Shown here in pieces: positions 1-52,768 of a DNA stretch of 52,768 nt. The position numbers and the translations under genes were made by a program. How positions within the stretch are numbered: the first letter of the stretch is position 1; the number at the start of each line of letters is the position of its first letter. The DNA is taken from positions 1 to 52,768 of the IMG/VR virus record IMGVR_UViG_3300030104_004723; one strand, 5' to 3'. The notes below the pieces were generated by a model. That model was not told where the DNA came from and did no database searches. It saw only the letters and a program-made list of their open reading frames with translations. Origin of the DNA: a virus.

Positions 1-1
1 T

Positions 2-400
2 GCAGTTGGTGTTTATTTTACACTAACAGGAGCAGTAGAAGATAACACTAAAGAAATTAACAATATCAAATCTATGGGTGATTTAAAAATTATATCTTAT
101 AAGCTAGATGAATATGACGAAACTTTCAAAGATTTAAAAGCATTATCTACAAGCTTAACACCTTTAGCAGCTGATTTAAGTTATATTAAAGAAGAAATCC
201 AAAAACTTAATTCAGAATTAATTAAAGTAAATAAAGAATTAAATAAATTAAAAAACAAAAAAATAGATATACCTGATATTGATTTATCAGGCATTGATGA
301 TTGTAAAGATAAGTTAGATGATTTAAATATAAAGATTGGTAAATTTGAAGAAAGAGTAAAAAAATTAGAAAAACGTAACTCAGGAGGGGGTAGGTTTTAA
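2..400 (+). CDS. Membrane-anchored coiled-coil protein, 5' end cut by window edge
   Basis: The frame is open from the second base of the window, so the gene is cut on its left. An internal ATG at 74 has no ribosome binding site and is probably not the start. The visible N-terminal part includes a short hydrophobic stretch (AVGVYFTLTG), possibly the end of a membrane helix. It is followed by a long Lys/Glu/Leu heptad region that ends in a glycine-rich tail (NSGGGRF). There is no catalytic motif. The stop overlaps the next start (TAATG), so the two genes are translationally coupled. A spanin-like or scaffold-like role is possible, but no family is recognised. Confidence 0.75.
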   Translation, partial: AVGVYFTLTGAVEDNTKEINNIKSMGDLKIISYKLDEYDETFKDLKALSTSLTPLAADLSYIKEEIQKLNSELIKVNKELNKLKNKKIDIPDIDLSGIDDCKDKLDDLNIKIGKFEERVKKLEKRNSGGGRF

Positions 401-1602
401 TGTGGGATGATGAAGATAAAGTAGGTCTTGTTAGTCAAATACAAAATATAGAAAAAGATTTAGATGAATGGATGAAGGGTTTACCAAGTAAAGGCAGAAC
501 AGATTTTTCATCTGGTATGTATGGTCTTAGTGCAGCTCCATGGAGTACTGCTCAAAACTATAATCAACTTAAAGAAATTAAAAAAAAGGCAAGTGATTTT
601 AAAAGTTTAATAATGGCAGGTACAATACTTGATGATGAAGGAGAAGATAAATATGGTAATATTATAAGTAGGAACGATTTAACTCCGTATGGAGGTAAAT
701 TTTTAAGTAAGTATAAGAAACAATTACTTTTTGATAATAATGAACGTAGTGAAGAACCTCTTTTAGATGTAAAAGATATAGTTAAAAATATTAAAGGCTC
801 ACAAGAAGGTAGAGGTGTTCGTGATTTTCAAGATACAGGTTGGGCTTTAGCAGGTTCTGACTTAAATAGCAGAAGTAACTCAAAGCTTAAATCTGCAATA
901 CAAGAAAGACTTTGGCTTGATTTAAATCCAGCAGAAAGAATGGATAGATTAAAAAATGATAAACATTTAGGGGTAGCGACATATTATGACGGTCATAATA
1001 TACCTTATGAAGTGGACCATGCAGAAGAAATGCGTATTCAAGATGAAAATGAAAATTTCATGATAGAGAGATTTGCTGAAAAATTCCCTAATGAATATTT
1101 AGATTTTATTACAAACGAAAGAGAATCAATGCAGCAATATATAAATGAAACTGACCCAATGGGAGAAGGGATTGGAAGCTGGAATGAAAGAGGGCAGGCA
1201 ACAACTGGATTTCACGAACCTAGTGTTGTTTCAGGTCATTTAGTATCAGGATATGGAAAAGGTAAATATGGGGAAGATGACAGGATAGGCAAATCTTTTT
1301 ATGTGCCAGGTCCTACTGAAATAAATGAGGAAACGGGTGAAGAAAAACCTACTCGAACTATTGAAACTGAACGTGCTAATTATCATCAAGATTTATATAA
1401 AAAATGGAAAAAAAACAAACCTGTAAATACAAGTGATTCTACTGAATCTAAATCTAATTATGATGTTGAAAAAGCTGCAATGGTTTTAAGTCCTGATATG
1501 AAACAAACTTTACATACTAGCCTTGATGAATTAGGGAGAAGGAGAGAAGAAATTTTGTCAGGAATACAATATACATTAAGTAACTTAGAAGGGTTTATGT
1601 AA
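400..1602 (+). CDS. Hypothetical 400-residue phage protein in head module
   Basis: The start is well placed: a strong purine-rich site (GGAGGGGG) lies upstream and the ATG overlaps the previous stop by one base. The protein is hydrophilic and acidic, with no signal peptide, no membrane helix and no motif I recognise. The N-terminal 80 residues look helical; the middle is rich in charged residues and Asn/Gly. It ends one base into the next gene (TAATG). Its position two genes before the portal suggests a packaging-, head- or tail-associated protein, but nothing in the sequence proves that. Confidence 0.7.
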   Translation: MWDDEDKVGLVSQIQNIEKDLDEWMKGLPSKGRTDFSSGMYGLSAAPWSTAQNYNQLKEIKKKASDFKSLIMAGTILDDEGEDKYGNIISRNDLTPYGGKFLSKYKKQLLFDNNERSEEPLLDVKDIVKNIKGSQEGRGVRDFQDTGWALAGSDLNSRSNSKLKSAIQERLWLDLNPAERMDRLKNDKHLGVATYYDGHNIPYEVDHAEEMRIQDENENFMIERFAEKFPNEYLDFITNERESMQQYINETDPMGEGIGSWNERGQATTGFHEPSVVSGHLVSGYGKGKYGEDDRIGKSFYVPGPTEINEETGEEKPTRTIETERANYHQDLYKKWKKNKPVNTSDSTESKSNYDVEKAAMVLSPDMKQTLHTSLDELGRRREEILSGIQYTLSNLEGFM

Positions 1603-2657
1603 TGAGATATGAAAGAATTATATGTAATTTGGTTGCGTATGTTGGTTTACTTTTTGGTGGGCTATTTGATAACTCGACTTTATATGTGTCTGGCACAATG
1701 GGTACACCCTATGTAAAAGGTAATGTAGAATTTGAAGATGATTATAAATACAATATAGGATTAAGAAAAATAGCTTTATTCCCATATCAATCTTCAAAAA
1801 GATTTTATAAAGGTGATGAAAAAGCATTAAGTGATAATGCTATATTTGGAGCAGTAAAAGGATTAGAGTATTCTGTTTCTGCCTCACTAATAAGAAATAG
1901 AGGACATGAATTTGTTGATGAAGATTATTGGGTAAAATGGTCTAATAAAAGTTTTATAACAAAGTTAAAGTATTTAAATAAAGAAAGTAGAGATTTGCAA
2001 TTTGCATCTTATGATGCTAGATATAAATTAGAATTAGGACCTGCAATATTTTCTTTAGGTGGTAATATTATGGGACATCCTGTATATGGGCATCCAGCTT
2101 ATGAAGATTATGAAGACCCTTGGTGGTATCTAGCTTATGATTATGGGTACACAGATTACTTAGTCCCTTTGCATGATTTAAATGGAAACGAAGAAATTGA
2201 TAGTTATTATATATGGATTGAAACTGACCCTGTTACTGAAGAAGGTTATTGGGAAATGTTTTATGAAGAAGCTAGTTATTATTGGGAGAACTCTGACTCC
2301 GTTGCAGTTGCATACTCTGATTCAGAGTTTTATGAATATTATATGCCCGATATAATAAGACAGTATAACGAAGATAATAAAATTAAAGAATGGCAAGCAG
2401 AAGCTAGCATAGTAGTAGGGTTAGATTTTTATATAGGGAATAACAATTATTATTCTCATATTTGGGTTAATTCATTTTTATCACCTGTTGGTTTGACAGA
2501 CAAGTCTTACGATAAAGATGAAGAGCAATATGACATTGGAGCTCTGGTTGGAGCAAATTTAAATGAACATATTGGGGTATTTTTAGAGGGTAATAAATTA
2601 AAATATTATGGTAGAGAAGAATTTTCAGCTACCATAGGAATGAATTGGAGATTCTAA
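1602..2657 (+). CDS. Putative outer-membrane beta-barrel protein encoded by the phage
   Basis: The N-terminus has a short basic start and a hydrophobic run (about residues 8-20) like a signal sequence. The body is full of alternating polar/aromatic strands (many Tyr, Trp, Gly and Asn turns). The protein ends in ATIGMNWRF, the pattern of a final beta-strand with a C-terminal Phe that BAM-assembled outer membrane proteins use. A Tyr/Asp/Glu-rich insertion (about residues 165-250) would be a large external loop. If the reading is right, the protein acts in the host outer membrane, for example blocking superinfection as small phage barrels such as Lom are suspected to do. It lies directly against the portal start with no gap. 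The alternative is a beta-rich virion protein. Confidence 0.5.
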   Translation: MRYERIICNLVAYVGLLFGGLFDNSTLYVSGTMGTPYVKGNVEFEDDYKYNIGLRKIALFPYQSSKRFYKGDEKALSDNAIFGAVKGLEYSVSASLIRNRGHEFVDEDYWVKWSNKSFITKLKYLNKESRDLQFASYDARYKLELGPAIFSLGGNIMGHPVYGHPAYEDYEDPWWYLAYDYGYTDYLVPLHDLNGNEEIDSYYIWIETDPVTEEGYWEMFYEEASYYWENSDSVAVAYSDSEFYEYYMPDIIRQYNEDNKIKEWQAEASIVVGLDFYIGNNNYYSHIWVNSFLSPVGLTDKSYDKDEEQYDIGALVGANLNEHIGVFLEGNKLKYYGREEFSATIGMNWRF

Positions 2658-4931
2658 ATGAATAAAAAAGCACAAGTGGTTCATGATATATATAATTATT
2701 CTAAAATTGATGATAGAATACAATGGGAATATATAAATCAAAAAGGATGTGACTTTGCTAATGACAACCAACTTACATCAGAAGAAAAAGTAGCTTTAGA
2801 AGAACAAGGTATGCCTACGTTTACTATTAATAGAATTATACCTGTAGTTGAGATGTTAAATTTTTATGCTACTGCTAAAACGCCTAGATGGCAAGCTATT
2901 GGAAATGAAGGTTCTGATTCAGATGTAGCTTCTGTGTTTTCAGACATAGCAGATTATATATGGCATAAATCAGAAGGAGATACTTTATTTTCAAATGCTA
3001 TTAATGATGCAGTTACTAAGTCTTTAGGGTTTTTATTAGTAACGGTAGACCATGATGCAGATAGAGGAATGGGTGAAGTGGTTATACAACAGCCAGACCC
3101 GTTTGATATTTATATTGACCCTAAAGCTAGAGATATTTTATTTAGAGATGCTGCTTATATTTTAATCCGCAAAATACTTCCCAAAGGACACCTAGTTCAA
3201 TTGTACCCTGACAGCAAACGTAAAATAATGGCAGCATCTTCTAATGAAACTGAATATGAAAATTATACTGAAAAAGCTCAAGACCATGACCAACATGATT
3301 TTGGCTATAAAGATGTTAGTGGTCAGAATAGTATATACTCAGATAAAGAAAAAGAATTATTAGAGTTTTTTGAATTATATGAAAAAGAAAAAATAGCATT
3401 TTATAATGTGTTTTATAAAGTACCTCCATCTAGGGAAGTTATAGCTCAAATAAAAGAACAAGCTCAAATAGAAGTTCAAAAAATGCAACAAGAAATGGCA
3501 GTAAAAATGAAAGAACTTCAAATAGAATTAAATGAAGCTGTTCAAGGTGGTAATATGTTGCCTGAAAGAATGCAACTAGAATTACAAAAAGAGCAAGAAA
3601 TGATGGACGCTCAATTAAAATCTTACGCTGCTGAAGTAGAGCATAAATTACAAGAAGAAGCATCTAAAGTAGAAAATAGTGTCATGTCTGAAGCAGAATA
3701 TAATGTTATAGCTAAAGACGAATCATTACTTAAAAATGTTGTAGATGCTGTTAAATTTCATGAAAACAGAATTAAATTATGTTGTGTTGTAGGTGATAAA
3801 TTATTATATGAAAAATATCTTCCTATAACAGAATATCCATTAGTACCGTTTCATTACAAGTGGACAGGAACCCCATTTCCTATGAGTGCTGTATCACCAT
3901 TAATTGGTAAACAAAAGGAAATGAATAAGGCACATCAACTTATGATTCATAATGCATCTTTAGGAAGTTCTTTAAGGTGGATGTATGAAGAAGGTTCTAT
4001 AGATACAGACTATTGGGAGCAGTACTCGTCTTCTCCAGGAGCTTTACTACCTATGAGACAAGGATATACACCTCCTACGCCTGTCCAACCATTTCAGTTA
4101 AACAATGCATTTTTTAGTTTAACTCAAACAGGAAAACAAGATATGGAATACTTAGCTGGTATATTTGCATCTCAAATGGGAGATACAGGTGCTACACAAG
4201 ATATGCCTTATAAAGGTATGCTAGCTATGGATGAATACGGAACAAGAAGAATTAAATATTGGTTAAAACATTGTATAGAGCCAGGGCTAAGACAAGTAGG
4301 AGAAGTTGTTAAAGAATATTCTCAAGCTACATATAAAGCTCATAAAGTATTTAGAATTGTACAACCCAATAATATTAAACAAGATAAAAGTGTTGAAATT
4401 AACGTTCCATTATATAATAACTTTGGAGAAGCTATAGGCAAATGGAGAGATTATGAAACTGCAGCATTTGATGTAAAAATAGTAGCAGGTTCTACTTTAC
4501 CAGTTAATAGATGGGCTTACTTAGAAGAGTTAAAACAATTAATGAATCTTGGAGTTGTTGACGATATTGCTGTATTAGCAGAAACCGATATTAAGAATAA
4601 AGAACAAATTGTTAAAAGGAAAAGTTTATATTCTCAATTACAAAGTCAAATATCTTCACAAGATGAAAAAATAAAAGACCAATCAGGAACTATTGAAACA
4701 TTACAAAGACAATTAGTACAAGCTGGTATTAAAAACCAAGTAATGAAAGGTTCTGTTGAGGTTAATAAAAAAGTTCAAGATTCTAAATCTGCTGTTTATA
4801 AAGATGAGTTAGACTCTAGAGCAATGCAGAAGGTTTTAAGAGAAGCTGAAAAGCAAGATAGTAAAAATAGATTAAAAAATAATCAAGAAAAACAAAAACA
4901 ATTTGAAAAGAATTTGGAAATGAACAACTAA
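2658..4931 (+). CDS. Portal protein, P22-like
   Basis: At 757 residues the protein is close to the usual length of P22-type portals (about 725). Residues about 50-180 carry typical portal features: an INRI segment, a VxxxLNFY segment, then DPFDIYIDPKA. The portal forms the dodecameric ring at the capsid vertex through which DNA is packaged and ejected. A glutamine- and glutamate-rich coiled coil at about residues 255-345 is a long insertion in the middle of the protein. A second coiled coil forms the C-terminal 110 residues, comparable with the P22 barrel helix. The start immediately follows the previous stop. Gene order (portal, scaffold, coat) supports the call. Confidence 0.88.
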   Translation: MNKKAQVVHDIYNYSKIDDRIQWEYINQKGCDFANDNQLTSEEKVALEEQGMPTFTINRIIPVVEMLNFYATAKTPRWQAIGNEGSDSDVASVFSDIADYIWHKSEGDTLFSNAINDAVTKSLGFLLVTVDHDADRGMGEVVIQQPDPFDIYIDPKARDILFRDAAYILIRKILPKGHLVQLYPDSKRKIMAASSNETEYENYTEKAQDHDQHDFGYKDVSGQNSIYSDKEKELLEFFELYEKEKIAFYNVFYKVPPSREVIAQIKEQAQIEVQKMQQEMAVKMKELQIELNEAVQGGNMLPERMQLELQKEQEMMDAQLKSYAAEVEHKLQEEASKVENSVMSEAEYNVIAKDESLLKNVVDAVKFHENRIKLCCVVGDKLLYEKYLPITEYPLVPFHYKWTGTPFPMSAVSPLIGKQKEMNKAHQLMIHNASLGSSLRWMYEEGSIDTDYWEQYSSSPGALLPMRQGYTPPTPVQPFQLNNAFFSLTQTGKQDMEYLAGIFASQMGDTGATQDMPYKGMLAMDEYGTRRIKYWLKHCIEPGLRQVGEVVKEYSQATYKAHKVFRIVQPNNIKQDKSVEINVPLYNNFGEAIGKWRDYETAAFDVKIVAGSTLPVNRWAYLEELKQLMNLGVVDDIAVLAETDIKNKEQIVKRKSLYSQLQSQISSQDEKIKDQSGTIETLQRQLVQAGIKNQVMKGSVEVNKKVQDSKSAVYKDELDSRAMQKVLREAEKQDSKNRLKNNQEKQKQFEKNLEMNN

Positions 4932-4967
4932 TAATTTATATTATGACTAAATATAAGGAGAAATAAT

Positions 4968-5858
4968 ATGAAAGACGACACACAAGGTAACCCAAAGGCT
5001 GTAAATGATGCAGTTCTTGGCTCCGATAGTGACGATTTCTTTGCTTCACTAGAGGATAGCGTAAATAGCTTAGCTAGTGAAGGAGATTCGCCAGTAGAAA
5101 CAAAAGCAGCAACCCCTGCAGAACAGGGCCCTGCTCCAAGTAATACTCAGGCACAAAGCGGTACACTAGATTCTGAAATTAATAATCTTAAAAAAAGATA
5201 TAGTGATTCCAGTCGTGAGGCACAAAATTTGAGAGCCCAACTTAATGAGTTGAAACCTTTCGTTCCTGTGTTAAACGCGATGAAAAAAGATGGTGGCTTA
5301 GTAAATCATGTTAGAGAATACTTTAATAATGGTGGGGAAGTTAATCAAGACATAAAAACTCAACTTAAATTAAACGAAGACTTCGTTTTTGATAATGATG
5401 AAATGATGAATGATGCTAGTTCTGATTCAAGAAAAGTTTTTAATGCTATGGTTGACAAAGTAGTTCAACAAAGAATTGGTGAAACTACTAGAGCCCAACA
5501 AGAAGAAGCAAATCATAGAGCATGGTCTAATAATTTAGACCAACAAGCTCAAGTGTTTATGCAGAAAAATAGTTTGACTCCTGAAGAATTTCAGAGTTTT
5601 GTTTCAGAAGCTCAACATAAATTTCAAACTGAAGGTATGAGTTTTGATGATATGTGGCTTATAGTTAACAAAAATAGAGCTCAACAAAATGTAGCTGCAT
5701 CTACTAAAAAAGATATGCTTAATCAAATGAAAAGTGTTCGTAATATACCTACTAGCCAGAGTGCAACAAATAATGCAGGAGTTGCGACCTCGCAGAATGA
5801 TAATGTTTTTGATGCACTATTAAATTCAGATGGAAACATCGAAGACTTGTTAGGTTAG
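4968..5858 (+). CDS. Scaffolding protein
   Basis: This acidic protein of 296 residues has a disordered Ala/Pro/Gln-rich N-terminal third, a central coiled coil (from about residue 68) and a helical C-terminal part rich in Gln and Asn. That composition and its position between portal and major capsid genes are the classical signs of a phage assembly scaffold, which guides capsid closure and then leaves. A strong ribosome binding site (AAGGAGAAATA) precedes the ATG. No protease motif is visible, so there is no sign of a fused head maturation protease. Confidence 0.8.
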   Translation: MKDDTQGNPKAVNDAVLGSDSDDFFASLEDSVNSLASEGDSPVETKAATPAEQGPAPSNTQAQSGTLDSEINNLKKRYSDSSREAQNLRAQLNELKPFVPVLNAMKKDGGLVNHVREYFNNGGEVNQDIKTQLKLNEDFVFDNDEMMNDASSDSRKVFNAMVDKVVQQRIGETTRAQQEEANHRAWSNNLDQQAQVFMQKNSLTPEEFQSFVSEAQHKFQTEGMSFDDMWLIVNKNRAQQNVAASTKKDMLNQMKSVRNIPTSQSATNNAGVATSQNDNVFDALLNSDGNIEDLLG

Positions 5859-5906
5859 ACACGAGTTTAGCCTGACTAAAATCAATTAATTAATTAAGGA
5901 GACAAT

Positions 5907-7427
5907 ATGTCAACGTTTAATGGCGACATTGTAAACTTAACGAATTTAGGTGTTACTGATGTAGCAGGCAACGGCCCTGGTGCTGGTACTGGTTTAGATA
6001 CTGGCGATTTAAGGCGAAAGTATAACTTTGGCGACAGAGTTTCAGAGCTTGCTATAGCACAAGACCCATTTTTTCGTTTCGTAAGCAAAGTAAGCAAAAA
6101 ACCAACGGATGACCCTCAATTCAAATTTACTGAAAAAAGGGATTCATACCACAAAAGATACGCGTACGTAGGTGCAGTATATGATGGGTCAGCATTTGAT
6201 GATGATTCAGATATGGCTGCAGCAAAAAGTGCAGGTGATACTGTAAAAGTACGTATGATAACTGATTATAAAAATTCAGGTAATATTCAAAATATCTTCG
6301 GAAATACTTCCCAAGAAATTAAAATAGGTGCTTCTGGCACAATGCCTAAATTTTTCTTACCAGGTCAAATAGTAAAAATACCAACAAATTCAAGTGCAGC
6401 AGGTAGTGCACCTGATGATTATATGTTGGCTAAAGTAAACGTAGTAACTGAATATGCAGGTGCAGGTTCATATAATGACGCTACTACAACAACATCAAAT
6501 AATCCTGACATGGTGCAATTAGATTGTACTGTTGTTAAAGGCGGTGGAAGATATTTATCAGCTACTGCAAGTATTGATGATGCAAGTACTGTAACACCAT
6601 CTGATGATGTTATTCATAGTGCTTTAGAACCAATGAGAAGTTACGTGGTAGGTTCTGCTCATGAAGAAGGAAGTGGATATCCTGAAACATGGAAAGACCA
6701 ACCATATGCAACTAACTATGGAAGAACTCAAATCTGGAAAACTTCAATGGCTATGTCAAACACAGCTCGTGCAACTTCATTAAAATATGAAGGTAACGAA
6801 TGGGCAAGAGTTTGGAAATCAAAGCTAGTTGAACATAAATGGGATATGGAATCTTCATTGTTATTTGGTTCTCAAAGTGATGACTACTATACTACTCAAG
6901 GTGCTGTAGATTATATATTAACATACGGTAACCAGTTTAGCTTAGATACAGCTACTAAAACTGCTGATGATTTCTTGGATGATATGTCTAATTTCTTAGA
7001 CCCAAGATATAACAACGGTGGTGCAACAGTATATTTCTGCGATACAGCAACATATAACTGGATGCATAAACTTGGTGGCTACTTTAAGAATAATCTAGAA
7101 ATATCTTCAAACTTTAGAGCTGATTTTGCTATGACTGGCAAGAAAAAAGTTCTTGGTGTAGATATTACTACATTCTCAACACCTTATGGTGATATGAATG
7201 TGGCTAGAAATATTCACTTAGATGGTACTAATGTTAAATTACTTGGTATAAACATGAAGAATTGTGCTTACAGACCGTTAGTTGGTAATGGTTTAAATAG
7301 GGACACTTCAGTCTACGTTGGTGTGCAAACACTTGAAAACTCTGGGGTCGACAGAAGAGTAGATTTAATCTTAACAGAAGCTGGGATGGAATGGTCAATG
7401 CCTGAATCTCATGCGGTCTGGAAATAG
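5907..7427 (+). CDS. Major capsid protein
   Basis: The gene encodes 506 residues directly after the scaffold. The N-terminal region (RRKYNFGDRVSELAIA, then DPFFRF) resembles the N-terminal part of coat proteins found in many marine podovirus-like phages, to my recollection. The rest mixes beta-rich stretches with a conserved-looking basic and aromatic C-terminal half. It forms the icosahedral shell. A clear binding site (TAAGGAGACAAT) supports the start. The assignment rests on order (portal, scaffold, coat), length and the N-terminal pattern; the HK97 fold itself cannot be checked by eye. Confidence 0.85.
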   Translation: MSTFNGDIVNLTNLGVTDVAGNGPGAGTGLDTGDLRRKYNFGDRVSELAIAQDPFFRFVSKVSKKPTDDPQFKFTEKRDSYHKRYAYVGAVYDGSAFDDDSDMAAAKSAGDTVKVRMITDYKNSGNIQNIFGNTSQEIKIGASGTMPKFFLPGQIVKIPTNSSAAGSAPDDYMLAKVNVVTEYAGAGSYNDATTTTSNNPDMVQLDCTVVKGGGRYLSATASIDDASTVTPSDDVIHSALEPMRSYVVGSAHEEGSGYPETWKDQPYATNYGRTQIWKTSMAMSNTARATSLKYEGNEWARVWKSKLVEHKWDMESSLLFGSQSDDYYTTQGAVDYILTYGNQFSLDTATKTADDFLDDMSNFLDPRYNNGGATVYFCDTATYNWMHKLGGYFKNNLEISSNFRADFAMTGKKKVLGVDITTFSTPYGDMNVARNIHLDGTNVKLLGINMKNCAYRPLVGNGLNRDTSVYVGVQTLENSGVDRRVDLILTEAGMEWSMPESHAVWK

Positions 7428-7437
7428 GGGGTAAATT

Positions 7438-8040
7438 ATGGCGAATCCAATGTATGGTCAAAATAAATTTGACTCTCAATTAAGCCAAGGATATTTAGAC
7501 TTTGTGTCTGGATATCAAGGTAACTTAACTGCTACAGGGATAGACATTACTCAAGCTGAATGTGTTGCTGCTGTAAAAGGCGGTGATGAAACATTAGCCG
7601 AAGTTGATGCTGCGACTCTTATTGCAAATGCTGTAAATACACATGCTGGTACAGCTGCTGCTGCGGGTTCATGCTACCTTCCTCCTGCTACTCAAGGTAC
7701 TCATCTTGTGTTAGAAATTACAGGAGATATGGATGAAGCTAATGCTCAAACAATCCATTGTAACAATTCAGTTGGTACTGTAAAACCTGTTGGCAATGTT
7801 TTTGCTAAACAAATTATAGGCAGTTTAAATGGAGCGACAGCTCTACCGATTGAAACAGCTGGTGATAACATAACTCCAACTTCTCAGAACTTAATATATA
7901 CTGCTGCTGCAGCTAATACTAATGCTCTTGGAGCTGGAAGTGTTATCCACTTTTACTGTCCAGTTGATGGTCAATGGCTAGTTAAAATTAACTTTATTCC
8001 TGAAGGTACTGGTGCTACTGGTGCTTTCACAGTAAGTTAA
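7438..8040 (+). CDS. Small beta-rich head protein, probable capsid decoration
   Basis: This protein of 200 residues is rich in Ala, Gly and Thr and lies 10 bases after the coat gene. The C-terminal part (VDGQWLVKINF) resembles the beta-sandwich ends of phage decoration or head-fibre proteins. There is no catalytic motif. The neighbouring genes at 8052 and 8560 have the same style, suggesting a set of cement proteins that stabilise the shell or bind surfaces. The family is not identified. Confidence 0.65.
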   Translation: MANPMYGQNKFDSQLSQGYLDFVSGYQGNLTATGIDITQAECVAAVKGGDETLAEVDAATLIANAVNTHAGTAAAAGSCYLPPATQGTHLVLEITGDMDEANAQTIHCNNSVGTVKPVGNVFAKQIIGSLNGATALPIETAGDNITPTSQNLIYTAAAANTNALGAGSVIHFYCPVDGQWLVKINFIPEGTGATGAFTVS

Positions 8041-8051
8041 GGAGGTACATT

Positions 8052-8477
8052 ATGGCTAAATTAGGCGGTCAAGCTGGATATGGTTTAGGTCACTTCGTTG
8101 AAAACGTAGCGGCTGCTAAAACACTTACTACTGGTGACAGTGGAAAGGTTTTTACTATAGACCAAGATGCTAGTTTTGCAATAACATTACCTAAAGCTGC
8201 AGATGCTGGCGTTGGCTGGCATGCGAAGTTTATTTTAACTGATGCTGGTACTAATTCAGTTACAATAATACCAGATAGTAGTGAAGATACTCTAATTGGA
8301 ATGGTTGTTTCAGCTGCAGGTTCTGAAGCTGGAGCACAATCATCTGAATCTGGAGTAGATGTAATTGACTTTATTAACGGTGCAGCTCCTGGTGACTGGG
8401 TTGAATTATTTTGTGATGGCAGTAACTTTTATGTTTCTGGCATGATTCATGATTCAGACCATGTTACTATAAGCTAG
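8052..8477 (+). CDS. Small beta-rich head protein, probable decoration or head-fibre
   Basis: The protein has 141 residues. The pattern GDWVELFCDGSNFYVSG near residues 115-131 is a repeated theme in phage fibre and cement proteins, where a short beta-domain ends in Trp-Tyr-Gly motifs. The preceding region (FAITLPKAADAG, then AKFILTDAG) reads as alternating strands. An AAGGAGGTACATT site precedes the ATG. It is similar in style to the gene before it but not obviously a copy. It is followed by an intergenic stem-loop at 8494-8537. Confidence 0.65.
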   Translation: MAKLGGQAGYGLGHFVENVAAAKTLTTGDSGKVFTIDQDASFAITLPKAADAGVGWHAKFILTDAGTNSVTIIPDSSEDTLIGMVVSAAGSEAGAQSSESGVDVIDFINGAAPGDWVELFCDGSNFYVSGMIHDSDHVTIS

Positions 8478-8493
8478 TAAGCAAATAAATAAC

Positions 8494-8537
8494 GAGCCTG
8501 CCTGTTCTTGGTTGTTTCTCCAAAAACGGGTAGGCTC
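8494..8537 (+). promoter_or_regulatory. 13-bp intercistronic stem-loop in the head operon
   Basis: GAGCCTGCCTGTT (8494-8506) pairs with AACGGGTAGGCTC (8525-8537): 13 consecutive pairs, two of them G-U, with an 18-base loop. The G-U pairs work only on the + strand RNA, in the direction of the genes. No T-run follows, so it is more likely an mRNA processing, stability or partial attenuation element than a terminator. It separates the coat/decoration genes from the next gene, whose AAGGAG site lies just downstream. Confidence 0.65.
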
Positions 8538-8559
8538 AAAACTAAGGAGATTTTAATTA

Positions 8560-9480
8560 ATGGCAACATTAACAGTAACACACACCGAGAAACTAACTTT
8601 AAATGGTGCATCTCAAGGCGGAACTACTACTTCTACACACACAGGTATTAATGATGTTTACAAAAGAATATTAGAGGTTCCTTCAACAGAAATAACTTTA
8701 TATACAACAAGTGCATCTGCTGTTGGTGGTTCTCAGTTTGAAAGTGATTTAATGGAATACGTTAGAATAACTAATTTAGATTCAGCAAATGCCGTAACTA
8801 TTATTATGGATGCTGGAGATGAAATGGCTTATAAAATACCTGCTGGCGATTCATTTATAATTACTAACCATGAATCTAGTTGGGAAGGAACAGCTAGTGG
8901 TGCTGACGTATCAGTAACCGATGGTACGGCAGCTATATATAGATACACTATAACAGATGGAGATGCTGCTCATGGAATGACAGAAAAACAAGCTGTTACT
9001 ATTGTAGATTCTAAATCTTTATCAAAAAAATATGTTTTAACTTTTACTGATTCTGGAGGAGTAGCAACAGGAACTGTGTTAGCTTCTGATTCTGATACTG
9101 GTGCTGGAACAGCTGGTTCTAGTAATGTTGGAGGTATTGCTGTTGGAATAAATAGCAGTAGTGGTACTCAAGCTGATTATCTAACTCAACTTAAAGCGGC
9201 TATAGAGCATGCTAATGGACATGGAGGTTCTAGCTTTTCTGTTGGTTCTGTTTCTGGAACAGGTGATGGAGCACAAACTTTAGATGTAACTTCTGTATAT
9301 AAAGGAACTAGTGGGAATAATTTACCAACTGAAGATGTAGCTAATTTAGCAATAGCACAACAAACAGCTGGAGTAGATGCAGTAGTTGCAGGTTTGTCTA
9401 CAGTAACAACAATAAATGCTATTTCTGAAACATCATCTAGTGCTGGTTCAAAAGTAGAACTATTTATAGCGAGTAAATAA
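8560..9480 (+). CDS. Beta-rich virion structural protein
   Basis: The 306-residue protein has two apparent beta-rich domains. Residues about 1-110 resemble a cement fold (strands around RILEVP, YVRITNLD and KIPAGDSF). Residues about 130-306 are Gly/Ser/Thr-rich with a segment (LKAAIEHANGHGG) of a type seen in phage structural proteins. It has no enzyme motif. Its stop overlaps the next start (TAATGG), so it is coupled to the downstream adaptor-like gene. It is likely a capsid surface or head-fibre protein; the exact role is unknown. Confidence 0.6.
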   Translation: MATLTVTHTEKLTLNGASQGGTTTSTHTGINDVYKRILEVPSTEITLYTTSASAVGGSQFESDLMEYVRITNLDSANAVTIIMDAGDEMAYKIPAGDSFIITNHESSWEGTASGADVSVTDGTAAIYRYTITDGDAAHGMTEKQAVTIVDSKSLSKKYVLTFTDSGGVATGTVLASDSDTGAGTAGSSNVGGIAVGINSSSGTQADYLTQLKAAIEHANGHGGSSFSVGSVSGTGDGAQTLDVTSVYKGTSGNNLPTEDVANLAIAQQTAGVDAVVAGLSTVTTINAISETSSSAGSKVELFIASK

Positions 9481-10562
9481 TGGCAAGTTTTGAAGCAAGA
9501 ATAGAAGCAATGACTCAAATAACAATTGAAAGTAGTGGAACAGCTCCAGACCATGGTGAGGTAACTGATTTTTTATTAGAAGGTATAAAAGATTTAACTA
9601 ATAAAATTATTAATTTAAGACCTGATGAAGCATTTAAATTTGCAGATGAAAGTACAGCAAGTGATGATAATGGCATAACAGTATCTGGTAAAATATTATC
9701 TGTAGTAAGAGAACATGACAGTACTTCTATATTAAGACCTTGTACTCCTATGTCTGCTGAATTAAGATATGAAGCTACAGATGTAAATAGTTTGCATTAT
9801 AAAAGTAAGTATAATCCAGGATTTTATATATTAAATAAAAAAGTATATGTAAGGCCTGCAGCGGCAGGAAGCGATAATGATATGAAAGTAAGCATGATTG
9901 ATTATCCAACTACAACATTTAATGCTAGTGCTATAACTGATTTTCCAGATGAATATGAGCATATGATAGTTATATATGGAGCAGCGCAATCTTGCTTAGC
10001 AGCAGCATCTGATATACATAATAATATGCCTACTAAACCTTCTGCTCCTACTATGCCTAATTTTACTCAAGTTGATTCTGAAATAGATTTACCAGAATTT
10101 CCTGTTTATAATCCTCCTAATTTTTCAGTTAATTTAAGTCAGCCAAGAAATTATATATTAAAAGAAGACTTTGAAACATCTGGTAAAATATTAGATGTAA
10201 TTAATAAAGAGTTTGATGCTTATGATAAAATAAATGAACAGCATAAAGAGATTTATAATAAAGAAGTTAAAATATTTGATGAAAAAATTAAAAACATATC
10301 AGGTAATAAAGATAGAGAATTTCAATTTTTAGCTGGAGATTATAGAAGTCAGATATATAAATATCAATATGATATAACACAATATCAATCTGAATTACAG
10401 GAAAAAATATCTTTATATAAATGGTATATGGAAAAATATATAAGTTTAACAAACGAATATAATAAGGGAATAGCTATGTCTATTACCCCTAAAGAAGCTC
10501 CAAAAAGAGAAGCTTCTTCGCAAGTAAAACCGCCAAAAGAAATTAAAGAAGAAAGAGGTTAA
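9480..10562 (+). CDS. Neck or head-tail adaptor-like virion protein
   Basis: Residues about 1-180 look like a helical adaptor domain: an N-terminal helix, a DFLLEGIKDLTNKI helix, then a beta part leading to FPDEYEHMIVIYGAAQSCLAAA. That last pattern is common in connector proteins of podovirus-like phages. The second half is a Pro-rich linker followed by a long coiled coil (about residues 235-335) and a basic tail. The extended coiled coil suggests an elongated neck or whisker part. The call rests on pattern and context only. Confidence 0.55.
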   Translation: MASFEARIEAMTQITIESSGTAPDHGEVTDFLLEGIKDLTNKIINLRPDEAFKFADESTASDDNGITVSGKILSVVREHDSTSILRPCTPMSAELRYEATDVNSLHYKSKYNPGFYILNKKVYVRPAAAGSDNDMKVSMIDYPTTTFNASAITDFPDEYEHMIVIYGAAQSCLAAASDIHNNMPTKPSAPTMPNFTQVDSEIDLPEFPVYNPPNFSVNLSQPRNYILKEDFETSGKILDVINKEFDAYDKINEQHKEIYNKEVKIFDEKIKNISGNKDREFQFLAGDYRSQIYKYQYDITQYQSELQEKISLYKWYMEKYISLTNEYNKGIAMSITPKEAPKREASSQVKPPKEIKEERG

Positions 10563-10565
10563 TAA

Positions 10566-11069
10566 ATGGCAAACAAAGGTTTAGGAAGCATGACAGCTTC
10601 TATATTACCAGATGAAGTTAAATCTACTTTAACAGGAGCTTGCAATTATACTCCCGTTACAGATGAAAAATGGGTGTATAAACAAGCTAGTATAACAACA
10701 TCAGCTGATACTGCTATATTTGCAACTACTGATGAATTTTTTGGTAATGCTGCTGCTAGTGATTCTGTCGCTACAGCAGATTTAGTAAAATGGATTGCTG
10801 TAAAACATACAGGAACAACTAATGGAGCTACATCTACAAACGAAGGTATTTTATTAACTCAAGCAAATGGAACTGTAGCTCATGATGCAACGGGAGCTAA
10901 TAGTGGCATATTGATAGAACCAAATGATTTATTTGTAGCTAAATTTGATGGTACTACAGTAGCAGATTTACAAGCAAGAACTGTTGCTTTAACGGGTCAA
11001 TCTCCAACGGCTAATGGCTCAAGTACTGTATTAATATATATAGCTGCTATAATAAATGACGTAGCATAA
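10566..11069 (+). CDS. Small beta-rich virion protein
   Basis: The 167-residue protein is rich in Ala, Thr and Gly and starts three bases after the preceding stop. Alternating strands (WIAVKHTG, ILLTQANG, VLIYIAAI) suggest a compact beta-sandwich of the decoration type. No motif gives a function. It is in line with the other small head proteins at 7438, 8052, 12119 and 12465. Confidence 0.6.
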   Translation: MANKGLGSMTASILPDEVKSTLTGACNYTPVTDEKWVYKQASITTSADTAIFATTDEFFGNAAASDSVATADLVKWIAVKHTGTTNGATSTNEGILLTQANGTVAHDATGANSGILIEPNDLFVAKFDGTTVADLQARTVALTGQSPTANGSSTVLIYIAAIINDVA

Positions 11070-11078
11070 GGAGATAAC

Positions 11079-11360
11079 ATGACTGTAAAAGAAGTAATGG
11101 AAAGAACTGGTGTTAATCAAACAGGTAGAGCTGTAGCTTATATAAAAGATGCATTGGAAGAAATACAAATGCTTACTGAAGTACATACTAGACTAGAAAG
11201 ATTTGATATAACTAAAGACCAAAGGTTTTACACTCTACCTAATGAAATGGTAAAAATGATTGACATAAGGGTGAAAAATCATTTAAATTCTAAAGATGAA
11301 TACAGAAGTATTCCTAGGATGATACATAAACCAGCAATAAAAGATGGAGATAATGTATAA
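11079..11360 (+). CDS. Head-tail connector, N-terminal helical part
   Basis: This 93-residue protein begins with a short helical region followed by DALEEIQMLTEVH and a beta segment (YTLPNEMVKMIDIRVK). In phage adaptors of the gp4/gp10 type, a helical start and a 'tLPddflk' segment introduce the connector domain. The stop overlaps the next gene (TAATGG). That gene ends with the other half of the connector pattern, so the two may together correspond to one connector in related phages. An AAGGAGATAAC binding site supports the start. Confidence 0.6.
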   Translation: MTVKEVMERTGVNQTGRAVAYIKDALEEIQMLTEVHTRLERFDITKDQRFYTLPNEMVKMIDIRVKNHLNSKDEYRSIPRMIHKPAIKDGDNV

Positions 11361-12064
11361 TGGCTACAAGCAAACAATATGCATATTACTTAGAAGGTAA
11401 TCAAGTAGCAATAGTTGAAAAAGATGTTAATTTTAATAACAACGTAGATAGTAAAGAATATGGTCCTGGTGTTGCTAGACAACAATGGAAATCTCCATTA
11501 ACTGCTATAACAGATGGTTTAGAAGTTAAATATGTATATTCACCTACTTATAAAATTCAAACTACAAATGACGTAGATACAAATATAACTCAATATATGT
11601 CTACAGATGGTAAGTTAACTATAGCGGATAATACATCAGCATATATTAATTATGCAACTACATACGCTTTAGCTGCTGATAAATATATAGTATTAGAAAG
11701 TGCTGGAAGATTTAATGGTTTGCATAAAATAGAATCAATTGGCAATAATACAGGAACAAATAATAAAATTGTATTAACCACTAAGTATACTGGAAGCGAA
11801 AGTGCATGGACTGATTTTGAAGAAACTCCTAGTTTGTATTATGCTGTAGATGTTTTAGAAGATGAATCTTTTGAATTAGATTTACCTAACTATTTACAGA
11901 AAGCTTTAGTTTATTATGTAAAAGCTAAATTTGCTGAAGATAGCATGGATATAAAAAGTAAAGAATACTTTATGAGAGAATTTAAAAAGATGTTGGAGAA
12001 ATACGAAACTACAAGAATTAGTGGATTAAGAATGATGAGTTCTGGTCCACATGCAATACGATAA
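11360..12064 (+). CDS. Head-tail connector, C-terminal part
   Basis: The 234-residue protein is beta-rich over residues 1-160. It then has a helical C-terminus, LPNYLQKALVYYVKAKFAED followed by an EYFMREFKKMLEKYE helix and an Arg/Gly-rich tail ending GPHAIR. This C-terminal layout (paired helices then an arm ending AIR) is typical of phage head-closure and tail-adaptor proteins. The protein would bridge portal and tail. It is coupled to the 93-residue gene upstream by overlapping stop and start. Confidence 0.6.
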   Translation: MATSKQYAYYLEGNQVAIVEKDVNFNNNVDSKEYGPGVARQQWKSPLTAITDGLEVKYVYSPTYKIQTTNDVDTNITQYMSTDGKLTIADNTSAYINYATTYALAADKYIVLESAGRFNGLHKIESIGNNTGTNNKIVLTTKYTGSESAWTDFEETPSLYYAVDVLEDESFELDLPNYLQKALVYYVKAKFAEDSMDIKSKEYFMREFKKMLEKYETTRISGLRMMSSGPHAIR

Positions 12065-12077
12065 CAATAAATAACAA

Positions 12078-12107
12078 GCCCATTCACGCACAGCCAGTGC
12101 TTAGGGC
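12078..12107 (+). promoter_or_regulatory. Bulged stem-loop before a small structural gene
   Basis: GCCC (12078-12081) pairs with GGGC (12104-12107), and GCAC (12088-12091) with GTGC (12097-12100) around the loop AGCCA. It follows the string AATAAATAACAAGCC, nearly the same as AATAAATAACGAGCC before the stem-loop at 8494. Both elements precede genes for small beta-rich virion proteins and sit just before an AGGAGG or AAGGAG site, which suggests a shared role in setting expression of single genes in the operon. No T-run follows, so a terminator is unlikely. Confidence 0.4.
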
Positions 12108-12118
12108 AGGAGGTAAAC

Positions 12119-12460
12119 ATGGCAGGATTACAAAAATTAACAGTACAAGAAGCACAAAATGCTGCATTAGGACAGGCAGGATGTGTATTTGTCGACACCA
12201 ATACAGCTGTAGTAGCACCTACAGGTAAAGCTTTTGTTGCAATAACATTTTTAACAGATGTTACACTAGATGCTAGCGGAGGCTTAATAGCTGAAGATTC
12301 TACTAGATGGGCTAATACTGAAGCAGCTGCATCAGCAGGAGGTTCTGGAGGAATACAAATAGATGCTAGCAATAGCTTTCCTAAGGGAGTTACTATTTAT
12401 GGTAGATGGACTGAAATAGATTTAGATAGTGCTGGAACACTTATAGCGTATATAGGTTAA
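12119..12460 (+). CDS. Small beta-rich virion protein
   Basis: The 113-residue protein has a strong AGGAGG binding site. The C-terminal pattern GVTIYGRWTEIDLDSAG and a final IAYIG recur in small head or tail accessory proteins of marine phages, in my recollection. It probably adopts a compact beta-fold on the virion. No enzymatic features are seen. It is preceded by the stem-loop at 12078-12107. Confidence 0.65.
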   Translation: MAGLQKLTVQEAQNAALGQAGCVFVDTNTAVVAPTGKAFVAITFLTDVTLDASGGLIAEDSTRWANTEAAASAGGSGGIQIDASNSFPKGVTIYGRWTEIDLDSAGTLIAYIG

Positions 12461-12464
12461 TATT

Positions 12465-12908
12465 ATGCCAATAATGGGATTAACAAACAATAATTCAAAA
12501 ACTTATGCTAGAGTAACTACAATATGCATTGACAATGATTTCGATGATGATTTACATACATTTACAGGAACAAATACTTCAGCATGTGGTATAGTTGGAG
12601 GAGAGTTACATATAACTGCTTCATCAAGTAATGGATACGGAAGTAGAAGTTTTATCACACATCCAGGAACTAAATATAATTATTCTATAGATTTTGTAAG
12701 CCCGTCTTTTGCAAGTGTTATAAAAATTGGAACATCAGCTGGAGATGGAACTCACGTTTCAAGAGCTGTTAACAATTCTGACCCAGGATATGGCACGATA
12801 ACAGGTTCATTTACTGCAACTACAAAAGCTACTTATATTAGCTTATCTGTAAACGCATCTACAAGAACTGGTCGTTGGGATAATTTAATTATATCGGAAA
12901 ACAACTAA
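12465..12908 (+). CDS. Jelly-roll-like surface protein, possible carbohydrate-binding domain
   Basis: The 147-residue protein begins with DFDDDLHTFTGTNTSA and continues with GGELHITASS, ending in SVNASTRTGRWDNLIISE. This order of strands, with the terminal 'g.wDnl.i.e' element, resembles carbohydrate-binding modules of the CBM4/9-like jelly-roll type used on phage capsids or tails to touch glycans. It is close behind the gene at 12119 and separated by 20 bases from the lysis gene. Function is inferred from pattern only. Confidence 0.5.
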   Translation: MPIMGLTNNNSKTYARVTTICIDNDFDDDLHTFTGTNTSACGIVGGELHITASSSNGYGSRSFITHPGTKYNYSIDFVSPSFASVIKIGTSAGDGTHVSRAVNNSDPGYGTITGSFTATTKATYISLSVNASTRTGRWDNLIISENN

Positions 12909-12927
12909 TAAAACAGGAGAAACAAAA

Positions 12928-13323
12928 ATGCCTAAGTTTGGTAAAAGAAGTAAACTAAATCTTCTTTCATGCGATTATAGACTTCAAGAAATATTTAATG
13001 AAGTTATAAAGAAAGTTGATTGTAGTGTCTTGGAAGGACACAGAAGTGAAGAAAGACAAAATAAATTATTCAAAGAGGGAAAGACTAAAGTTACTTACCC
13101 AAAAGGTAGGCATAATGCTAAGCCTTCTCGCGCTGTTGATGTTGTGCCTTACCCTGTGGACTGGGAAGATAGAGAACGTTTCCATTTATTTGCTGGGTAT
13201 GTCCTTGGGGTGGCTAGTGGGATGGGTTATACTCTTCGCTGGGGAGGAGACTGGAATATGAACTTTGAGGTAGATGATAACAAGTTCGATGATTTCCCAC
13301 ACTTTGAGATTACAGATGCTTAG
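12928..13323 (+). CDS. M15 family D-Ala/L-Ala-D-Glu type peptidase, endolysin
   Basis: The 131-residue protein has the zinc peptidase pattern of the M15 family (VanY and phage L-alanyl-D-glutamate endopeptidases). H62 and D71 lie in GRHNAKPSRAVDVVP and H125 in DDFPHFEI; D122 would be the general base. Such enzymes cut peptide bridges of peptidoglycan to release virions. The GHRSEERQNKLFKEG segment before the first zinc ligand is also typical. It has no signal peptide, so export needs a holin; the 48-residue membrane protein at 14380 is a candidate. A good binding site (CAGGAGAAAC) precedes the start. Confidence 0.85.
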   Translation: MPKFGKRSKLNLLSCDYRLQEIFNEVIKKVDCSVLEGHRSEERQNKLFKEGKTKVTYPKGRHNAKPSRAVDVVPYPVDWEDRERFHLFAGYVLGVASGMGYTLRWGGDWNMNFEVDDNKFDDFPHFEITDA

Positions 13324-14083
13324 AAAAAGAGCAATAGTAACTCCAGATAAACACTTTCCATATGCAGATATCCCAGCTATCAATGCAGTATGCAAAGCAA
13401 TAGAATTAGTAAAACCTGATATTTATGTTGACTTAGGAGATACAGGAGAATGGCATGAATTTTCTAGGCATAAATGGAGAGGTAAAGCTAAACCTGCATT
13501 AGAGTATTTAATTAGTGGCTATGATAGAGACGTTAAAAACGTTAATGCAGGAATGGATATTATTGATGAAGCATTAGATAAAGCTAATTGCAAAGAAAAG
13601 TATTTTTGCGAAGGTAATCATGAAAATTGGTTAGAGCTTACAGTAGATGAACATCCATACTTACCTCAATATCGCGTTAAAACAGCTCTAAAACTTGATG
13701 AAAGAGGTTATGAGTACTATCCTATGGGTGAGTATTTAAAGATTGGTAAAATGAATTTTTATCACGGACATCATTATGGAGGTCAATATCATACAGCTAA
13801 CCATCTTAGAAAATTAGGTGGTAATATAATGTATGGACATTGGCATGATTTACAACATATGACTGCTACACATATTGATGGTCCAAAAGGTGCATGGTCA
13901 ATAGGCTGTTTAAAAGATATGTCTGACGAAGCTAACGAATGGCTTGGTCATAGAAAAATAAATTGGGCTCATGCTTTTGCTATAATTGAATTCTACGATG
14001 AAGGTAATTTTACAGTAGATGTAGTGCAAATAATAAATGGTAAAGCAACAGTATGGGGTCAGCTAATAGATGGAAATAAATAG
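13316..14083 (+). CDS. Calcineurin-like metallophosphoesterase
   Basis: I place the start at the ATG at 13316, which overlaps the end of the M15 gene by 8 bases; an earlier ATG at 13274 would overlap far more and lacks support. The motifs of the family are in order: D11-K-H13, G41-D42 in DLGDTGE, G100-N101-H102 in EGNHENW, H150-G-H152 and G174-H175-W-H177. They bind two metal ions and hydrolyse phosphoesters. Phage members are often assigned to nucleotide or nucleic-acid phosphate removal, but the substrate cannot be told here. It is coupled to the endolysin gene. Confidence 0.85.
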   Translation: MLRKRAIVTPDKHFPYADIPAINAVCKAIELVKPDIYVDLGDTGEWHEFSRHKWRGKAKPALEYLISGYDRDVKNVNAGMDIIDEALDKANCKEKYFCEGNHENWLELTVDEHPYLPQYRVKTALKLDERGYEYYPMGEYLKIGKMNFYHGHHYGGQYHTANHLRKLGGNIMYGHWHDLQHMTATHIDGPKGAWSIGCLKDMSDEANEWLGHRKINWAHAFAIIEFYDEGNFTVDVVQIINGKATVWGQLIDGNK

Positions 14084-14091
14084 GAGAGATA

Positions 14092-14370
14092 ATGTTACAA
14101 GCAATTTTAATGAAAAAAGTTATTGGCATTGTTATGGAAAAAATAGCCGAAAAACATAAGATTAAAAAATTACAAGATTATGTTGAAAAAGATAACGAAC
14201 TTGATATTCAAGTAAAACAACAACAAAAAACAATTAGTAAACAAGGTAAATATATTGAGGAATTAGAAAAAAAAGTTGCTATCTTAGAAAAGAATGCACA
14301 TCCCCCAATATTTACAACTAAAGATTACAAGAGTATTCTTAAGAGAATAAAGAAACTAGAAAACAAATAA
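14092..14370 (+). CDS. Coiled-coil protein in the lysis region
   Basis: The 92-residue protein has an N-terminal amphipathic or weakly hydrophobic helix (residues 1-17) followed by a continuous coiled coil rich in Lys, Gln and Glu. A binding site (TAGGAGAGATA) supports the start. Sitting between the endolysin/phosphoesterase pair and a one-helix membrane protein, it could be a spanin-like or holin-partner protein, but no lipobox or clear export signal is present. Confidence 0.6.
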   Translation: MLQAILMKKVIGIVMEKIAEKHKIKKLQDYVEKDNELDIQVKQQQKTISKQGKYIEELEKKVAILEKNAHPPIFTTKDYKSILKRIKKLENK

Positions 14371-14379
14371 GGAGATAGT

Positions 14380-14526
14380 ATGTTATCATTTATTACATCA
14401 AATTGGGAATGGTTTTTGCTTGGATTATACGTTTTAGAAAAAGGTATAAAATTAAGCCCTTCTAAAAAAGATGATTTGGTTTGGGATATGGTATTAAAAC
14501 CAATAGTTGATAAAATAAAAAAGTAA
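14380..14526 (+). CDS. One-helix membrane protein, possible holin
   Basis: This short gene of 48 codons has a strong AAGGAGATAGT site. Residues about 4-20 (FITSNWEWFLLGLYVLE) form one membrane helix, followed by a charged tail with KLSPSKKDDLVWD and a Lys-rich end. Small proteins of this shape lie beside endolysins in many phages and may be holins or holin-like. The proximity to the M15 peptidase supports that. There is no direct sequence proof. Confidence 0.55.
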   Translation: MLSFITSNWEWFLLGLYVLEKGIKLSPSKKDDLVWDMVLKPIVDKIKK

Positions 14527-14532
14527 GTTACG

Positions 14533-17500
14533 ATGGCTGATAATAGAGAAATATGGAAAATAGATAAATTTGATGGAGGCTTAAATGACGCTACTGATGC
14601 AAAAGATTTAAAATCAAATGAATTTGCAGAATTAGTAGATGTAAATATAGAAGAAAAAGGCTCTATATCTAGTATGGGACATAGCGAAGATTCTTCTATA
14701 GCTAGTCAAACTGTTGTACCAATAGGGATACATGCTGGAAAAGGTTTGCATTCATTTTTTAGTGACAAATCTATGTTTGTAGATACTTCAATAAATTCTT
14801 GGCTTCCTGTTGTTACTTTAGCAAATGCTAGTCAAGGTAGTTATGCAAGCATGACCTTTTCTTTATCTTCTCTATTATGGCTCTTTCCACCTACTGATGG
14901 CGATAATACTTCTACAATTGGAAATGACGCAGATAGGCCTTATAAAGGTGACTTAAAAATGCAACTAGGATTGTGGGTAGACAATCAATTTACACCTGTA
15001 GGAGGAAATGGTGAATTTGAATTTATGGCTATACATGGAGATGGAGGAGACAATAGTAATGTTTTAACTGTTTTATCTGACAGTACTACTTGGGAAGGGG
15101 TTAAAGGCGATGTGTCTACTAATTTATTTGATACCCCTACTTATTATAAGTATACAGATATTAATGAATATGGAATACCATCATCTGCAGCAGGCCTTAT
15201 GTATTATCCTGGAATTTATACGCAATTATGGCCTTCTATTGAATTATGGAAAAACAATGAAAATAGAATAGCTGGAAGATATTGGAATCAAAAAAGCGGA
15301 AGTATAGATTCTTCTATAGCAGACATATATGATTTTGGAAATAATTATTTAATTAACAATGCTCCTAATTCTCCGTTTGCTCGTCATCTTATTAATTCAG
15401 AAGGTCCTGATATAGGTTCTTTATATGCAGATTTTTTCTGGGATGATATTTATAATTGGAATGATGGAACTCAAGTTCAAGAAAATGATATTGATAAATG
15501 GAGAGCAACAACTTACTGGGATAACAGGAATATATTTAGCACTCCTGTCCCTGGGAGAAAAGCTAATTATGGAGTAGGATATTGTCTATCTAAAGGAGTT
15601 TTTGATAACAATATTCCTAATGCAAATAACATTAAAAAACATCTTCCATATGCATACGGGAATTCAGACATTCCTATTGAAGAATACGACTATACCCAAA
15701 CTGGTACAATTGCAGGATATTTTAAAGGAAATAGAATTTTAGGAAAAGAATACGTTTGCTTTCCTCATCCTGATACTGGAAATTTATTATCAATGTCTCA
15801 ACCCCAAGCTATGCATTATTATGGATGGGCAGGATGGAATTCTATAGCTCATCATTTAATAAATGCTATTAACAATTATAGCGGCACAAATTCTTCTAAT
15901 AATTTTAATGCTAAGTTTACTCACTATCAATATTTAAAAAATCCTACATCTGATATAACTAGTGATGATAATAGAAATTTATTAGGAAAAGTTAATTCAG
16001 TTAAAAGTTATACTAATAGAATAGATGACACAATTACAATTACTTCAAATGTTAGAGGAAGCCATTTAAATGGAGTAAAATTAGCTGTTAATTTAACTTC
16101 TGCTAATGTTACTGATGTTGGAGGTACAGCTCTTACGCAAGTCCCTCAAAGAACTTTACATGCTTTATATCAATCAGACCCATTGAGAGGAACAATTACT
16201 TCAAATATAACGTCTACTGCTGAAACTTTTACTACAAATAAAGAAACAGCAAAATATTTAAAACTTAACGATGTTATAAAAGTAGAAAATGCTTCTGATG
16301 CAACTGAATATGAATTTATGTTTATAAAAGGAATAGTAGGAAGTTCAGGGCCATTATTTACTGTAAACGTTGATAGAGCTTTCAGAGGACCTTTTCAAGG
16401 AACTATAGACACAGATACATTAGGTATAGCTAGGTCTTTTTCATCTGGAGCTAAAATATCTAAATTTGAAATACACCCTATGGGATATGAATCAGCTTCT
16501 AATGCTCAATGGGGACTAACTTCTGGCCTTGACAATGAAGAAGGTCATGCAAGAGATTGGGGAGCTGGAACATATATAGTAGGGGAAAAAGAATTGCATG
16601 GAGGAAGTGAAGTAGATGTAGCTCATAAAGTTAGAATATATTTTGGAGGAAATCAAAATGAAGGAGACATTGCTACTTTTGAAATTGTTAACAGCATTAA
16701 TTTAGATGGGGAAAATAGATGGAGTCAAGTTTTAGATTCTGGTCCTGAAATAAATGCTGCAAATTTTGCTGCTCATATAGACGCCAACACACAAATATTA
16801 GGAGTTCATCAAGAAGGATATGGACAAGATTTAACATCTGAAGATAATTATTATGGTATGTGGTATGTAGATGTTGAATCTAATGTATTAGGAGTAAGTA
16901 ATGTTTTTGATTTAAGAACTTTTATATTTCCTAATGCAATATGGAACGATAAAATATTAACCAATACTGATGAAGAATATACTGTAATAATGCATAAAAT
17001 GAAAGAATGGGGACATGACTTTGGTTTAGCCCTTGATGACGTTGGCCAGACCAAATTAGTAGGAATGTCTATTTTTTCTAAAGCACAAAATTCATGGATA
17101 ACTCCTACTACTCCTGTGTCTGGTGACAATGAAGCAACTTGGGCACATCAATTAGGATGGTATGAAAAATTTGAAGTAGGAGATGGTGATGACCCTTTTA
17201 ACATAGGAACATATCCAGAACCATCAAAACCTTATTTTTGGAGTGATTCTAGTGAATTGAGAATAATAGAAACTAATTTTAATTTAGACAATCTTAATAA
17301 AGTACTTAAATTTATTGACGTAAGACATTGGTTTTCAAATATATTAAAAGATTTAGGTGATGCTTATACTGACAATAATACCGTATATGATATTATGGAT
17401 GAAATTGGAGAAGCAGGAAATTTACAATTTTGGGGATTTAGTCTTTCTGATGTAGATAGAAGTTGGAAATATTCAGCTTTAGATACATCAAGTGAAAAAT

Positions 17501-18900
17501 TTCCAGGATTAAAATTTGACGGAATTGGAAATACTACTTTTGGAGCTTCAGGATTTGCATATGAAATCTCTGAAAACAATGACAGTCTTCCTGGAGCTAT
17601 GGCTGACTTTGAACAAGTAAGTAGTGGTGGAGTTGACTGGACAGGAACTTGCAAGTTTTATGCATCTGCTATATTTAGTGATGGTTCTGAAACCTTACCA
17701 ATACATAATTTTCATACAGATAATACTAGCAGAATTCCAATGAGTATTAATTTTACTCCTTCTAGTGATGAAGACCCTATGGATGATTCTTTAAAGTTTA
17801 GATTTGCAGTAAGGCCTTTTGCGAACGGTGAATATGTTTTAGATAATTTAAATGTAATAGGTTATCATTTTTATTACACTAATTCTGAAGAAAATTTTGA
17901 TACATTTTGGAGTTTAGGTAAAGTTACTTGGGGAGAAGGTTTTACTCCATCAAATCAAATATCTTCTACAGATACAGTAGAACAATCTTCTAGTATTCCG
18001 TTTTCAAGATATATAAATGATGCAACTGGTATTAATAATAATACTTTTGTTTTAGATAATGGAGGAAGTCAGTATTATATATTTTCATCAATGCCTAAAT
18101 TACATACATTTGAAACATTGCATGGATATTCACCATATAATGTTACTTTAAATGCAAGATATAAAGCACATTGTATAGCAGGAAGAAGAAGTTTTATAGG
18201 CAATGTTGGTATTAAAGATAAATTAGGAAGTGATATGAATTATTATAATGACAAAATGATAATAAGCCCTGTTAATCAACTTGACACTTTCCCTTATCCG
18301 TATAATGAAATAACAGTTGATTCTAGTGATGGAGATGAAATAGTTGAATTAGAATCTGTTGGAGATAGAGTTTTGCAATTTAAAAAGAACATTTTATATA
18401 TATTGAATATAGCAGCAGCGGTACCTTCAGAATATTATTTAGAAGATAAATTTAAGTTTAGAGGAGCTCAAAGTAAAGAGCATATTGTTAAAACTGCTGA
18501 TGGAATATTTTGGGTTAATATTCACGGAGCTTTTTATTATGACGGAGAAACAATAACAGATTTAACATTAAGTGGAGATGAAGAAGATAATAAACTTAGA
18601 ATAGATAAAGGGGCATGGAAAGATTTTGTAAATTCAGATACTTTAGTAGGATATGAACCTTTTACTGGAGAATGCTTTGTAATTAAAAAACATACTCAAA
18701 CAGTAGAAGCTGATGGAGATTGTTACGTATATAATTCTAAGTTAGACAATTGGAGTTATGGTAAGGGTAGATTTTATACAGGAGGAACAACAGATAGCCC
18801 TAGACATATGTCAAATATAATTAATATGGGAAATAATAATCAAATGGTATATGTAGTAGATTTTGAAGCAGGTGATGTTGAATCAAGGATTCCTGTATAA
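14533..18900 (+). CDS. Large tail protein, probable tail nozzle/propeller
   Basis: The gene encodes 1455 residues. The N-terminus (EIWKIDKFDGGLNDATD) is a recurrent start of nozzle-like tail proteins in marine podovirus-like phages. The C-terminal 250 residues carry RVLQFKKNILYILNIA and ADGIFWVNIHGAFYYDG, blade-like repeats seen in T7 gp12-type beta-propeller nozzles. The intervening 1000 residues are rich in Asn, Asp, Ser and aromatic residues and probably form inserted beta-domains. At about 1455 residues it is much longer than T7 gp12 (near 790). The next gene overlaps its stop by TAATG. The binding site is weak. Confidence 0.65.
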   Translation: MADNREIWKIDKFDGGLNDATDAKDLKSNEFAELVDVNIEEKGSISSMGHSEDSSIASQTVVPIGIHAGKGLHSFFSDKSMFVDTSINSWLPVVTLANASQGSYASMTFSLSSLLWLFPPTDGDNTSTIGNDADRPYKGDLKMQLGLWVDNQFTPVGGNGEFEFMAIHGDGGDNSNVLTVLSDSTTWEGVKGDVSTNLFDTPTYYKYTDINEYGIPSSAAGLMYYPGIYTQLWPSIELWKNNENRIAGRYWNQKSGSIDSSIADIYDFGNNYLINNAPNSPFARHLINSEGPDIGSLYADFFWDDIYNWNDGTQVQENDIDKWRATTYWDNRNIFSTPVPGRKANYGVGYCLSKGVFDNNIPNANNIKKHLPYAYGNSDIPIEEYDYTQTGTIAGYFKGNRILGKEYVCFPHPDTGNLLSMSQPQAMHYYGWAGWNSIAHHLINAINNYSGTNSSNNFNAKFTHYQYLKNPTSDITSDDNRNLLGKVNSVKSYTNRIDDTITITSNVRGSHLNGVKLAVNLTSANVTDVGGTALTQVPQRTLHALYQSDPLRGTITSNITSTAETFTTNKETAKYLKLNDVIKVENASDATEYEFMFIKGIVGSSGPLFTVNVDRAFRGPFQGTIDTDTLGIARSFSSGAKISKFEIHPMGYESASNAQWGLTSGLDNEEGHARDWGAGTYIVGEKELHGGSEVDVAHKVRIYFGGNQNEGDIATFEIVNSINLDGENRWSQVLDSGPEINAANFAAHIDANTQILGVHQEGYGQDLTSEDNYYGMWYVDVESNVLGVSNVFDLRTFIFPNAIWNDKILTNTDEEYTVIMHKMKEWGHDFGLALDDVGQTKLVGMSIFSKAQNSWITPTTPVSGDNEATWAHQLGWYEKFEVGDGDDPFNIGTYPEPSKPYFWSDSSELRIIETNFNLDNLNKVLKFIDVRHWFSNILKDLGDAYTDNNTVYDIMDEIGEAGNLQFWGFSLSDVDRSWKYSALDTSSEKFPGLKFDGIGNTTFGASGFAYEISENNDSLPGAMADFEQVSSGGVDWTGTCKFYASAIFSDGSETLPIHNFHTDNTSRIPMSINFTPSSDEDPMDDSLKFRFAVRPFANGEYVLDNLNVIGYHFYYTNSEENFDTFWSLGKVTWGEGFTPSNQISSTDTVEQSSSIPFSRYINDATGINNNTFVLDNGGSQYYIFSSMPKLHTFETLHGYSPYNVTLNARYKAHCIAGRRSFIGNVGIKDKLGSDMNYYNDKMIISPVNQLDTFPYPYNEITVDSSDGDEIVELESVGDRVLQFKKNILYILNIAAAVPSEYYLEDKFKFRGAQSKEHIVKTADGIFWVNIHGAFYYDGETITDLTLSGDEEDNKLRIDKGAWKDFVNSDTLVGYEPFTGECFVIKKHTQTVEADGDCYVYNSKLDNWSYGKGRFYTGGTTDSPRHMSNIINMGNNNQMVYVVDFEAGDVESRIPV

Positions 18901-19316
18901 TGAAAGTAATTAGTTTTAAAAAATGGAATTCAAATCCTCAAAATAGTTATAATTTTAAATTAGTAACTAAGTTAACTGACCTTGGTTCTCCTGACGGATG
19001 GAAAACTATTTTAGGTTTTTATCTTAATATAAATAAAAACAGCCATTATACAGCTGAAAGCCCCGCTAATTTATTTTTAACTTTTTCTTACAGGACATCT
19101 ACTGGAGAAGAATGGAAAGATATAACTTCTGTTACTCAAGTAAATCCTAGAGGAACAACTTTAATAGAAGAATTATTTCAAATCCCTATAAAAAAAATAA
19201 AACATATACAATTAAAAATTGAAGGAGGGCATGTTAAAGGTAATATAACTATAAATGATTTAGGTTTGTTTTATAGAAAATACAGAGGAAGTGGAGCTTC
19301 GACATTAGATGAATAA
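18900..19316 (+). CDS. Small tail-associated protein
   Basis: The 138-residue beta-rich protein is coupled to the nozzle gene by one-base overlap and to the tail fibre gene by an 8-base overlap. It has an amphipathic strand pattern (NLFLTFSYRT, KHIQLKIEGG, ITINDLGLFYRKY) that fits a small beta-sandwich. Its place between nozzle and fibre suggests an adaptor that joins fibres to the tail. The family is not recognised. Confidence 0.55.
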   Translation: MKVISFKKWNSNPQNSYNFKLVTKLTDLGSPDGWKTILGFYLNINKNSHYTAESPANLFLTFSYRTSTGEEWKDITSVTQVNPRGTTLIEELFQIPIKKIKHIQLKIEGGHVKGNITINDLGLFYRKYRGSGASTLDE

Positions 19317-20574
19317 AAAAATTGCATCAAAAATAAATACAAAACAAAAGAAAATATCTACAGGAAATACCGCTCCTACTAGATTTGAAGGTTTTGACGG
19401 AGAACTTACTATAAGACATATATTAGGTCAAGGTATTTTTCTTTTTTATAAATGGGGAGGGAAGTGGTATTCTGCTAGATTTTCACAATACACAAGAAGC
19501 ACTCATGAAAGAAATGAACCTGTATACTTACCTAAAGGAAAAAAGCCAAAATCCATAGGAGAAATTACTATGGATAATGATAATAAAATTAAAATTAAAA
19601 AATCATCTGCAGTTACTCAGGTTGTTTCTATGGACAAGGATAAGAAACTTGATGTAAGTGAAATACAAACATCAAGAACATCTACAACAAGCATGACGAC
19701 AGATAATGCAGGTAATCCTGACTTACTTCTTGTAAATACATCAGGACATGTTAATTTGCATTTACAAACAAGAAATTCAGACTATGACCCTTTTATAATA
19801 TATTCTCATTTAAATGCTGGGGAAACAACTACATTAAGGCAATGGGTTATAGGCATGGATAATAACGATGGAGATGTATTTAATTATTGCTATAAAAATT
19901 CAGGAACTACTCCTTTAACTCCTTCTACAACAACTTCATCTGAAGTAAAAATGGCTTTAACTACTGGAGGAGCTTTAACTACAACAGGAACAATTACAGG
20001 TCTTAAATTAGCAGCAACTAATACAGCAGCTGCAACTAGCGATACAGATAAGTTTCTTGTTGTAGGAGAATCAGGAGCTACTAGCGAGGTAAGATATAGA
20101 ACAGGAGCTCAAGTTAGAAGTGATATAGGAGCAGGCACAGCAGACTATTACTACGAAACAAAAGTAGTCAATTGGGTTAATAGTGGTACATCCCAAATAT
20201 ATTTACCGATAGCAGGATATATTTTTGAACAAACAGGGACAGGTAGTAGAAACGAATATGTTGGTATGGTTGCACCTTATAATGGGACAGTAGAAAAATT
20301 TATGTTTAGATGTGAAGAAGCGCAAGATGGTACATTAGAATTTGATATTTTAGAAGCTAGTGATGGAACAGAAAATCCTGGCACTACAATAGGTGTTAAA
20401 GATACAGTAATAGATATAGCAGATGATACTAGTGTAGAGGTTACTTTTAGTAGTATGACAAGTGGAACAAATGCATTAGTTAAAGGAAGAATATATGCAT
20501 TTAGAGTAGATACACCATCTGCTCCTAATGATGCAAATGGAACATTAGTTTTTAAATGGGATATAACAAGTTAA
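19309..20574 (+). CDS. Tail fibre or receptor-binding protein
   Basis: The 421-residue protein has three parts. The first is a basic N-terminal attachment domain (about 1-90). The second is a middle region of repeat-like Thr/Gly segments (GGALTTTGTITGLKLAATNT), the shape of trimeric fibre shafts. The third is a C-terminal beta-sandwich (about 280-421, GTVEKFMFRCEEAQDGTLEF). This modular layout is typical of fibres that bind the host surface. There are no hydrolase motifs. The next gene lies 82 bases downstream, with no obvious terminator in the gap. Confidence 0.65.
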   Translation: MNKKIASKINTKQKKISTGNTAPTRFEGFDGELTIRHILGQGIFLFYKWGGKWYSARFSQYTRSTHERNEPVYLPKGKKPKSIGEITMDNDNKIKIKKSSAVTQVVSMDKDKKLDVSEIQTSRTSTTSMTTDNAGNPDLLLVNTSGHVNLHLQTRNSDYDPFIIYSHLNAGETTTLRQWVIGMDNNDGDVFNYCYKNSGTTPLTPSTTTSSEVKMALTTGGALTTTGTITGLKLAATNTAAATSDTDKFLVVGESGATSEVRYRTGAQVRSDIGAGTADYYYETKVVNWVNSGTSQIYLPIAGYIFEQTGTGSRNEYVGMVAPYNGTVEKFMFRCEEAQDGTLEFDILEASDGTENPGTTIGVKDTVIDIADDTSVEVTFSSMTSGTNALVKGRIYAFRVDTPSAPNDANGTLVFKWDITS

Positions 20575-20656
20575 AAATAATGAAATTAATAATTGGATTA
20601 ATAGTCAGTAACGATTATATTTAAATGGCGTGTAATATAAAAATAAAGGATTTATA

Positions 20657-22375
20657 ATGGCATTTGGCATACAAGGAAGGCAACAAAGAGTAGGCAGTCC
20701 AGGAGTTAGCGAAACTCCTAAACCAACTCCAGAAACGCCTCAACCAACAGCTATCGATTATCTTTCAACTGGAGTCGGAGCAGCTAAAACTGCAGATGAC
20801 GTTATAACTAGAGTTAAATCTAGCAGGATACAAGATTTAAAAAATAGAAATTTATTTGGAGATACTCTTCATCCAGACTTAATGGTAGATGCTGGAGGCG
20901 GAGAAGCTGCGTCTATTTTTTCTACAACTCCTAGTAAAGGATATTTTGGCGATATGTCAAAACAAGGAGTAGGAGATGTCAATAGTTTATTGCAATTAAA
21001 TGATAGTTATATTCTATCAGAAAATGCATCTTATGATGATTTAAGTAAAAGATTAAACAAAGTTGGAACTTTGACTCCTACTGAAAAATCTGCTATATTA
21101 GACCAATATCATTGGAAAACAGAAGGTCCTAAATTAACAGAAGCTTTAGGAGACGAACTTTACAATCTTGAACAAGAATTTCGAGATGGTCCATTAGACA
21201 TAGAAAATAATTTATTTGATGATACTATTTTAAGAGGACCAGAAAGTGCTGGCATTCCTGACGCTCAAGCTATTGGTGATGTAAATACACATATATATAA
21301 AAGCCTTCAAGATAAAGGTATTATTACTGAGGGAATGGATTTTAATGAGTCTATGGAGTTAGTTAAACAACACAGACCTCATATGTTTCCTCCAAACCAA
21401 TTTACTGAAATGGTAGACAATCAACCTATATTAATGCCAAAACAAAATATTGGAAGCCCTATGCCTTATGATTTAGATAAGGGAATGAAAGATATAGTAA
21501 GAGATTCAGGTCCTGCATTTCATGCAGATTATAGTATGAGCGGAGAGCCTGTATATGAAAGTTCTATAGGTTCTTTAGTTGACAAAATTGACCCTGCAGC
21601 TTATGCTGAGTATAGAAAAAACAATCCTGTGATAGCAGATAGTTCAGGTTTCAATAGACCTGCTTATGCACCGCCTAAAGAAAGATTTGGAAGTAAGTTT
21701 GGGACAGGTGAAGGTTTAATATCTCAAATAGGAAAAGGTGGAAGCAGATGGGGTGGTAAATTTGCTACAGGAGAAGGAGCTATAGCTAGTGGTGTTAAAG
21801 GTAAAGTAACAGATATAAAAAGCACTATACAAGGGGTTAAACAAGGCTTTCAACATTTAGGCAATATAGGTCAAGGAGGATTAAAAGAAATAGGCAAACA
21901 AATAGGTTCTAAGATAGCTTCTAAATTAGGAATTAAAGCAGCTACTGGAGCAGCTACAACAGCAGCTACAGGGGCGGCAACTGCAGCAGCGACTGCAGGA
22001 ACTACAGCGGCTACAACTGCCGCAGCTTCCGCTGGTGCTAGTGCTGCATCAACAGGTGTTATGGCTGCTATGGGACCTGCTGGATGGGCTATGTTAGCAT
22101 TAGGTTTTTTAGGAGATAAGTTGTTTAAAAAACATACTTTTCTTGGTAAGTTATTTAGTGATGAAAGATTAAAGAAAAATATTAAATATGTAGGTAAATC
22201 AAATTCAGGTATTCCTATTGTTGATTTTGAATATAGAGATGAAATGAATATACCAGGAAGATTTAGAGGCGTTTTATCTAAAGATGTTCCACAAGCTAGA
22301 GAAGTTCATCCTTCGTATGGATTTGATGTAGTAGACTATAGTAAAATTGACGTAGAATTTAAAAGAATTAACTAG
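20657..22375 (+). CDS. Virion protein with Ala-rich membrane segment and S74 chaperone domain
   Basis: The 572-residue protein ends with SDERLKKNIKYVG, the signature of the intramolecular chaperone domain of Peptidase_S74 type. That domain drives trimer folding of phage fibres and then cleaves itself, using a Ser-Lys pair. Before it lies a Gly/Ser/Lys region and an almost pure Ala/Thr stretch (about residues 430-470) ending in a hydrophobic helix (AMLALGFLG). The combination is unusual for a fibre and fits an internal or ejected protein that crosses membranes. An AAAGGATTTATA site supports the start. Confidence 0.6.
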   Translation: MAFGIQGRQQRVGSPGVSETPKPTPETPQPTAIDYLSTGVGAAKTADDVITRVKSSRIQDLKNRNLFGDTLHPDLMVDAGGGEAASIFSTTPSKGYFGDMSKQGVGDVNSLLQLNDSYILSENASYDDLSKRLNKVGTLTPTEKSAILDQYHWKTEGPKLTEALGDELYNLEQEFRDGPLDIENNLFDDTILRGPESAGIPDAQAIGDVNTHIYKSLQDKGIITEGMDFNESMELVKQHRPHMFPPNQFTEMVDNQPILMPKQNIGSPMPYDLDKGMKDIVRDSGPAFHADYSMSGEPVYESSIGSLVDKIDPAAYAEYRKNNPVIADSSGFNRPAYAPPKERFGSKFGTGEGLISQIGKGGSRWGGKFATGEGAIASGVKGKVTDIKSTIQGVKQGFQHLGNIGQGGLKEIGKQIGSKIASKLGIKAATGAATTAATGAATAAATAGTTAATTAAASAGASAASTGVMAAMGPAGWAMLALGFLGDKLFKKHTFLGKLFSDERLKKNIKYVGKSNSGIPIVDFEYRDEMNIPGRFRGVLSKDVPQAREVHPSYGFDVVDYSKIDVEFKRIN

Positions 22376-22389
22376 AAAGAGAGTAAATT

Positions 22390-23979
22390 ATGGCATCGCC
22401 AAAAATGAGATTATTAGGAATCGAAGGACAACCAGGCTTACAGGCATGGGGGCTTCACCCAGGACCACAATCAGCTAGACCTGGAGAAAATCCATGGGGG
22501 AGAGGAACATTAGCTGTCCATCCTAATGTAGTTCCAGATGCGATTTTTTCAGAAGTTGGAATGCCAGGAGGTACAGGAGTTGCTGCTATAGGAGGAAGGC
22601 CTATCGTTAATGCAAATATACAGCCATTTAGCTATGATAGAGCTGTAAGTCATGGATTAAGTGGAGGTCATAGTGGATTTATTGGAATAGGTTCTAAGGC
22701 AGGTACTTATAGAGAAGGCATTCAAAAAGAAGCTGACAGGTATAGTGGGCAATTTAGACAACATTGGTATGACCCTTATATTCATGCTGCTATAGACTCA
22801 CCTATAAAAGATGTTCTACAAGCTACAACTGCTCCTGCTGCAAATATACTTCCTCAAAATGTAGTTCAAGGGTATACAGGTCCTAGAGGAAGCTTTGCAC
22901 ATGGCGCAAAAGTTTTAGCTCCTGTTGCTTCTAATGCAGCAGTTGATGTAGGGGGTCTTGCTCAAGATTTAGAATGGGCTGAAAAAGATTATACTCAAAG
23001 TTTAGCAAATTTAGATACTCAAAGAGGATTTACAGCTGATAAAGAAGCTTTTATTGAAACAAGAAGACAAGAATATGATGAGGACATTCAAGATGTAGAA
23101 GCTGAAAAAGGAAGAAGAAGTGCAGATTTTGAAAAATCAAAAATAGCTGCGCATAAAACTAGAATGGAAGCATTAAGAGGTGGGGCTACAGCTAGAAGTG
23201 CTTTATTACTAGGTAATTTAGCTGGATATGAAAAAGCTCAAGCACCTATAGCTAGGTCTGGATTTGCTAGCTCAGGTCCTGCTCAAGCTGCATTTGAAGC
23301 ATCTCAAGCTCCATTGCAAGAAAGATTAAGAGCATCTACAACAGGACAAAGAGATGTTGAAACAAAATTCCAAGATAAAATTGGAGGCTTAGAAGATAGA
23401 TGGTCAGAGCAACAAGTTGGTTTTCAACAAAGAGTACAAGATATTGAAAGAATGAAAGATGATTTAGCAACAGAAGAGCTTGATATTCAACAAGAATATG
23501 CAGCGCATGACCTTGAAGAACAAAAATTAGGTAGAGGATGGAGAGATAGTAAAAGAGGATATATCAAGGGAGTGATGGACCTTTCTAAAGCAGTTGGAGA
23601 AGATATTTCTTCAGTATCTGATTGGATTGGAAGTATCACAGGAGCTCATAAAAAATTCGGAACAGCTTTAGATGAAAGTATGGTTTGGCCAGGCACAGAC
23701 CAAGGTTATCGTTTTAGAATAAGAAATGAACATAAAGCCAATATAGCTGGTCAGCAAACTTTTGGCGCTCCTACAGGCGGATGGTTTAGAGAAACTGGAG
23801 GCTTGCAAGGAGTTACAGCAGGTGAAAAAGATGTTCAAGCTGCTCAAATGTTTGGAGATTATTTAGGAAGATTAACAGAAGCAGATTTTGCTAAAACAGC
23901 ATTAGGTGATGATTGGCAAGATTTAGGAGTTGGTGATATTGATTATGGTGAGCTAGAAGAAGGTGGCGGTAAGCCGTAA
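22390..23979 (+). CDS. Internal virion protein candidate with long coiled coil
   Basis: The 529-residue protein has a Pro/Gly-rich N-terminal third (residues 1-170), a long charged coiled coil (about 195-390, interrupted near residue 265 by an Ala/Gly-rich part) and a mixed C-terminal part. It has no enzyme motif or export signal. It overlaps the next gene at the stop (TAATGAG). Its position before the giant proteins matches the inner-core or ejection protein operon of podovirus-like phages. The assignment is by context. Confidence 0.5.
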   Translation: MASPKMRLLGIEGQPGLQAWGLHPGPQSARPGENPWGRGTLAVHPNVVPDAIFSEVGMPGGTGVAAIGGRPIVNANIQPFSYDRAVSHGLSGGHSGFIGIGSKAGTYREGIQKEADRYSGQFRQHWYDPYIHAAIDSPIKDVLQATTAPAANILPQNVVQGYTGPRGSFAHGAKVLAPVASNAAVDVGGLAQDLEWAEKDYTQSLANLDTQRGFTADKEAFIETRRQEYDEDIQDVEAEKGRRSADFEKSKIAAHKTRMEALRGGATARSALLLGNLAGYEKAQAPIARSGFASSGPAQAAFEASQAPLQERLRASTTGQRDVETKFQDKIGGLEDRWSEQQVGFQQRVQDIERMKDDLATEELDIQQEYAAHDLEEQKLGRGWRDSKRGYIKGVMDLSKAVGEDISSVSDWIGSITGAHKKFGTALDESMVWPGTDQGYRFRIRNEHKANIAGQQTFGAPTGGWFRETGGLQGVTAGEKDVQAAQMFGDYLGRLTEADFAKTALGDDWQDLGVGDIDYGELEEGGGKP

Positions 23980-26162
23980 TGAGCGTAGATAGTTTAAAAG
24001 CAACGTTAGGTTTATTAGACATAATAAATAAAACATATGCTAGTGTTAATGAGAATAAAAGAATTAATGCTGAATATCAAAATTATGATGCTAAACTTAA
24101 TAGCCTTGCTGGCCGTAAAGCAATAGAACAAGAAAACAAAACTATGGCAGAACTAACAGCTGCTAAAGCTTCTAATGACTTAAAAGTATCTAAAACAAAT
24201 ATTAAAGACAGAGTAGATGATTTAAGGCAATGGAATATTAGTTTAGATAATATAGATACTGGATTAAAGTCTCATTTAAAGACACAAGGCTTTGAAGATT
24301 TTGCCAATTTTAGTATTAATGATTTAGATGAAAATCTTACATTTGATTATCAAATAGCTAATGATTCAAAAACAACTTATGAAAATATGACTAATGCAGC
24401 AAACGCTAACGCTCAAGTTATTTCAGCTCTCGATGGTATGATGATGCAAGTTGAAGGTTTAAAAAGTGAAGTAGCTAATGTAGGATTTAATGCTGGTATT
24501 CAAGAAATACAAGATTATGCAGATTTTGAAACATATGTAAATAGCCCTGATAATGCAGCTTTATTTAAACTACCAAAATTAGACGCTAATGGTAATCCAC
24601 TATATATAACTCATGATGATGGTAGTACTTCTATAGATTATAGTGAAAATAATAACTATTTAGGGGATGCATTCTTAAGAGAACAAACTGAAGTTGATAA
24701 AAATCCTATAGGTTATGTTCCTACTCAAACTGATATTAATGCTGCCATACTACAACGTGGAACTGAAGAAAAGAAACCTGAATTTACACAAGAGCAATTA
24801 GATGATATGTCTTTAATGGAAGTTAATCAAAGCTTAATAGATAATTCATTTAACCTTATAACTTCTGCAGACTTTACTAACCTACCTGATGATATGAAAA
24901 AATCAATGACAGATTTAAGTGGATTAAATATATCAACTAATTATTTATCAAAGGATGCTGGTTATAATAAAGAAGAAATATATAGTAGAGGTAAAGAACT
25001 TTACAATTTAACTGCTAAAAATATAGACACAATATTTTCTTATTTAGCTAATGATATAGACCCTGCAGGTTTTAATGTTAGAGATTGGGTTGGCAGAGGA
25101 GTTGAAAGTAATTATCCAGAAATATATAAAGCTTACGAAATGGGATTATTTGAAGGTAATTATAGACCAGGTGAAAGCGAAGCTCATATGATTGGAGGAT
25201 TTGATAGTGAAGGCAGACAAACTTATCAAGGATATATTGGAGGTAAAGGTCAAGACGGATTGTTTGTATATAAAAACGATTTAGGTAATTGGACTTTTGA
25301 TGAAGATAAATACAGAGCAGTAGCAGGAAAAATAGGGGATGATTCAAGTGAAGAAGTCATTAAATACTTAAGCCAAAATATATTAATGGCTAAAAAATTA
25401 CAAGATGCTTCTCCATTAGATATAGGATATTTGCATTCAATGGATAGTGATGCATTTCAAAAAGCTTTAGAATATGATTTAAAACTTAAAAATGGTGAGA
25501 TAGAACAGTATGAAGCTGATGCTTATTACCAAGGTATAATGAACAATAACAACAATCAAGATGTAGGTGCTATAAATGAATCGTTAAATAATATGAGCAA
25601 TAATAGTAAGCTTGTTGGAAGTGAAAATATAAACATGGAAAATTCAGCTGCTATAGATTATAGCAATGTGTTAGAACCTAAAGATTATTTAACTACAACA
25701 CCAGAAGAAGCATTGTTAGATTCTTTAAACTTTATTCAAAGCCAAATACCTGTACAAAATAATTTATTTACAGAAGAGCATGGAGCTTCTACGAAAGTTA
25801 ATGAAAATTTAACATCAGGGCAAGCTTGGAAGCAAAAATATATGGAAGATAGAAAAAAGCCTGTTGGTAATCAGGAACAGATGAATAGGCAAGCTCAAGA
25901 CCGTTATATACAAGAAAACTATCCAAATATGAAAGCATTTACTAGTGAAGATATATATAAAAAATTAGCTAATGACCCTAGATTTCAAAAATTAGATAGT
26001 TCTAAAAGAGTAGATTTAAGGTCAAATATAATAAGTGATGTTATTGATATGTATGGTAATATGCCAGAAGAAGATATACACAATTTAGATAATCTTGCTA
26101 AAATAGATAATATTATAGAAAAATTTTTGAGTGAATCTGATGCATCTAAGTATAAAAATTAA
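23979..26162 (+). CDS. Internal virion protein candidate, helical, 727 residues
   Basis: Almost entirely helical and hydrophilic, the protein is rich in Asn, Asp, Lys and Glu. No membrane helix or catalytic motif is seen. Gln/Asn-rich stretches lie near the middle and the C-terminal 150 residues. The gene is coupled to the 529-residue protein by overlapping stop and start and precedes the giant protein by 18 bases. Taken with its neighbours, it is probably part of the inner core ejected with the DNA. No family recognised. Confidence 0.5.
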   Translation: MSVDSLKATLGLLDIINKTYASVNENKRINAEYQNYDAKLNSLAGRKAIEQENKTMAELTAAKASNDLKVSKTNIKDRVDDLRQWNISLDNIDTGLKSHLKTQGFEDFANFSINDLDENLTFDYQIANDSKTTYENMTNAANANAQVISALDGMMMQVEGLKSEVANVGFNAGIQEIQDYADFETYVNSPDNAALFKLPKLDANGNPLYITHDDGSTSIDYSENNNYLGDAFLREQTEVDKNPIGYVPTQTDINAAILQRGTEEKKPEFTQEQLDDMSLMEVNQSLIDNSFNLITSADFTNLPDDMKKSMTDLSGLNISTNYLSKDAGYNKEEIYSRGKELYNLTAKNIDTIFSYLANDIDPAGFNVRDWVGRGVESNYPEIYKAYEMGLFEGNYRPGESEAHMIGGFDSEGRQTYQGYIGGKGQDGLFVYKNDLGNWTFDEDKYRAVAGKIGDDSSEEVIKYLSQNILMAKKLQDASPLDIGYLHSMDSDAFQKALEYDLKLKNGEIEQYEADAYYQGIMNNNNNQDVGAINESLNNMSNNSKLVGSENINMENSAAIDYSNVLEPKDYLTTTPEEALLDSLNFIQSQIPVQNNLFTEEHGASTKVNENLTSGQAWKQKYMEDRKKPVGNQEQMNRQAQDRYIQENYPNMKAFTSEDIYKKLANDPRFQKLDSSKRVDLRSNIISDVIDMYGNMPEEDIHNLDNLAKIDNIIEKFLSESDASKYKN

Positions 26163-26180
26163 TTTATAAGGGTATAGTAT

Positions 26181-29100
26181 ATGGCTGATAATTTTATTGG
26201 CTACACTTACAAAGAGTTAGCCGAGCTTTTAAGAAAAGCAAATCCAGGGATGTACAACAATACAGAAGACGTAGAGTTGGTTAACAGCTTTAAAGAATCA
26301 CAACCTAATATGTTTGATTCTGTTGGTGGTTGGGATAAAGCTATTAACGAACCTGGTATATTCCCAAGAATGGGGTATAGGCTGAAAAATACATGGGACA
26401 ATCTTTCACTTTTTGGATTACCTGCAGTAAAAGAAACCGTTCTTAATGCAGTAAATGTTAAACCTGACGAAGAAACAGATAAATTAATTAACACTCCAGG
26501 AAGTATTTTTTCCCCAAAAGATGTTGACCCTAATCAATTTAGACATCTTAACTCAGAAGCATGGCAAAACTTAGGTCAAGAACATTATGTTCCTTCTAGC
26601 ATTCCTTACAGAGATGAAAATTTATCTGTAAAATATAAAACAAATGGCCCTCATTTTAGTATGCATAGTAATGAATTTAATACTTATGGATTAGATAATG
26701 TTGCATTAAACAATTACTGGGCAAATAAAGAAAATAATTACAACATGTCAGATGCATTAAATGGGCTAGAACAACAAAAAAATACAATAAGAAAAATGAA
26801 TGTTAATCCTGAAAGTCCTCAATTTAAATTATGGGCATCATCTGCTATGGCTTTAGAAGATATACATAAACAAACTGAATCTATAGATGAGCAAGGAAGA
26901 TATATTTCTAATGGATTAGGAGAACCTTTATTAGTTGAAGGTATGATAGAAACTAATGAAAGAAACTTTGCTAATTTAGTTTTAGGGCCTGATGCAAGTG
27001 TAGATGAAAAAGAAAATTATATTAATTCTTTATCTTATCATAGATGGTCTAATAAAAACAAAAAAGGAAGAAAAGACATTATAGATGAAGATGGTTTTGG
27101 ATTTGATAAAGCTTTAGAAGAGTTTGATAAAAAACTAGAAGATGATATGGCTTATAAAGCTTGGTATCAATATACTCAATCAAGTGGTAGTGTTTGGGAT
27201 AGAATGGAACACAACGGAATTAAAGAATTAGCCCCATCTTTTGTTGATGCTTTAAGCAGTATGCTTCCTGGTATTGCAACTGCAATAACTTTAGGAGGAA
27301 CAAATTTACTTGCTAGAAGAGCTGGATTGCCTGGAATTCCTTTACCTGTTATAACTGAAGCTACTATGCAAATGTTAACATTACAAGACCATATTGGGTC
27401 TTCTAAAGAAGCAATACAACATTTAACTAAATCAAGCGTAATAACTCCAAATCAATATGAAAAAGAAATAGCTGAATATGAAAAAGAATTAAGAGATAAA
27501 AAGATAACAGGTATTGCATTAAACAATATATTAAGTGAATGGAAAAACAGAACCTATTCTCAAGATGAAAATGGCAATATTCTCAAACAAGGTATTAGTA
27601 CTGAAGATGCATTATATACTACATATGCAAGTAGAGTTGGTTCAAGTATTTTTACATATGCAGTAGAAAAAAAATTAGGGTTTGGAAGACTTATGAAGCA
27701 GTATGGAAATCCTGGTAGAAAATATGTAGGTAAAACTTTTGGAGAGAATTTCCAGAATAATCTTAAAGATAGAATTCAAAAAATACCTGGAGCTAATAAT
27801 ATATTTAAGTCTAGCTCTGCTCATATATCAGTATTTAAACCTATTTTAAAAAATACAGCTGAACAATCTCTTGAAGAAGGTGTTCAAACTGTAGGACAAA
27901 CATGGTTTCAATCTTCTAGTTCACCTTTAGGATATAAAGAAGAAAGCTATACTGACTTAATTGATTGGAATGAAATATCTGAAGCTATGTTAGGAGGTGC
28001 TTTATTAGGAGGTGGATTAAGTACTGTTGGAAGTACTTTTAGTAATACAGAACTATCAGAAAGATTTGCTAACTGGAAAGTAAGTAAAATGCCTTATGAT
28101 TTCTTTCAAAATACTGTTCAAAAATTAGACAATGGTAATTATGGTATTTTTATTAAAAGCCCTACGTTTAAAACGGATGAGGGTGGAGCTGTAATATATG
28201 ATGATGATGGAAAAATTCAAATTGAAGGTGAAGACTCTAAACAAATACCTGGTGAAGATATGGAGTTTTCAACTTTTAGAGAAGCCTTTGCTGTTGCTGA
28301 AGCTCAAAACAATGACGTTAAAAGACAGTTTGGAAAGCTTGCTGCAAAAGAAGGCTTGTATAACGATTGGGCTAATGCTAAAACTAAAATTAAAAAGATA
28401 AGTGAAGATAGTTGGACTGTTGATGTGCTGTCAGAAACAGGAAATGTTTTAAAAACTGTAACTTTTAATAATAAAAATCAAGCTCAAAATTTTAAATCAA
28501 AACAAGAAAGCTTTATCGCAGATGTTGAGCTAGATATTGAAGAAGCTGAAACTACAAAAAAAGATAATGAAATTGTTGTTAACAATATCGTAACTGAAGA
28601 TGACCAAGGTAATGTTATTTCAGTAAATGATGACTTGTTATTTTTAGCTGGAAACTTTGGAGGAAGGCTTACAGGTAAAGCAAGAGATGCATGGGAAGAA
28701 TATCTGTCTGTGAATGAAGTTCAAAACGAAAAGGATGTATCTAATCCTGACAAGGTTCTTGATATAATTAAAAGACATGGTTGGGATGCTTTAAATGCAT
28801 TAAAGATGGATAAGCCTACGTTCATGGAGAACTTAACAGATTGGGAATATGATGAGCTTTTTCCAGAAGCTTACAATGAAATAGATAATATACTTACTGT
28901 CCCTACTGAACAAGAAACAACTTTAGATGAAGATACAGAAGTAAGAGATGATGACAGCGCTGGAATAGGAAGAGAAGATAGAGACATTATTGATTTAGAA
29001 GATGATGTAGTAGCTATTGATGATGATATCGAAATTACCCCTGAAGAAGAAAGCAAATATGACTTAGAAGTAGATGAAAGCTTTTCTGATTTAACTGATG

Positions 29101-32100
29101 AAGACTTAAGAGAAGAGTATCTAAAATCTAAAGTAAAAGGAGATGTTGAATCTGCATTAAAAACTACTAATCTTAGAACAGAATTAAAAGCTAGAGGATT
29201 GTCTGTTCCTAGAGTTACTAAAAAGGTAAAAGAAAGATTAGAAACTGAAGCTGTTGATACAAGAAGGCCAGAAGAAGTTTTTGATGCATTTGAAACTGAT
29301 GAACAAAAAGCAGGGAAAAAATTTGCTCAAGAATTTTTAAACAATAACAAAGGCAGTGCATTAGGTTTAATGCAAGATTTAGATTCAAAATTAACTAATG
29401 AATTAAAAAGAGATAAAATTTCTAAAGAATTTTTTGATGCTGCTAAAAAAGAAATGAAAAGACTTGCTGAAAAAGAAAAGCAAGATGAGAAAGCTGGATT
29501 GAAATTACGCATTAAGGTTAATGCAAGTAAACAAGAAGAATTATTTGAAAAAGAACCAACTGGATATGAAAATCTTAAAGATGACGAACTAATTGCTAAG
29601 TTAAAAGAATTTAGAAAAAAAGTTGATGTTACATCTGCGGTAGAATCTACTCAAGTTTTAATAGAATTAAAAAGAAGGGGCATACCTGTTCCTAAAAAAG
29701 ATGCTAAGCAAATAATAGATGAACAAGCACAAAGAGATAGGGAAGATGTCTTAGATTCAAAAGAAAGAAAAAGAGAAGAAAGAGAAAAGTTTGTAGATGA
29801 TACTGTTGATTTCTTAAAAGAAAAGTTTATAGGACCTGATGGAAAGCCTTTATTTAATATCGTTAAATTAAATGAGACTGAACAAGACTTACCTGAAAAT
29901 AAATGGAAAGGAAGATGGGAAGAAGAAACTAATACTATGTATCTTAACCCTAAGTATTTTGATAGAGATACTGCATTGCATGAATTTGCTCATCCTTTTA
30001 TAAGAGCTATAGCTAACTCAAAAGGTGGGGTTGATATAATAAACAGTATATATGATGAAGTAGTTAAGGCTGATAAAGACGGTGAATTATATGACATAGT
30101 TATGAAAGGTTATGTAGAGACAGGAGATTTTGAAGAAGGTAGTTATGAATTTAAAGAAGAGCTAATAGCATGGGCTTTAGGTAGAGCAGCAAAAAATATT
30201 AAGGTTCAATCTCAAGAAGCACAATCTAAGAATAAACTAATTATTGCACTTAAAAAGTTTTGGAAAGCTTTAAAAGAAATTGTATTTGGAAAAGATGCAC
30301 CTTTATATCATGAGCTATACAACTTTGTTAAAGATGGTGTTACTTTTGATGATATGGTAAGTTTTCTTGCTGATTCTCCTGACAAAATATCTATTCAAGA
30401 CTTAAGTGTATTGTCTCTTGAAAAAGCAAATTCTCGTAAAGGTTTTGAGTTAATTGAATCAAATCCTATAGAAGATAATGTAGCAAGAGATTTTAATCAA
30501 AATTATCTATTACCAGCTGTGCAAAATGAAGTTTTACCTGCTGTTATTTCTATCTCAAAGACTACTAATAAATCTAAAAGAAAATTAAAAATAAGCAAAT
30601 TTCGTAGTTCAGTAATAGAAAATTTACGTAAAAAATTTAATATCCCTAAAAATTTAAATCTTGATGAATATGAAAAAGAATCTGTAGCAAGAACTTATTC
30701 ATTTGATGGTGCACAAGGTGAATCAAATGCTTTAGGTATTTCTAAAGCAATAACTAATTGGGTTACTGATTTGCAAGTTGAGCCTCTTACTGATTTTAAT
30801 ATTATTACAGACATGGAACTTGCAAGTATGTCAAAAGAATTAGCTGAAGAAATTAATAAAATAGGTATGTATGTTTTAAATCAAGTTAGATTTAAATATC
30901 AATTTGTAAATATTTTAGGTAGTGTAGAAAATTGGAGCAAAGAATCTATAAATAAAAAATTAAATGCTAAAAAAACAATGCTACCTGCAGCAGAAAAAAG
31001 AGCCATAAAACAATGGATGAAACAAAATATAGATTTAAAAGATAACAATATTGTGCTTGCTCAAAGCTTAATAGAGAGCTATAAAGCTTTTGTAAATAAA
31101 AAATACCCTATATACACAGGTATACAAATAAAACAAGATAGTCCTAATGATTATATACATATAGATAGTTCTTTAAGAGGAGACCTTGACACAAGAGCCA
31201 TATCAGCTTCAGCTGAAGAAGATGTGTTGATGGACCCAGAATTTGCTCCGTATGTTGGAGTTCCTTCAGAAAGAATTATGTTCTTTACATCTCCACATAG
31301 CACAGTTCAAACTCATAGGCCTCATTATGCTGATTTTCCAGGAACTGATAAATCTGTAGGAGCAACTGGCTGGTATAGAGTATCTTCTGTTCCAGGATAT
31401 GATGATATATTTGCATCTATGGAATACCAAAGCGACTATTTTAAAAATATCTACAGAAATCACGGAGATGTAATTAGCTTTATAAAAGACCCTGAAAAAT
31501 TTATAGAATCTAAAATGATAAAACTAGAAGATACAAATCAATATATTTATAGCAGAATGGCTTTTAATGAAATGTTTTCAAATGTATGGAATGGTGTTTA
31601 TAATAATATATATAAAGATAAAGAATCAGATATGTTACTTAACCTTCCAGATAATATGAAGAAATTTAAAGTTAAATATAAAGGTAAATTTCTTAAAATG
31701 TTGTATGATAATGTTTATAAAACTAATACTGATTATAATGAATTTTTAAAAATGGTTAATAAAGAGACTCAAGATGTTCTTTTGCATAGTTTATTTAGTG
31801 AAGACATTTCTAGAGCTTTTTCAGTAGAATTTATAAAGCTTATTGAAAAAGGAAAGTCTGTAGAATCTGCTTGGAATATTATTTCTAATATAATTGAAAA
31901 TGAAATGATTGAAAGTGTAGAGACAACACATACTCTTGTAGAGAATGACAAATCTCTTATAAAAACATATTTTACAAATGCACTTAGCCCAGATATAGAC
32001 AATCCTATGCTTACCAGTAAAGAAGAACGTCAAGCACTATTTAATGAAGGTATAAAAACTGCTGATTATTTAATAAAACTTTTTGAAACTGGAGTTATAA

Positions 32101-35100
32101 ATGACCAATTAGAATATCATTATAAAAGTTTTTTATCTCAACTTATTAGAAAAAGTGTAGCGCAAAATAGTTATGCATATAGTAAAATTAAAAATAAAAA
32201 TAAAATTGCCTCTACATTAAAAGAAAATTATGAAAAAGGCTTAGTGACAACTGAAGATATGTTAAATAAAGTTTTATCTATAATTGATTCTAATGAACCA
32301 GGAATGCTTGATGTTATTGTTCAGATGCATTCTGTAGAAAAGTCTTTCCATAAAATAAGAGTATTGCATTCAATACAAAATATGGTAGCAAGACAAAAAC
32401 CTAATTCAACAAGCCCTGTTTACATATCTTTAGGTGCAGCAAATGCATTGCAACAAACACCAGGCTTTGCTAGTGATGTTACACACCCCTCGTATAGTTT
32501 TTATGCAACTAAAAATGAAAATGCATGGAACAATATATTAAATTTATTAGATGAACAAAACAAAGAAGATGGTAATATAGTAAAAGAATCTATTAATCTT
32601 ATAATTCAAAAATTAGGAGATTTATGGAATAATAAAGATGGAATATCTAACGAAGAATTTATGAACTTTTTTAGTAGAGCTGTTAATCAAGGTAATATGT
32701 GGTATGGTAAGTCTTCTGATATGGTTGCTATGCAAGATTTTATCATTAAAGAAATGGTTGTAGAAGATAAGAAATTAAAAGGAAGAGATTCAAGTTTCTT
32801 TAAAGAATCTAGAAAGGTTTTAAATGAACTACAAAATGCAGGTTTAATTTCTTGGAAAGTAGTTACTCCTGAATGGGGTCGAGCTTCTTTTATAGAAATA
32901 ACTCCCTTAAATAGACCAAAGCTGTTAGGTTACAAAGGTTCAAGATTTCAAAAGGTATTAGATTCTGAATCTATAGATTTAACAAAACCTAATGAAGAAG
33001 GAGGCGTTTATGACAAGGTTAATAAAAGAATTAGCTATCAAAAAATAGATGACCCTAGGTTGGCTAGAAATGCTGCAATAAATCATATATTTAAAGAAGC
33101 ATGGATAGATATTAATAGAGTTGAAAAACAAGCTAGAGGATTTAACACTATTATAAATCCTGATAGTTTTAGAATTGCTATGCTTGAAACATTACCTACG
33201 CAAGAATTAAAAGACAGGTTTGTTAAATGGTACCAAGTTAATATAATAGGTAAATATACTGGACTAAAATATACACAAGAATCTATAGGTAAAGATGTTA
33301 AGGATTTACTACCTCCAGATAATACTCAAGATGCTATAGTTGATTTCTTTAATGACCCTGACATAAGAGAAGGTATGCATGAAATAGCAGAAAAAAATGA
33401 ATCAGATGAAAGAGAAATAAATGCCAATGAATATTCTTATGATAGAGAGTTTGGTAAGCATGTAGAAAAAGATGATGCTGTTGATTTTAACAATAAAGCA
33501 TATGAAATTATGAAAGACCCTAATATTCCTGTTGATAAATGGCTTCAAACTTGGGTTAGTTATGTTTCTAAAAAAATTAGTAAACGTTCTTATACTATTG
33601 ACCAACAATTAAATCAAATGAAAAAATTCAATAGACTGTACAGCAATATAGCTGTTAATACAGAAAATGGTAATTATAATGAAAGAAATCAATTTTATGC
33701 TGTAATAAAACAAACAGACGAAGATGGTAATATAGTAGAAATAGACATACAATTAAAAGGACCTGATAATATAACAGCTAATGGTAGTACTAATTCTAAT
33801 AAATCAAAAATAACTCCATTTGAAATGAACAATAAAAAAGGTGTTTTTTCATGGATTGATGGTAGTGATTTCTTAACTTCTCAAAATGTTAAAGATAACT
33901 TAGGTAGATTTGTAGAAGAAACATACGAAGATAGAAGTGGAATCATACAAACAAAAAGAAAGAAAGAATTAAAACCAAGATATGAATTTTTTAATGCTCA
34001 AGAATTAGAAGTCTTAGAAACTGCATTAAATAAAATGGGCTTTACAATAGCTTTATCAAGAGGCGATTCTTCTAAGTTAGGCATTGTAAGTATAGACACA
34101 TCTCATTTAAAAGAAGCTAGTAGTGCACAAGCAGCTTTAAATTATTTTAGAAAAGAAATAGAAAATGGTTCTATTCCTATGGGAGAATGGTCTGTGGATG
34201 ATGGTATAATGAAGAATCCACATGTAGCTAATATGATGAAAGGCAATGTAGCTGCTAACATAGCTGTGCATGAAGCATTTAAAAAAGTATTTCCTAATTA
34301 CTTAAGTATAAACGCTGCAACATTTGCTAAAAGAATCAAATTACCTTTTACTCCAATGACTATAAGCCCAACTATGCCTAACGTTACTATGTATATAGCT
34401 AATAAAGAAAATTTAGTATTTAAATATAGAGATAAAGAAATACCAGGCTTTCAAACTGTACAAGGAGTAGACAATCTTTATATAGGAGATGGCGGAAGTA
34501 TTACTGCTAAACAATTATTTGAAAAATTTGAAAACCATCATGGTTTAATTAAAGGTCAAGCTAAAGCTAAAACTGTTATATATAGAAATCAAAACGATGA
34601 AGGTATTGCAGTAAAACATCAGCATTATCAACCAGAATCTTTTATAGAAATATGGGAGGGAGATACTTTATTAGCAAAGGTAGATAAAAAGGGTAATTTT
34701 ACTGAAGGAAAAGCAGCTGGTTTAGATATGATAATCACAGACGATGAAGCTAAATGGATGTATGGAGCTGACATTAATGTAGGTAATGTGGTAGAAGTAA
34801 GTGGTCAAGATATAGGTTTTACTAAGTATTCTGATAAGAAAAAACCTCAAAAATCAAATCATTTAATGCAATGGTATAGTTTTGTTTATGAGCCAGAAAT
34901 GATACAAGCATTTAAAGATTATATGCTGCAAGATGTTAAAAATAAATTTAAAGAAGCTTACAGACCTTTTGCTGAGCCTACTAAAAAAAGTTCTCAAAAA
35001 GCTATAAAAGATATTATAAGTAAAATTGATTCTAATGATGCAGAAGGATTTAGAAATACCTTAGTAGAATTAAATAACTTAGGAGTTATATGGCAAATAG

Positions 35101-36938
35101 AACCTATGTTAAATGTATTATACCAAAATAAAGTTTTAAATCCTAAATTAAGAATGAAAGAACAGCCAGGAACTAAAGCTGATTTAGCTCCTAATTTAAG
35201 AGGAGATTTAAATCCTGGAGAAGCAGCTTTATCTAAGGAAAATGCAGATGAAGTTTATTTAAAGTATGCTGCAGTAAAAGATTTAACATTAGCACAAGCT
35301 AAAACAACAAAATTAAGTGTAATTAACGATTGGTTAAAAGAAACTCCTGTTAATATGTTTATTGCCAGAACCCCTGTTCCTCACGTTGGTGGCACTATGT
35401 TAATAAGAATTAAAAGATTACATGACAGAAAAGGCTTAGTAGAGCTTCATCCGTATGATGTATTTGCTAGATTAGAAGGTGACTATGATGGTGACTGGAT
35501 TACTATGGAATCATTACCTTGGTTTTATGAAAACGGTCAATTCATATCTCCTATGGAAAATTCTATTGCAAGATTTTTTGAAGGTAAAGATGTAAAAGGT
35601 ATTAATTTAGGTGAATTTGATAATTCTATGGGCGAATTACAAATGTCAAATAGATTTGATAGATACGAATTAATAGAAGCTATGACTTATAATAAACAAG
35701 GAGAAGTAGCAAATATAATTAATGTATATGGAACGTTAGTAAATACTGTAAATAGTATAGAGATTAGTGGAAGAAAAATACTTATTAAACCACCTAATGA
35801 AAAAAGAAGATGGGGAGCTAAAGTTAAAAGAAAACCAGTAGTAAAAAGTATGGGAGAAATATTAAGATACTACATGCAAGCTTCAGTAGATAATGCTAAA
35901 TATATGTTGCTTTCAGAATGGGGTTACACTCAAGACATGGTAACAAGAGCTTTATTTAAATATGAAAATGGACAAACTATATCTGAAGATGATTATGAAT
36001 CTTTAAAACCTCTTATTAAGTTTTTAAAATCAGCTACTAATATTATGAGAGGACAAGATTTTACATTAGGGAAATATAATACAGCTAAAACTATTGCATT
36101 AAGTGGTGAGTATTATGCATTTACTCAAAATAAAAATAGTTACGTTAAAGAAAATATAGGAGAAATAAATTATGATACAGGAGAGCTTATTCCTTCAATG
36201 AGTCATGTTAATATTGATTTTAAGAATACAATTTCTCCAGTTGAAGAAATAGCTATACTTCCATATGTTGAATTTGAAATATGGCAAAATAAATTTGATA
36301 TTATAGGTGCTCACGAATGGCCAGGAGGTATTCATTACAACGTTCATAGAAATGCACATATAGATGGTTTAAATTTTATTAATGATAAACCTATGTTTGA
36401 TGAATTTTTTCAAAATGCTATATCAAAAGATAGAAAAGAAAATATTGTAGGGCAAATAGAAGTTAATAAAAAATGGGGAAATATTGAATTTAAAAGTGAA
36501 AGCGATTGGGCTCTTAGACAATGGAAATTTGGAGAAGCTTACACAGATTTAATGGCTTTTAAATGGTACAATCTTATGAATTATGCTGAATTAAATGGTA
36601 AGCCTAATTTCATGGAACAAAATCAGAAAGCTTTAGAGTTTAAAACAGAATTTAACAAAAGATATAAAAAACTTTCTAGTGTTTCTAAAATGGCAGCAAC
36701 TTACTCTTTTCTTAATGGTGCAGTTTTAACTATGCAGGAACAACATTCTAAAGCTCCTAAATGGTTTCCTCCATCAAGTGATAAAGCAGTAGAATTTCAA
36801 TTGCTTGAAGAAAATATTTTAAGTAATTTTGTAGATGTTTATAATGATAATGTTGGTAAAAATAGAAATATGAACAGTCGATTTGATAATGTTATAGATT
36901 TAATGTATAAACAATATATAAAGGAAAGCTGTGGCTAA
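26181..36938 (+). CDS. Giant virion protein with zincin and two-barrel RNA polymerase core
   Basis: This single frame of 3585 residues shows three features. (1) Residues about 350-380 and 600-617 are Gly/Ala-rich hydrophobic segments of the kind that may enter membranes. (2) HEFAH at 1267-1271 with EE at 1326-1327 is a zincin metallopeptidase motif. (3) Residues about 2765-3110 carry both halves of a double-psi beta-barrel RNA polymerase: GDGGSIT (from 2769) followed by KGQAKAK (2791-2797), and then RTPVPH, a LHPYDV segment and D3101-Y-D-G-D3105, the metal-binding loop of the beta' / YonO / QDE-1 type. Long acidic coiled-coil linkers separate them. The size and position (last part of the virion operon) match polymerases carried in the virion, as in N4 and crAss-like phages, although N4 uses a T7-type enzyme. 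It probably transcribes early genes after injection. Confidence 0.8.
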   Translation: MADNFIGYTYKELAELLRKANPGMYNNTEDVELVNSFKESQPNMFDSVGGWDKAINEPGIFPRMGYRLKNTWDNLSLFGLPAVKETVLNAVNVKPDEETDKLINTPGSIFSPKDVDPNQFRHLNSEAWQNLGQEHYVPSSIPYRDENLSVKYKTNGPHFSMHSNEFNTYGLDNVALNNYWANKENNYNMSDALNGLEQQKNTIRKMNVNPESPQFKLWASSAMALEDIHKQTESIDEQGRYISNGLGEPLLVEGMIETNERNFANLVLGPDASVDEKENYINSLSYHRWSNKNKKGRKDIIDEDGFGFDKALEEFDKKLEDDMAYKAWYQYTQSSGSVWDRMEHNGIKELAPSFVDALSSMLPGIATAITLGGTNLLARRAGLPGIPLPVITEATMQMLTLQDHIGSSKEAIQHLTKSSVITPNQYEKEIAEYEKELRDKKITGIALNNILSEWKNRTYSQDENGNILKQGISTEDALYTTYASRVGSSIFTYAVEKKLGFGRLMKQYGNPGRKYVGKTFGENFQNNLKDRIQKIPGANNIFKSSSAHISVFKPILKNTAEQSLEEGVQTVGQTWFQSSSSPLGYKEESYTDLIDWNEISEAMLGGALLGGGLSTVGSTFSNTELSERFANWKVSKMPYDFFQNTVQKLDNGNYGIFIKSPTFKTDEGGAVIYDDDGKIQIEGEDSKQIPGEDMEFSTFREAFAVAEAQNNDVKRQFGKLAAKEGLYNDWANAKTKIKKISEDSWTVDVLSETGNVLKTVTFNNKNQAQNFKSKQESFIADVELDIEEAETTKKDNEIVVNNIVTEDDQGNVISVNDDLLFLAGNFGGRLTGKARDAWEEYLSVNEVQNEKDVSNPDKVLDIIKRHGWDALNALKMDKPTFMENLTDWEYDELFPEAYNEIDNILTVPTEQETTLDEDTEVRDDDSAGIGREDRDIIDLEDDVVAIDDDIEITPEEESKYDLEVDESFSDLTDEDLREEYLKSKVKGDVESALKTTNLRTELKARGLSVPRVTKKVKERLETEAVDTRRPEEVFDAFETDEQKAGKKFAQEFLNNNKGSALGLMQDLDSKLTNELKRDKISKEFFDAAKKEMKRLAEKEKQDEKAGLKLRIKVNASKQEELFEKEPTGYENLKDDELIAKLKEFRKKVDVTSAVESTQVLIELKRRGIPVPKKDAKQIIDEQAQRDREDVLDSKERKREEREKFVDDTVDFLKEKFIGPDGKPLFNIVKLNETEQDLPENKWKGRWEEETNTMYLNPKYFDRDTALHEFAHPFIRAIANSKGGVDIINSIYDEVVKADKDGELYDIVMKGYVETGDFEEGSYEFKEELIAWALGRAAKNIKVQSQEAQSKNKLIIALKKFWKALKEIVFGKDAPLYHELYNFVKDGVTFDDMVSFLADSPDKISIQDLSVLSLEKANSRKGFELIESNPIEDNVARDFNQNYLLPAVQNEVLPAVISISKTTNKSKRKLKISKFRSSVIENLRKKFNIPKNLNLDEYEKESVARTYSFDGAQGESNALGISKAITNWVTDLQVEPLTDFNIITDMELASMSKELAEEINKIGMYVLNQVRFKYQFVNILGSVENWSKESINKKLNAKKTMLPAAEKRAIKQWMKQNIDLKDNNIVLAQSLIESYKAFVNKKYPIYTGIQIKQDSPNDYIHIDSSLRGDLDTRAISASAEEDVLMDPEFAPYVGVPSERIMFFTSPHSTVQTHRPHYADFPGTDKSVGATGWYRVSSVPGYDDIFASMEYQSDYFKNIYRNHGDVISFIKDPEKFIESKMIKLEDTNQYIYSRMAFNEMFSNVWNGVYNNIYKDKESDMLLNLPDNMKKFKVKYKGKFLKMLYDNVYKTNTDYNEFLKMVNKETQDVLLHSLFSEDISRAFSVEFIKLIEKGKSVESAWNIISNIIENEMIESVETTHTLVENDKSLIKTYFTNALSPDIDNPMLTSKEERQALFNEGIKTADYLIKLFETGVINDQLEYHYKSFLSQLIRKSVAQNSYAYSKIKNKNKIASTLKENYEKGLVTTEDMLNKVLSIIDSNEPGMLDVIVQMHSVEKSFHKIRVLHSIQNMVARQKPNSTSPVYISLGAANALQQTPGFASDVTHPSYSFYATKNENAWNNILNLLDEQNKEDGNIVKESINLIIQKLGDLWNNKDGISNEEFMNFFSRAVNQGNMWYGKSSDMVAMQDFIIKEMVVEDKKLKGRDSSFFKESRKVLNELQNAGLISWKVVTPEWGRASFIEITPLNRPKLLGYKGSRFQKVLDSESIDLTKPNEEGGVYDKVNKRISYQKIDDPRLARNAAINHIFKEAWIDINRVEKQARGFNTIINPDSFRIAMLETLPTQELKDRFVKWYQVNIIGKYTGLKYTQESIGKDVKDLLPPDNTQDAIVDFFNDPDIREGMHEIAEKNESDEREINANEYSYDREFGKHVEKDDAVDFNNKAYEIMKDPNIPVDKWLQTWVSYVSKKISKRSYTIDQQLNQMKKFNRLYSNIAVNTENGNYNERNQFYAVIKQTDEDGNIVEIDIQLKGPDNITANGSTNSNKSKITPFEMNNKKGVFSWIDGSDFLTSQNVKDNLGRFVEETYEDRSGIIQTKRKKELKPRYEFFNAQELEVLETALNKMGFTIALSRGDSSKLGIVSIDTSHLKEASSAQAALNYFRKEIENGSIPMGEWSVDDGIMKNPHVANMMKGNVAANIAVHEAFKKVFPNYLSINAATFAKRIKLPFTPMTISPTMPNVTMYIANKENLVFKYRDKEIPGFQTVQGVDNLYIGDGGSITAKQLFEKFENHHGLIKGQAKAKTVIYRNQNDEGIAVKHQHYQPESFIEIWEGDTLLAKVDKKGNFTEGKAAGLDMIITDDEAKWMYGADINVGNVVEVSGQDIGFTKYSDKKKPQKSNHLMQWYSFVYEPEMIQAFKDYMLQDVKNKFKEAYRPFAEPTKKSSQKAIKDIISKIDSNDAEGFRNTLVELNNLGVIWQIEPMLNVLYQNKVLNPKLRMKEQPGTKADLAPNLRGDLNPGEAALSKENADEVYLKYAAVKDLTLAQAKTTKLSVINDWLKETPVNMFIARTPVPHVGGTMLIRIKRLHDRKGLVELHPYDVFARLEGDYDGDWITMESLPWFYENGQFISPMENSIARFFEGKDVKGINLGEFDNSMGELQMSNRFDRYELIEAMTYNKQGEVANIINVYGTLVNTVNSIEISGRKILIKPPNEKRRWGAKVKRKPVVKSMGEILRYYMQASVDNAKYMLLSEWGYTQDMVTRALFKYENGQTISEDDYESLKPLIKFLKSATNIMRGQDFTLGKYNTAKTIALSGEYYAFTQNKNSYVKENIGEINYDTGELIPSMSHVNIDFKNTISPVEEIAILPYVEFEIWQNKFDIIGAHEWPGGIHYNVHRNAHIDGLNFINDKPMFDEFFQNAISKDRKENIVGQIEVNKKWGNIEFKSESDWALRQWKFGEAYTDLMAFKWYNLMNYAELNGKPNFMEQNQKALEFKTEFNKRYKKLSSVSKMAATYSFLNGAVLTMQEQHSKAPKWFPPSSDKAVEFQLLEENILSNFVDVYNDNVGKNRNMNSRFDNVIDLMYKQYIKESCG

Positions 36939-39900
36939 TACAAAATGTAGTATATTAAGAGAAGGGGCTGAAATAAATAAACAGCTTGACGATGCTGTAT
37001 TAGAAGCTCAGATTGATGAGGCTAATTTATTAGGCGTTGAGGAAATAAATCAACTTATACAAGATAACTTATTAGAAAAAGCAATAAAAGTAGGAAAAGA
37101 AAAAGGTATTGATGTAGGAGAAGATACTGAAGAAATAGAAGAAGCTGTAAGGTATTTAGTAGGAGAGTTAGTTCCAGAAGAAAAGATAGACAAAGTAGTA
37201 AAAAAGAATTATGGAGAAGCTGGAGATAGGTATTTATTAGCTACTAAAATAAATGCTTTAGTTAATGGAAATCCTATTATAGGTCAAATGGTTCATGAAA
37301 TGATTTTACAATTTATGCCTTCTGGTAATATTTCATCATCAACATCTCAATGGGTTAAAGGGGAGCAAATAAATGTTCCAAATTTTGCAGGCATTAATAA
37401 AAACCTTACCCCTGAACAACAATTATTAAGAACTTTAAAAGTTCAAGAAATAGGTACATTAAAAGTTATATATAACGAAGCATTAAACATGGCTACTGCA
37501 GGAACTGGAGAAAGCTGGGCAAAAGGAGTTATAGGTAAAATAGTATCTAAATTCTATAATCCTAAAGAAAAAGGTAAAACAGAACGTAGTGGTGCATGGA
37601 TGAAATTTACAAGTCATGCAACTCGTTATTTTAATAATATAGAAAAAAATATAGAATACTTTCTTAAAGATAGAAAAGTAAAACAGCCAGATGGTTCTCA
37701 AAAAACATTTAAAGGAATGGACAATGTTTTAAGAGATGTTAATACATTATCTGAAAAAGTAAATATCAAGGTTCATAAAAACGATTTAAGAACAAAAGGT
37801 GAATTATTTACTGAGTTTTTTGTAATGAATATGACTGGAGAAATTTATTTTGATAAAAAAACCAATAAATTTATGATACATCAAGATTATGGCCCGTTAA
37901 GAGATGCAGATAATAAGGTTAGATTATGGCCTGATGAAACTATAATGCATGGTTTTTCAAATCCTATAGAACTTTCAAAATATAGAAATGGATTATATTC
38001 TGTAAAATTTAAAACTAAATCTCAATTCAATTCTTTTACCAAATTAAAAAATGATGCTACAAAAGTTAATGAAAGAGTATTTAAAGAGACTAGAAAGAAC
38101 TATGAAAATTCAGTAAAACTATTAAAAAAAGCAATAAAAAAACATTTTGTTGGCTTACCTGATGCTCAAATAGAGTTGTTGTTTTTTGAAGACTGGAAAG
38201 TAAAACAACATAAAGAGCTTTTAAATGAACTAAAAGATTTAGATAAAAAAACAGGCACTAAATATATTAATACATATAATCTTTTTAAAGATACTTTCGG
38301 AAATATAGCAAGTGTTAATCTTTATTTAAATAGAGTTAATGAATCTCAAGGCAAGGGACAAAGAAAACATTACTGGCCTACTATATATCCTATACAAACT
38401 ATGACTATAATGTGGGATTCTTATATTGTAGACATGCAAAGAGAACTTAAAATAGCAAAAGATAATTTAGAAAACTTTAGAAAAGGCGAATACGATAAAT
38501 TAATAGCTAAGAAAAAATTAAACCGTAAAGAGTTTAAAAAAGACTTAAAAAAAGAAGTAGCTAAATATAATTCAATAGTTGATAGAGCTATAGAAATAAA
38601 AGACAATAGAGAAAATAAATATAAAGAAGATACTTTATCTGCTAGAGAGATACCTTTTGCTAGAGACCACAGACATTTAAAATCTATAACAAATGCTTTT
38701 GATATTAGATTAGGCAGAAAAGACGGGGCAGTATATAGAGATTATTTAATGCAAATAATGAGTTCTATAGAAAGAAATCTTTTTACAGTATCATTGTTAG
38801 ATAGTATAAATATTGCTCAATCTGATGTTGTTGTTCGAGCATTGGTAAATTATTATAAGGTTCCTTTTGCTGACCCTAGTGTGGAGGGTGGAATAATAAC
38901 TTCAAGTGATGAATCTGTGTCAGCTATGTTAAATAAAGTTGGTATCAAAATATCACCTGAAATTTTAAATAGATTTAACAGAAGAATTAATAAATGGTTA
39001 ACAGCTTCTAAATTAGGCGGAATAAGTACATCAATATTAAATAGAAGTGCTATTGTACACAATATATTAGATAGAAATAGGCAGGAAACTTCTAGAGCTA
39101 AACAAGTTCTTTCAAATAACAGAGAAGAAGTTGAAGAATTTTTAACAAAAATTAATATAGCTGCATTCCAAGATTTTTTTAGTTCAAATTTAATTAATGG
39201 TAAAGCAGGAATTGAATTAGATAATGCTACTATAGGCAAAATATATATGATTATGCTTAATTATCCAGAATCAAAACAAAGATTTAAAAACATGGGTATT
39301 TCTAAGCTAAAAGATTTTCTAATTAAAAACAAAGTTTCTGAAACTAAAATAAAAGCATGGGCTAAAGATAAAAAAGCATTAAATATATTGTCAGAAAAAG
39401 CTTCTGCTATACAAATGCAAAAAGAATTTTCTAAAGTTCTTGAATTGTCTCCTATGTATAATTTAAAAATAAAAAGTATTATGAGTCAAAATGCTTCTAA
39501 AGAAAGATTAAAAATTATAGCTCAATCTAAAAAAGATACAATGCTAAATAAGTTTGTAGGCTTTGCTATTACTCAAGAATACGAATTAAATAGATATGCA
39601 AATATGTTCAATTGGCAATGGACTTTACCTTCTAAAATATATAAATCTACAGGAGATTGGTTTAGCTTTTTAGGAAGTGTTAGGAAATCAGTGAAAATGA
39701 CAATGAGCGATAGTGAAGCTTATATTAGAAGTATATCTGCAATATCTGGAATATTAAAAGCTCAAGAATTAGGCTTTCTAAGAAATGATATAAACTTTTG
39801 GGAGTTTCAAGGTAAGGATTTAGAAGCTGCATCTGAAATAGGAAACTTATTAGCAGACTTTACTAATATGGGATTATCTACTACAGATATGGCTCAAATA

Positions 39901-40602
39901 GGATGGGGTGGATTTGGTAGTATACAGCAAAAATTTAATATATGGGCTCATCAAAGAAGAGGCAGAGAAGCTAATATTGCAAAGTATGCATATATAGCTG
40001 CTCAGGAATTAAAAGATTTAGGTCAAACTAAGTTTTTTGATGGTAAAGCATTATCTAAAATGATTTTACAAGCAGTTAAAGGAAACTTACCTTTTGTTGG
40101 TGAAAGATTAAATACGATGAATGCAACACAAAAACACCAGGCTCATTTAATGAAATTTATATATACGGGAGTTATGCCTGCAGTATTACTTGACCTTGTT
40201 ATATGGGGACCACTAGGAAATATAGCAGGGTTTGCTCTTTTAAACAGGGTAGTTAGAGTAGCAGGATTTGAACAAGTGTTAAAAGGATTACCTTCAGCTA
40301 ACGCTAGATTGCTATCTCTTCCTATAGGATTAGCAATAAAATTTGCTTTAGGAATGTTAGATGGAGATGACGAAGAAGAAGAATTAGGTAACTTCTTTCG
40401 TTATTATTTAAGAGAATTACCAGGAACAGGTTTTGGTATAAGCTGGTCCTTTGACCAAATATTATTACTTTATCATATTTTCTCTGAAAACAACGTAGAA
40501 GCTGTTAAAGTTGGTGTTGATGCTGTTATAGGCCCTATTTCTCCATTACCTACAGTAACTAAAACAATAAGAGGGGCAGCTATTCAAGCTATAGATGATT
40601 AA
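36931..40602 (+). CDS. Large internal virion protein, partner of the giant protein
   Basis: The gene starts with GTG, overlaps the giant gene by 8 bases and has an AAAGGAAA site. The protein has 1223 residues. The first 900 are helical and basic with no catalytic motif I recognise. The last 180 carry three hydrophobic segments (VMPAVLLDLVIWGPLGNIAG, ANARLLSLPIGLAIKFALG, WSFDQILLLYHIF), suggesting membrane contact. Such ends are common in ejection proteins that form a channel through the inner membrane. It would be delivered together with the polymerase. The stop overlaps the stop of the opposite gene at 40599. Confidence 0.55.
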   Translation: MANTKCSILREGAEINKQLDDAVLEAQIDEANLLGVEEINQLIQDNLLEKAIKVGKEKGIDVGEDTEEIEEAVRYLVGELVPEEKIDKVVKKNYGEAGDRYLLATKINALVNGNPIIGQMVHEMILQFMPSGNISSSTSQWVKGEQINVPNFAGINKNLTPEQQLLRTLKVQEIGTLKVIYNEALNMATAGTGESWAKGVIGKIVSKFYNPKEKGKTERSGAWMKFTSHATRYFNNIEKNIEYFLKDRKVKQPDGSQKTFKGMDNVLRDVNTLSEKVNIKVHKNDLRTKGELFTEFFVMNMTGEIYFDKKTNKFMIHQDYGPLRDADNKVRLWPDETIMHGFSNPIELSKYRNGLYSVKFKTKSQFNSFTKLKNDATKVNERVFKETRKNYENSVKLLKKAIKKHFVGLPDAQIELLFFEDWKVKQHKELLNELKDLDKKTGTKYINTYNLFKDTFGNIASVNLYLNRVNESQGKGQRKHYWPTIYPIQTMTIMWDSYIVDMQRELKIAKDNLENFRKGEYDKLIAKKKLNRKEFKKDLKKEVAKYNSIVDRAIEIKDNRENKYKEDTLSAREIPFARDHRHLKSITNAFDIRLGRKDGAVYRDYLMQIMSSIERNLFTVSLLDSINIAQSDVVVRALVNYYKVPFADPSVEGGIITSSDESVSAMLNKVGIKISPEILNRFNRRINKWLTASKLGGISTSILNRSAIVHNILDRNRQETSRAKQVLSNNREEVEEFLTKINIAAFQDFFSSNLINGKAGIELDNATIGKIYMIMLNYPESKQRFKNMGISKLKDFLIKNKVSETKIKAWAKDKKALNILSEKASAIQMQKEFSKVLELSPMYNLKIKSIMSQNASKERLKIIAQSKKDTMLNKFVGFAITQEYELNRYANMFNWQWTLPSKIYKSTGDWFSFLGSVRKSVKMTMSDSEAYIRSISAISGILKAQELGFLRNDINFWEFQGKDLEAASEIGNLLADFTNMGLSTTDMAQIGWGGFGSIQQKFNIWAHQRRGREANIAKYAYIAAQELKDLGQTKFFDGKALSKMILQAVKGNLPFVGERLNTMNATQKHQAHLMKFIYTGVMPAVLLDLVIWGPLGNIAGFALLNRVVRVAGFEQVLKGLPSANARLLSLPIGLAIKFALGMLDGDDEEEELGNFFRYYLRELPGTGFGISWSFDQILLLYHIFSENNVEAVKVGVDAVIGPISPLPTVTKTIRGAAIQAIDD

Positions 40603-40757
40603 CAAATTACCTTATTAGAAAAATAAAACTTCTTACACATTAACTTGCATATAGACGTTTTATTAAAATAATTTAAATCTTCGTATGTATCATCTCCTAA
40701 TATTTCTTCAATTAAAAAATCAACAACGTTATTATTTATAGTATCTTTAAGACTCAT
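40599..40757 (-). CDS. Small 52-residue hypothetical protein
   Basis: A good binding site (AGGAGAAACA) precedes the ATG at 40757, and the gene overlaps the end of the nuclease gene by 11 bases, as its neighbours do. The protein is acidic at the N-terminus, with several Cys near the C-terminus (ICKLMCKKF, then VIC). Its stop overlaps the stop of the + strand virion operon by two bases, so the two modules meet tail to tail here with no gap and no visible terminator. The function is unknown. Confidence 0.6.
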   Translation of the reverse strand: MSLKDTINNNVVDFLIEEILGDDTYEDLNYFNKTSICKLMCKKFYFSNKVIC

Positions 40758-41094
40758 TTGTTTCTCCTATAATCTTTAAAAATTCTTCTAGCTCTAAAGC
40801 TATATATGTTTTGGTTCTATTTCTTTTAAATACAACAGCAGGTGTATAATTACCACAATTATCTTCAGCTTGAGACAGCGATTCCCATATATTTAACCTC
40901 TCTTGATTTTTACATTCAAAGCTAAACGGTATTAAATCTCTGGCTGCAGGAGAGAGAATGATGTCTTCACCAGACTCTCCCATTACAGCAGTCTTTACAT
41001 CACCTTCCCTTAAACTAGGAAAGTAATCATGAATCTTGTCTCTTAGAAAATTCTGTAGGCGTCTTCCCTTGCCCTTCCTTGACGATGGTTTCAT
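40747..41094 (-). CDS. PD-(D/E)xK nuclease, possibly Holliday junction resolvase-like
   Basis: In this protein of 115 residues, G42-E43-D44 is followed by FSFE60-C-K62 after about 15 residues, the D..ExK layout of PD-(D/E)xK enzymes. Downstream is a Gln-containing helix (QAEDNCG) and a TPAVVFKRNR strand. The basic N-terminus (KGRRLQNFLRDKI) resembles archaeal-type Hjc resolvases and phage small nucleases. It probably cuts branched or replication DNA. The start has a GAGG site and lies inside the previous gene by 68 bases, an unusually long overlap. Confidence 0.65.
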   Translation of the reverse strand: MKPSSRKGKGRRLQNFLRDKIHDYFPSLREGDVKTAVMGESGEDIILSPAARDLIPFSFECKNQERLNIWESLSQAEDNCGNYTPAVVFKRNRTKTYIALELEEFLKIIGETNES

Positions 41095-41266
41095 AAAGTC
41101 CTCTATTTTTTATTAGTTTTAGAACTGTTTCTAACGATTTAGTTCTTTGTTCCCTAATAAAATTTACTAACTCTTTTACCACATTGTCAAGCTCTTCTTG
41201 TTTAGAATGTCTAGCATATTCTATAAGATGAGCAGCTTTTTCTTCAAGACTATCATTACTAAGCAT
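41027..41266 (-). CDS. Small helical hypothetical protein
   Basis: This is a 79-residue, all-helical, charged protein (KAAHLIEYARHSKQEELD, then LVNFIREQRTKS). Its ATG lies 3 bases into the stop region of the previous gene (CGATGCTTAG), and its own last 68 bases overlap the nuclease start. The tight overlaps suggest translational coupling. No family recognised. Confidence 0.6.
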   Translation of the reverse strand: MLSNDSLEEKAAHLIEYARHSKQEELDNVVKELVNFIREQRTKSLETVLKLIKNRGLYETIVKEGQGKTPTEFSKRQDS

Positions 41267-41477
41267 CGAAGTCTCCTATTATGATTGGAACTTTTTCTTT
41301 TGTTAAGCGTTTAAAGCCTAAATCTTTTGTATTCATAGCATATTTATGAACATCGCTTTTTATAGCCTCACATACATGGTCTAATGCAGCTTCGTTCATT
41401 TGTATACCGTACTTTAAAAAAGTTTTTCTAATATACTTCTTTGATAACAACATATCTTCCTCTATTATTATTTTCAT
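41259..41477 (-). CDS. Small protein with possible histone-fold pattern
   Basis: The 72-residue sequence can be laid onto a single histone fold. A short helix (SKKYIRKTFLKYG) is followed by a loop and a long central helix of about 27 residues (NEAALDHVCEAIKSDVHKYA...), then KRLTKEKV for the short third helix. Similar layouts occur in archaeal histones (CBFD/NFYB/HMF) and in reported prokaryotic and phage histone families. If right, it could bind DNA or serve as a partner of the replication proteins. The assignment is a visual pattern, not an alignment. The start overlaps the previous stop (TAATG). Confidence 0.4.
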   Translation of the reverse strand: MKIIIEEDMLLSKKYIRKTFLKYGIQMNEAALDHVCEAIKSDVHKYAMNTKDLGFKRLTKEKVPIIIGDFDA

Positions 41478-41644
41478 TATAGACCTATCCTTGTTCTAAT
41501 TCTTTTAAACAAAGATTCCATTTCAGACATTCTTTGGTTAAGGTCTAGTATTATATCTTTTAAATCATGAGCAAGTTTAATAAACTCTTCATTTTTTTCT
41601 TGCTTTTTTACTTCTTTTTTGGTTGTTTTTTTCTGGGATACCAT
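41477..41644 (-). CDS. Short lysine-rich helical protein
   Basis: This small gene of 55 codons has an AAGGAG site. The N-terminus is very basic (QKKTTKKEVKKQEKN), then a helix with FIKLAHDLKDIILDLN leads to an Arg-rich end. It overlaps the neighbour at 41589 by 56 bases in another frame and shares one base with the next start. Function unknown; it could be a small nucleic-acid-binding protein. Confidence 0.5.
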   Translation of the reverse strand: MVSQKKTTKKEVKKQEKNEEFIKLAHDLKDIILDLNQRMSEMESLFKRIRTRIGL

Positions 41645-41762
41645 ATCCATACTCCTTCATTTGTTTTACTGATACACGTTTTATAGTTTCATTCATTAAA
41701 GCTTCAAAGCTTACTGGCTCTATAGCTTTTTCTTTATAGCCACATTTAGGACATTTTTTCAT
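41589..41762 (-). CDS. Small protein with N-terminal CxxC
   Basis: The 57 codons start at a site with GGAGTAATA. CPKCGYK at residues 4-10 is half a zinc ribbon (one CxxC; no second pair), followed by a helix and a basic end (KRSKKARKK). It lies between the 93-residue protein and the overlapping small genes. The function is unknown. Confidence 0.5.
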   Translation of the reverse strand: MKKCPKCGYKEKAIEPVSFEALMNETIKRVSVKQMKEYGYGIPEKNNQKRSKKARKK

Positions 41763-41779
41763 TATTACTCCATTTAAGT

Positions 41780-42061
41780 TTATACTGTAGCATCTTTTTC
41801 TTTCCGAACTTTTTTAGTTGATGCTCCATCATTCTTATCCAAATGTCCTTCTTTTCGTGCATTTTCTTCCTCCTCGCTTAATTTATGAAGATTTTTTTGT
41901 TTTTCTAAATAATTTTTAAAATCTGACTCATCACCTTTATATTTTATATAACTAGATAAAGCCACTCCTACGCTATCTAACATTCTCATTGTAAAATTAA
42001 GTTGAGAAGTTAGTATTTTTTGAGTTTCGTTTAACTCTTTTATTGTTGGTTTTTTTGCCAT
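41780..42061 (-). CDS. Hypothetical helical protein, 93 residues
   Basis: The protein is charged and helical, with Lys/Glu-rich C-terminus. A clear AAGGAGAATAG site precedes the ATG. It follows the stem-loop at 42084-42118, so it may be expressed separately from the DUF932-like gene upstream. It has no recognisable domain. Confidence 0.6.
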   Translation of the reverse strand: MAKKPTIKELNETQKILTSQLNFTMRMLDSVGVALSSYIKYKGDESDFKNYLEKQKNLHKLSEEEENARKEGHLDKNDGASTKKVRKEKDATV

Positions 42062-42083
42062 TCTATTCTCCTTATTGTTATGA

Positions 42084-42118
42084 AAGCCTGCCCCCTAGAA
42101 AGGGAAGGGACAGGCCTT
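42084..42118 (-). terminator. Stem-loop after the DUF932-like gene, possible terminator
   Basis: On the - strand, AAGGCCTG and CAGGCTT pair (42111-42118 with 42084-42090), extended by CCC with GGG. The structure ends with TTTC and a short AT-rich stretch. It lies just downstream of the stop at 42141 and upstream of the gene at 42061. The short T-run makes it a modest terminator or an mRNA-processing hairpin. Confidence 0.45.
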
Positions 42119-42140
42119 CGCTTCGGCGTTCCTCCGTTAA

Positions 42141-42941
42141 TTAAGACGCTGCATTCAAGAATGTATCAGTTATACGCTGATTATGCTCGAATGACGCCAT
42201 AGTTGGTTTCTCATCATGCCATAGAACGTTAGTGCATGAATTGTAGAAATCCCATACTCTTGCTTCGTTATCATGAATTGCTTCTAGATTACTATGTAAG
42301 AAATTAGAACTAATTTTACCCCATAATGTTACAGGAATGTCATTTAATTCATGGTTTCTTATATTAGCTAGAGTGTTTAAATTGCATGGTGTTTCTACCA
42401 TTTTTCTCATTTTACTAACAACTGTTTCAATGTCTGGTCCACAATTGTCTACTACTTTTGCAGCTTTAATAATCTGCTCCTCATAATCTTCTGATGTTTT
42501 ATCGTGCTTAAACTTCATTAGATTCATGTAATCTTTTGTTATCATACCATTGGTACATAATAATCTTACGAGGAACGTTCTAAACTGCAGGGATGTAGAG
42601 CCATCATAGCTATTCCAAAAACCCATACCTAATGCAATATCATCACCTTCTGTTACTGCTACTTTATCTGATTTACATTGCATGAAATAACCGAATCTTC
42701 TACCATCAAAGAACTCTCTAGAGAATTCCCATTCCATGTTAGATTCTGTAGCTATTTGTTGAGCTAAGTCTCTTACATCAGCATTAGGAACAAGCAAGTA
42801 ATTACTTCCCACAACACCTGCTTCTTTCCATAGCTGTCTACCTTTATTATCTTCATGCTTTCTTTGCACTGCAAAAGCAGAAGACTGGATGCCTTCAAAA
42901 TCTAAAGGCACTTTTCTGATTTCTCCATAAGGATGTATCAT
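42141..42941 (-). CDS. DUF932-like phage protein
   Basis: The 266-residue protein contains LVRLLCTNGM near residue 127-136, the characteristic CTNG box of the DUF932 / phage-plasmid TIGR03299-like family. A gly/aromatic region (FFDGRRFGYFMQC, IALGMGFWNSYDGS) precedes it. The function of the family is not settled; members sit in replication and recombination regions of many phages. The start overlaps the Gp157-like stop (ATGA). Confidence 0.7.
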   Translation of the reverse strand: MIHPYGEIRKVPLDFEGIQSSAFAVQRKHEDNKGRQLWKEAGVVGSNYLLVPNADVRDLAQQIATESNMEWEFSREFFDGRRFGYFMQCKSDKVAVTEGDDIALGMGFWNSYDGSTSLQFRTFLVRLLCTNGMITKDYMNLMKFKHDKTSEDYEEQIIKAAKVVDNCGPDIETVVSKMRKMVETPCNLNTLANIRNHELNDIPVTLWGKISSNFLHSNLEAIHDNEARVWDFYNSCTNVLWHDEKPTMASFEHNQRITDTFLNAAS

Positions 42942-43426
42942 TTTAACCCCCTGACGTGTTTATTTTTCTTTAGTCTTACTCCTGGAATCTCTTTACCTTC
43001 TTTAAGTTCATCCAGCAGCCTTCTTTTATCCAGCCTGGTTTCAATCTTTTCAACATAATATTCTTGAGGTATTTTAGTTTCATCAATAATTTCAACTTTA
43101 CCCATTTCCATTATTTTAATTGGATTGAATTCATCATGTGCTGGAAGCTGTCCACTTACTTTATAAGATTCGATAACAAGACTCTTTAACTTTTCTTGAG
43201 TATATTTAAGCTTTTTCATTACTCCATCAGCTTTGTTTTTATACTCTTTAGCTAAAGCAATCTTGCTATCAATATTTTTATAAAACCAGTAAACACCATT
43301 TTCCTTCTCATGTAATTCAGTATGTAATGCATCTAGTTGTTCATCTATTTCTTGTTCAGAAAGTTCAAAACTATTTTGCACTAACATAATATCATTACTT
43401 ATTTGATTTAATGTTCTTTTAGACAT
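42938..43426 (-). CDS. Gp157-family (PF05565) phage protein
   Basis: The 162-residue protein has an N-terminal coiled coil (about residues 15-85) followed by KIMEMGKVEIIDETKIP and EYYVEKIETRLDKRRLLDEL, then IPGVRLKKN. This is the Gp157 family layout, with a 'deskIPeeY' turn and a 'ipGarl' end. The family is found beside replication and recombination genes, here immediately before the primase-helicase gene in the operon. Its exact role is unclear. The AGGAGAAAAGA site supports the start. Confidence 0.75.
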   Translation of the reverse strand: MSKRTLNQISNDIMLVQNSFELSEQEIDEQLDALHTELHEKENGVYWFYKNIDSKIALAKEYKNKADGVMKKLKYTQEKLKSLVIESYKVSGQLPAHDEFNPIKIMEMGKVEIIDETKIPQEYYVEKIETRLDKRRLLDELKEGKEIPGVRLKKNKHVRGLK

Positions 43427-45170
43427 TCTTTTCTCCTGGTAATTCGATGTTTAAACCATTTACTTTAAGAAGAACATCAAGATGCCCTCTTTCTCTATTA
43501 GCTTCAGTCTTGATAATCATAGTACTTACGTTACCTTCATCGTCTTTAGCTGTTGTTAAAGAAAGAATCTTGCTTGCATTATATGCTATTCTAAATGAAC
43601 CTCTAACAGATGATATATTCATACCTTCTGTCATAGCTTGTTTAGTAATTTCACATATTGCAATAACTACAACGTTGTTTTTAATTGCTGCTTCTGTTAA
43701 AGCACCTGATATTTCTTCCATCTTTAGATTTAAGTCTCTATGTTTGGAAAGTAATAAACCCATATGGTCTACTACTACTATCTCTGGCTTATTAGGAAGA
43801 ATACTTAATTTCTTCTCTAATTCAACAGCAAAGCATGGCTGATAGTCCATACTCAACCACTTAAACTTATTAGCTAGTCTATAGTTATTACTAGCATAAT
43901 GTTGTTTTAGTTGTTCTTCAGTCCACTTCTCTTCAATTTGTATGAAACGTTGATATATTTGTCTTGGGCTCATTTCCATTTCTAAGAAATAAGTATTCTT
44001 TTTTAATGAATTAACCCAATTTTGTATCAACATAGTCTTCATAGATTTAGGTGGTGCTTGAATTACTACTAATTCTCCAGGATATACAGGAAAGTCCTTG
44101 CCATATAAGGCACCTAAATTAATAGGCTTCTGGTCTCCTTTAAGCCAGCTGATTAGATTGTCTTCCATATCATCTGCACTCATTATACCTTGAGATTTCT
44201 TAGCTTTAAATAATGTACAAGTTGAATTACAATGTTTGTCCATTACTTTATCATTACAACCATATCTATAACCTTGACCGTTATGTCCTTTATAACAATC
44301 ACTTATTAGTCTATGCATTTCATCTTCTTTAAAGGGATTCTCTAAAGTAGTTACTCTTTTTCTCCAATCTTCCATTATAATCCTTACTACGTGTTCAGGA
44401 TATCTCCATCTTAACCACGCACCCAGTCGCAATGCCGTTGCATGTCTTCCACCGTAGGAAGAGCCTTTAAGCATAGTCTGGATGCATGGATAAAGCATTG
44501 GGTCAGGTTCGCTACCTACAGTATCTTTATACTTATAAGTTTGCTTTTTAACCTCACGTTCTGTTACGTCAAATGCAGGCTCACATTGTAAGATTGGTAT
44601 TTTTTCTTGCCTTGGTTTGTTAGCTAGTGTCTGTATTCCTAAAGCACTAAGATTTTGTAACTCTTCATGTGTTATATACACTTTCCATAGCCTAGACTTG
44701 GAATTAAGAGTATTATTTAATCTTATTATTCTAGTTTTGTCAGTTACAGACACATCAGCATATTTATATATACCTTTTTTATCAAGCTCATCTTTAACAT
44801 TTAAATGTAAATTAACACTTGGTTTCCATTTAAAAGCTGTATCTGGTATACCTATGTGAAATCCTCTTCCGCTAAAATATATATTAGTAGGTACTTTAAG
44901 ACTTTCTAATACATTAACTAATTTAATAGTTTTATCTTGAGCTTCTTCAACTTCACTACCATCTACATCTAAGATGAATTCTCTTGGCATATATATTACT
45001 CCGTTAAAACCTGACAAAGTTTTATTCTTATCGAAGTATTTAATTACTGAATCATCGTAACCATATAAAGAGAGAAATGTATCCTTAGCAACATTTTCCC
45101 ATTTAACAGAATTGTCAGATGGAAAGAAATGATGCCTGTTTGATAGTCCGAATGCAAATTCTCTTATCAT
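43419..45170 (-). CDS. Primase-polymerase/helicase fusion protein
   Basis: The 583-residue protein starts with an archaeo-eukaryotic primase-like domain: D68-V-D70 (metal site) and SGRGFH at 100-105. Residues 235-320 hold a helical linker and a Cys-rich segment (C305, C314, C318). The C-terminal half is a RecA/DnaB-type ATPase with a Walker A-like APPKSMKT at 372-379 (first Gly replaced by Ala), a Walker B with VVVD465-469 followed by HMG and a final arginine-rich part. It would prime DNA synthesis and unwind DNA at the fork. No DNA polymerase gene is visible nearby. AAGGAGAAAAT precedes the start. Confidence 0.85.
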   Translation of the reverse strand: MIREFAFGLSNRHHFFPSDNSVKWENVAKDTFLSLYGYDDSVIKYFDKNKTLSGFNGVIYMPREFILDVDGSEVEEAQDKTIKLVNVLESLKVPTNIYFSGRGFHIGIPDTAFKWKPSVNLHLNVKDELDKKGIYKYADVSVTDKTRIIRLNNTLNSKSRLWKVYITHEELQNLSALGIQTLANKPRQEKIPILQCEPAFDVTEREVKKQTYKYKDTVGSEPDPMLYPCIQTMLKGSSYGGRHATALRLGAWLRWRYPEHVVRIIMEDWRKRVTTLENPFKEDEMHRLISDCYKGHNGQGYRYGCNDKVMDKHCNSTCTLFKAKKSQGIMSADDMEDNLISWLKGDQKPINLGALYGKDFPVYPGELVVIQAPPKSMKTMLIQNWVNSLKKNTYFLEMEMSPRQIYQRFIQIEEKWTEEQLKQHYASNNYRLANKFKWLSMDYQPCFAVELEKKLSILPNKPEIVVVDHMGLLLSKHRDLNLKMEEISGALTEAAIKNNVVVIAICEITKQAMTEGMNISSVRGSFRIAYNASKILSLTTAKDDEGNVSTMIIKTEANRERGHLDVLLKVNGLNIELPGEKNV

Positions 45171-45190
45171 ATTTTCTCCTTATAAGTTAT

Positions 45191-45712
45191 TTACCAAGGT
45201 TGCTCTTCAGCACCTTCAGTTGTTGATGTTTCATTAGCTATACCATTAGCTTGATTACGACTAGTTTGATATTTTTCAGCAGACTCTTTAATTCTATTTA
45301 TTCTATTAGCATCAAAGTTATCTATGATATTTTCAAAAGGTGTAGCAGGTGCTACTTTTTGAGATATCTCTGAATAACCATTAGCTTTTTTATAGAATAA
45401 TACTTGAAGAGTTTTACCTTTTAATCCACTAGGAGAATCATCAAGTTTAGCAGCTACAGTACCATCATTATCCATTTCTTCTAAGATTTCTGGATTACAA
45501 TATCTTACCATATTAGATACACTAAACTCTTCACCTTCTCCGTTACGTGCTTCCCATACTCTGCATTTTAATGATTCAGAATAGTTTTCAAAGAATAAAT
45601 CAATATACTTACTTCCACTCCAATCACCTCTTTCAGCTTTAGCTATAGTTACAGTTTTCCAACCTTCTCCATATCCTCCACCACCTTCTTTTTTAGTTAC
45701 TACTATAGACAT
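45191..45712 (-). CDS. Single-stranded DNA-binding protein-like, with acidic tail
   Basis: The 173-residue protein begins with a short Gly-rich basic part, then an OB-fold-like core (WSGSKYIDLFFENYSE, then LKCRVWEA), and ends in an acidic tail with final EEQPW, as in SSB proteins. It lies between the Sak4-like ATPase and the primase-helicase and has an AAGGAGG site. Family-level role: cover ssDNA and recruit partners through the acidic tail. The OB-fold is inferred from pattern and context. Confidence 0.65.
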   Translation of the reverse strand: MSIVVTKKEGGGGYGEGWKTVTIAKAERGDWSGSKYIDLFFENYSESLKCRVWEARNGEGEEFSVSNMVRYCNPEILEEMDNDGTVAAKLDDSPSGLKGKTLQVLFYKKANGYSEISQKVAPATPFENIIDNFDANRINRIKESAEKYQTSRNQANGIANETSTTEGAEEQPW

Positions 45713-45723
45713 ATTATGCCTCC

Positions 45724-46479
45724 TTATTTACTTGTATTTACTTTAGTTAAAGTCTTCAAACTCAGTGTTTTACCACTACCTGGCTCTCCTATTACTAGAA
45801 CCTTTGCTGATTCCCAACCTCTTTTATTTACAGCATCAAATACTATACTATAATCTTGGTCTATTTCAGCTTCTAATAATTGTGTTCTATCTTTAGCATG
45901 ACAGAAATGTTCGTCTCTTGCAGTTACCCACATATACTTACGAGTTCCATCTTTTGCTTTTCTTACTTTAGTATAAAACACAAAGTCAAACCATTTCCCT
46001 ACATCTACTTTAGTAGAACCTTCAATGTAAGGCATTACTCTTATTACACCATTTTCGTTGTCTTCTTGCATTTTAGAATGACAATTAACAACAAGACTAG
46101 CAGGTATAGCATTAGTAAATGAAAAGAAGTTATCTAGAGTTTCTTTAAGCTTACCCCATTGTTTTAACTGAAGCTGTTCTGCTTTACCTTTAAGTTCTCT
46201 AGCATATTTCTTAGCCATTTCACTAGCTGTATCTATAACCATACAATCTATTTCAACACCTTCTTTAGCTGTTATTTCAAAAGATGATTGTGTTACTGAT
46301 ACTCCACCTACTTTTATTTGTCTTTCGACTTTTTTACGTGACCAGAGTTGGCCTATAAAATTTCTAAAGGAAGTAAAGTCATTAAAGTTAAGTAAGGGTA
46401 ATCCAAACTTTTCTTCAATAGTAGCTTTACCTCCTATAGATTTATAGCCATTCTCAAGGTCGATTAACAATGTTTTCAT
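45724..46479 (-). CDS. Sak4-like RecA-family ATPase, circularly permuted
   Basis: The 251-residue protein has every element of a Sak4/AAA_24 phage ATPase but in rotated order. Residues 1-11 (MKTLLIDLENG) are the strand that normally follows Walker A. Walker B-like CMVIDT is at 79-84 and the sensor-like SLVVNCH at 128-134. The segment YSIVFDAVNK at 210-219 is a normal C-terminal end. Then VLVIGEPGSGKTLS (227-240), the Walker A, comes last, and the chain stops at residue 251. Start (GGAGAATAATA site) and stop are clear, and nothing looks frameshifted. In family members Walker A is at the N-terminus. Sak4 proteins support ssDNA annealing or recombination with SSB. A weak promoter-like TTGATA/TAAATT pair lies in the 70-base gap upstream. 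Confidence 0.8.
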   Translation of the reverse strand: MKTLLIDLENGYKSIGGKATIEEKFGLPLLNFNDFTSFRNFIGQLWSRKKVERQIKVGGVSVTQSSFEITAKEGVEIDCMVIDTASEMAKKYARELKGKAEQLQLKQWGKLKETLDNFFSFTNAIPASLVVNCHSKMQEDNENGVIRVMPYIEGSTKVDVGKWFDFVFYTKVRKAKDGTRKYMWVTARDEHFCHAKDRTQLLEAEIDQDYSIVFDAVNKRGWESAKVLVIGEPGSGKTLSLKTLTKVNTSK

Positions 46480-46552
46480 TATTATTCTCCTTAATTTGAC
46501 AGCATTGTAATTTACGATTTCTCAAACAATTATCAAAGATATAAAGCTAACT

Positions 46553-46795
46553 TTATTTATTAATTGAGTTATTATAGTCTTCGTACACACCTTCTTTAAG
46601 TGTATATCTTGCATAACCTGCCTTACCTTCTTTCTTTGATTCTATATTATAGTAAGGTTCATTATGCCTTAAGTTATGTATTATAGCACCAAGCCGCATA
46701 GATTGAAATAATTCATAAGCGTCCATTGGCGTTATGCTGCCATAAGTCTGGAGATACATTAATACCTTTTCTTGCTTACTCATTTTCTTAGCCAT
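46553..46795 (-). CDS. Winged-helix-like phage protein, 80 residues
   Basis: KQEKVLMYLQTYGSITPMDA followed by a second helix and the segment LGAIIHNLRHN, then an ARYTLKEG beta-wing, match small helix-turn-helix proteins common in phages (the 'winged helix domain' type). It may be a regulator or DNA-binding accessory factor. Its start overlaps the end of the previous gene (TAATGG). Confidence 0.65.
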   Translation of the reverse strand: MAKKMSKQEKVLMYLQTYGSITPMDAYELFQSMRLGAIIHNLRHNEPYYNIESKKEGKAGYARYTLKEGVYEDYNNSINK

Positions 46796-47304
46796 TACTT
46801 ACCTCCTAACAAAGGAACATTAGTACCCTTAAAGATTTTATTAAGAGCTTGAACAAGAGGTTCAGTTTCAGTCATACCCATAACAGTATCGATTGCAGCT
46901 GTTCTTTTATCTTCTAGCTGCTTTAATCTTTTACCTTTAGGTGTATTAATGAAATTATCTCTTGCTAGTGAATTACATATCTCTCTTAAAAACTTTTCAA
47001 CACCTTTACTATCATATGGTGGGCTCCAATAATTATTCTTACCTGGATATTCAGTCTTTTCATGTAATGCTTTACATATATTCTGCATTCTATCTCTTAC
47101 TTTATTCCATTTCTCTTCTGCAGATTCATAATCTTTGAATATTTTACCTAAGCCAGTCTCTTTTAAATAAGACTTGTATTGCTTGTTAGCTACTGTTTCT
47201 ATACCAGCAGCATGTACTTGTTCTAATATTGCAATTTCTTTATTGATTTCACCTTTAATCCTATCAATAAAATAATCACGTTGTTGTTTTGATAATGATT
47301 TCAT
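46795..47304 (-). CDS. Hypothetical helical protein, 169 residues
   Basis: Mostly helical and basic, the protein has an N-terminal RDYFIDRIKGEINKEIA helix. A central KYPGKNNYW-like region (YPGKNNYWSPPYD) is a likely loop. No catalytic motif is seen. An AAGGAGACAG site precedes the ATG, and both ends overlap neighbours by one base, indicating an operon with tight coupling. The family is not recognised. Confidence 0.55.
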   Translation of the reverse strand: MKSLSKQQRDYFIDRIKGEINKEIAILEQVHAAGIETVANKQYKSYLKETGLGKIFKDYESAEEKWNKVRDRMQNICKALHEKTEYPGKNNYWSPPYDSKGVEKFLREICNSLARDNFINTPKGKRLKQLEDKRTAAIDTVMGMTETEPLVQALNKIFKGTNVPLLGGK

Positions 47305-47606
47305 TATTCTGTCTCCTTAACTTTAGTTAACAATGATGGGCTACATCTCCATTTTACCCATGGTCTTCCTTCTTCTTTTACTCCTACGCTTTTACGATTA
47401 ACTTTTTCAATAATACCTGTGTAAGTTTCTTTACTTAAACCTACACCTTTAACCCAAGATACTTTTTCTCCTATTCTAAAGCCTTCTAAATCTTTAGCTT
47501 GCAAGTAATTTCTTCTATCTTGTATTGCATGTACTAATTCAGTTAATTGTTCTTGACTCATTCCTTTTACATCTTCTAATAAATCTAGAAAGTTATCTAC
47601 TCCCAT
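47304..47606 (-). CDS. Small SH3/KOW-like protein
   Basis: I choose the ATG at 47606 (100 residues) because GGAGGATAAGT sits just upstream; a start at 47624 lacks this. The N-terminal half is helical; the C-terminal half (GFRIGEKVSWVKG, then GIIEKVNRKSVGV) is a short beta-barrel of the KOW/SH3 type, which binds nucleic acid or proteins. The stop overlaps the next start (TAATG). Confidence 0.6.
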   Translation of the reverse strand: MGVDNFLDLLEDVKGMSQEQLTELVHAIQDRRNYLQAKDLEGFRIGEKVSWVKGVGLSKETYTGIIEKVNRKSVGVKEEGRPWVKWRCSPSLLTKVKETE

Positions 47607-47760
47607 ACTTATCCTCCAATTCATCGTAGTCTTTTATTATTTTAATAAATTTATCTTTACTTAAACCTGTTGCTGCTCTTGCTCTAGGGTCAAACATGTT
47701 AAAAGCTCCTGATGTTTGAATAGTTACAAAAGCATTAAAGTCTTCTTTACTTATTTCCAT
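47593..47760 (-). CDS. Small helical hypothetical protein, 55 residues
   Basis: The start is set at 47760, where a GGGAGGAAGAATA site lies upstream. FNAFVTIQTSGAFNMFDP and ATGLSKDKFIKIIKDYDEL suggest two helices. The pattern 'vQ.SG..NMfd' is common in small phage proteins in my recollection. The function is unknown. Confidence 0.6.
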   Translation of the reverse strand: MEISKEDFNAFVTIQTSGAFNMFDPRARAATGLSKDKFIKIIKDYDELEDKYGSR

Positions 47761-47924
47761 TATTCTTCCTCCCACATTAAGTTTACGTTATAAATTTCAG
47801 CTACTTTTTTTAATAATATAGTTGTATAATGTTTTTTATCTGAAGTCATTTCATCTACAAATCCATTTACAAATAAATAATCAATAGCCTCCATACAGTC
47901 TGATTTAGTTACTTTATTGTTCAT
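47760..47924 (-). CDS. Small acidic protein, 54 residues
   Basis: It starts at 47924 after an excellent CAGGAGAAAAG site. The sequence is helical and ends in WEEE; the stop shares one base with the next gene's start. It belongs to the chain of short coupled genes that ends at the long RNA region. No family is recognised. Confidence 0.6.
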   Translation of the reverse strand: MNNKVTKSDCMEAIDYLFVNGFVDEMTSDKKHYTTILLKKVAEIYNVNLMWEEE

Positions 47925-48060
47925 CTTTTCTCCTGATTAATTTCCATTTACCTAATCTACATACGTTTGAATACATTTTAAAGATTACTGCTTGAGTGTC
48001 TAATTCGCCATCTTCCCACAAATCTTCTTCTGGTATTTCTTCCCAATTTTTAAGATTCAT
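47914..48060 (-). CDS. Small acidic-then-basic protein, 48 residues
   Basis: The start at 48060 has TTAAGGAGATTAA upstream. The N-terminal half is acidic and Trp/Glu-rich (NWEEIPEEDLWEDGE), the C-terminal half basic (RLGKWKLIRRKDE). It overlaps the next gene by 11 bases. Its upstream side is the structured RNA region, so it is the first gene after that element in reading direction. The function is unknown. Confidence 0.6.
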   Translation of the reverse strand: MNLKNWEEIPEEDLWEDGELDTQAVIFKMYSNVCRLGKWKLIRRKDEQ

Positions 48061-48083
48061 TTAATCTCCTTAATTAAAATTTA

Positions 48084-49101
48084 TGGGAGTGTCAATAGTG
48101 ATGCTAAACAAAGGGCGAAAGGAGACAGACCATGAAAGTCCATCAAAAACCCATAATACACCACGTCTGACCTCACGGTATCAGCTCTCCACTCCCAATT
48201 ATATACAAGCTTTTTTTTCGTTTAATAGTAGTGCCTCAAGGCTTTATCACTCCTAACAACGATTTAACGTTGCGGACTCGCTTTCGCTTCTTTTAGAGGT
48301 TCCTGGAATAAACTTAGTGTAACTTCTCAGGACTGCTACTAAACTAGTTACATACTTGTAATTATTATGAGAGAGACCACGCTTGAGGGTGATTAATCAG
48401 ATTACTGTAATTAACCTCTTAACGAATGGTGGTTTTTGCCGTAACTCTCTCAATTTTATATAAACCTACACTTTTTCCTCGATAGCTTCTGCTTACGGCG
48501 TAAACCGCCTATATCCACTATCTCCCTCCATCTCCTCGGTTTATATCTCATCCGACAAGTTATCACAGACTTATTTGTTTGCTTACCTTGTTTTATTACA
48601 GGGTCCATGGTTCATTACGGCAACAACCTGTAAATTTATGAGAGCCTCACATATTCCTTTGCCTTAGGAGGGCCTCTTAGCTATTTCCTAAGGACTTACA
48701 GGACCAGTTATTGGCTCTCAATTGTTTGCCTAACATCTGTGGACCTTGGTTAGGCGTTTTATAAATTAGCTACTATGTAGCATTGCATGTCCACCTGCTT
48801 TTATAATTATTCTAAATCTAAGGGACAGAACACTTATATGATGTCGAGTGTTATGTAGAAAGTAGGTGAGTAATCCTGTCCCTTTAAGTATATAATCATG
48901 TTCACAGCCAGTCTAGAAGGAATCAACTGTGAAGTTTGCCGTAATTAACGACATTAAAGACTGCTTAATAAGTACCGCCTTAATTGGCTAGTTTTATTAA
49001 GTTCTTCCTGTTTATAGTGTTGTGGCAGTTACTGAGAGGCATCCCTTGTATCCTAGGAGTACAATTCGTTCGCATCGCGGGTGCTTTGTCCAACTATAAA
49101 C
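48084..49101. ncRNA. Large structured non-coding RNA region A, about 1 kb
   Basis: No gene of sensible length is present. Instead there is a series of closed helices: 48084-48091/48190-48197, 48226-48231/48336-48341, 48368-48375/48445-48452, 48458-48466/48538-48546, 48596-48602/48627-48633, 48639-48646/48713-48720, 48820-48828/48876-48884, 48901-48907/48927-48933 and 49010-49017/49094-49101. Most have nested hairpins inside. Tertiary pairings are possible (see findings). In several helices (for example 48099-48104/48178-48183, 48295-48301/48321-48327 and GCATCC/GGGTGC near 49039-49084) G-U pairs form only on the + strand, so the RNA may be made opposite to the neighbouring genes. Composition is less AT-biased than the genes. 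GOLLD or ROOL relatives are possible; unproven. Confidence 0.7.
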
Positions 49102-49119
49102 TATTTTATGTGACGCTAA

Positions 49120-49263
49120 TCACACCGAATCTTGTTTTCTTTTTTCAGTAAAAGCAAGAATTATACTAGCAACGAGATGTCTTTCTTCCATAGTTAAAAA
49201 CCTATTATTAGTTTTCATTATATCAAAGAACTCCTTCTCGCCCATTATATCTGTGTCTACCAT
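49120..49263 (-). CDS. Small hypothetical protein, 47 residues
   Basis: The start at 49263 overlaps the stop of the gene upstream; GGAGGATTTGAA, located in that gene's 3' end, is the binding site. The sequence is helical (EKEFFDIMKTNN, then EERHLVASIILAFTEKRK). Its stop is just before the structured RNA region, which begins 19 bases later. No known family. Confidence 0.55.
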   Translation of the reverse strand: MVDTDIMGEKEFFDIMKTNNRFLTMEERHLVASIILAFTEKRKQDSV

Positions 49264-49745
49264 ATTTCAAATCCTCCACTTTGTATACAGAAATCAGCGA
49301 AAGCTTTTACATTCTCTACATCAAATGGATATTTGTATTCTTTATCTTCTTGGTCTAACTCTACTTCTTTCTGATGTGCTGCAACTGTGCCATCTTCTAT
49401 TAATGATAAAAGTTGAACACCTAGTTTAGCTGCACTATCTGCATTTAATCCTTTACCATCATTATAATGACCTCCATTATGAATATCATCACTTATTAAA
49501 TCAGGACAATGGTAAGCACAGAAATCCCATAAGGGTCTCCACCACCAACAATTATTACGAAAGTATATACCTGGATTAGCTTTATTCCATTCATTATCTT
49601 CTTTCCAGTATTGTTCTTTCTCTTTATCCCAATTCTTGTCCTCTTCTCTTTCAGGCCAAGTCTTATCTTCCCATTTAGTTAGCATTGGAAAATCTTTCCT
49701 TGATTTATTTATTGTAGGGTCTAAACCCGATACATCCATTCCCAT
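49257..49745 (-). CDS. Conserved phage protein with Trp-rich core
   Basis: The 162-residue protein begins MGMDVSGLDP and has a Trp-rich middle (GIYFRNNCWWWRPLWDFC), a combination seen in a conserved but uncharacterised phage family. The C-terminal part (KAFADFCIQSGGFEIW) is also part of that pattern. No enzymatic residues are evident. It probably acts in early host take-over or nucleic-acid metabolism, by genome position only. It overlaps the 47-residue gene. Confidence 0.6.
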   Translation of the reverse strand: MGMDVSGLDPTINKSRKDFPMLTKWEDKTWPEREEDKNWDKEKEQYWKEDNEWNKANPGIYFRNNCWWWRPLWDFCAYHCPDLISDDIHNGGHYNDGKGLNADSAAKLGVQLLSLIEDGTVAAHQKEVELDQEDKEYKYPFDVENVKAFADFCIQSGGFEIW

Positions 49746-49747
49746 AA

Positions 49748-49993
49748 TTACTCTCCTATGTTATTTATCTTTAAGAAATCCATATGTTCAAAGCCTTTTT
49801 CATCTTTAAACCATACTACATCAAAATCTTTACCTTCTTCAGCTATGCCCATACCATCACATATATGACATAATTGAAAATGTACATTACCACCTCTTGC
49901 ATTAGTAAAATCAACAAAGTCAACACCTTCTCCATCACAAGCTGGGCATTTATCTCCTGTTATATTGCCATGTTTGTCTATTTTTGTATACAT
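49748..49993 (-). CDS. Zinc-ribbon protein with DnaJ-like CxxCxGxG repeats
   Basis: The 81-residue protein holds CPACDGEG (residues 16-23) and CHICDGMG (residues 42-49), two motifs of the DnaJ cysteine-rich type that bind one zinc ion. The rest is acidic. In phages, such small proteins are common in early regions with unknown role. It lies two bases before the Trp-rich gene, with an AAAAGGAGAAT site at its own start. Confidence 0.65.
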   Translation of the reverse strand: MYTKIDKHGNITGDKCPACDGEGVDFVDFTNARGGNVHFQLCHICDGMGIAEEGKDFDVVWFKDEKGFEHMDFLKINNIGE

Positions 49994-50019
49994 TATTCTC
50001 CTTTTAATGTTTAATTATA

Positions 50020-50130
50020 GAAGTGAGCTCTACAAACATATCTCTCTTTAATTTATAGAGCCACTCCGCCTCGAGCCATTCCACTTACAAGCGAAGCAAG
50101 AATGGTATGAGAGACACAATATATCATCAT
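50020..50130. ncRNA. Structured intergenic RNA region B next to tRNA
   Basis: This gene-free stretch contains a 10-pair helix with one mismatch (AGTGAGCTCTA at about 50021-50031 with TAGAGCCACT at about 50055-50064), a CCATTC/GAATGG hairpin further right and a TCTCTC/GAGAGA pairing across both. The mismatch becomes a G-U pair on the - strand. It sits between the DnaJ-like gene and the tRNA-like gene. It may be part of one transcript with the tRNA, or a small separate RNA. Confidence 0.45.
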
Positions 50131-50196
50131 CCCTTTTTTCACTTTCGGCGACTATTATATCCTATTGCTAAATATAATAACGGCTTCGCTTATTGT

Positions 50197-50272
50197 TGCG
50201 GAGGTTGGAATCGAACCGACAATAACTCCTAATATATAAATTAGGTTAGCCTACCAAGGCTTGTCTCCGCAC
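50197..50272 (-). tRNA. tRNA-like gene with 8-base anticodon loop
   Basis: On the - strand, TGCGGAG at the 5' end pairs with CTCCGCA at the 3' end (7 bp). AGCC/GGCT make a D-stem around a GG-containing loop, CCTAA/TTAGG an anticodon stem, and GTCGG/CCAAC a T-stem (one mismatch) with loop TTCGATT. The anticodon loop TTTATATA has 8 instead of 7 bases. Reading from the 5' side gives UAU (isoleucine, AUA codons), common codons here, but this is uncertain. CCA is not encoded. It may be a working phage tRNA or a relic. Confidence 0.6.
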
Positions 50273-50279
50273 AGATTAG

Positions 50280-50750
50280 TTAAAAGTTACCATCAGCAAC
50301 TTGGAAACATGTGAGTCCTAATCCATTACGCCACATATCTACGACTTGATTCCTATCGTCAAAGACACAAAGGACATTATACCTTTCCATTATCTCTTTG
50401 CCTATTTCAAACTTGACAAAAGCATCTTTACGGTAATCACCTTCATTACGAAAGACAAATTGGTTAAATTCAGATTCACCTACATACTGATTAACCCAAG
50501 CTTTAGTTAGTTCTGCAACATTTTTAAACTGATGCTCTTCAAATGTTACATTCTCTCTAGCTGATGTAAACACTACATAAATAGGTTCATCATGTATTTT
50601 AGCATAATATCTAACAGTAGCTAATAATACATCTATTACAGGAACATTTGGTTCATCATTGTAAGCTTTATGATACTCGAAAGGTGTTCTTTTACCCTTC
50701 ATTAGTGCGACAGTACCATCAATATCGCATATTATACATTTACTCTTCAT
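50280..50750 (-). CDS. Polynucleotide kinase 3'-phosphatase-like HAD protein
   Basis: The start is set at the ATG at 50750, five bases after AGAGG; GTG and ATG codons just before it are less well spaced. The HAD motifs are clear: D9-I-D11-GT, FT62-S-A, basic residues near 108-113, and FD131-D132-R. The ending DMWRNGLGLTCFQVADG is typical of the 3'-phosphatase domain of T4 polynucleotide kinase, here without the kinase domain (156 residues). It probably removes 3'-phosphates or 2',3'-cyclic phosphates from nucleic acid ends, as in RNA repair. It lies just upstream of the tRNA-like gene. Confidence 0.8.
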   Translation of the reverse strand: MKSKCIICDIDGTVALMKGKRTPFEYHKAYNDEPNVPVIDVLLATVRYYAKIHDEPIYVVFTSARENVTFEEHQFKNVAELTKAWVNQYVGESEFNQFVFRNEGDYRKDAFVKFEIGKEIMERYNVLCVFDDRNQVVDMWRNGLGLTCFQVADGNF

Positions 50751-50777
50751 CATCACCTCTTTTTAAATTAAACTTTT

Positions 50778-50806
50778 GTCCCAACCTTAATTATACTAGC
50801 TGGGAC
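50778..50806. promoter_or_regulatory. Intergenic stem-loop GTCCCA/TGGGAC
   Basis: GTCCCA at 50778-50783 pairs with TGGGAC at 50801-50806 around a 17-base AT-rich loop. It sits between the membrane-protein gene at 50816 and the phosphatase gene at 50750. No immediate T-run follows on the - strand, so it is more likely a processing or attenuation hairpin than a strong terminator. Confidence 0.4.
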
Positions 50807-50815
50807 ATATTATAT

Positions 50816-50998
50816 TTAGCAACTTATGTACTGTAACCACTTAATTACGTACCATATAAACCATATCATACATATATTTATTAGTATGGCTATGTAATAT
50901 GTCATCATTTCAAGTGGGTCTGTTTTGATAATAGATATAATACCTTTTATTAATTTATCTATTCTTAATGTTGCTATTATGGCTCTCAAATAAGACAT
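50816..50998 (-). CDS. Small membrane protein, 60 residues
   Basis: AAAAGGAGACTATA precedes the start at 50998. The C-terminal half (residues 33-52, YIAILINICMIWFIWYVIKW) is a strong membrane helix; the N-terminal half is amphipathic and basic. It lies beside the phosphatase gene, next to the RNA regions. It may be a host take-over or inner-membrane protein; nothing more can be said. Confidence 0.65.
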   Translation of the reverse strand: MSYLRAIIATLRIDKLIKGIISIIKTDPLEMMTYYIAILINICMIWFIWYVIKWLQYISC

Positions 50999-51027
50999 TA
51001 TAGTCTCCTTTTATAAATAAATTCTAA

Positions 51028-51770
51028 TAAAGAGTTGAGATTATACTCTTTACGCTAGCTCTTTTGGACTACATTCCATGTTCGCAGGTTTTGTCCGTAT
51101 CCACTTAGTTTGCACTAAGTACACTAGCAGGCTCAGTAGTTATAGACTACCACTCTTAACGATTAAGTTATCTCAGCAACTACTTACATCTAGATAAACG
51201 TGCCCGCCTACCTAGTGCTTTCATTACAAAACATAATATGCCTTGTGAGCATAAAATGCACCTCATTCAGGTTCACTGTGAGGTATTAGAGCCCTTTGCT
51301 CTTAATCGCTGTAGCTGTTTTACATTATGTTATCATTATGTTTAGTTTGACAACGGCATTTATATTGAGTCGCTTACAGAGAAGCTTGCTACCCTATTAA
51401 GGTAGTAAATACTTCGCTCAATACTTCAATAGACACCTGGTGAGTGAATATTAACATGTTTCTGGTGTCGCCCTTTATCACTAAAGGATTAACCATAACA
51501 TTGGAGTACAGCCTTACTACCACAGCTTAGCTTATTACTCCTACGCCTTATCTTATTGTATGTTACCATACTCAACACCATTACCATTTGGTGTATAGCT
51601 CTTCTGTTGCACACAGAGTTACTACATAGACGCTTGTATCTTTGGGCTCAATGAGTGCAATAACATTGTCTTGTTATCACTTTGGGCATATTAACTATGC
51701 TTATCCTAACGACATGATACTGCCGTTTCTTACGAAATCTTTGCATACTTGGGTAACAAGGAGTATGCAA
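51028..51770. ncRNA. Large structured non-coding RNA region C, about 750 bases
   Basis: The stretch lacks genes but holds many hairpins: 51029-51035/51045-51051 (8 bp with flanks), 51103-51109/51114-51120, 51136-51140/51146-51150, 51261-51265/51279-51283, 51364-51369/51417-51422 with nested 51389-51393/51401-51405, 51432-51437/51464-51469, 51503-51508/51536-51541, 51575-51580/51589-51594, 51686-51690/51696-51700 and 51741-51749/51762-51770 (9 bp). Helices at 51033-51041 and 51169-51181 may close the first part. Its length is close to that of GOLLD-type RNAs, and a tRNA-like gene lies about 800 bases away; this remains a guess. Strand not resolved. Confidence 0.65.
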
Positions 51771-51789
51771 TCCCCGTGGCTATAACCTG

Positions 51790-51939
51790 TTAAAGATTAT
51801 ATTTATGACCATTATCACATGTCCATATGCCATTAACTAATTTCAAGTGTTTAGTCTTATTGTTGACTATTACTTGAACAGTAGTGTTATTACTACCATA
51901 GCTAATGATTTTATGAACATTGAATGTTTTCTTGCTCAT
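51790..51939 (-). CDS. Small hypothetical protein, 49 residues
   Basis: An AGGATTGATA site lies before the start at 51939. The sequence is basic with strands (KTFNVHKIISYG, TTVQVIVNN, KHLKLVNGIWTCDNGHKY) that suggest a small beta-hairpin fold; the ending WTCDNGHKYNL has a lone Cys and His. It lies right before structured RNA region C in reading direction. Function unknown. Confidence 0.55.
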   Translation of the reverse strand: MSKKTFNVHKIISYGSNNTTVQVIVNNKTKHLKLVNGIWTCDNGHKYNL

Positions 51940-52016
51940 ATCAATCCTTTTGTTAGTTTTATTTGATTGATTATAGCCTATTAATATATAAATTTTATGT
52001 TTTTAAATAAAGATAA

Positions 52017-52036
52017 GGGGGAACTATTGTCCCCCC
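52017..52036 (-). terminator. Rho-independent terminator after the 126-residue gene
   Basis: On the - strand, GGGGGA pairs with TCCCCC around a short loop, followed by the T-rich TTATCTTTATTT. It lies 13 bases after the stop of the gene at 52049. It is the clearest terminator in the window and probably separates that gene from the rest of the - strand cluster. Confidence 0.7.
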
Positions 52037-52048
52037 AATCAGTTGTTT

Positions 52049-52429
52049 CTAGAATCCTGCACTTTGAACTGATGCTGATTCTTGCTTGCTTTTAGTTGGA
52101 AACAATTCAACGTAGTGAGCATTGGTAACAATGTCATTCGTTGGTTCATGTGCCCAAGCAACGTTGCCGTGCTCTTCAATGAAAGCCTCTGCCATTTCAT
52201 CAGTCATCTTGTCGAACCAAGCAAAGATTGCAGGGTCGTTAGATGCTTGTGACTTGTCGGCATTGTTGTTGCGAAGAAATGAGATACTATAAGAGTGACC
52301 ACCAATGTTACCATTTGACCTTGGTATCCTGTTGGTAAAGCACCAATCTTCGCCTTTCGTGCCGTCTTTCTTTTGCCAAGTCTTCTTGACTAGTTCTACT
52401 CTGTAATAATCTGTTATAAGTTGTGACAT
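52049..52429 (-). CDS. Hypothetical protein, 126 residues
   Basis: A weak AAAGGGAC site precedes the start at 52429. The protein has beta-like segments (YYRVELVKKTWQK, GGHSYSISFLRN) followed by helical WFDKMTDEMAEAFIEEHG and a disordered Ser/Gln-rich end. A terminator follows it. Codon use looks less AT-biased than the surrounding genes, which may mark a higher expression level or separate origin. No family recognised. Confidence 0.6.
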   Translation of the reverse strand: MSQLITDYYRVELVKKTWQKKDGTKGEDWCFTNRIPRSNGNIGGHSYSISFLRNNNADKSQASNDPAIFAWFDKMTDEMAEAFIEEHGNVAWAHEPTNDIVTNAHYVELFPTKSKQESASVQSAGF

Positions 52430-52448
52430 GTCGTGTCCCTTTCTATGT

Positions 52449-52680
52449 TAAGAGTGTAGGTGCTGTTTATTTATAACAACACGCACACTTGTATGAATAA
52501 AGCTGTGGCTCTGCTATGCTATCGCTGTTTGGATGTAACCGTATTTATATCTGTAACCAAGCATAAGCAAAGCCTATTAAATGTTATTAGATGGTAGTCT
52601 CAACGAGCAAACCAAGCGTCTTTGCACCTATGCTCTATTACAGAGGAACGGCTCTAACATCTAATTGAATTGAATTATAA
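52449..52680. ncRNA. Structured RNA region D, possibly continuing past the window
   Basis: Several pairings are seen: AGTGT with ACACT (52449-52486 hairpin with GTG/CAC and GTT/AAC inside); GGCTCTGCTATGCT with the segment AGCATAAGCAAAGCC (about 52508-52576, one mismatch becoming G-U on the - strand); and ATTAGATG with CATCTAAT (about 52585-52665), enclosing some 70 bases. The style, closing helices of about 8 bp around 60-100 bases, is the same as in region A. The last 90 bases of the window show nothing clear. Confidence 0.5.
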
Positions 52681-52768
52681 CTAAAACGCATATAAGAAAA
52701 ATGTTTTTAGGGTGGCGTATAAGGATAAATAAGACCTCCACTAAAATCCCCCAATTTTTGAAACCTTT

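What the first reader, a model, noticed from the sequence alone, without database searches (positions are those of the whole stretch)
26181..36938. Single-chain RNA polymerase in a giant injected virion protein
The 3585-residue protein carries both barrels of a two-barrel RNA polymerase: DGGSIT (2770-2775) followed by KGQAKAK, comparable with the first barrel of QDE-1/YonO-like enzymes, and RTPVPH plus DYDGD (3101-3105), the metal loop of the second. The same chain also holds a zincin motif and Gly/Ala-rich hydrophobic segments. It therefore may be a polymerase that frees itself or crosses the envelope during injection, similar in concept to N4 and crAss-like virion polymerases but with its own domain set.
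Basis: partly seen in the sequence, partly recalled or inferred. Interest (0 to 1): 0.85.

Follow-up and report, generated by a model that had tools for sequence, protein, structure and literature searches.

The report
Giant injected phage polymerase, cysteine-linked
A marine phage carries, in one 3,585-residue protein that it probably injects into its host, an RNA polymerase of the crAss-phage/QDE-1 type; that protein and its partner contain no cysteine except one at each facing end, which suggests that injected proteins are chained head to tail by sulphur bonds.

Summary
The motifs are real. In 38 family members (18-52% identical to the window) D2770, G2771, K2797, K2812, H2813, R3063, P3065 and the three Asp of DxDxD are invariant. 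The AlphaFold model of residues 2400-3585 (pLDDT 85, pTM 0.84) matches solved two-barrel RNA polymerases: crAss-like phi14:2 virion RNAP first (6VR4, E 6.5e-11), then QDE-1. The zincin (HExxH plus Glu1327) is real and related to zincins fused to or beside crAss-like virion RNAPs. RNAP plus zincin is not new in itself (N4, crAss); order and giant architecture are this group's own.

The surprise is the cysteines. The 3585-residue protein has one, C3584; the next protein (1223 aa) has one, C6. 36/36 distinct family giants (107,423 residues) have exactly one Cys, in the last six residues. In crAss-like phages all three ejected RNAP-block proteins follow the rule: Cys only at facing termini. Split and fused genes gain and lose the pair exactly at the affected junction, even when genes are on opposite strands. 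Best reading: ejected proteins are joined head to tail through thiols, probably disulphides. That chemistry is inferred; no virion was examined.

The parts
26181..36938 (+). giant protein, 3585 aa: N-terminal Gly-rich region, zincin, variable linker, two-barrel RNA polymerase, single Cys at 3584
27243..27305 (+). Gly/Ala-rich weakly hydrophobic segment, residues 355-375
   Evidence: recurs in homologs; below 1.6 KD threshold
27990..28040 (+). second Gly-rich segment, residues 604-620, after the conserved E562/E566/Q569 block
29772..30491 (+). zincin domain, residues 1198-1437 (HEFAH 1267-1271, third ligand E1327)
33378..36935 (+). RNA polymerase module as modelled, residues 2400-3585
34383..34832 (+). 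first barrel (DPBB-B, beta-like), about residues 2735-2884, with D2770-G2771, K2797, K2812-H2813
   Evidence: strands 336-485 of the model
35352..35546 (+). second barrel (DPBB-A, beta'-like), about residues 3058-3122, with R3063-x-P3065 and metal loop D3101-x-D-x-D3105
35877..35894 (+). Q3233-A-x-x-D3237-N block aligned with the crAss gp66 motif N-A-x-V-D-x-A-K downstream of DxDxD
36930..36932 (+). codon of Cys3584, the only Cys of the giant protein
36931..40602 (+). companion protein, 1223 aa (GTG start overlapping the giant gene by 8 nt); hydrophobic segment 1073-1091
36946..36948 (+). codon of Cys6, the only Cys of the companion
20657..26162 (+). three Cys-free proteins (572, 529, 727 aa) directly upstream, candidate further ejection proteins
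   Evidence: role inferred from position and composition

Best explanation
The 3585-residue protein is a virion-packaged, ejected RNA polymerase. Its C-terminal 1,200 residues fold as a single-chain two-barrel RNAP that starts transcription of the early genes on the minus strand as soon as the DNA enters. The zincin upstream of it most likely cuts the giant protein, or a host or virion protein, during maturation or entry. Cysteine has been purged from the protein so that it can be unfolded, threaded and refolded without wrong cross-links. The one Cys left, at the very C-terminus, pairs with the one Cys at the N-terminus of the next protein, most likely as a disulphide formed in the oxidising virion, so that successive ejected polypeptides leave the particle as a head-to-tail chain and are released by reduction in the host cytoplasm. 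Shown here by computation: motifs, conservation, predicted fold, homology, Cys distribution and its change with gene fission and fusion. Inferred: packaging, injection, early transcription, target of the protease, disulphide bond.
For: Invariant catalytic residues in 38 members. Model pLDDT 84.9, pTM 0.84; PDB matches 6VR4 E 6.5e-11, QDE-1 about 1e-7, P23-45 gp64 about 5e-5, then cellular beta' with E>0.01. HHalign to the crAss gp66 family scores 48.3 (51.6 with DxDxD masked) against at most 23.7 for reversed profiles and 21.2 for 30 column shuffles; E. coli beta' falls in register R-P...HP...DxDGD, though not significantly. Zincin HExxH...E; its profile finds crAss-like zincins at E down to 5.5e-15, best reversed control 0.04. 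Cys: 36 distinct giants, 107,423 residues, 36 Cys, all in the last 6 residues; 34 companions, 40,314 residues, 36 Cys, 34 in the first 12. Background in the same window 0.5% (late genes) and 1.4% (minus-strand genes) against 0.03% in 20657-40602. crAss-like: 27 of 35 complete RNAPs have Cys only at both termini and 7 more have both termini plus internal Cys; upstream neighbours 33/33 a single C-terminal Cys; downstream 40/48 a single N-terminal Cys. phi14:2 gp78 C1797, gp77 C3 and C2179, gp76 C3, all annotated as virion proteins by MS/MS. Natural experiments: the split giant in G015 gains the pair (C1515 / C5...C1435 / C6); fused RNAP-zincin keeps only Cys7 and fused upstream-RNAP keeps only the C-terminal Cys; crAss001 gp47, on the opposite strand, still ends with its only Cys, 2339, while gp50 and gp49 begin with Cys5.
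Against: No virion proteomics for this virus. The zincin model has no PDB match with E<1, so the protease rests on motif and profile. Cys avoidance in ejected proteins is general (T7 gp15/gp16, P22 gp7/gp16/gp20, N4 gp50-52 have none), so depletion alone does not argue for a chain, and N4, T7 and P22 manage without one. Five divergent crAss-like RNAPs carry 10-38 internal Cys besides the terminal one. Members are related by descent, so counts are not independent. A thiol pair could bind metal instead of forming a disulphide.
Confidence: 0.75

Rival explanations
1. The protein is a two-barrel RNAP but the terminal Cys residues form a metal site (for example a zinc or iron-sulphur clip between proteins) or a non-covalent contact, not a disulphide.
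For: Two to four thiols from neighbouring copies could bind a metal; ejection proteins are multicopy (crAss001 estimate of 6 copies, PMC10172136). The sequence evidence shows pairing of termini, not its chemistry.
Against: One Cys per side and no conserved His or second Cys near the ends (tails vary freely).
Confidence: 0.2
2. The terminal Cys codons are a by-product of overlapping genes or translational coupling at the DNA/RNA level.
For: In the window the companion's GTG start lies across the Cys codon and the following codon of the giant gene.
Against: Distances from stop to next start vary (about -8 to +13 for clear starts), the partner Cys sits several codons into the next gene, and crAss001 gp47 keeps its C-terminal Cys although its partner gene is on the other strand. 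It does not explain the absence of Cys elsewhere.
Confidence: 0.02
3. The polymerase is made late in infection and is not injected (non-virion RNAP or a primase-like enzyme).
For: No proteomics for this virus; QDE-1-like enzymes can use RNA or ssDNA templates; P23-45 has a related non-virion enzyme that is also Cys-free.
Against: Gene lies in the late structural strand after Cys-free internal proteins; its closest solved relative is a virion RNAP; the neighbouring Cys pattern is shared with MS-supported virion proteins of phi14:2.
Confidence: 0.08
4. The zincin releases the polymerase by cutting the chain between zincin and RNAP after entry, so that RNAP stays linked only to the companion.
For: Intact HExxH...E; a variable linker follows it; autoprocessing has been proposed for polyvalent proteins (PMC5512222).
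Against: N4 vRNAP has a zincin and is packaged uncut (PMC5512222). A subclade (L165, L166, L170, L172, L176-L178) and group B lack HExxH in the giant protein yet keep the architecture.
Confidence: 0.3
5. The RNAP fold is degenerate and no longer catalytic.
For: No activity data.
Against: Every catalytic position is invariant in 38 sequences that are otherwise down to about 18% identical to the window.
Confidence: 0.03

Closest known systems
crAss-like phage virion RNA polymerase (phi14:2 gp66 = KC821624 gp077, PDB 6VR4)
   Same: single-chain two-barrel RNAP fold; profile homology over DPBB-A and the downstream GxxAN and NAxVDxAK blocks; related zincin fused or adjacent; terminal-Cys rule
   Different: DxDGD instead of DFDxDK; zincin and N-terminal part fused upstream of the RNAP in one 3585-aa chain, so one junction instead of two; portal unrelated by profile; related genomes of about 52-58 kb instead of about 100 kb
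N4 virion RNA polymerase gp50 (Schitoviridae)
   Same: about 3,500-aa ejected RNAP with zincin and N-terminal membrane-type domain (PMC12633501); Cys-free, which authors linked to passage through tail or periplasm (PMC2784036, PMC3715699)
   Different: T7-type right-hand polymerase, zincin after the RNAP, no terminal Cys; here a two-barrel enzyme: same plan, unrelated core
QDE-1 (RNA interference RNAP)
   Same: two barrels in one chain, Foldseek E about 1e-7
   Different: eukaryotic, not virion-borne, no zincin, about 10% identity
P23-45 gp96 virion RNAP fused to tail tape measure (PMC10770324)
   Same: two-barrel RNAP inside a giant ejected protein, no Cys
   Different: fused to a siphovirus tape measure; gp96 itself is not among the structure hits, the phage's second RNAP gp64 is
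Polyvalent proteins (Iyer et al. 2017, PMC5512222)
   Same: giant multidomain proteins in virion gene context with zincin; homologs carry swappable helicase, GNAT, 2OG-Fe(II) oxygenase, GHKL ATPase, FtsK-gamma domains
   Different: in the passages of the paper read here the RNAP modules are N4-like T7-type; the two-barrel fusion was not seen in them

Membership tests
two-barrel RNA polymerase | DxDxD metal triad in second barrel | tested here: met
   invariant in 38/38
two-barrel RNA polymerase | two Lys in first barrel | tested here: met
   K2797 and K2812 invariant in 38/38, in adjacent strands 396-405 and 408-417 of the model
two-barrel RNA polymerase | two double-psi barrels in one chain | tested here: met
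   AlphaFold model; all PDB hits with E<0.001 are two-barrel RNAPs
two-barrel RNA polymerase | three Asp and the Lys pair meet in one active site | tested here: inconclusive
   implied by fold match; coordinates not available for measurement
two-barrel RNA polymerase | RNA synthesis | not testable with these tools
   needs purified protein
crAss-like virion RNAP (gp66 family) | sequence homology over the RNAP core | tested here: met
   HHalign 48.3 vs at most 23.7 in controls; not detectable against gp66 alone
crAss-like virion RNAP (gp66 family) | DFDxDK signature | tested here: not met
   EGDxDGD in the window's group; DFDID occurs in G015
Crassvirales | crAss-type portal | tested here: not met
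   profile of 20 portals of this group does not match phi14:2 gp104 or crAss001 gp20; the window portal matches Pfam P22_portal
N4-type vRNAP | T7-like right-hand RNAP domain | tested here: not met
   fold is two-barrel
zincin metallopeptidase (gluzincin-like) | HExxH plus downstream Glu ligand | tested here: met
   H1267 E1268 H1271 25/25, E1327 24/25; 18/18 in A4
zincin metallopeptidase (gluzincin-like) | zincin fold by structure comparison | tested here: inconclusive
   model local pLDDT mostly above 80 up to residue 190 but no PDB match below E 1
virion/ejection protein | present in purified particles and delivered to the host | not testable with these tools
   no proteomics for this uncultured virus
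polyvalent protein | several unrelated enzymatic domains in one chain in virion gene context | tested here: met
   zincin plus RNAP in the window protein; further enzymes in homologs; no Pfam domain recognised in the window protein itself

The most novel reading that the evidence does not exclude
Across crAss-like phages and this separate group of 52-58 kb phages, the large ejected proteins are covalently strung together, C-terminus to N-terminus, by disulphides between the only cysteines they possess. The virion thus delivers a polymerase complex as one chain through the tail and dismantles it by reduction in the host cytoplasm. Gene fission adds a cysteine pair and gene fusion removes it.
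Probability: 0.5. Interest if true: 0.93.

Novelty: new variant of a known kind. Interest (0 to 1): 0.83.

Why it matters
How proteins far wider than a phage tail are threaded through it in the right order is an open question for podoviruses and crassviruses; PMC10172136 says the order is probably set by packing and by interactions between cargo proteins. A strict cysteine rule that follows gene fission and fusion gives a simple, testable answer in cultured phages (phi14:2, crAss001). It also gives a sequence signature for finding ejected proteins and their order in uncultured phages. The polymerase itself shows that the N4 plan, a giant injected protein with zincin and RNAP and almost no Cys, exists with an unrelated polymerase core.

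Tried and rejected
Pfam, PHROGs, NCBIfam and PDB sequence searches with the single protein found nothing useful; the best PDB profile hit was a GNAT enzyme at E 0.03, taken as chance. tblastn against cultured phages with the RNAP module: nothing. Direct search of IMG/VR with the single RNAP module failed; relatives were reached through the portal gene. First HHalign run used a wrong global flag and was repeated in local mode. HHalign to E. coli beta' alone is in register but not significant. Companion and N-terminal regions gave no homology to phi14:2 gp76/gp78 or crAss001 gp47/gp49. Considered and rejected: frameshift fusion of giant and companion (variable overlap); RNA-level origin of the terminal Cys. 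Host: one 13-kb contig in a Flavobacteriales MAG is too weak to assign a host. Papers Yutin 2018 and Drobysheva 2021 were not held, so a remark on terminal Cys there cannot be excluded; none was found in the papers searched.

Full report
Observation. The window is one IMG/VR virus record of 52,768 bases. Sequence-only searches of the protein gave nothing, which is why it looks like an orphan.

Relatives. The portal gene (2658-4931, Pfam P22_portal) brought in relatives, up to 79% identical in the portal, many on contigs of 52-58 kb. Ten of 24 longer contigs encode a relative of the polymerase region. A profile scan with the first ten proteins found 37 loci. The alignment of 38 has 25 invariant columns; among them are D2770, G2771, K2797, K2812, H2813, R3063, P3065, E3099, D3101, D3103, D3105, Q3233, A3234, D3237. 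A second set in the same phage group ('group B', about 3,000 aa) carries more diverged versions, with HQRDxDGDH, EGDFDVDK or DADFDLDK, and profile similarity to the window's group (HHalign score 59.4; controls at most 20.1).

Fold. The 38-row alignment gave a model of residues 2400-3585 with mean pLDDT 84.9 and pTM 0.84. The best PDB match is the virion RNAP of crAss-like phage phi14:2 (6VR4, E 6.5e-11), followed by QDE-1 structures (about 1e-7) and the RNAPs gp64/gp62 of P23-45/P74-26; cellular beta' follows at E>0.01. In the viral library the closest are unnamed proteins at 33 and 26% identity, so the family already sits in sequence databases without description. Profile-profile comparison with 79 crAss-like RNAPs scores 48.3, or 51.6 with the DxDxD columns masked; reversed and column-shuffled controls reach at most 23.7. 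The aligned blocks include RxP, DxDxD, GxxAN and (Q/N)AxVDNAK. I could not measure the Asp-Asp distances. The two Lys lie on adjacent antiparallel strands of the model.

Zincin. HExxH occurs upstream of the RNAP in most members, with a conserved Glu 56 residues after the second His in the window protein. A profile of 18 of these domains finds zincins in crAss-like phages at E down to 5.5e-15, either in the gene after the RNAP or fused behind it; reversed sequences give 0.04 at best. The zincin therefore looks like an old partner of these virion RNAPs. In several members its place is taken by a different HExxH type (HEYAHRKGRGHD, HEYAHI). PMC5512222 reports that N4-like RNAPs are almost always fused to a zincin-like peptidase, so the pairing exists in two unrelated polymerase types.

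Architecture. Between the Gly-rich N-terminal region and the zincin, homologs carry different enzymes: RecD/PIF1-like helicase, 2OG-Fe(II) oxygenase, GNAT, GHKL ATPase, FtsK-gamma. This is the polyvalent-protein pattern, here with a two-barrel RNAP. In the window protein no such enzyme is recognised.

Cysteines. The giant protein has a single Cys among 3585 residues, at 3584; the next protein has a single Cys among 1223, at 6; the three proteins upstream (572, 529, 727 aa) have none. In 36 distinct family giants with a complete 3' end there are 36 Cys in 107,423 residues, every one within the last six residues; 34 companions hold 36 Cys in 40,314 residues, 34 of them in the first twelve. Other late genes of the window have 0.5% Cys and the minus-strand genes 1.4%, so several hundred would be expected in the giants. 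Group B behaves alike.

The same rule in crAss-like phages. phi14:2 gp78 (1797 aa) has only C1797, its RNAP gp77 (2180 aa) only C3 and C2179, and gp76 (1421 aa) only C3; all are annotated as structural proteins by MS/MS. Among 35 distinct complete crAss-like RNAPs 27 have Cys only near both termini and 7 more have both plus internal ones; 33 of 33 upstream neighbours have one Cys, at the C-terminus; 40 of 48 downstream neighbours have one, at the N-terminus.

Tests of the rule. (a) Fission: in G015 the giant protein is split; the upstream piece (1520 aa) has only C1515, the RNAP piece (1435 aa) has C5 and C1435, the companion C6. (b) Fusion behind: in two crAss-like phages RNAP and zincin protein are one chain of 3516/3525 aa; only Cys7 remains and the preceding protein still ends in Cys. 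(c) Fusion in front: in G027 the upstream protein and RNAP are one chain of 3935 aa; only the C-terminal Cys remains and the next protein begins with Cys3. (d) Gene position: in crAss001 gp47 lies on the opposite strand from gp50/gp49, yet has its only Cys at 2339 of 2341, while gp50 has C5 and one eight residues before its end (plus one internal), and gp49 only C5. This argues for a relation between proteins, not between overlapping genes. gp47, gp49 and gp50 were detected in virions (PMC10172136).

What is known. N4-like vRNAPs lack Cys, which authors tied to passage through tail or periplasm (PMC2784036, PMC3715699); I find the same for N4 gp50-52, T7 gp15 and gp16, P22 gp7, gp16 and gp20, and P23-45 gp96, although P23-45 is poor in Cys in general. 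What I did not find described is the retention of one Cys at each facing terminus. The crassvirus structure paper discusses disulphides of tail and portal-vertex proteins only and never uses the word cysteine. Two key papers were not readable here.

Mechanism. Most likely the polypeptides leave the virion as a chain linked by disulphides formed after assembly, pass the tail unfolded, and are separated by reduction in the cytoplasm, which leaves an active early polymerase near the entry site. The fold, the homology and the Cys rule are computed results; packaging, order, bond chemistry and the protease target are inference.

Limits. IMG/VR contigs only; related sequences are not independent; disulphide not observed; the record is probably incomplete; host unknown.

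Noticed in passing
L154, L145, L158, L160, L144, L155 (N-terminal halves of homologs): Swappable enzymes upstream of the zincin: RecD/PIF1-like helicase, GNAT, GHKL ATPase, AlkB-like 2OG-Fe(II) oxygenase, FtsK-gamma, C19orf12-like segment.
   Followed up: partly
L109, L110, L114, L119, L122, L123, L125, L128: Group B: about 3,000-aa giants at the same locus in related phages, diverged DxDxD motifs, no HExxH, same terminal Cys.
   Followed up: partly
L145, L167, L156, L157, L163, L164, L168: A different HExxH type occupies the zincin slot, as if the protease had been replaced more than once.
   Followed up: partly
L165, L166, L170, L172, L176, L177, L178: Subclade with DHDHD instead of DxDGD and no HExxH in the giant protein.
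   Followed up: no
L231, L232, L235, L244, L247: Divergent crAss-like RNAPs with 10-38 internal Cys that still keep the terminal Cys; might reflect an anaerobic setting.
   Followed up: no
window 20657-22375: C-terminal SDERLKKNI... resembles a peptidase S74 intramolecular chaperone end; not tested with a profile.
   Followed up: no
window 1-400 and 52768: No terminase large subunit or DNA polymerase noticed; left end cuts an ORF, so the record is probably incomplete.
   Followed up: no
L260: A 13-kb contig binned in a Flavobacteriales MAG (TMED123) encodes a relative; weak host hint.
   Followed up: no
window 50195-50271: tRNA-like hit with four-base anticodon (tata), type unassigned.
   Followed up: no
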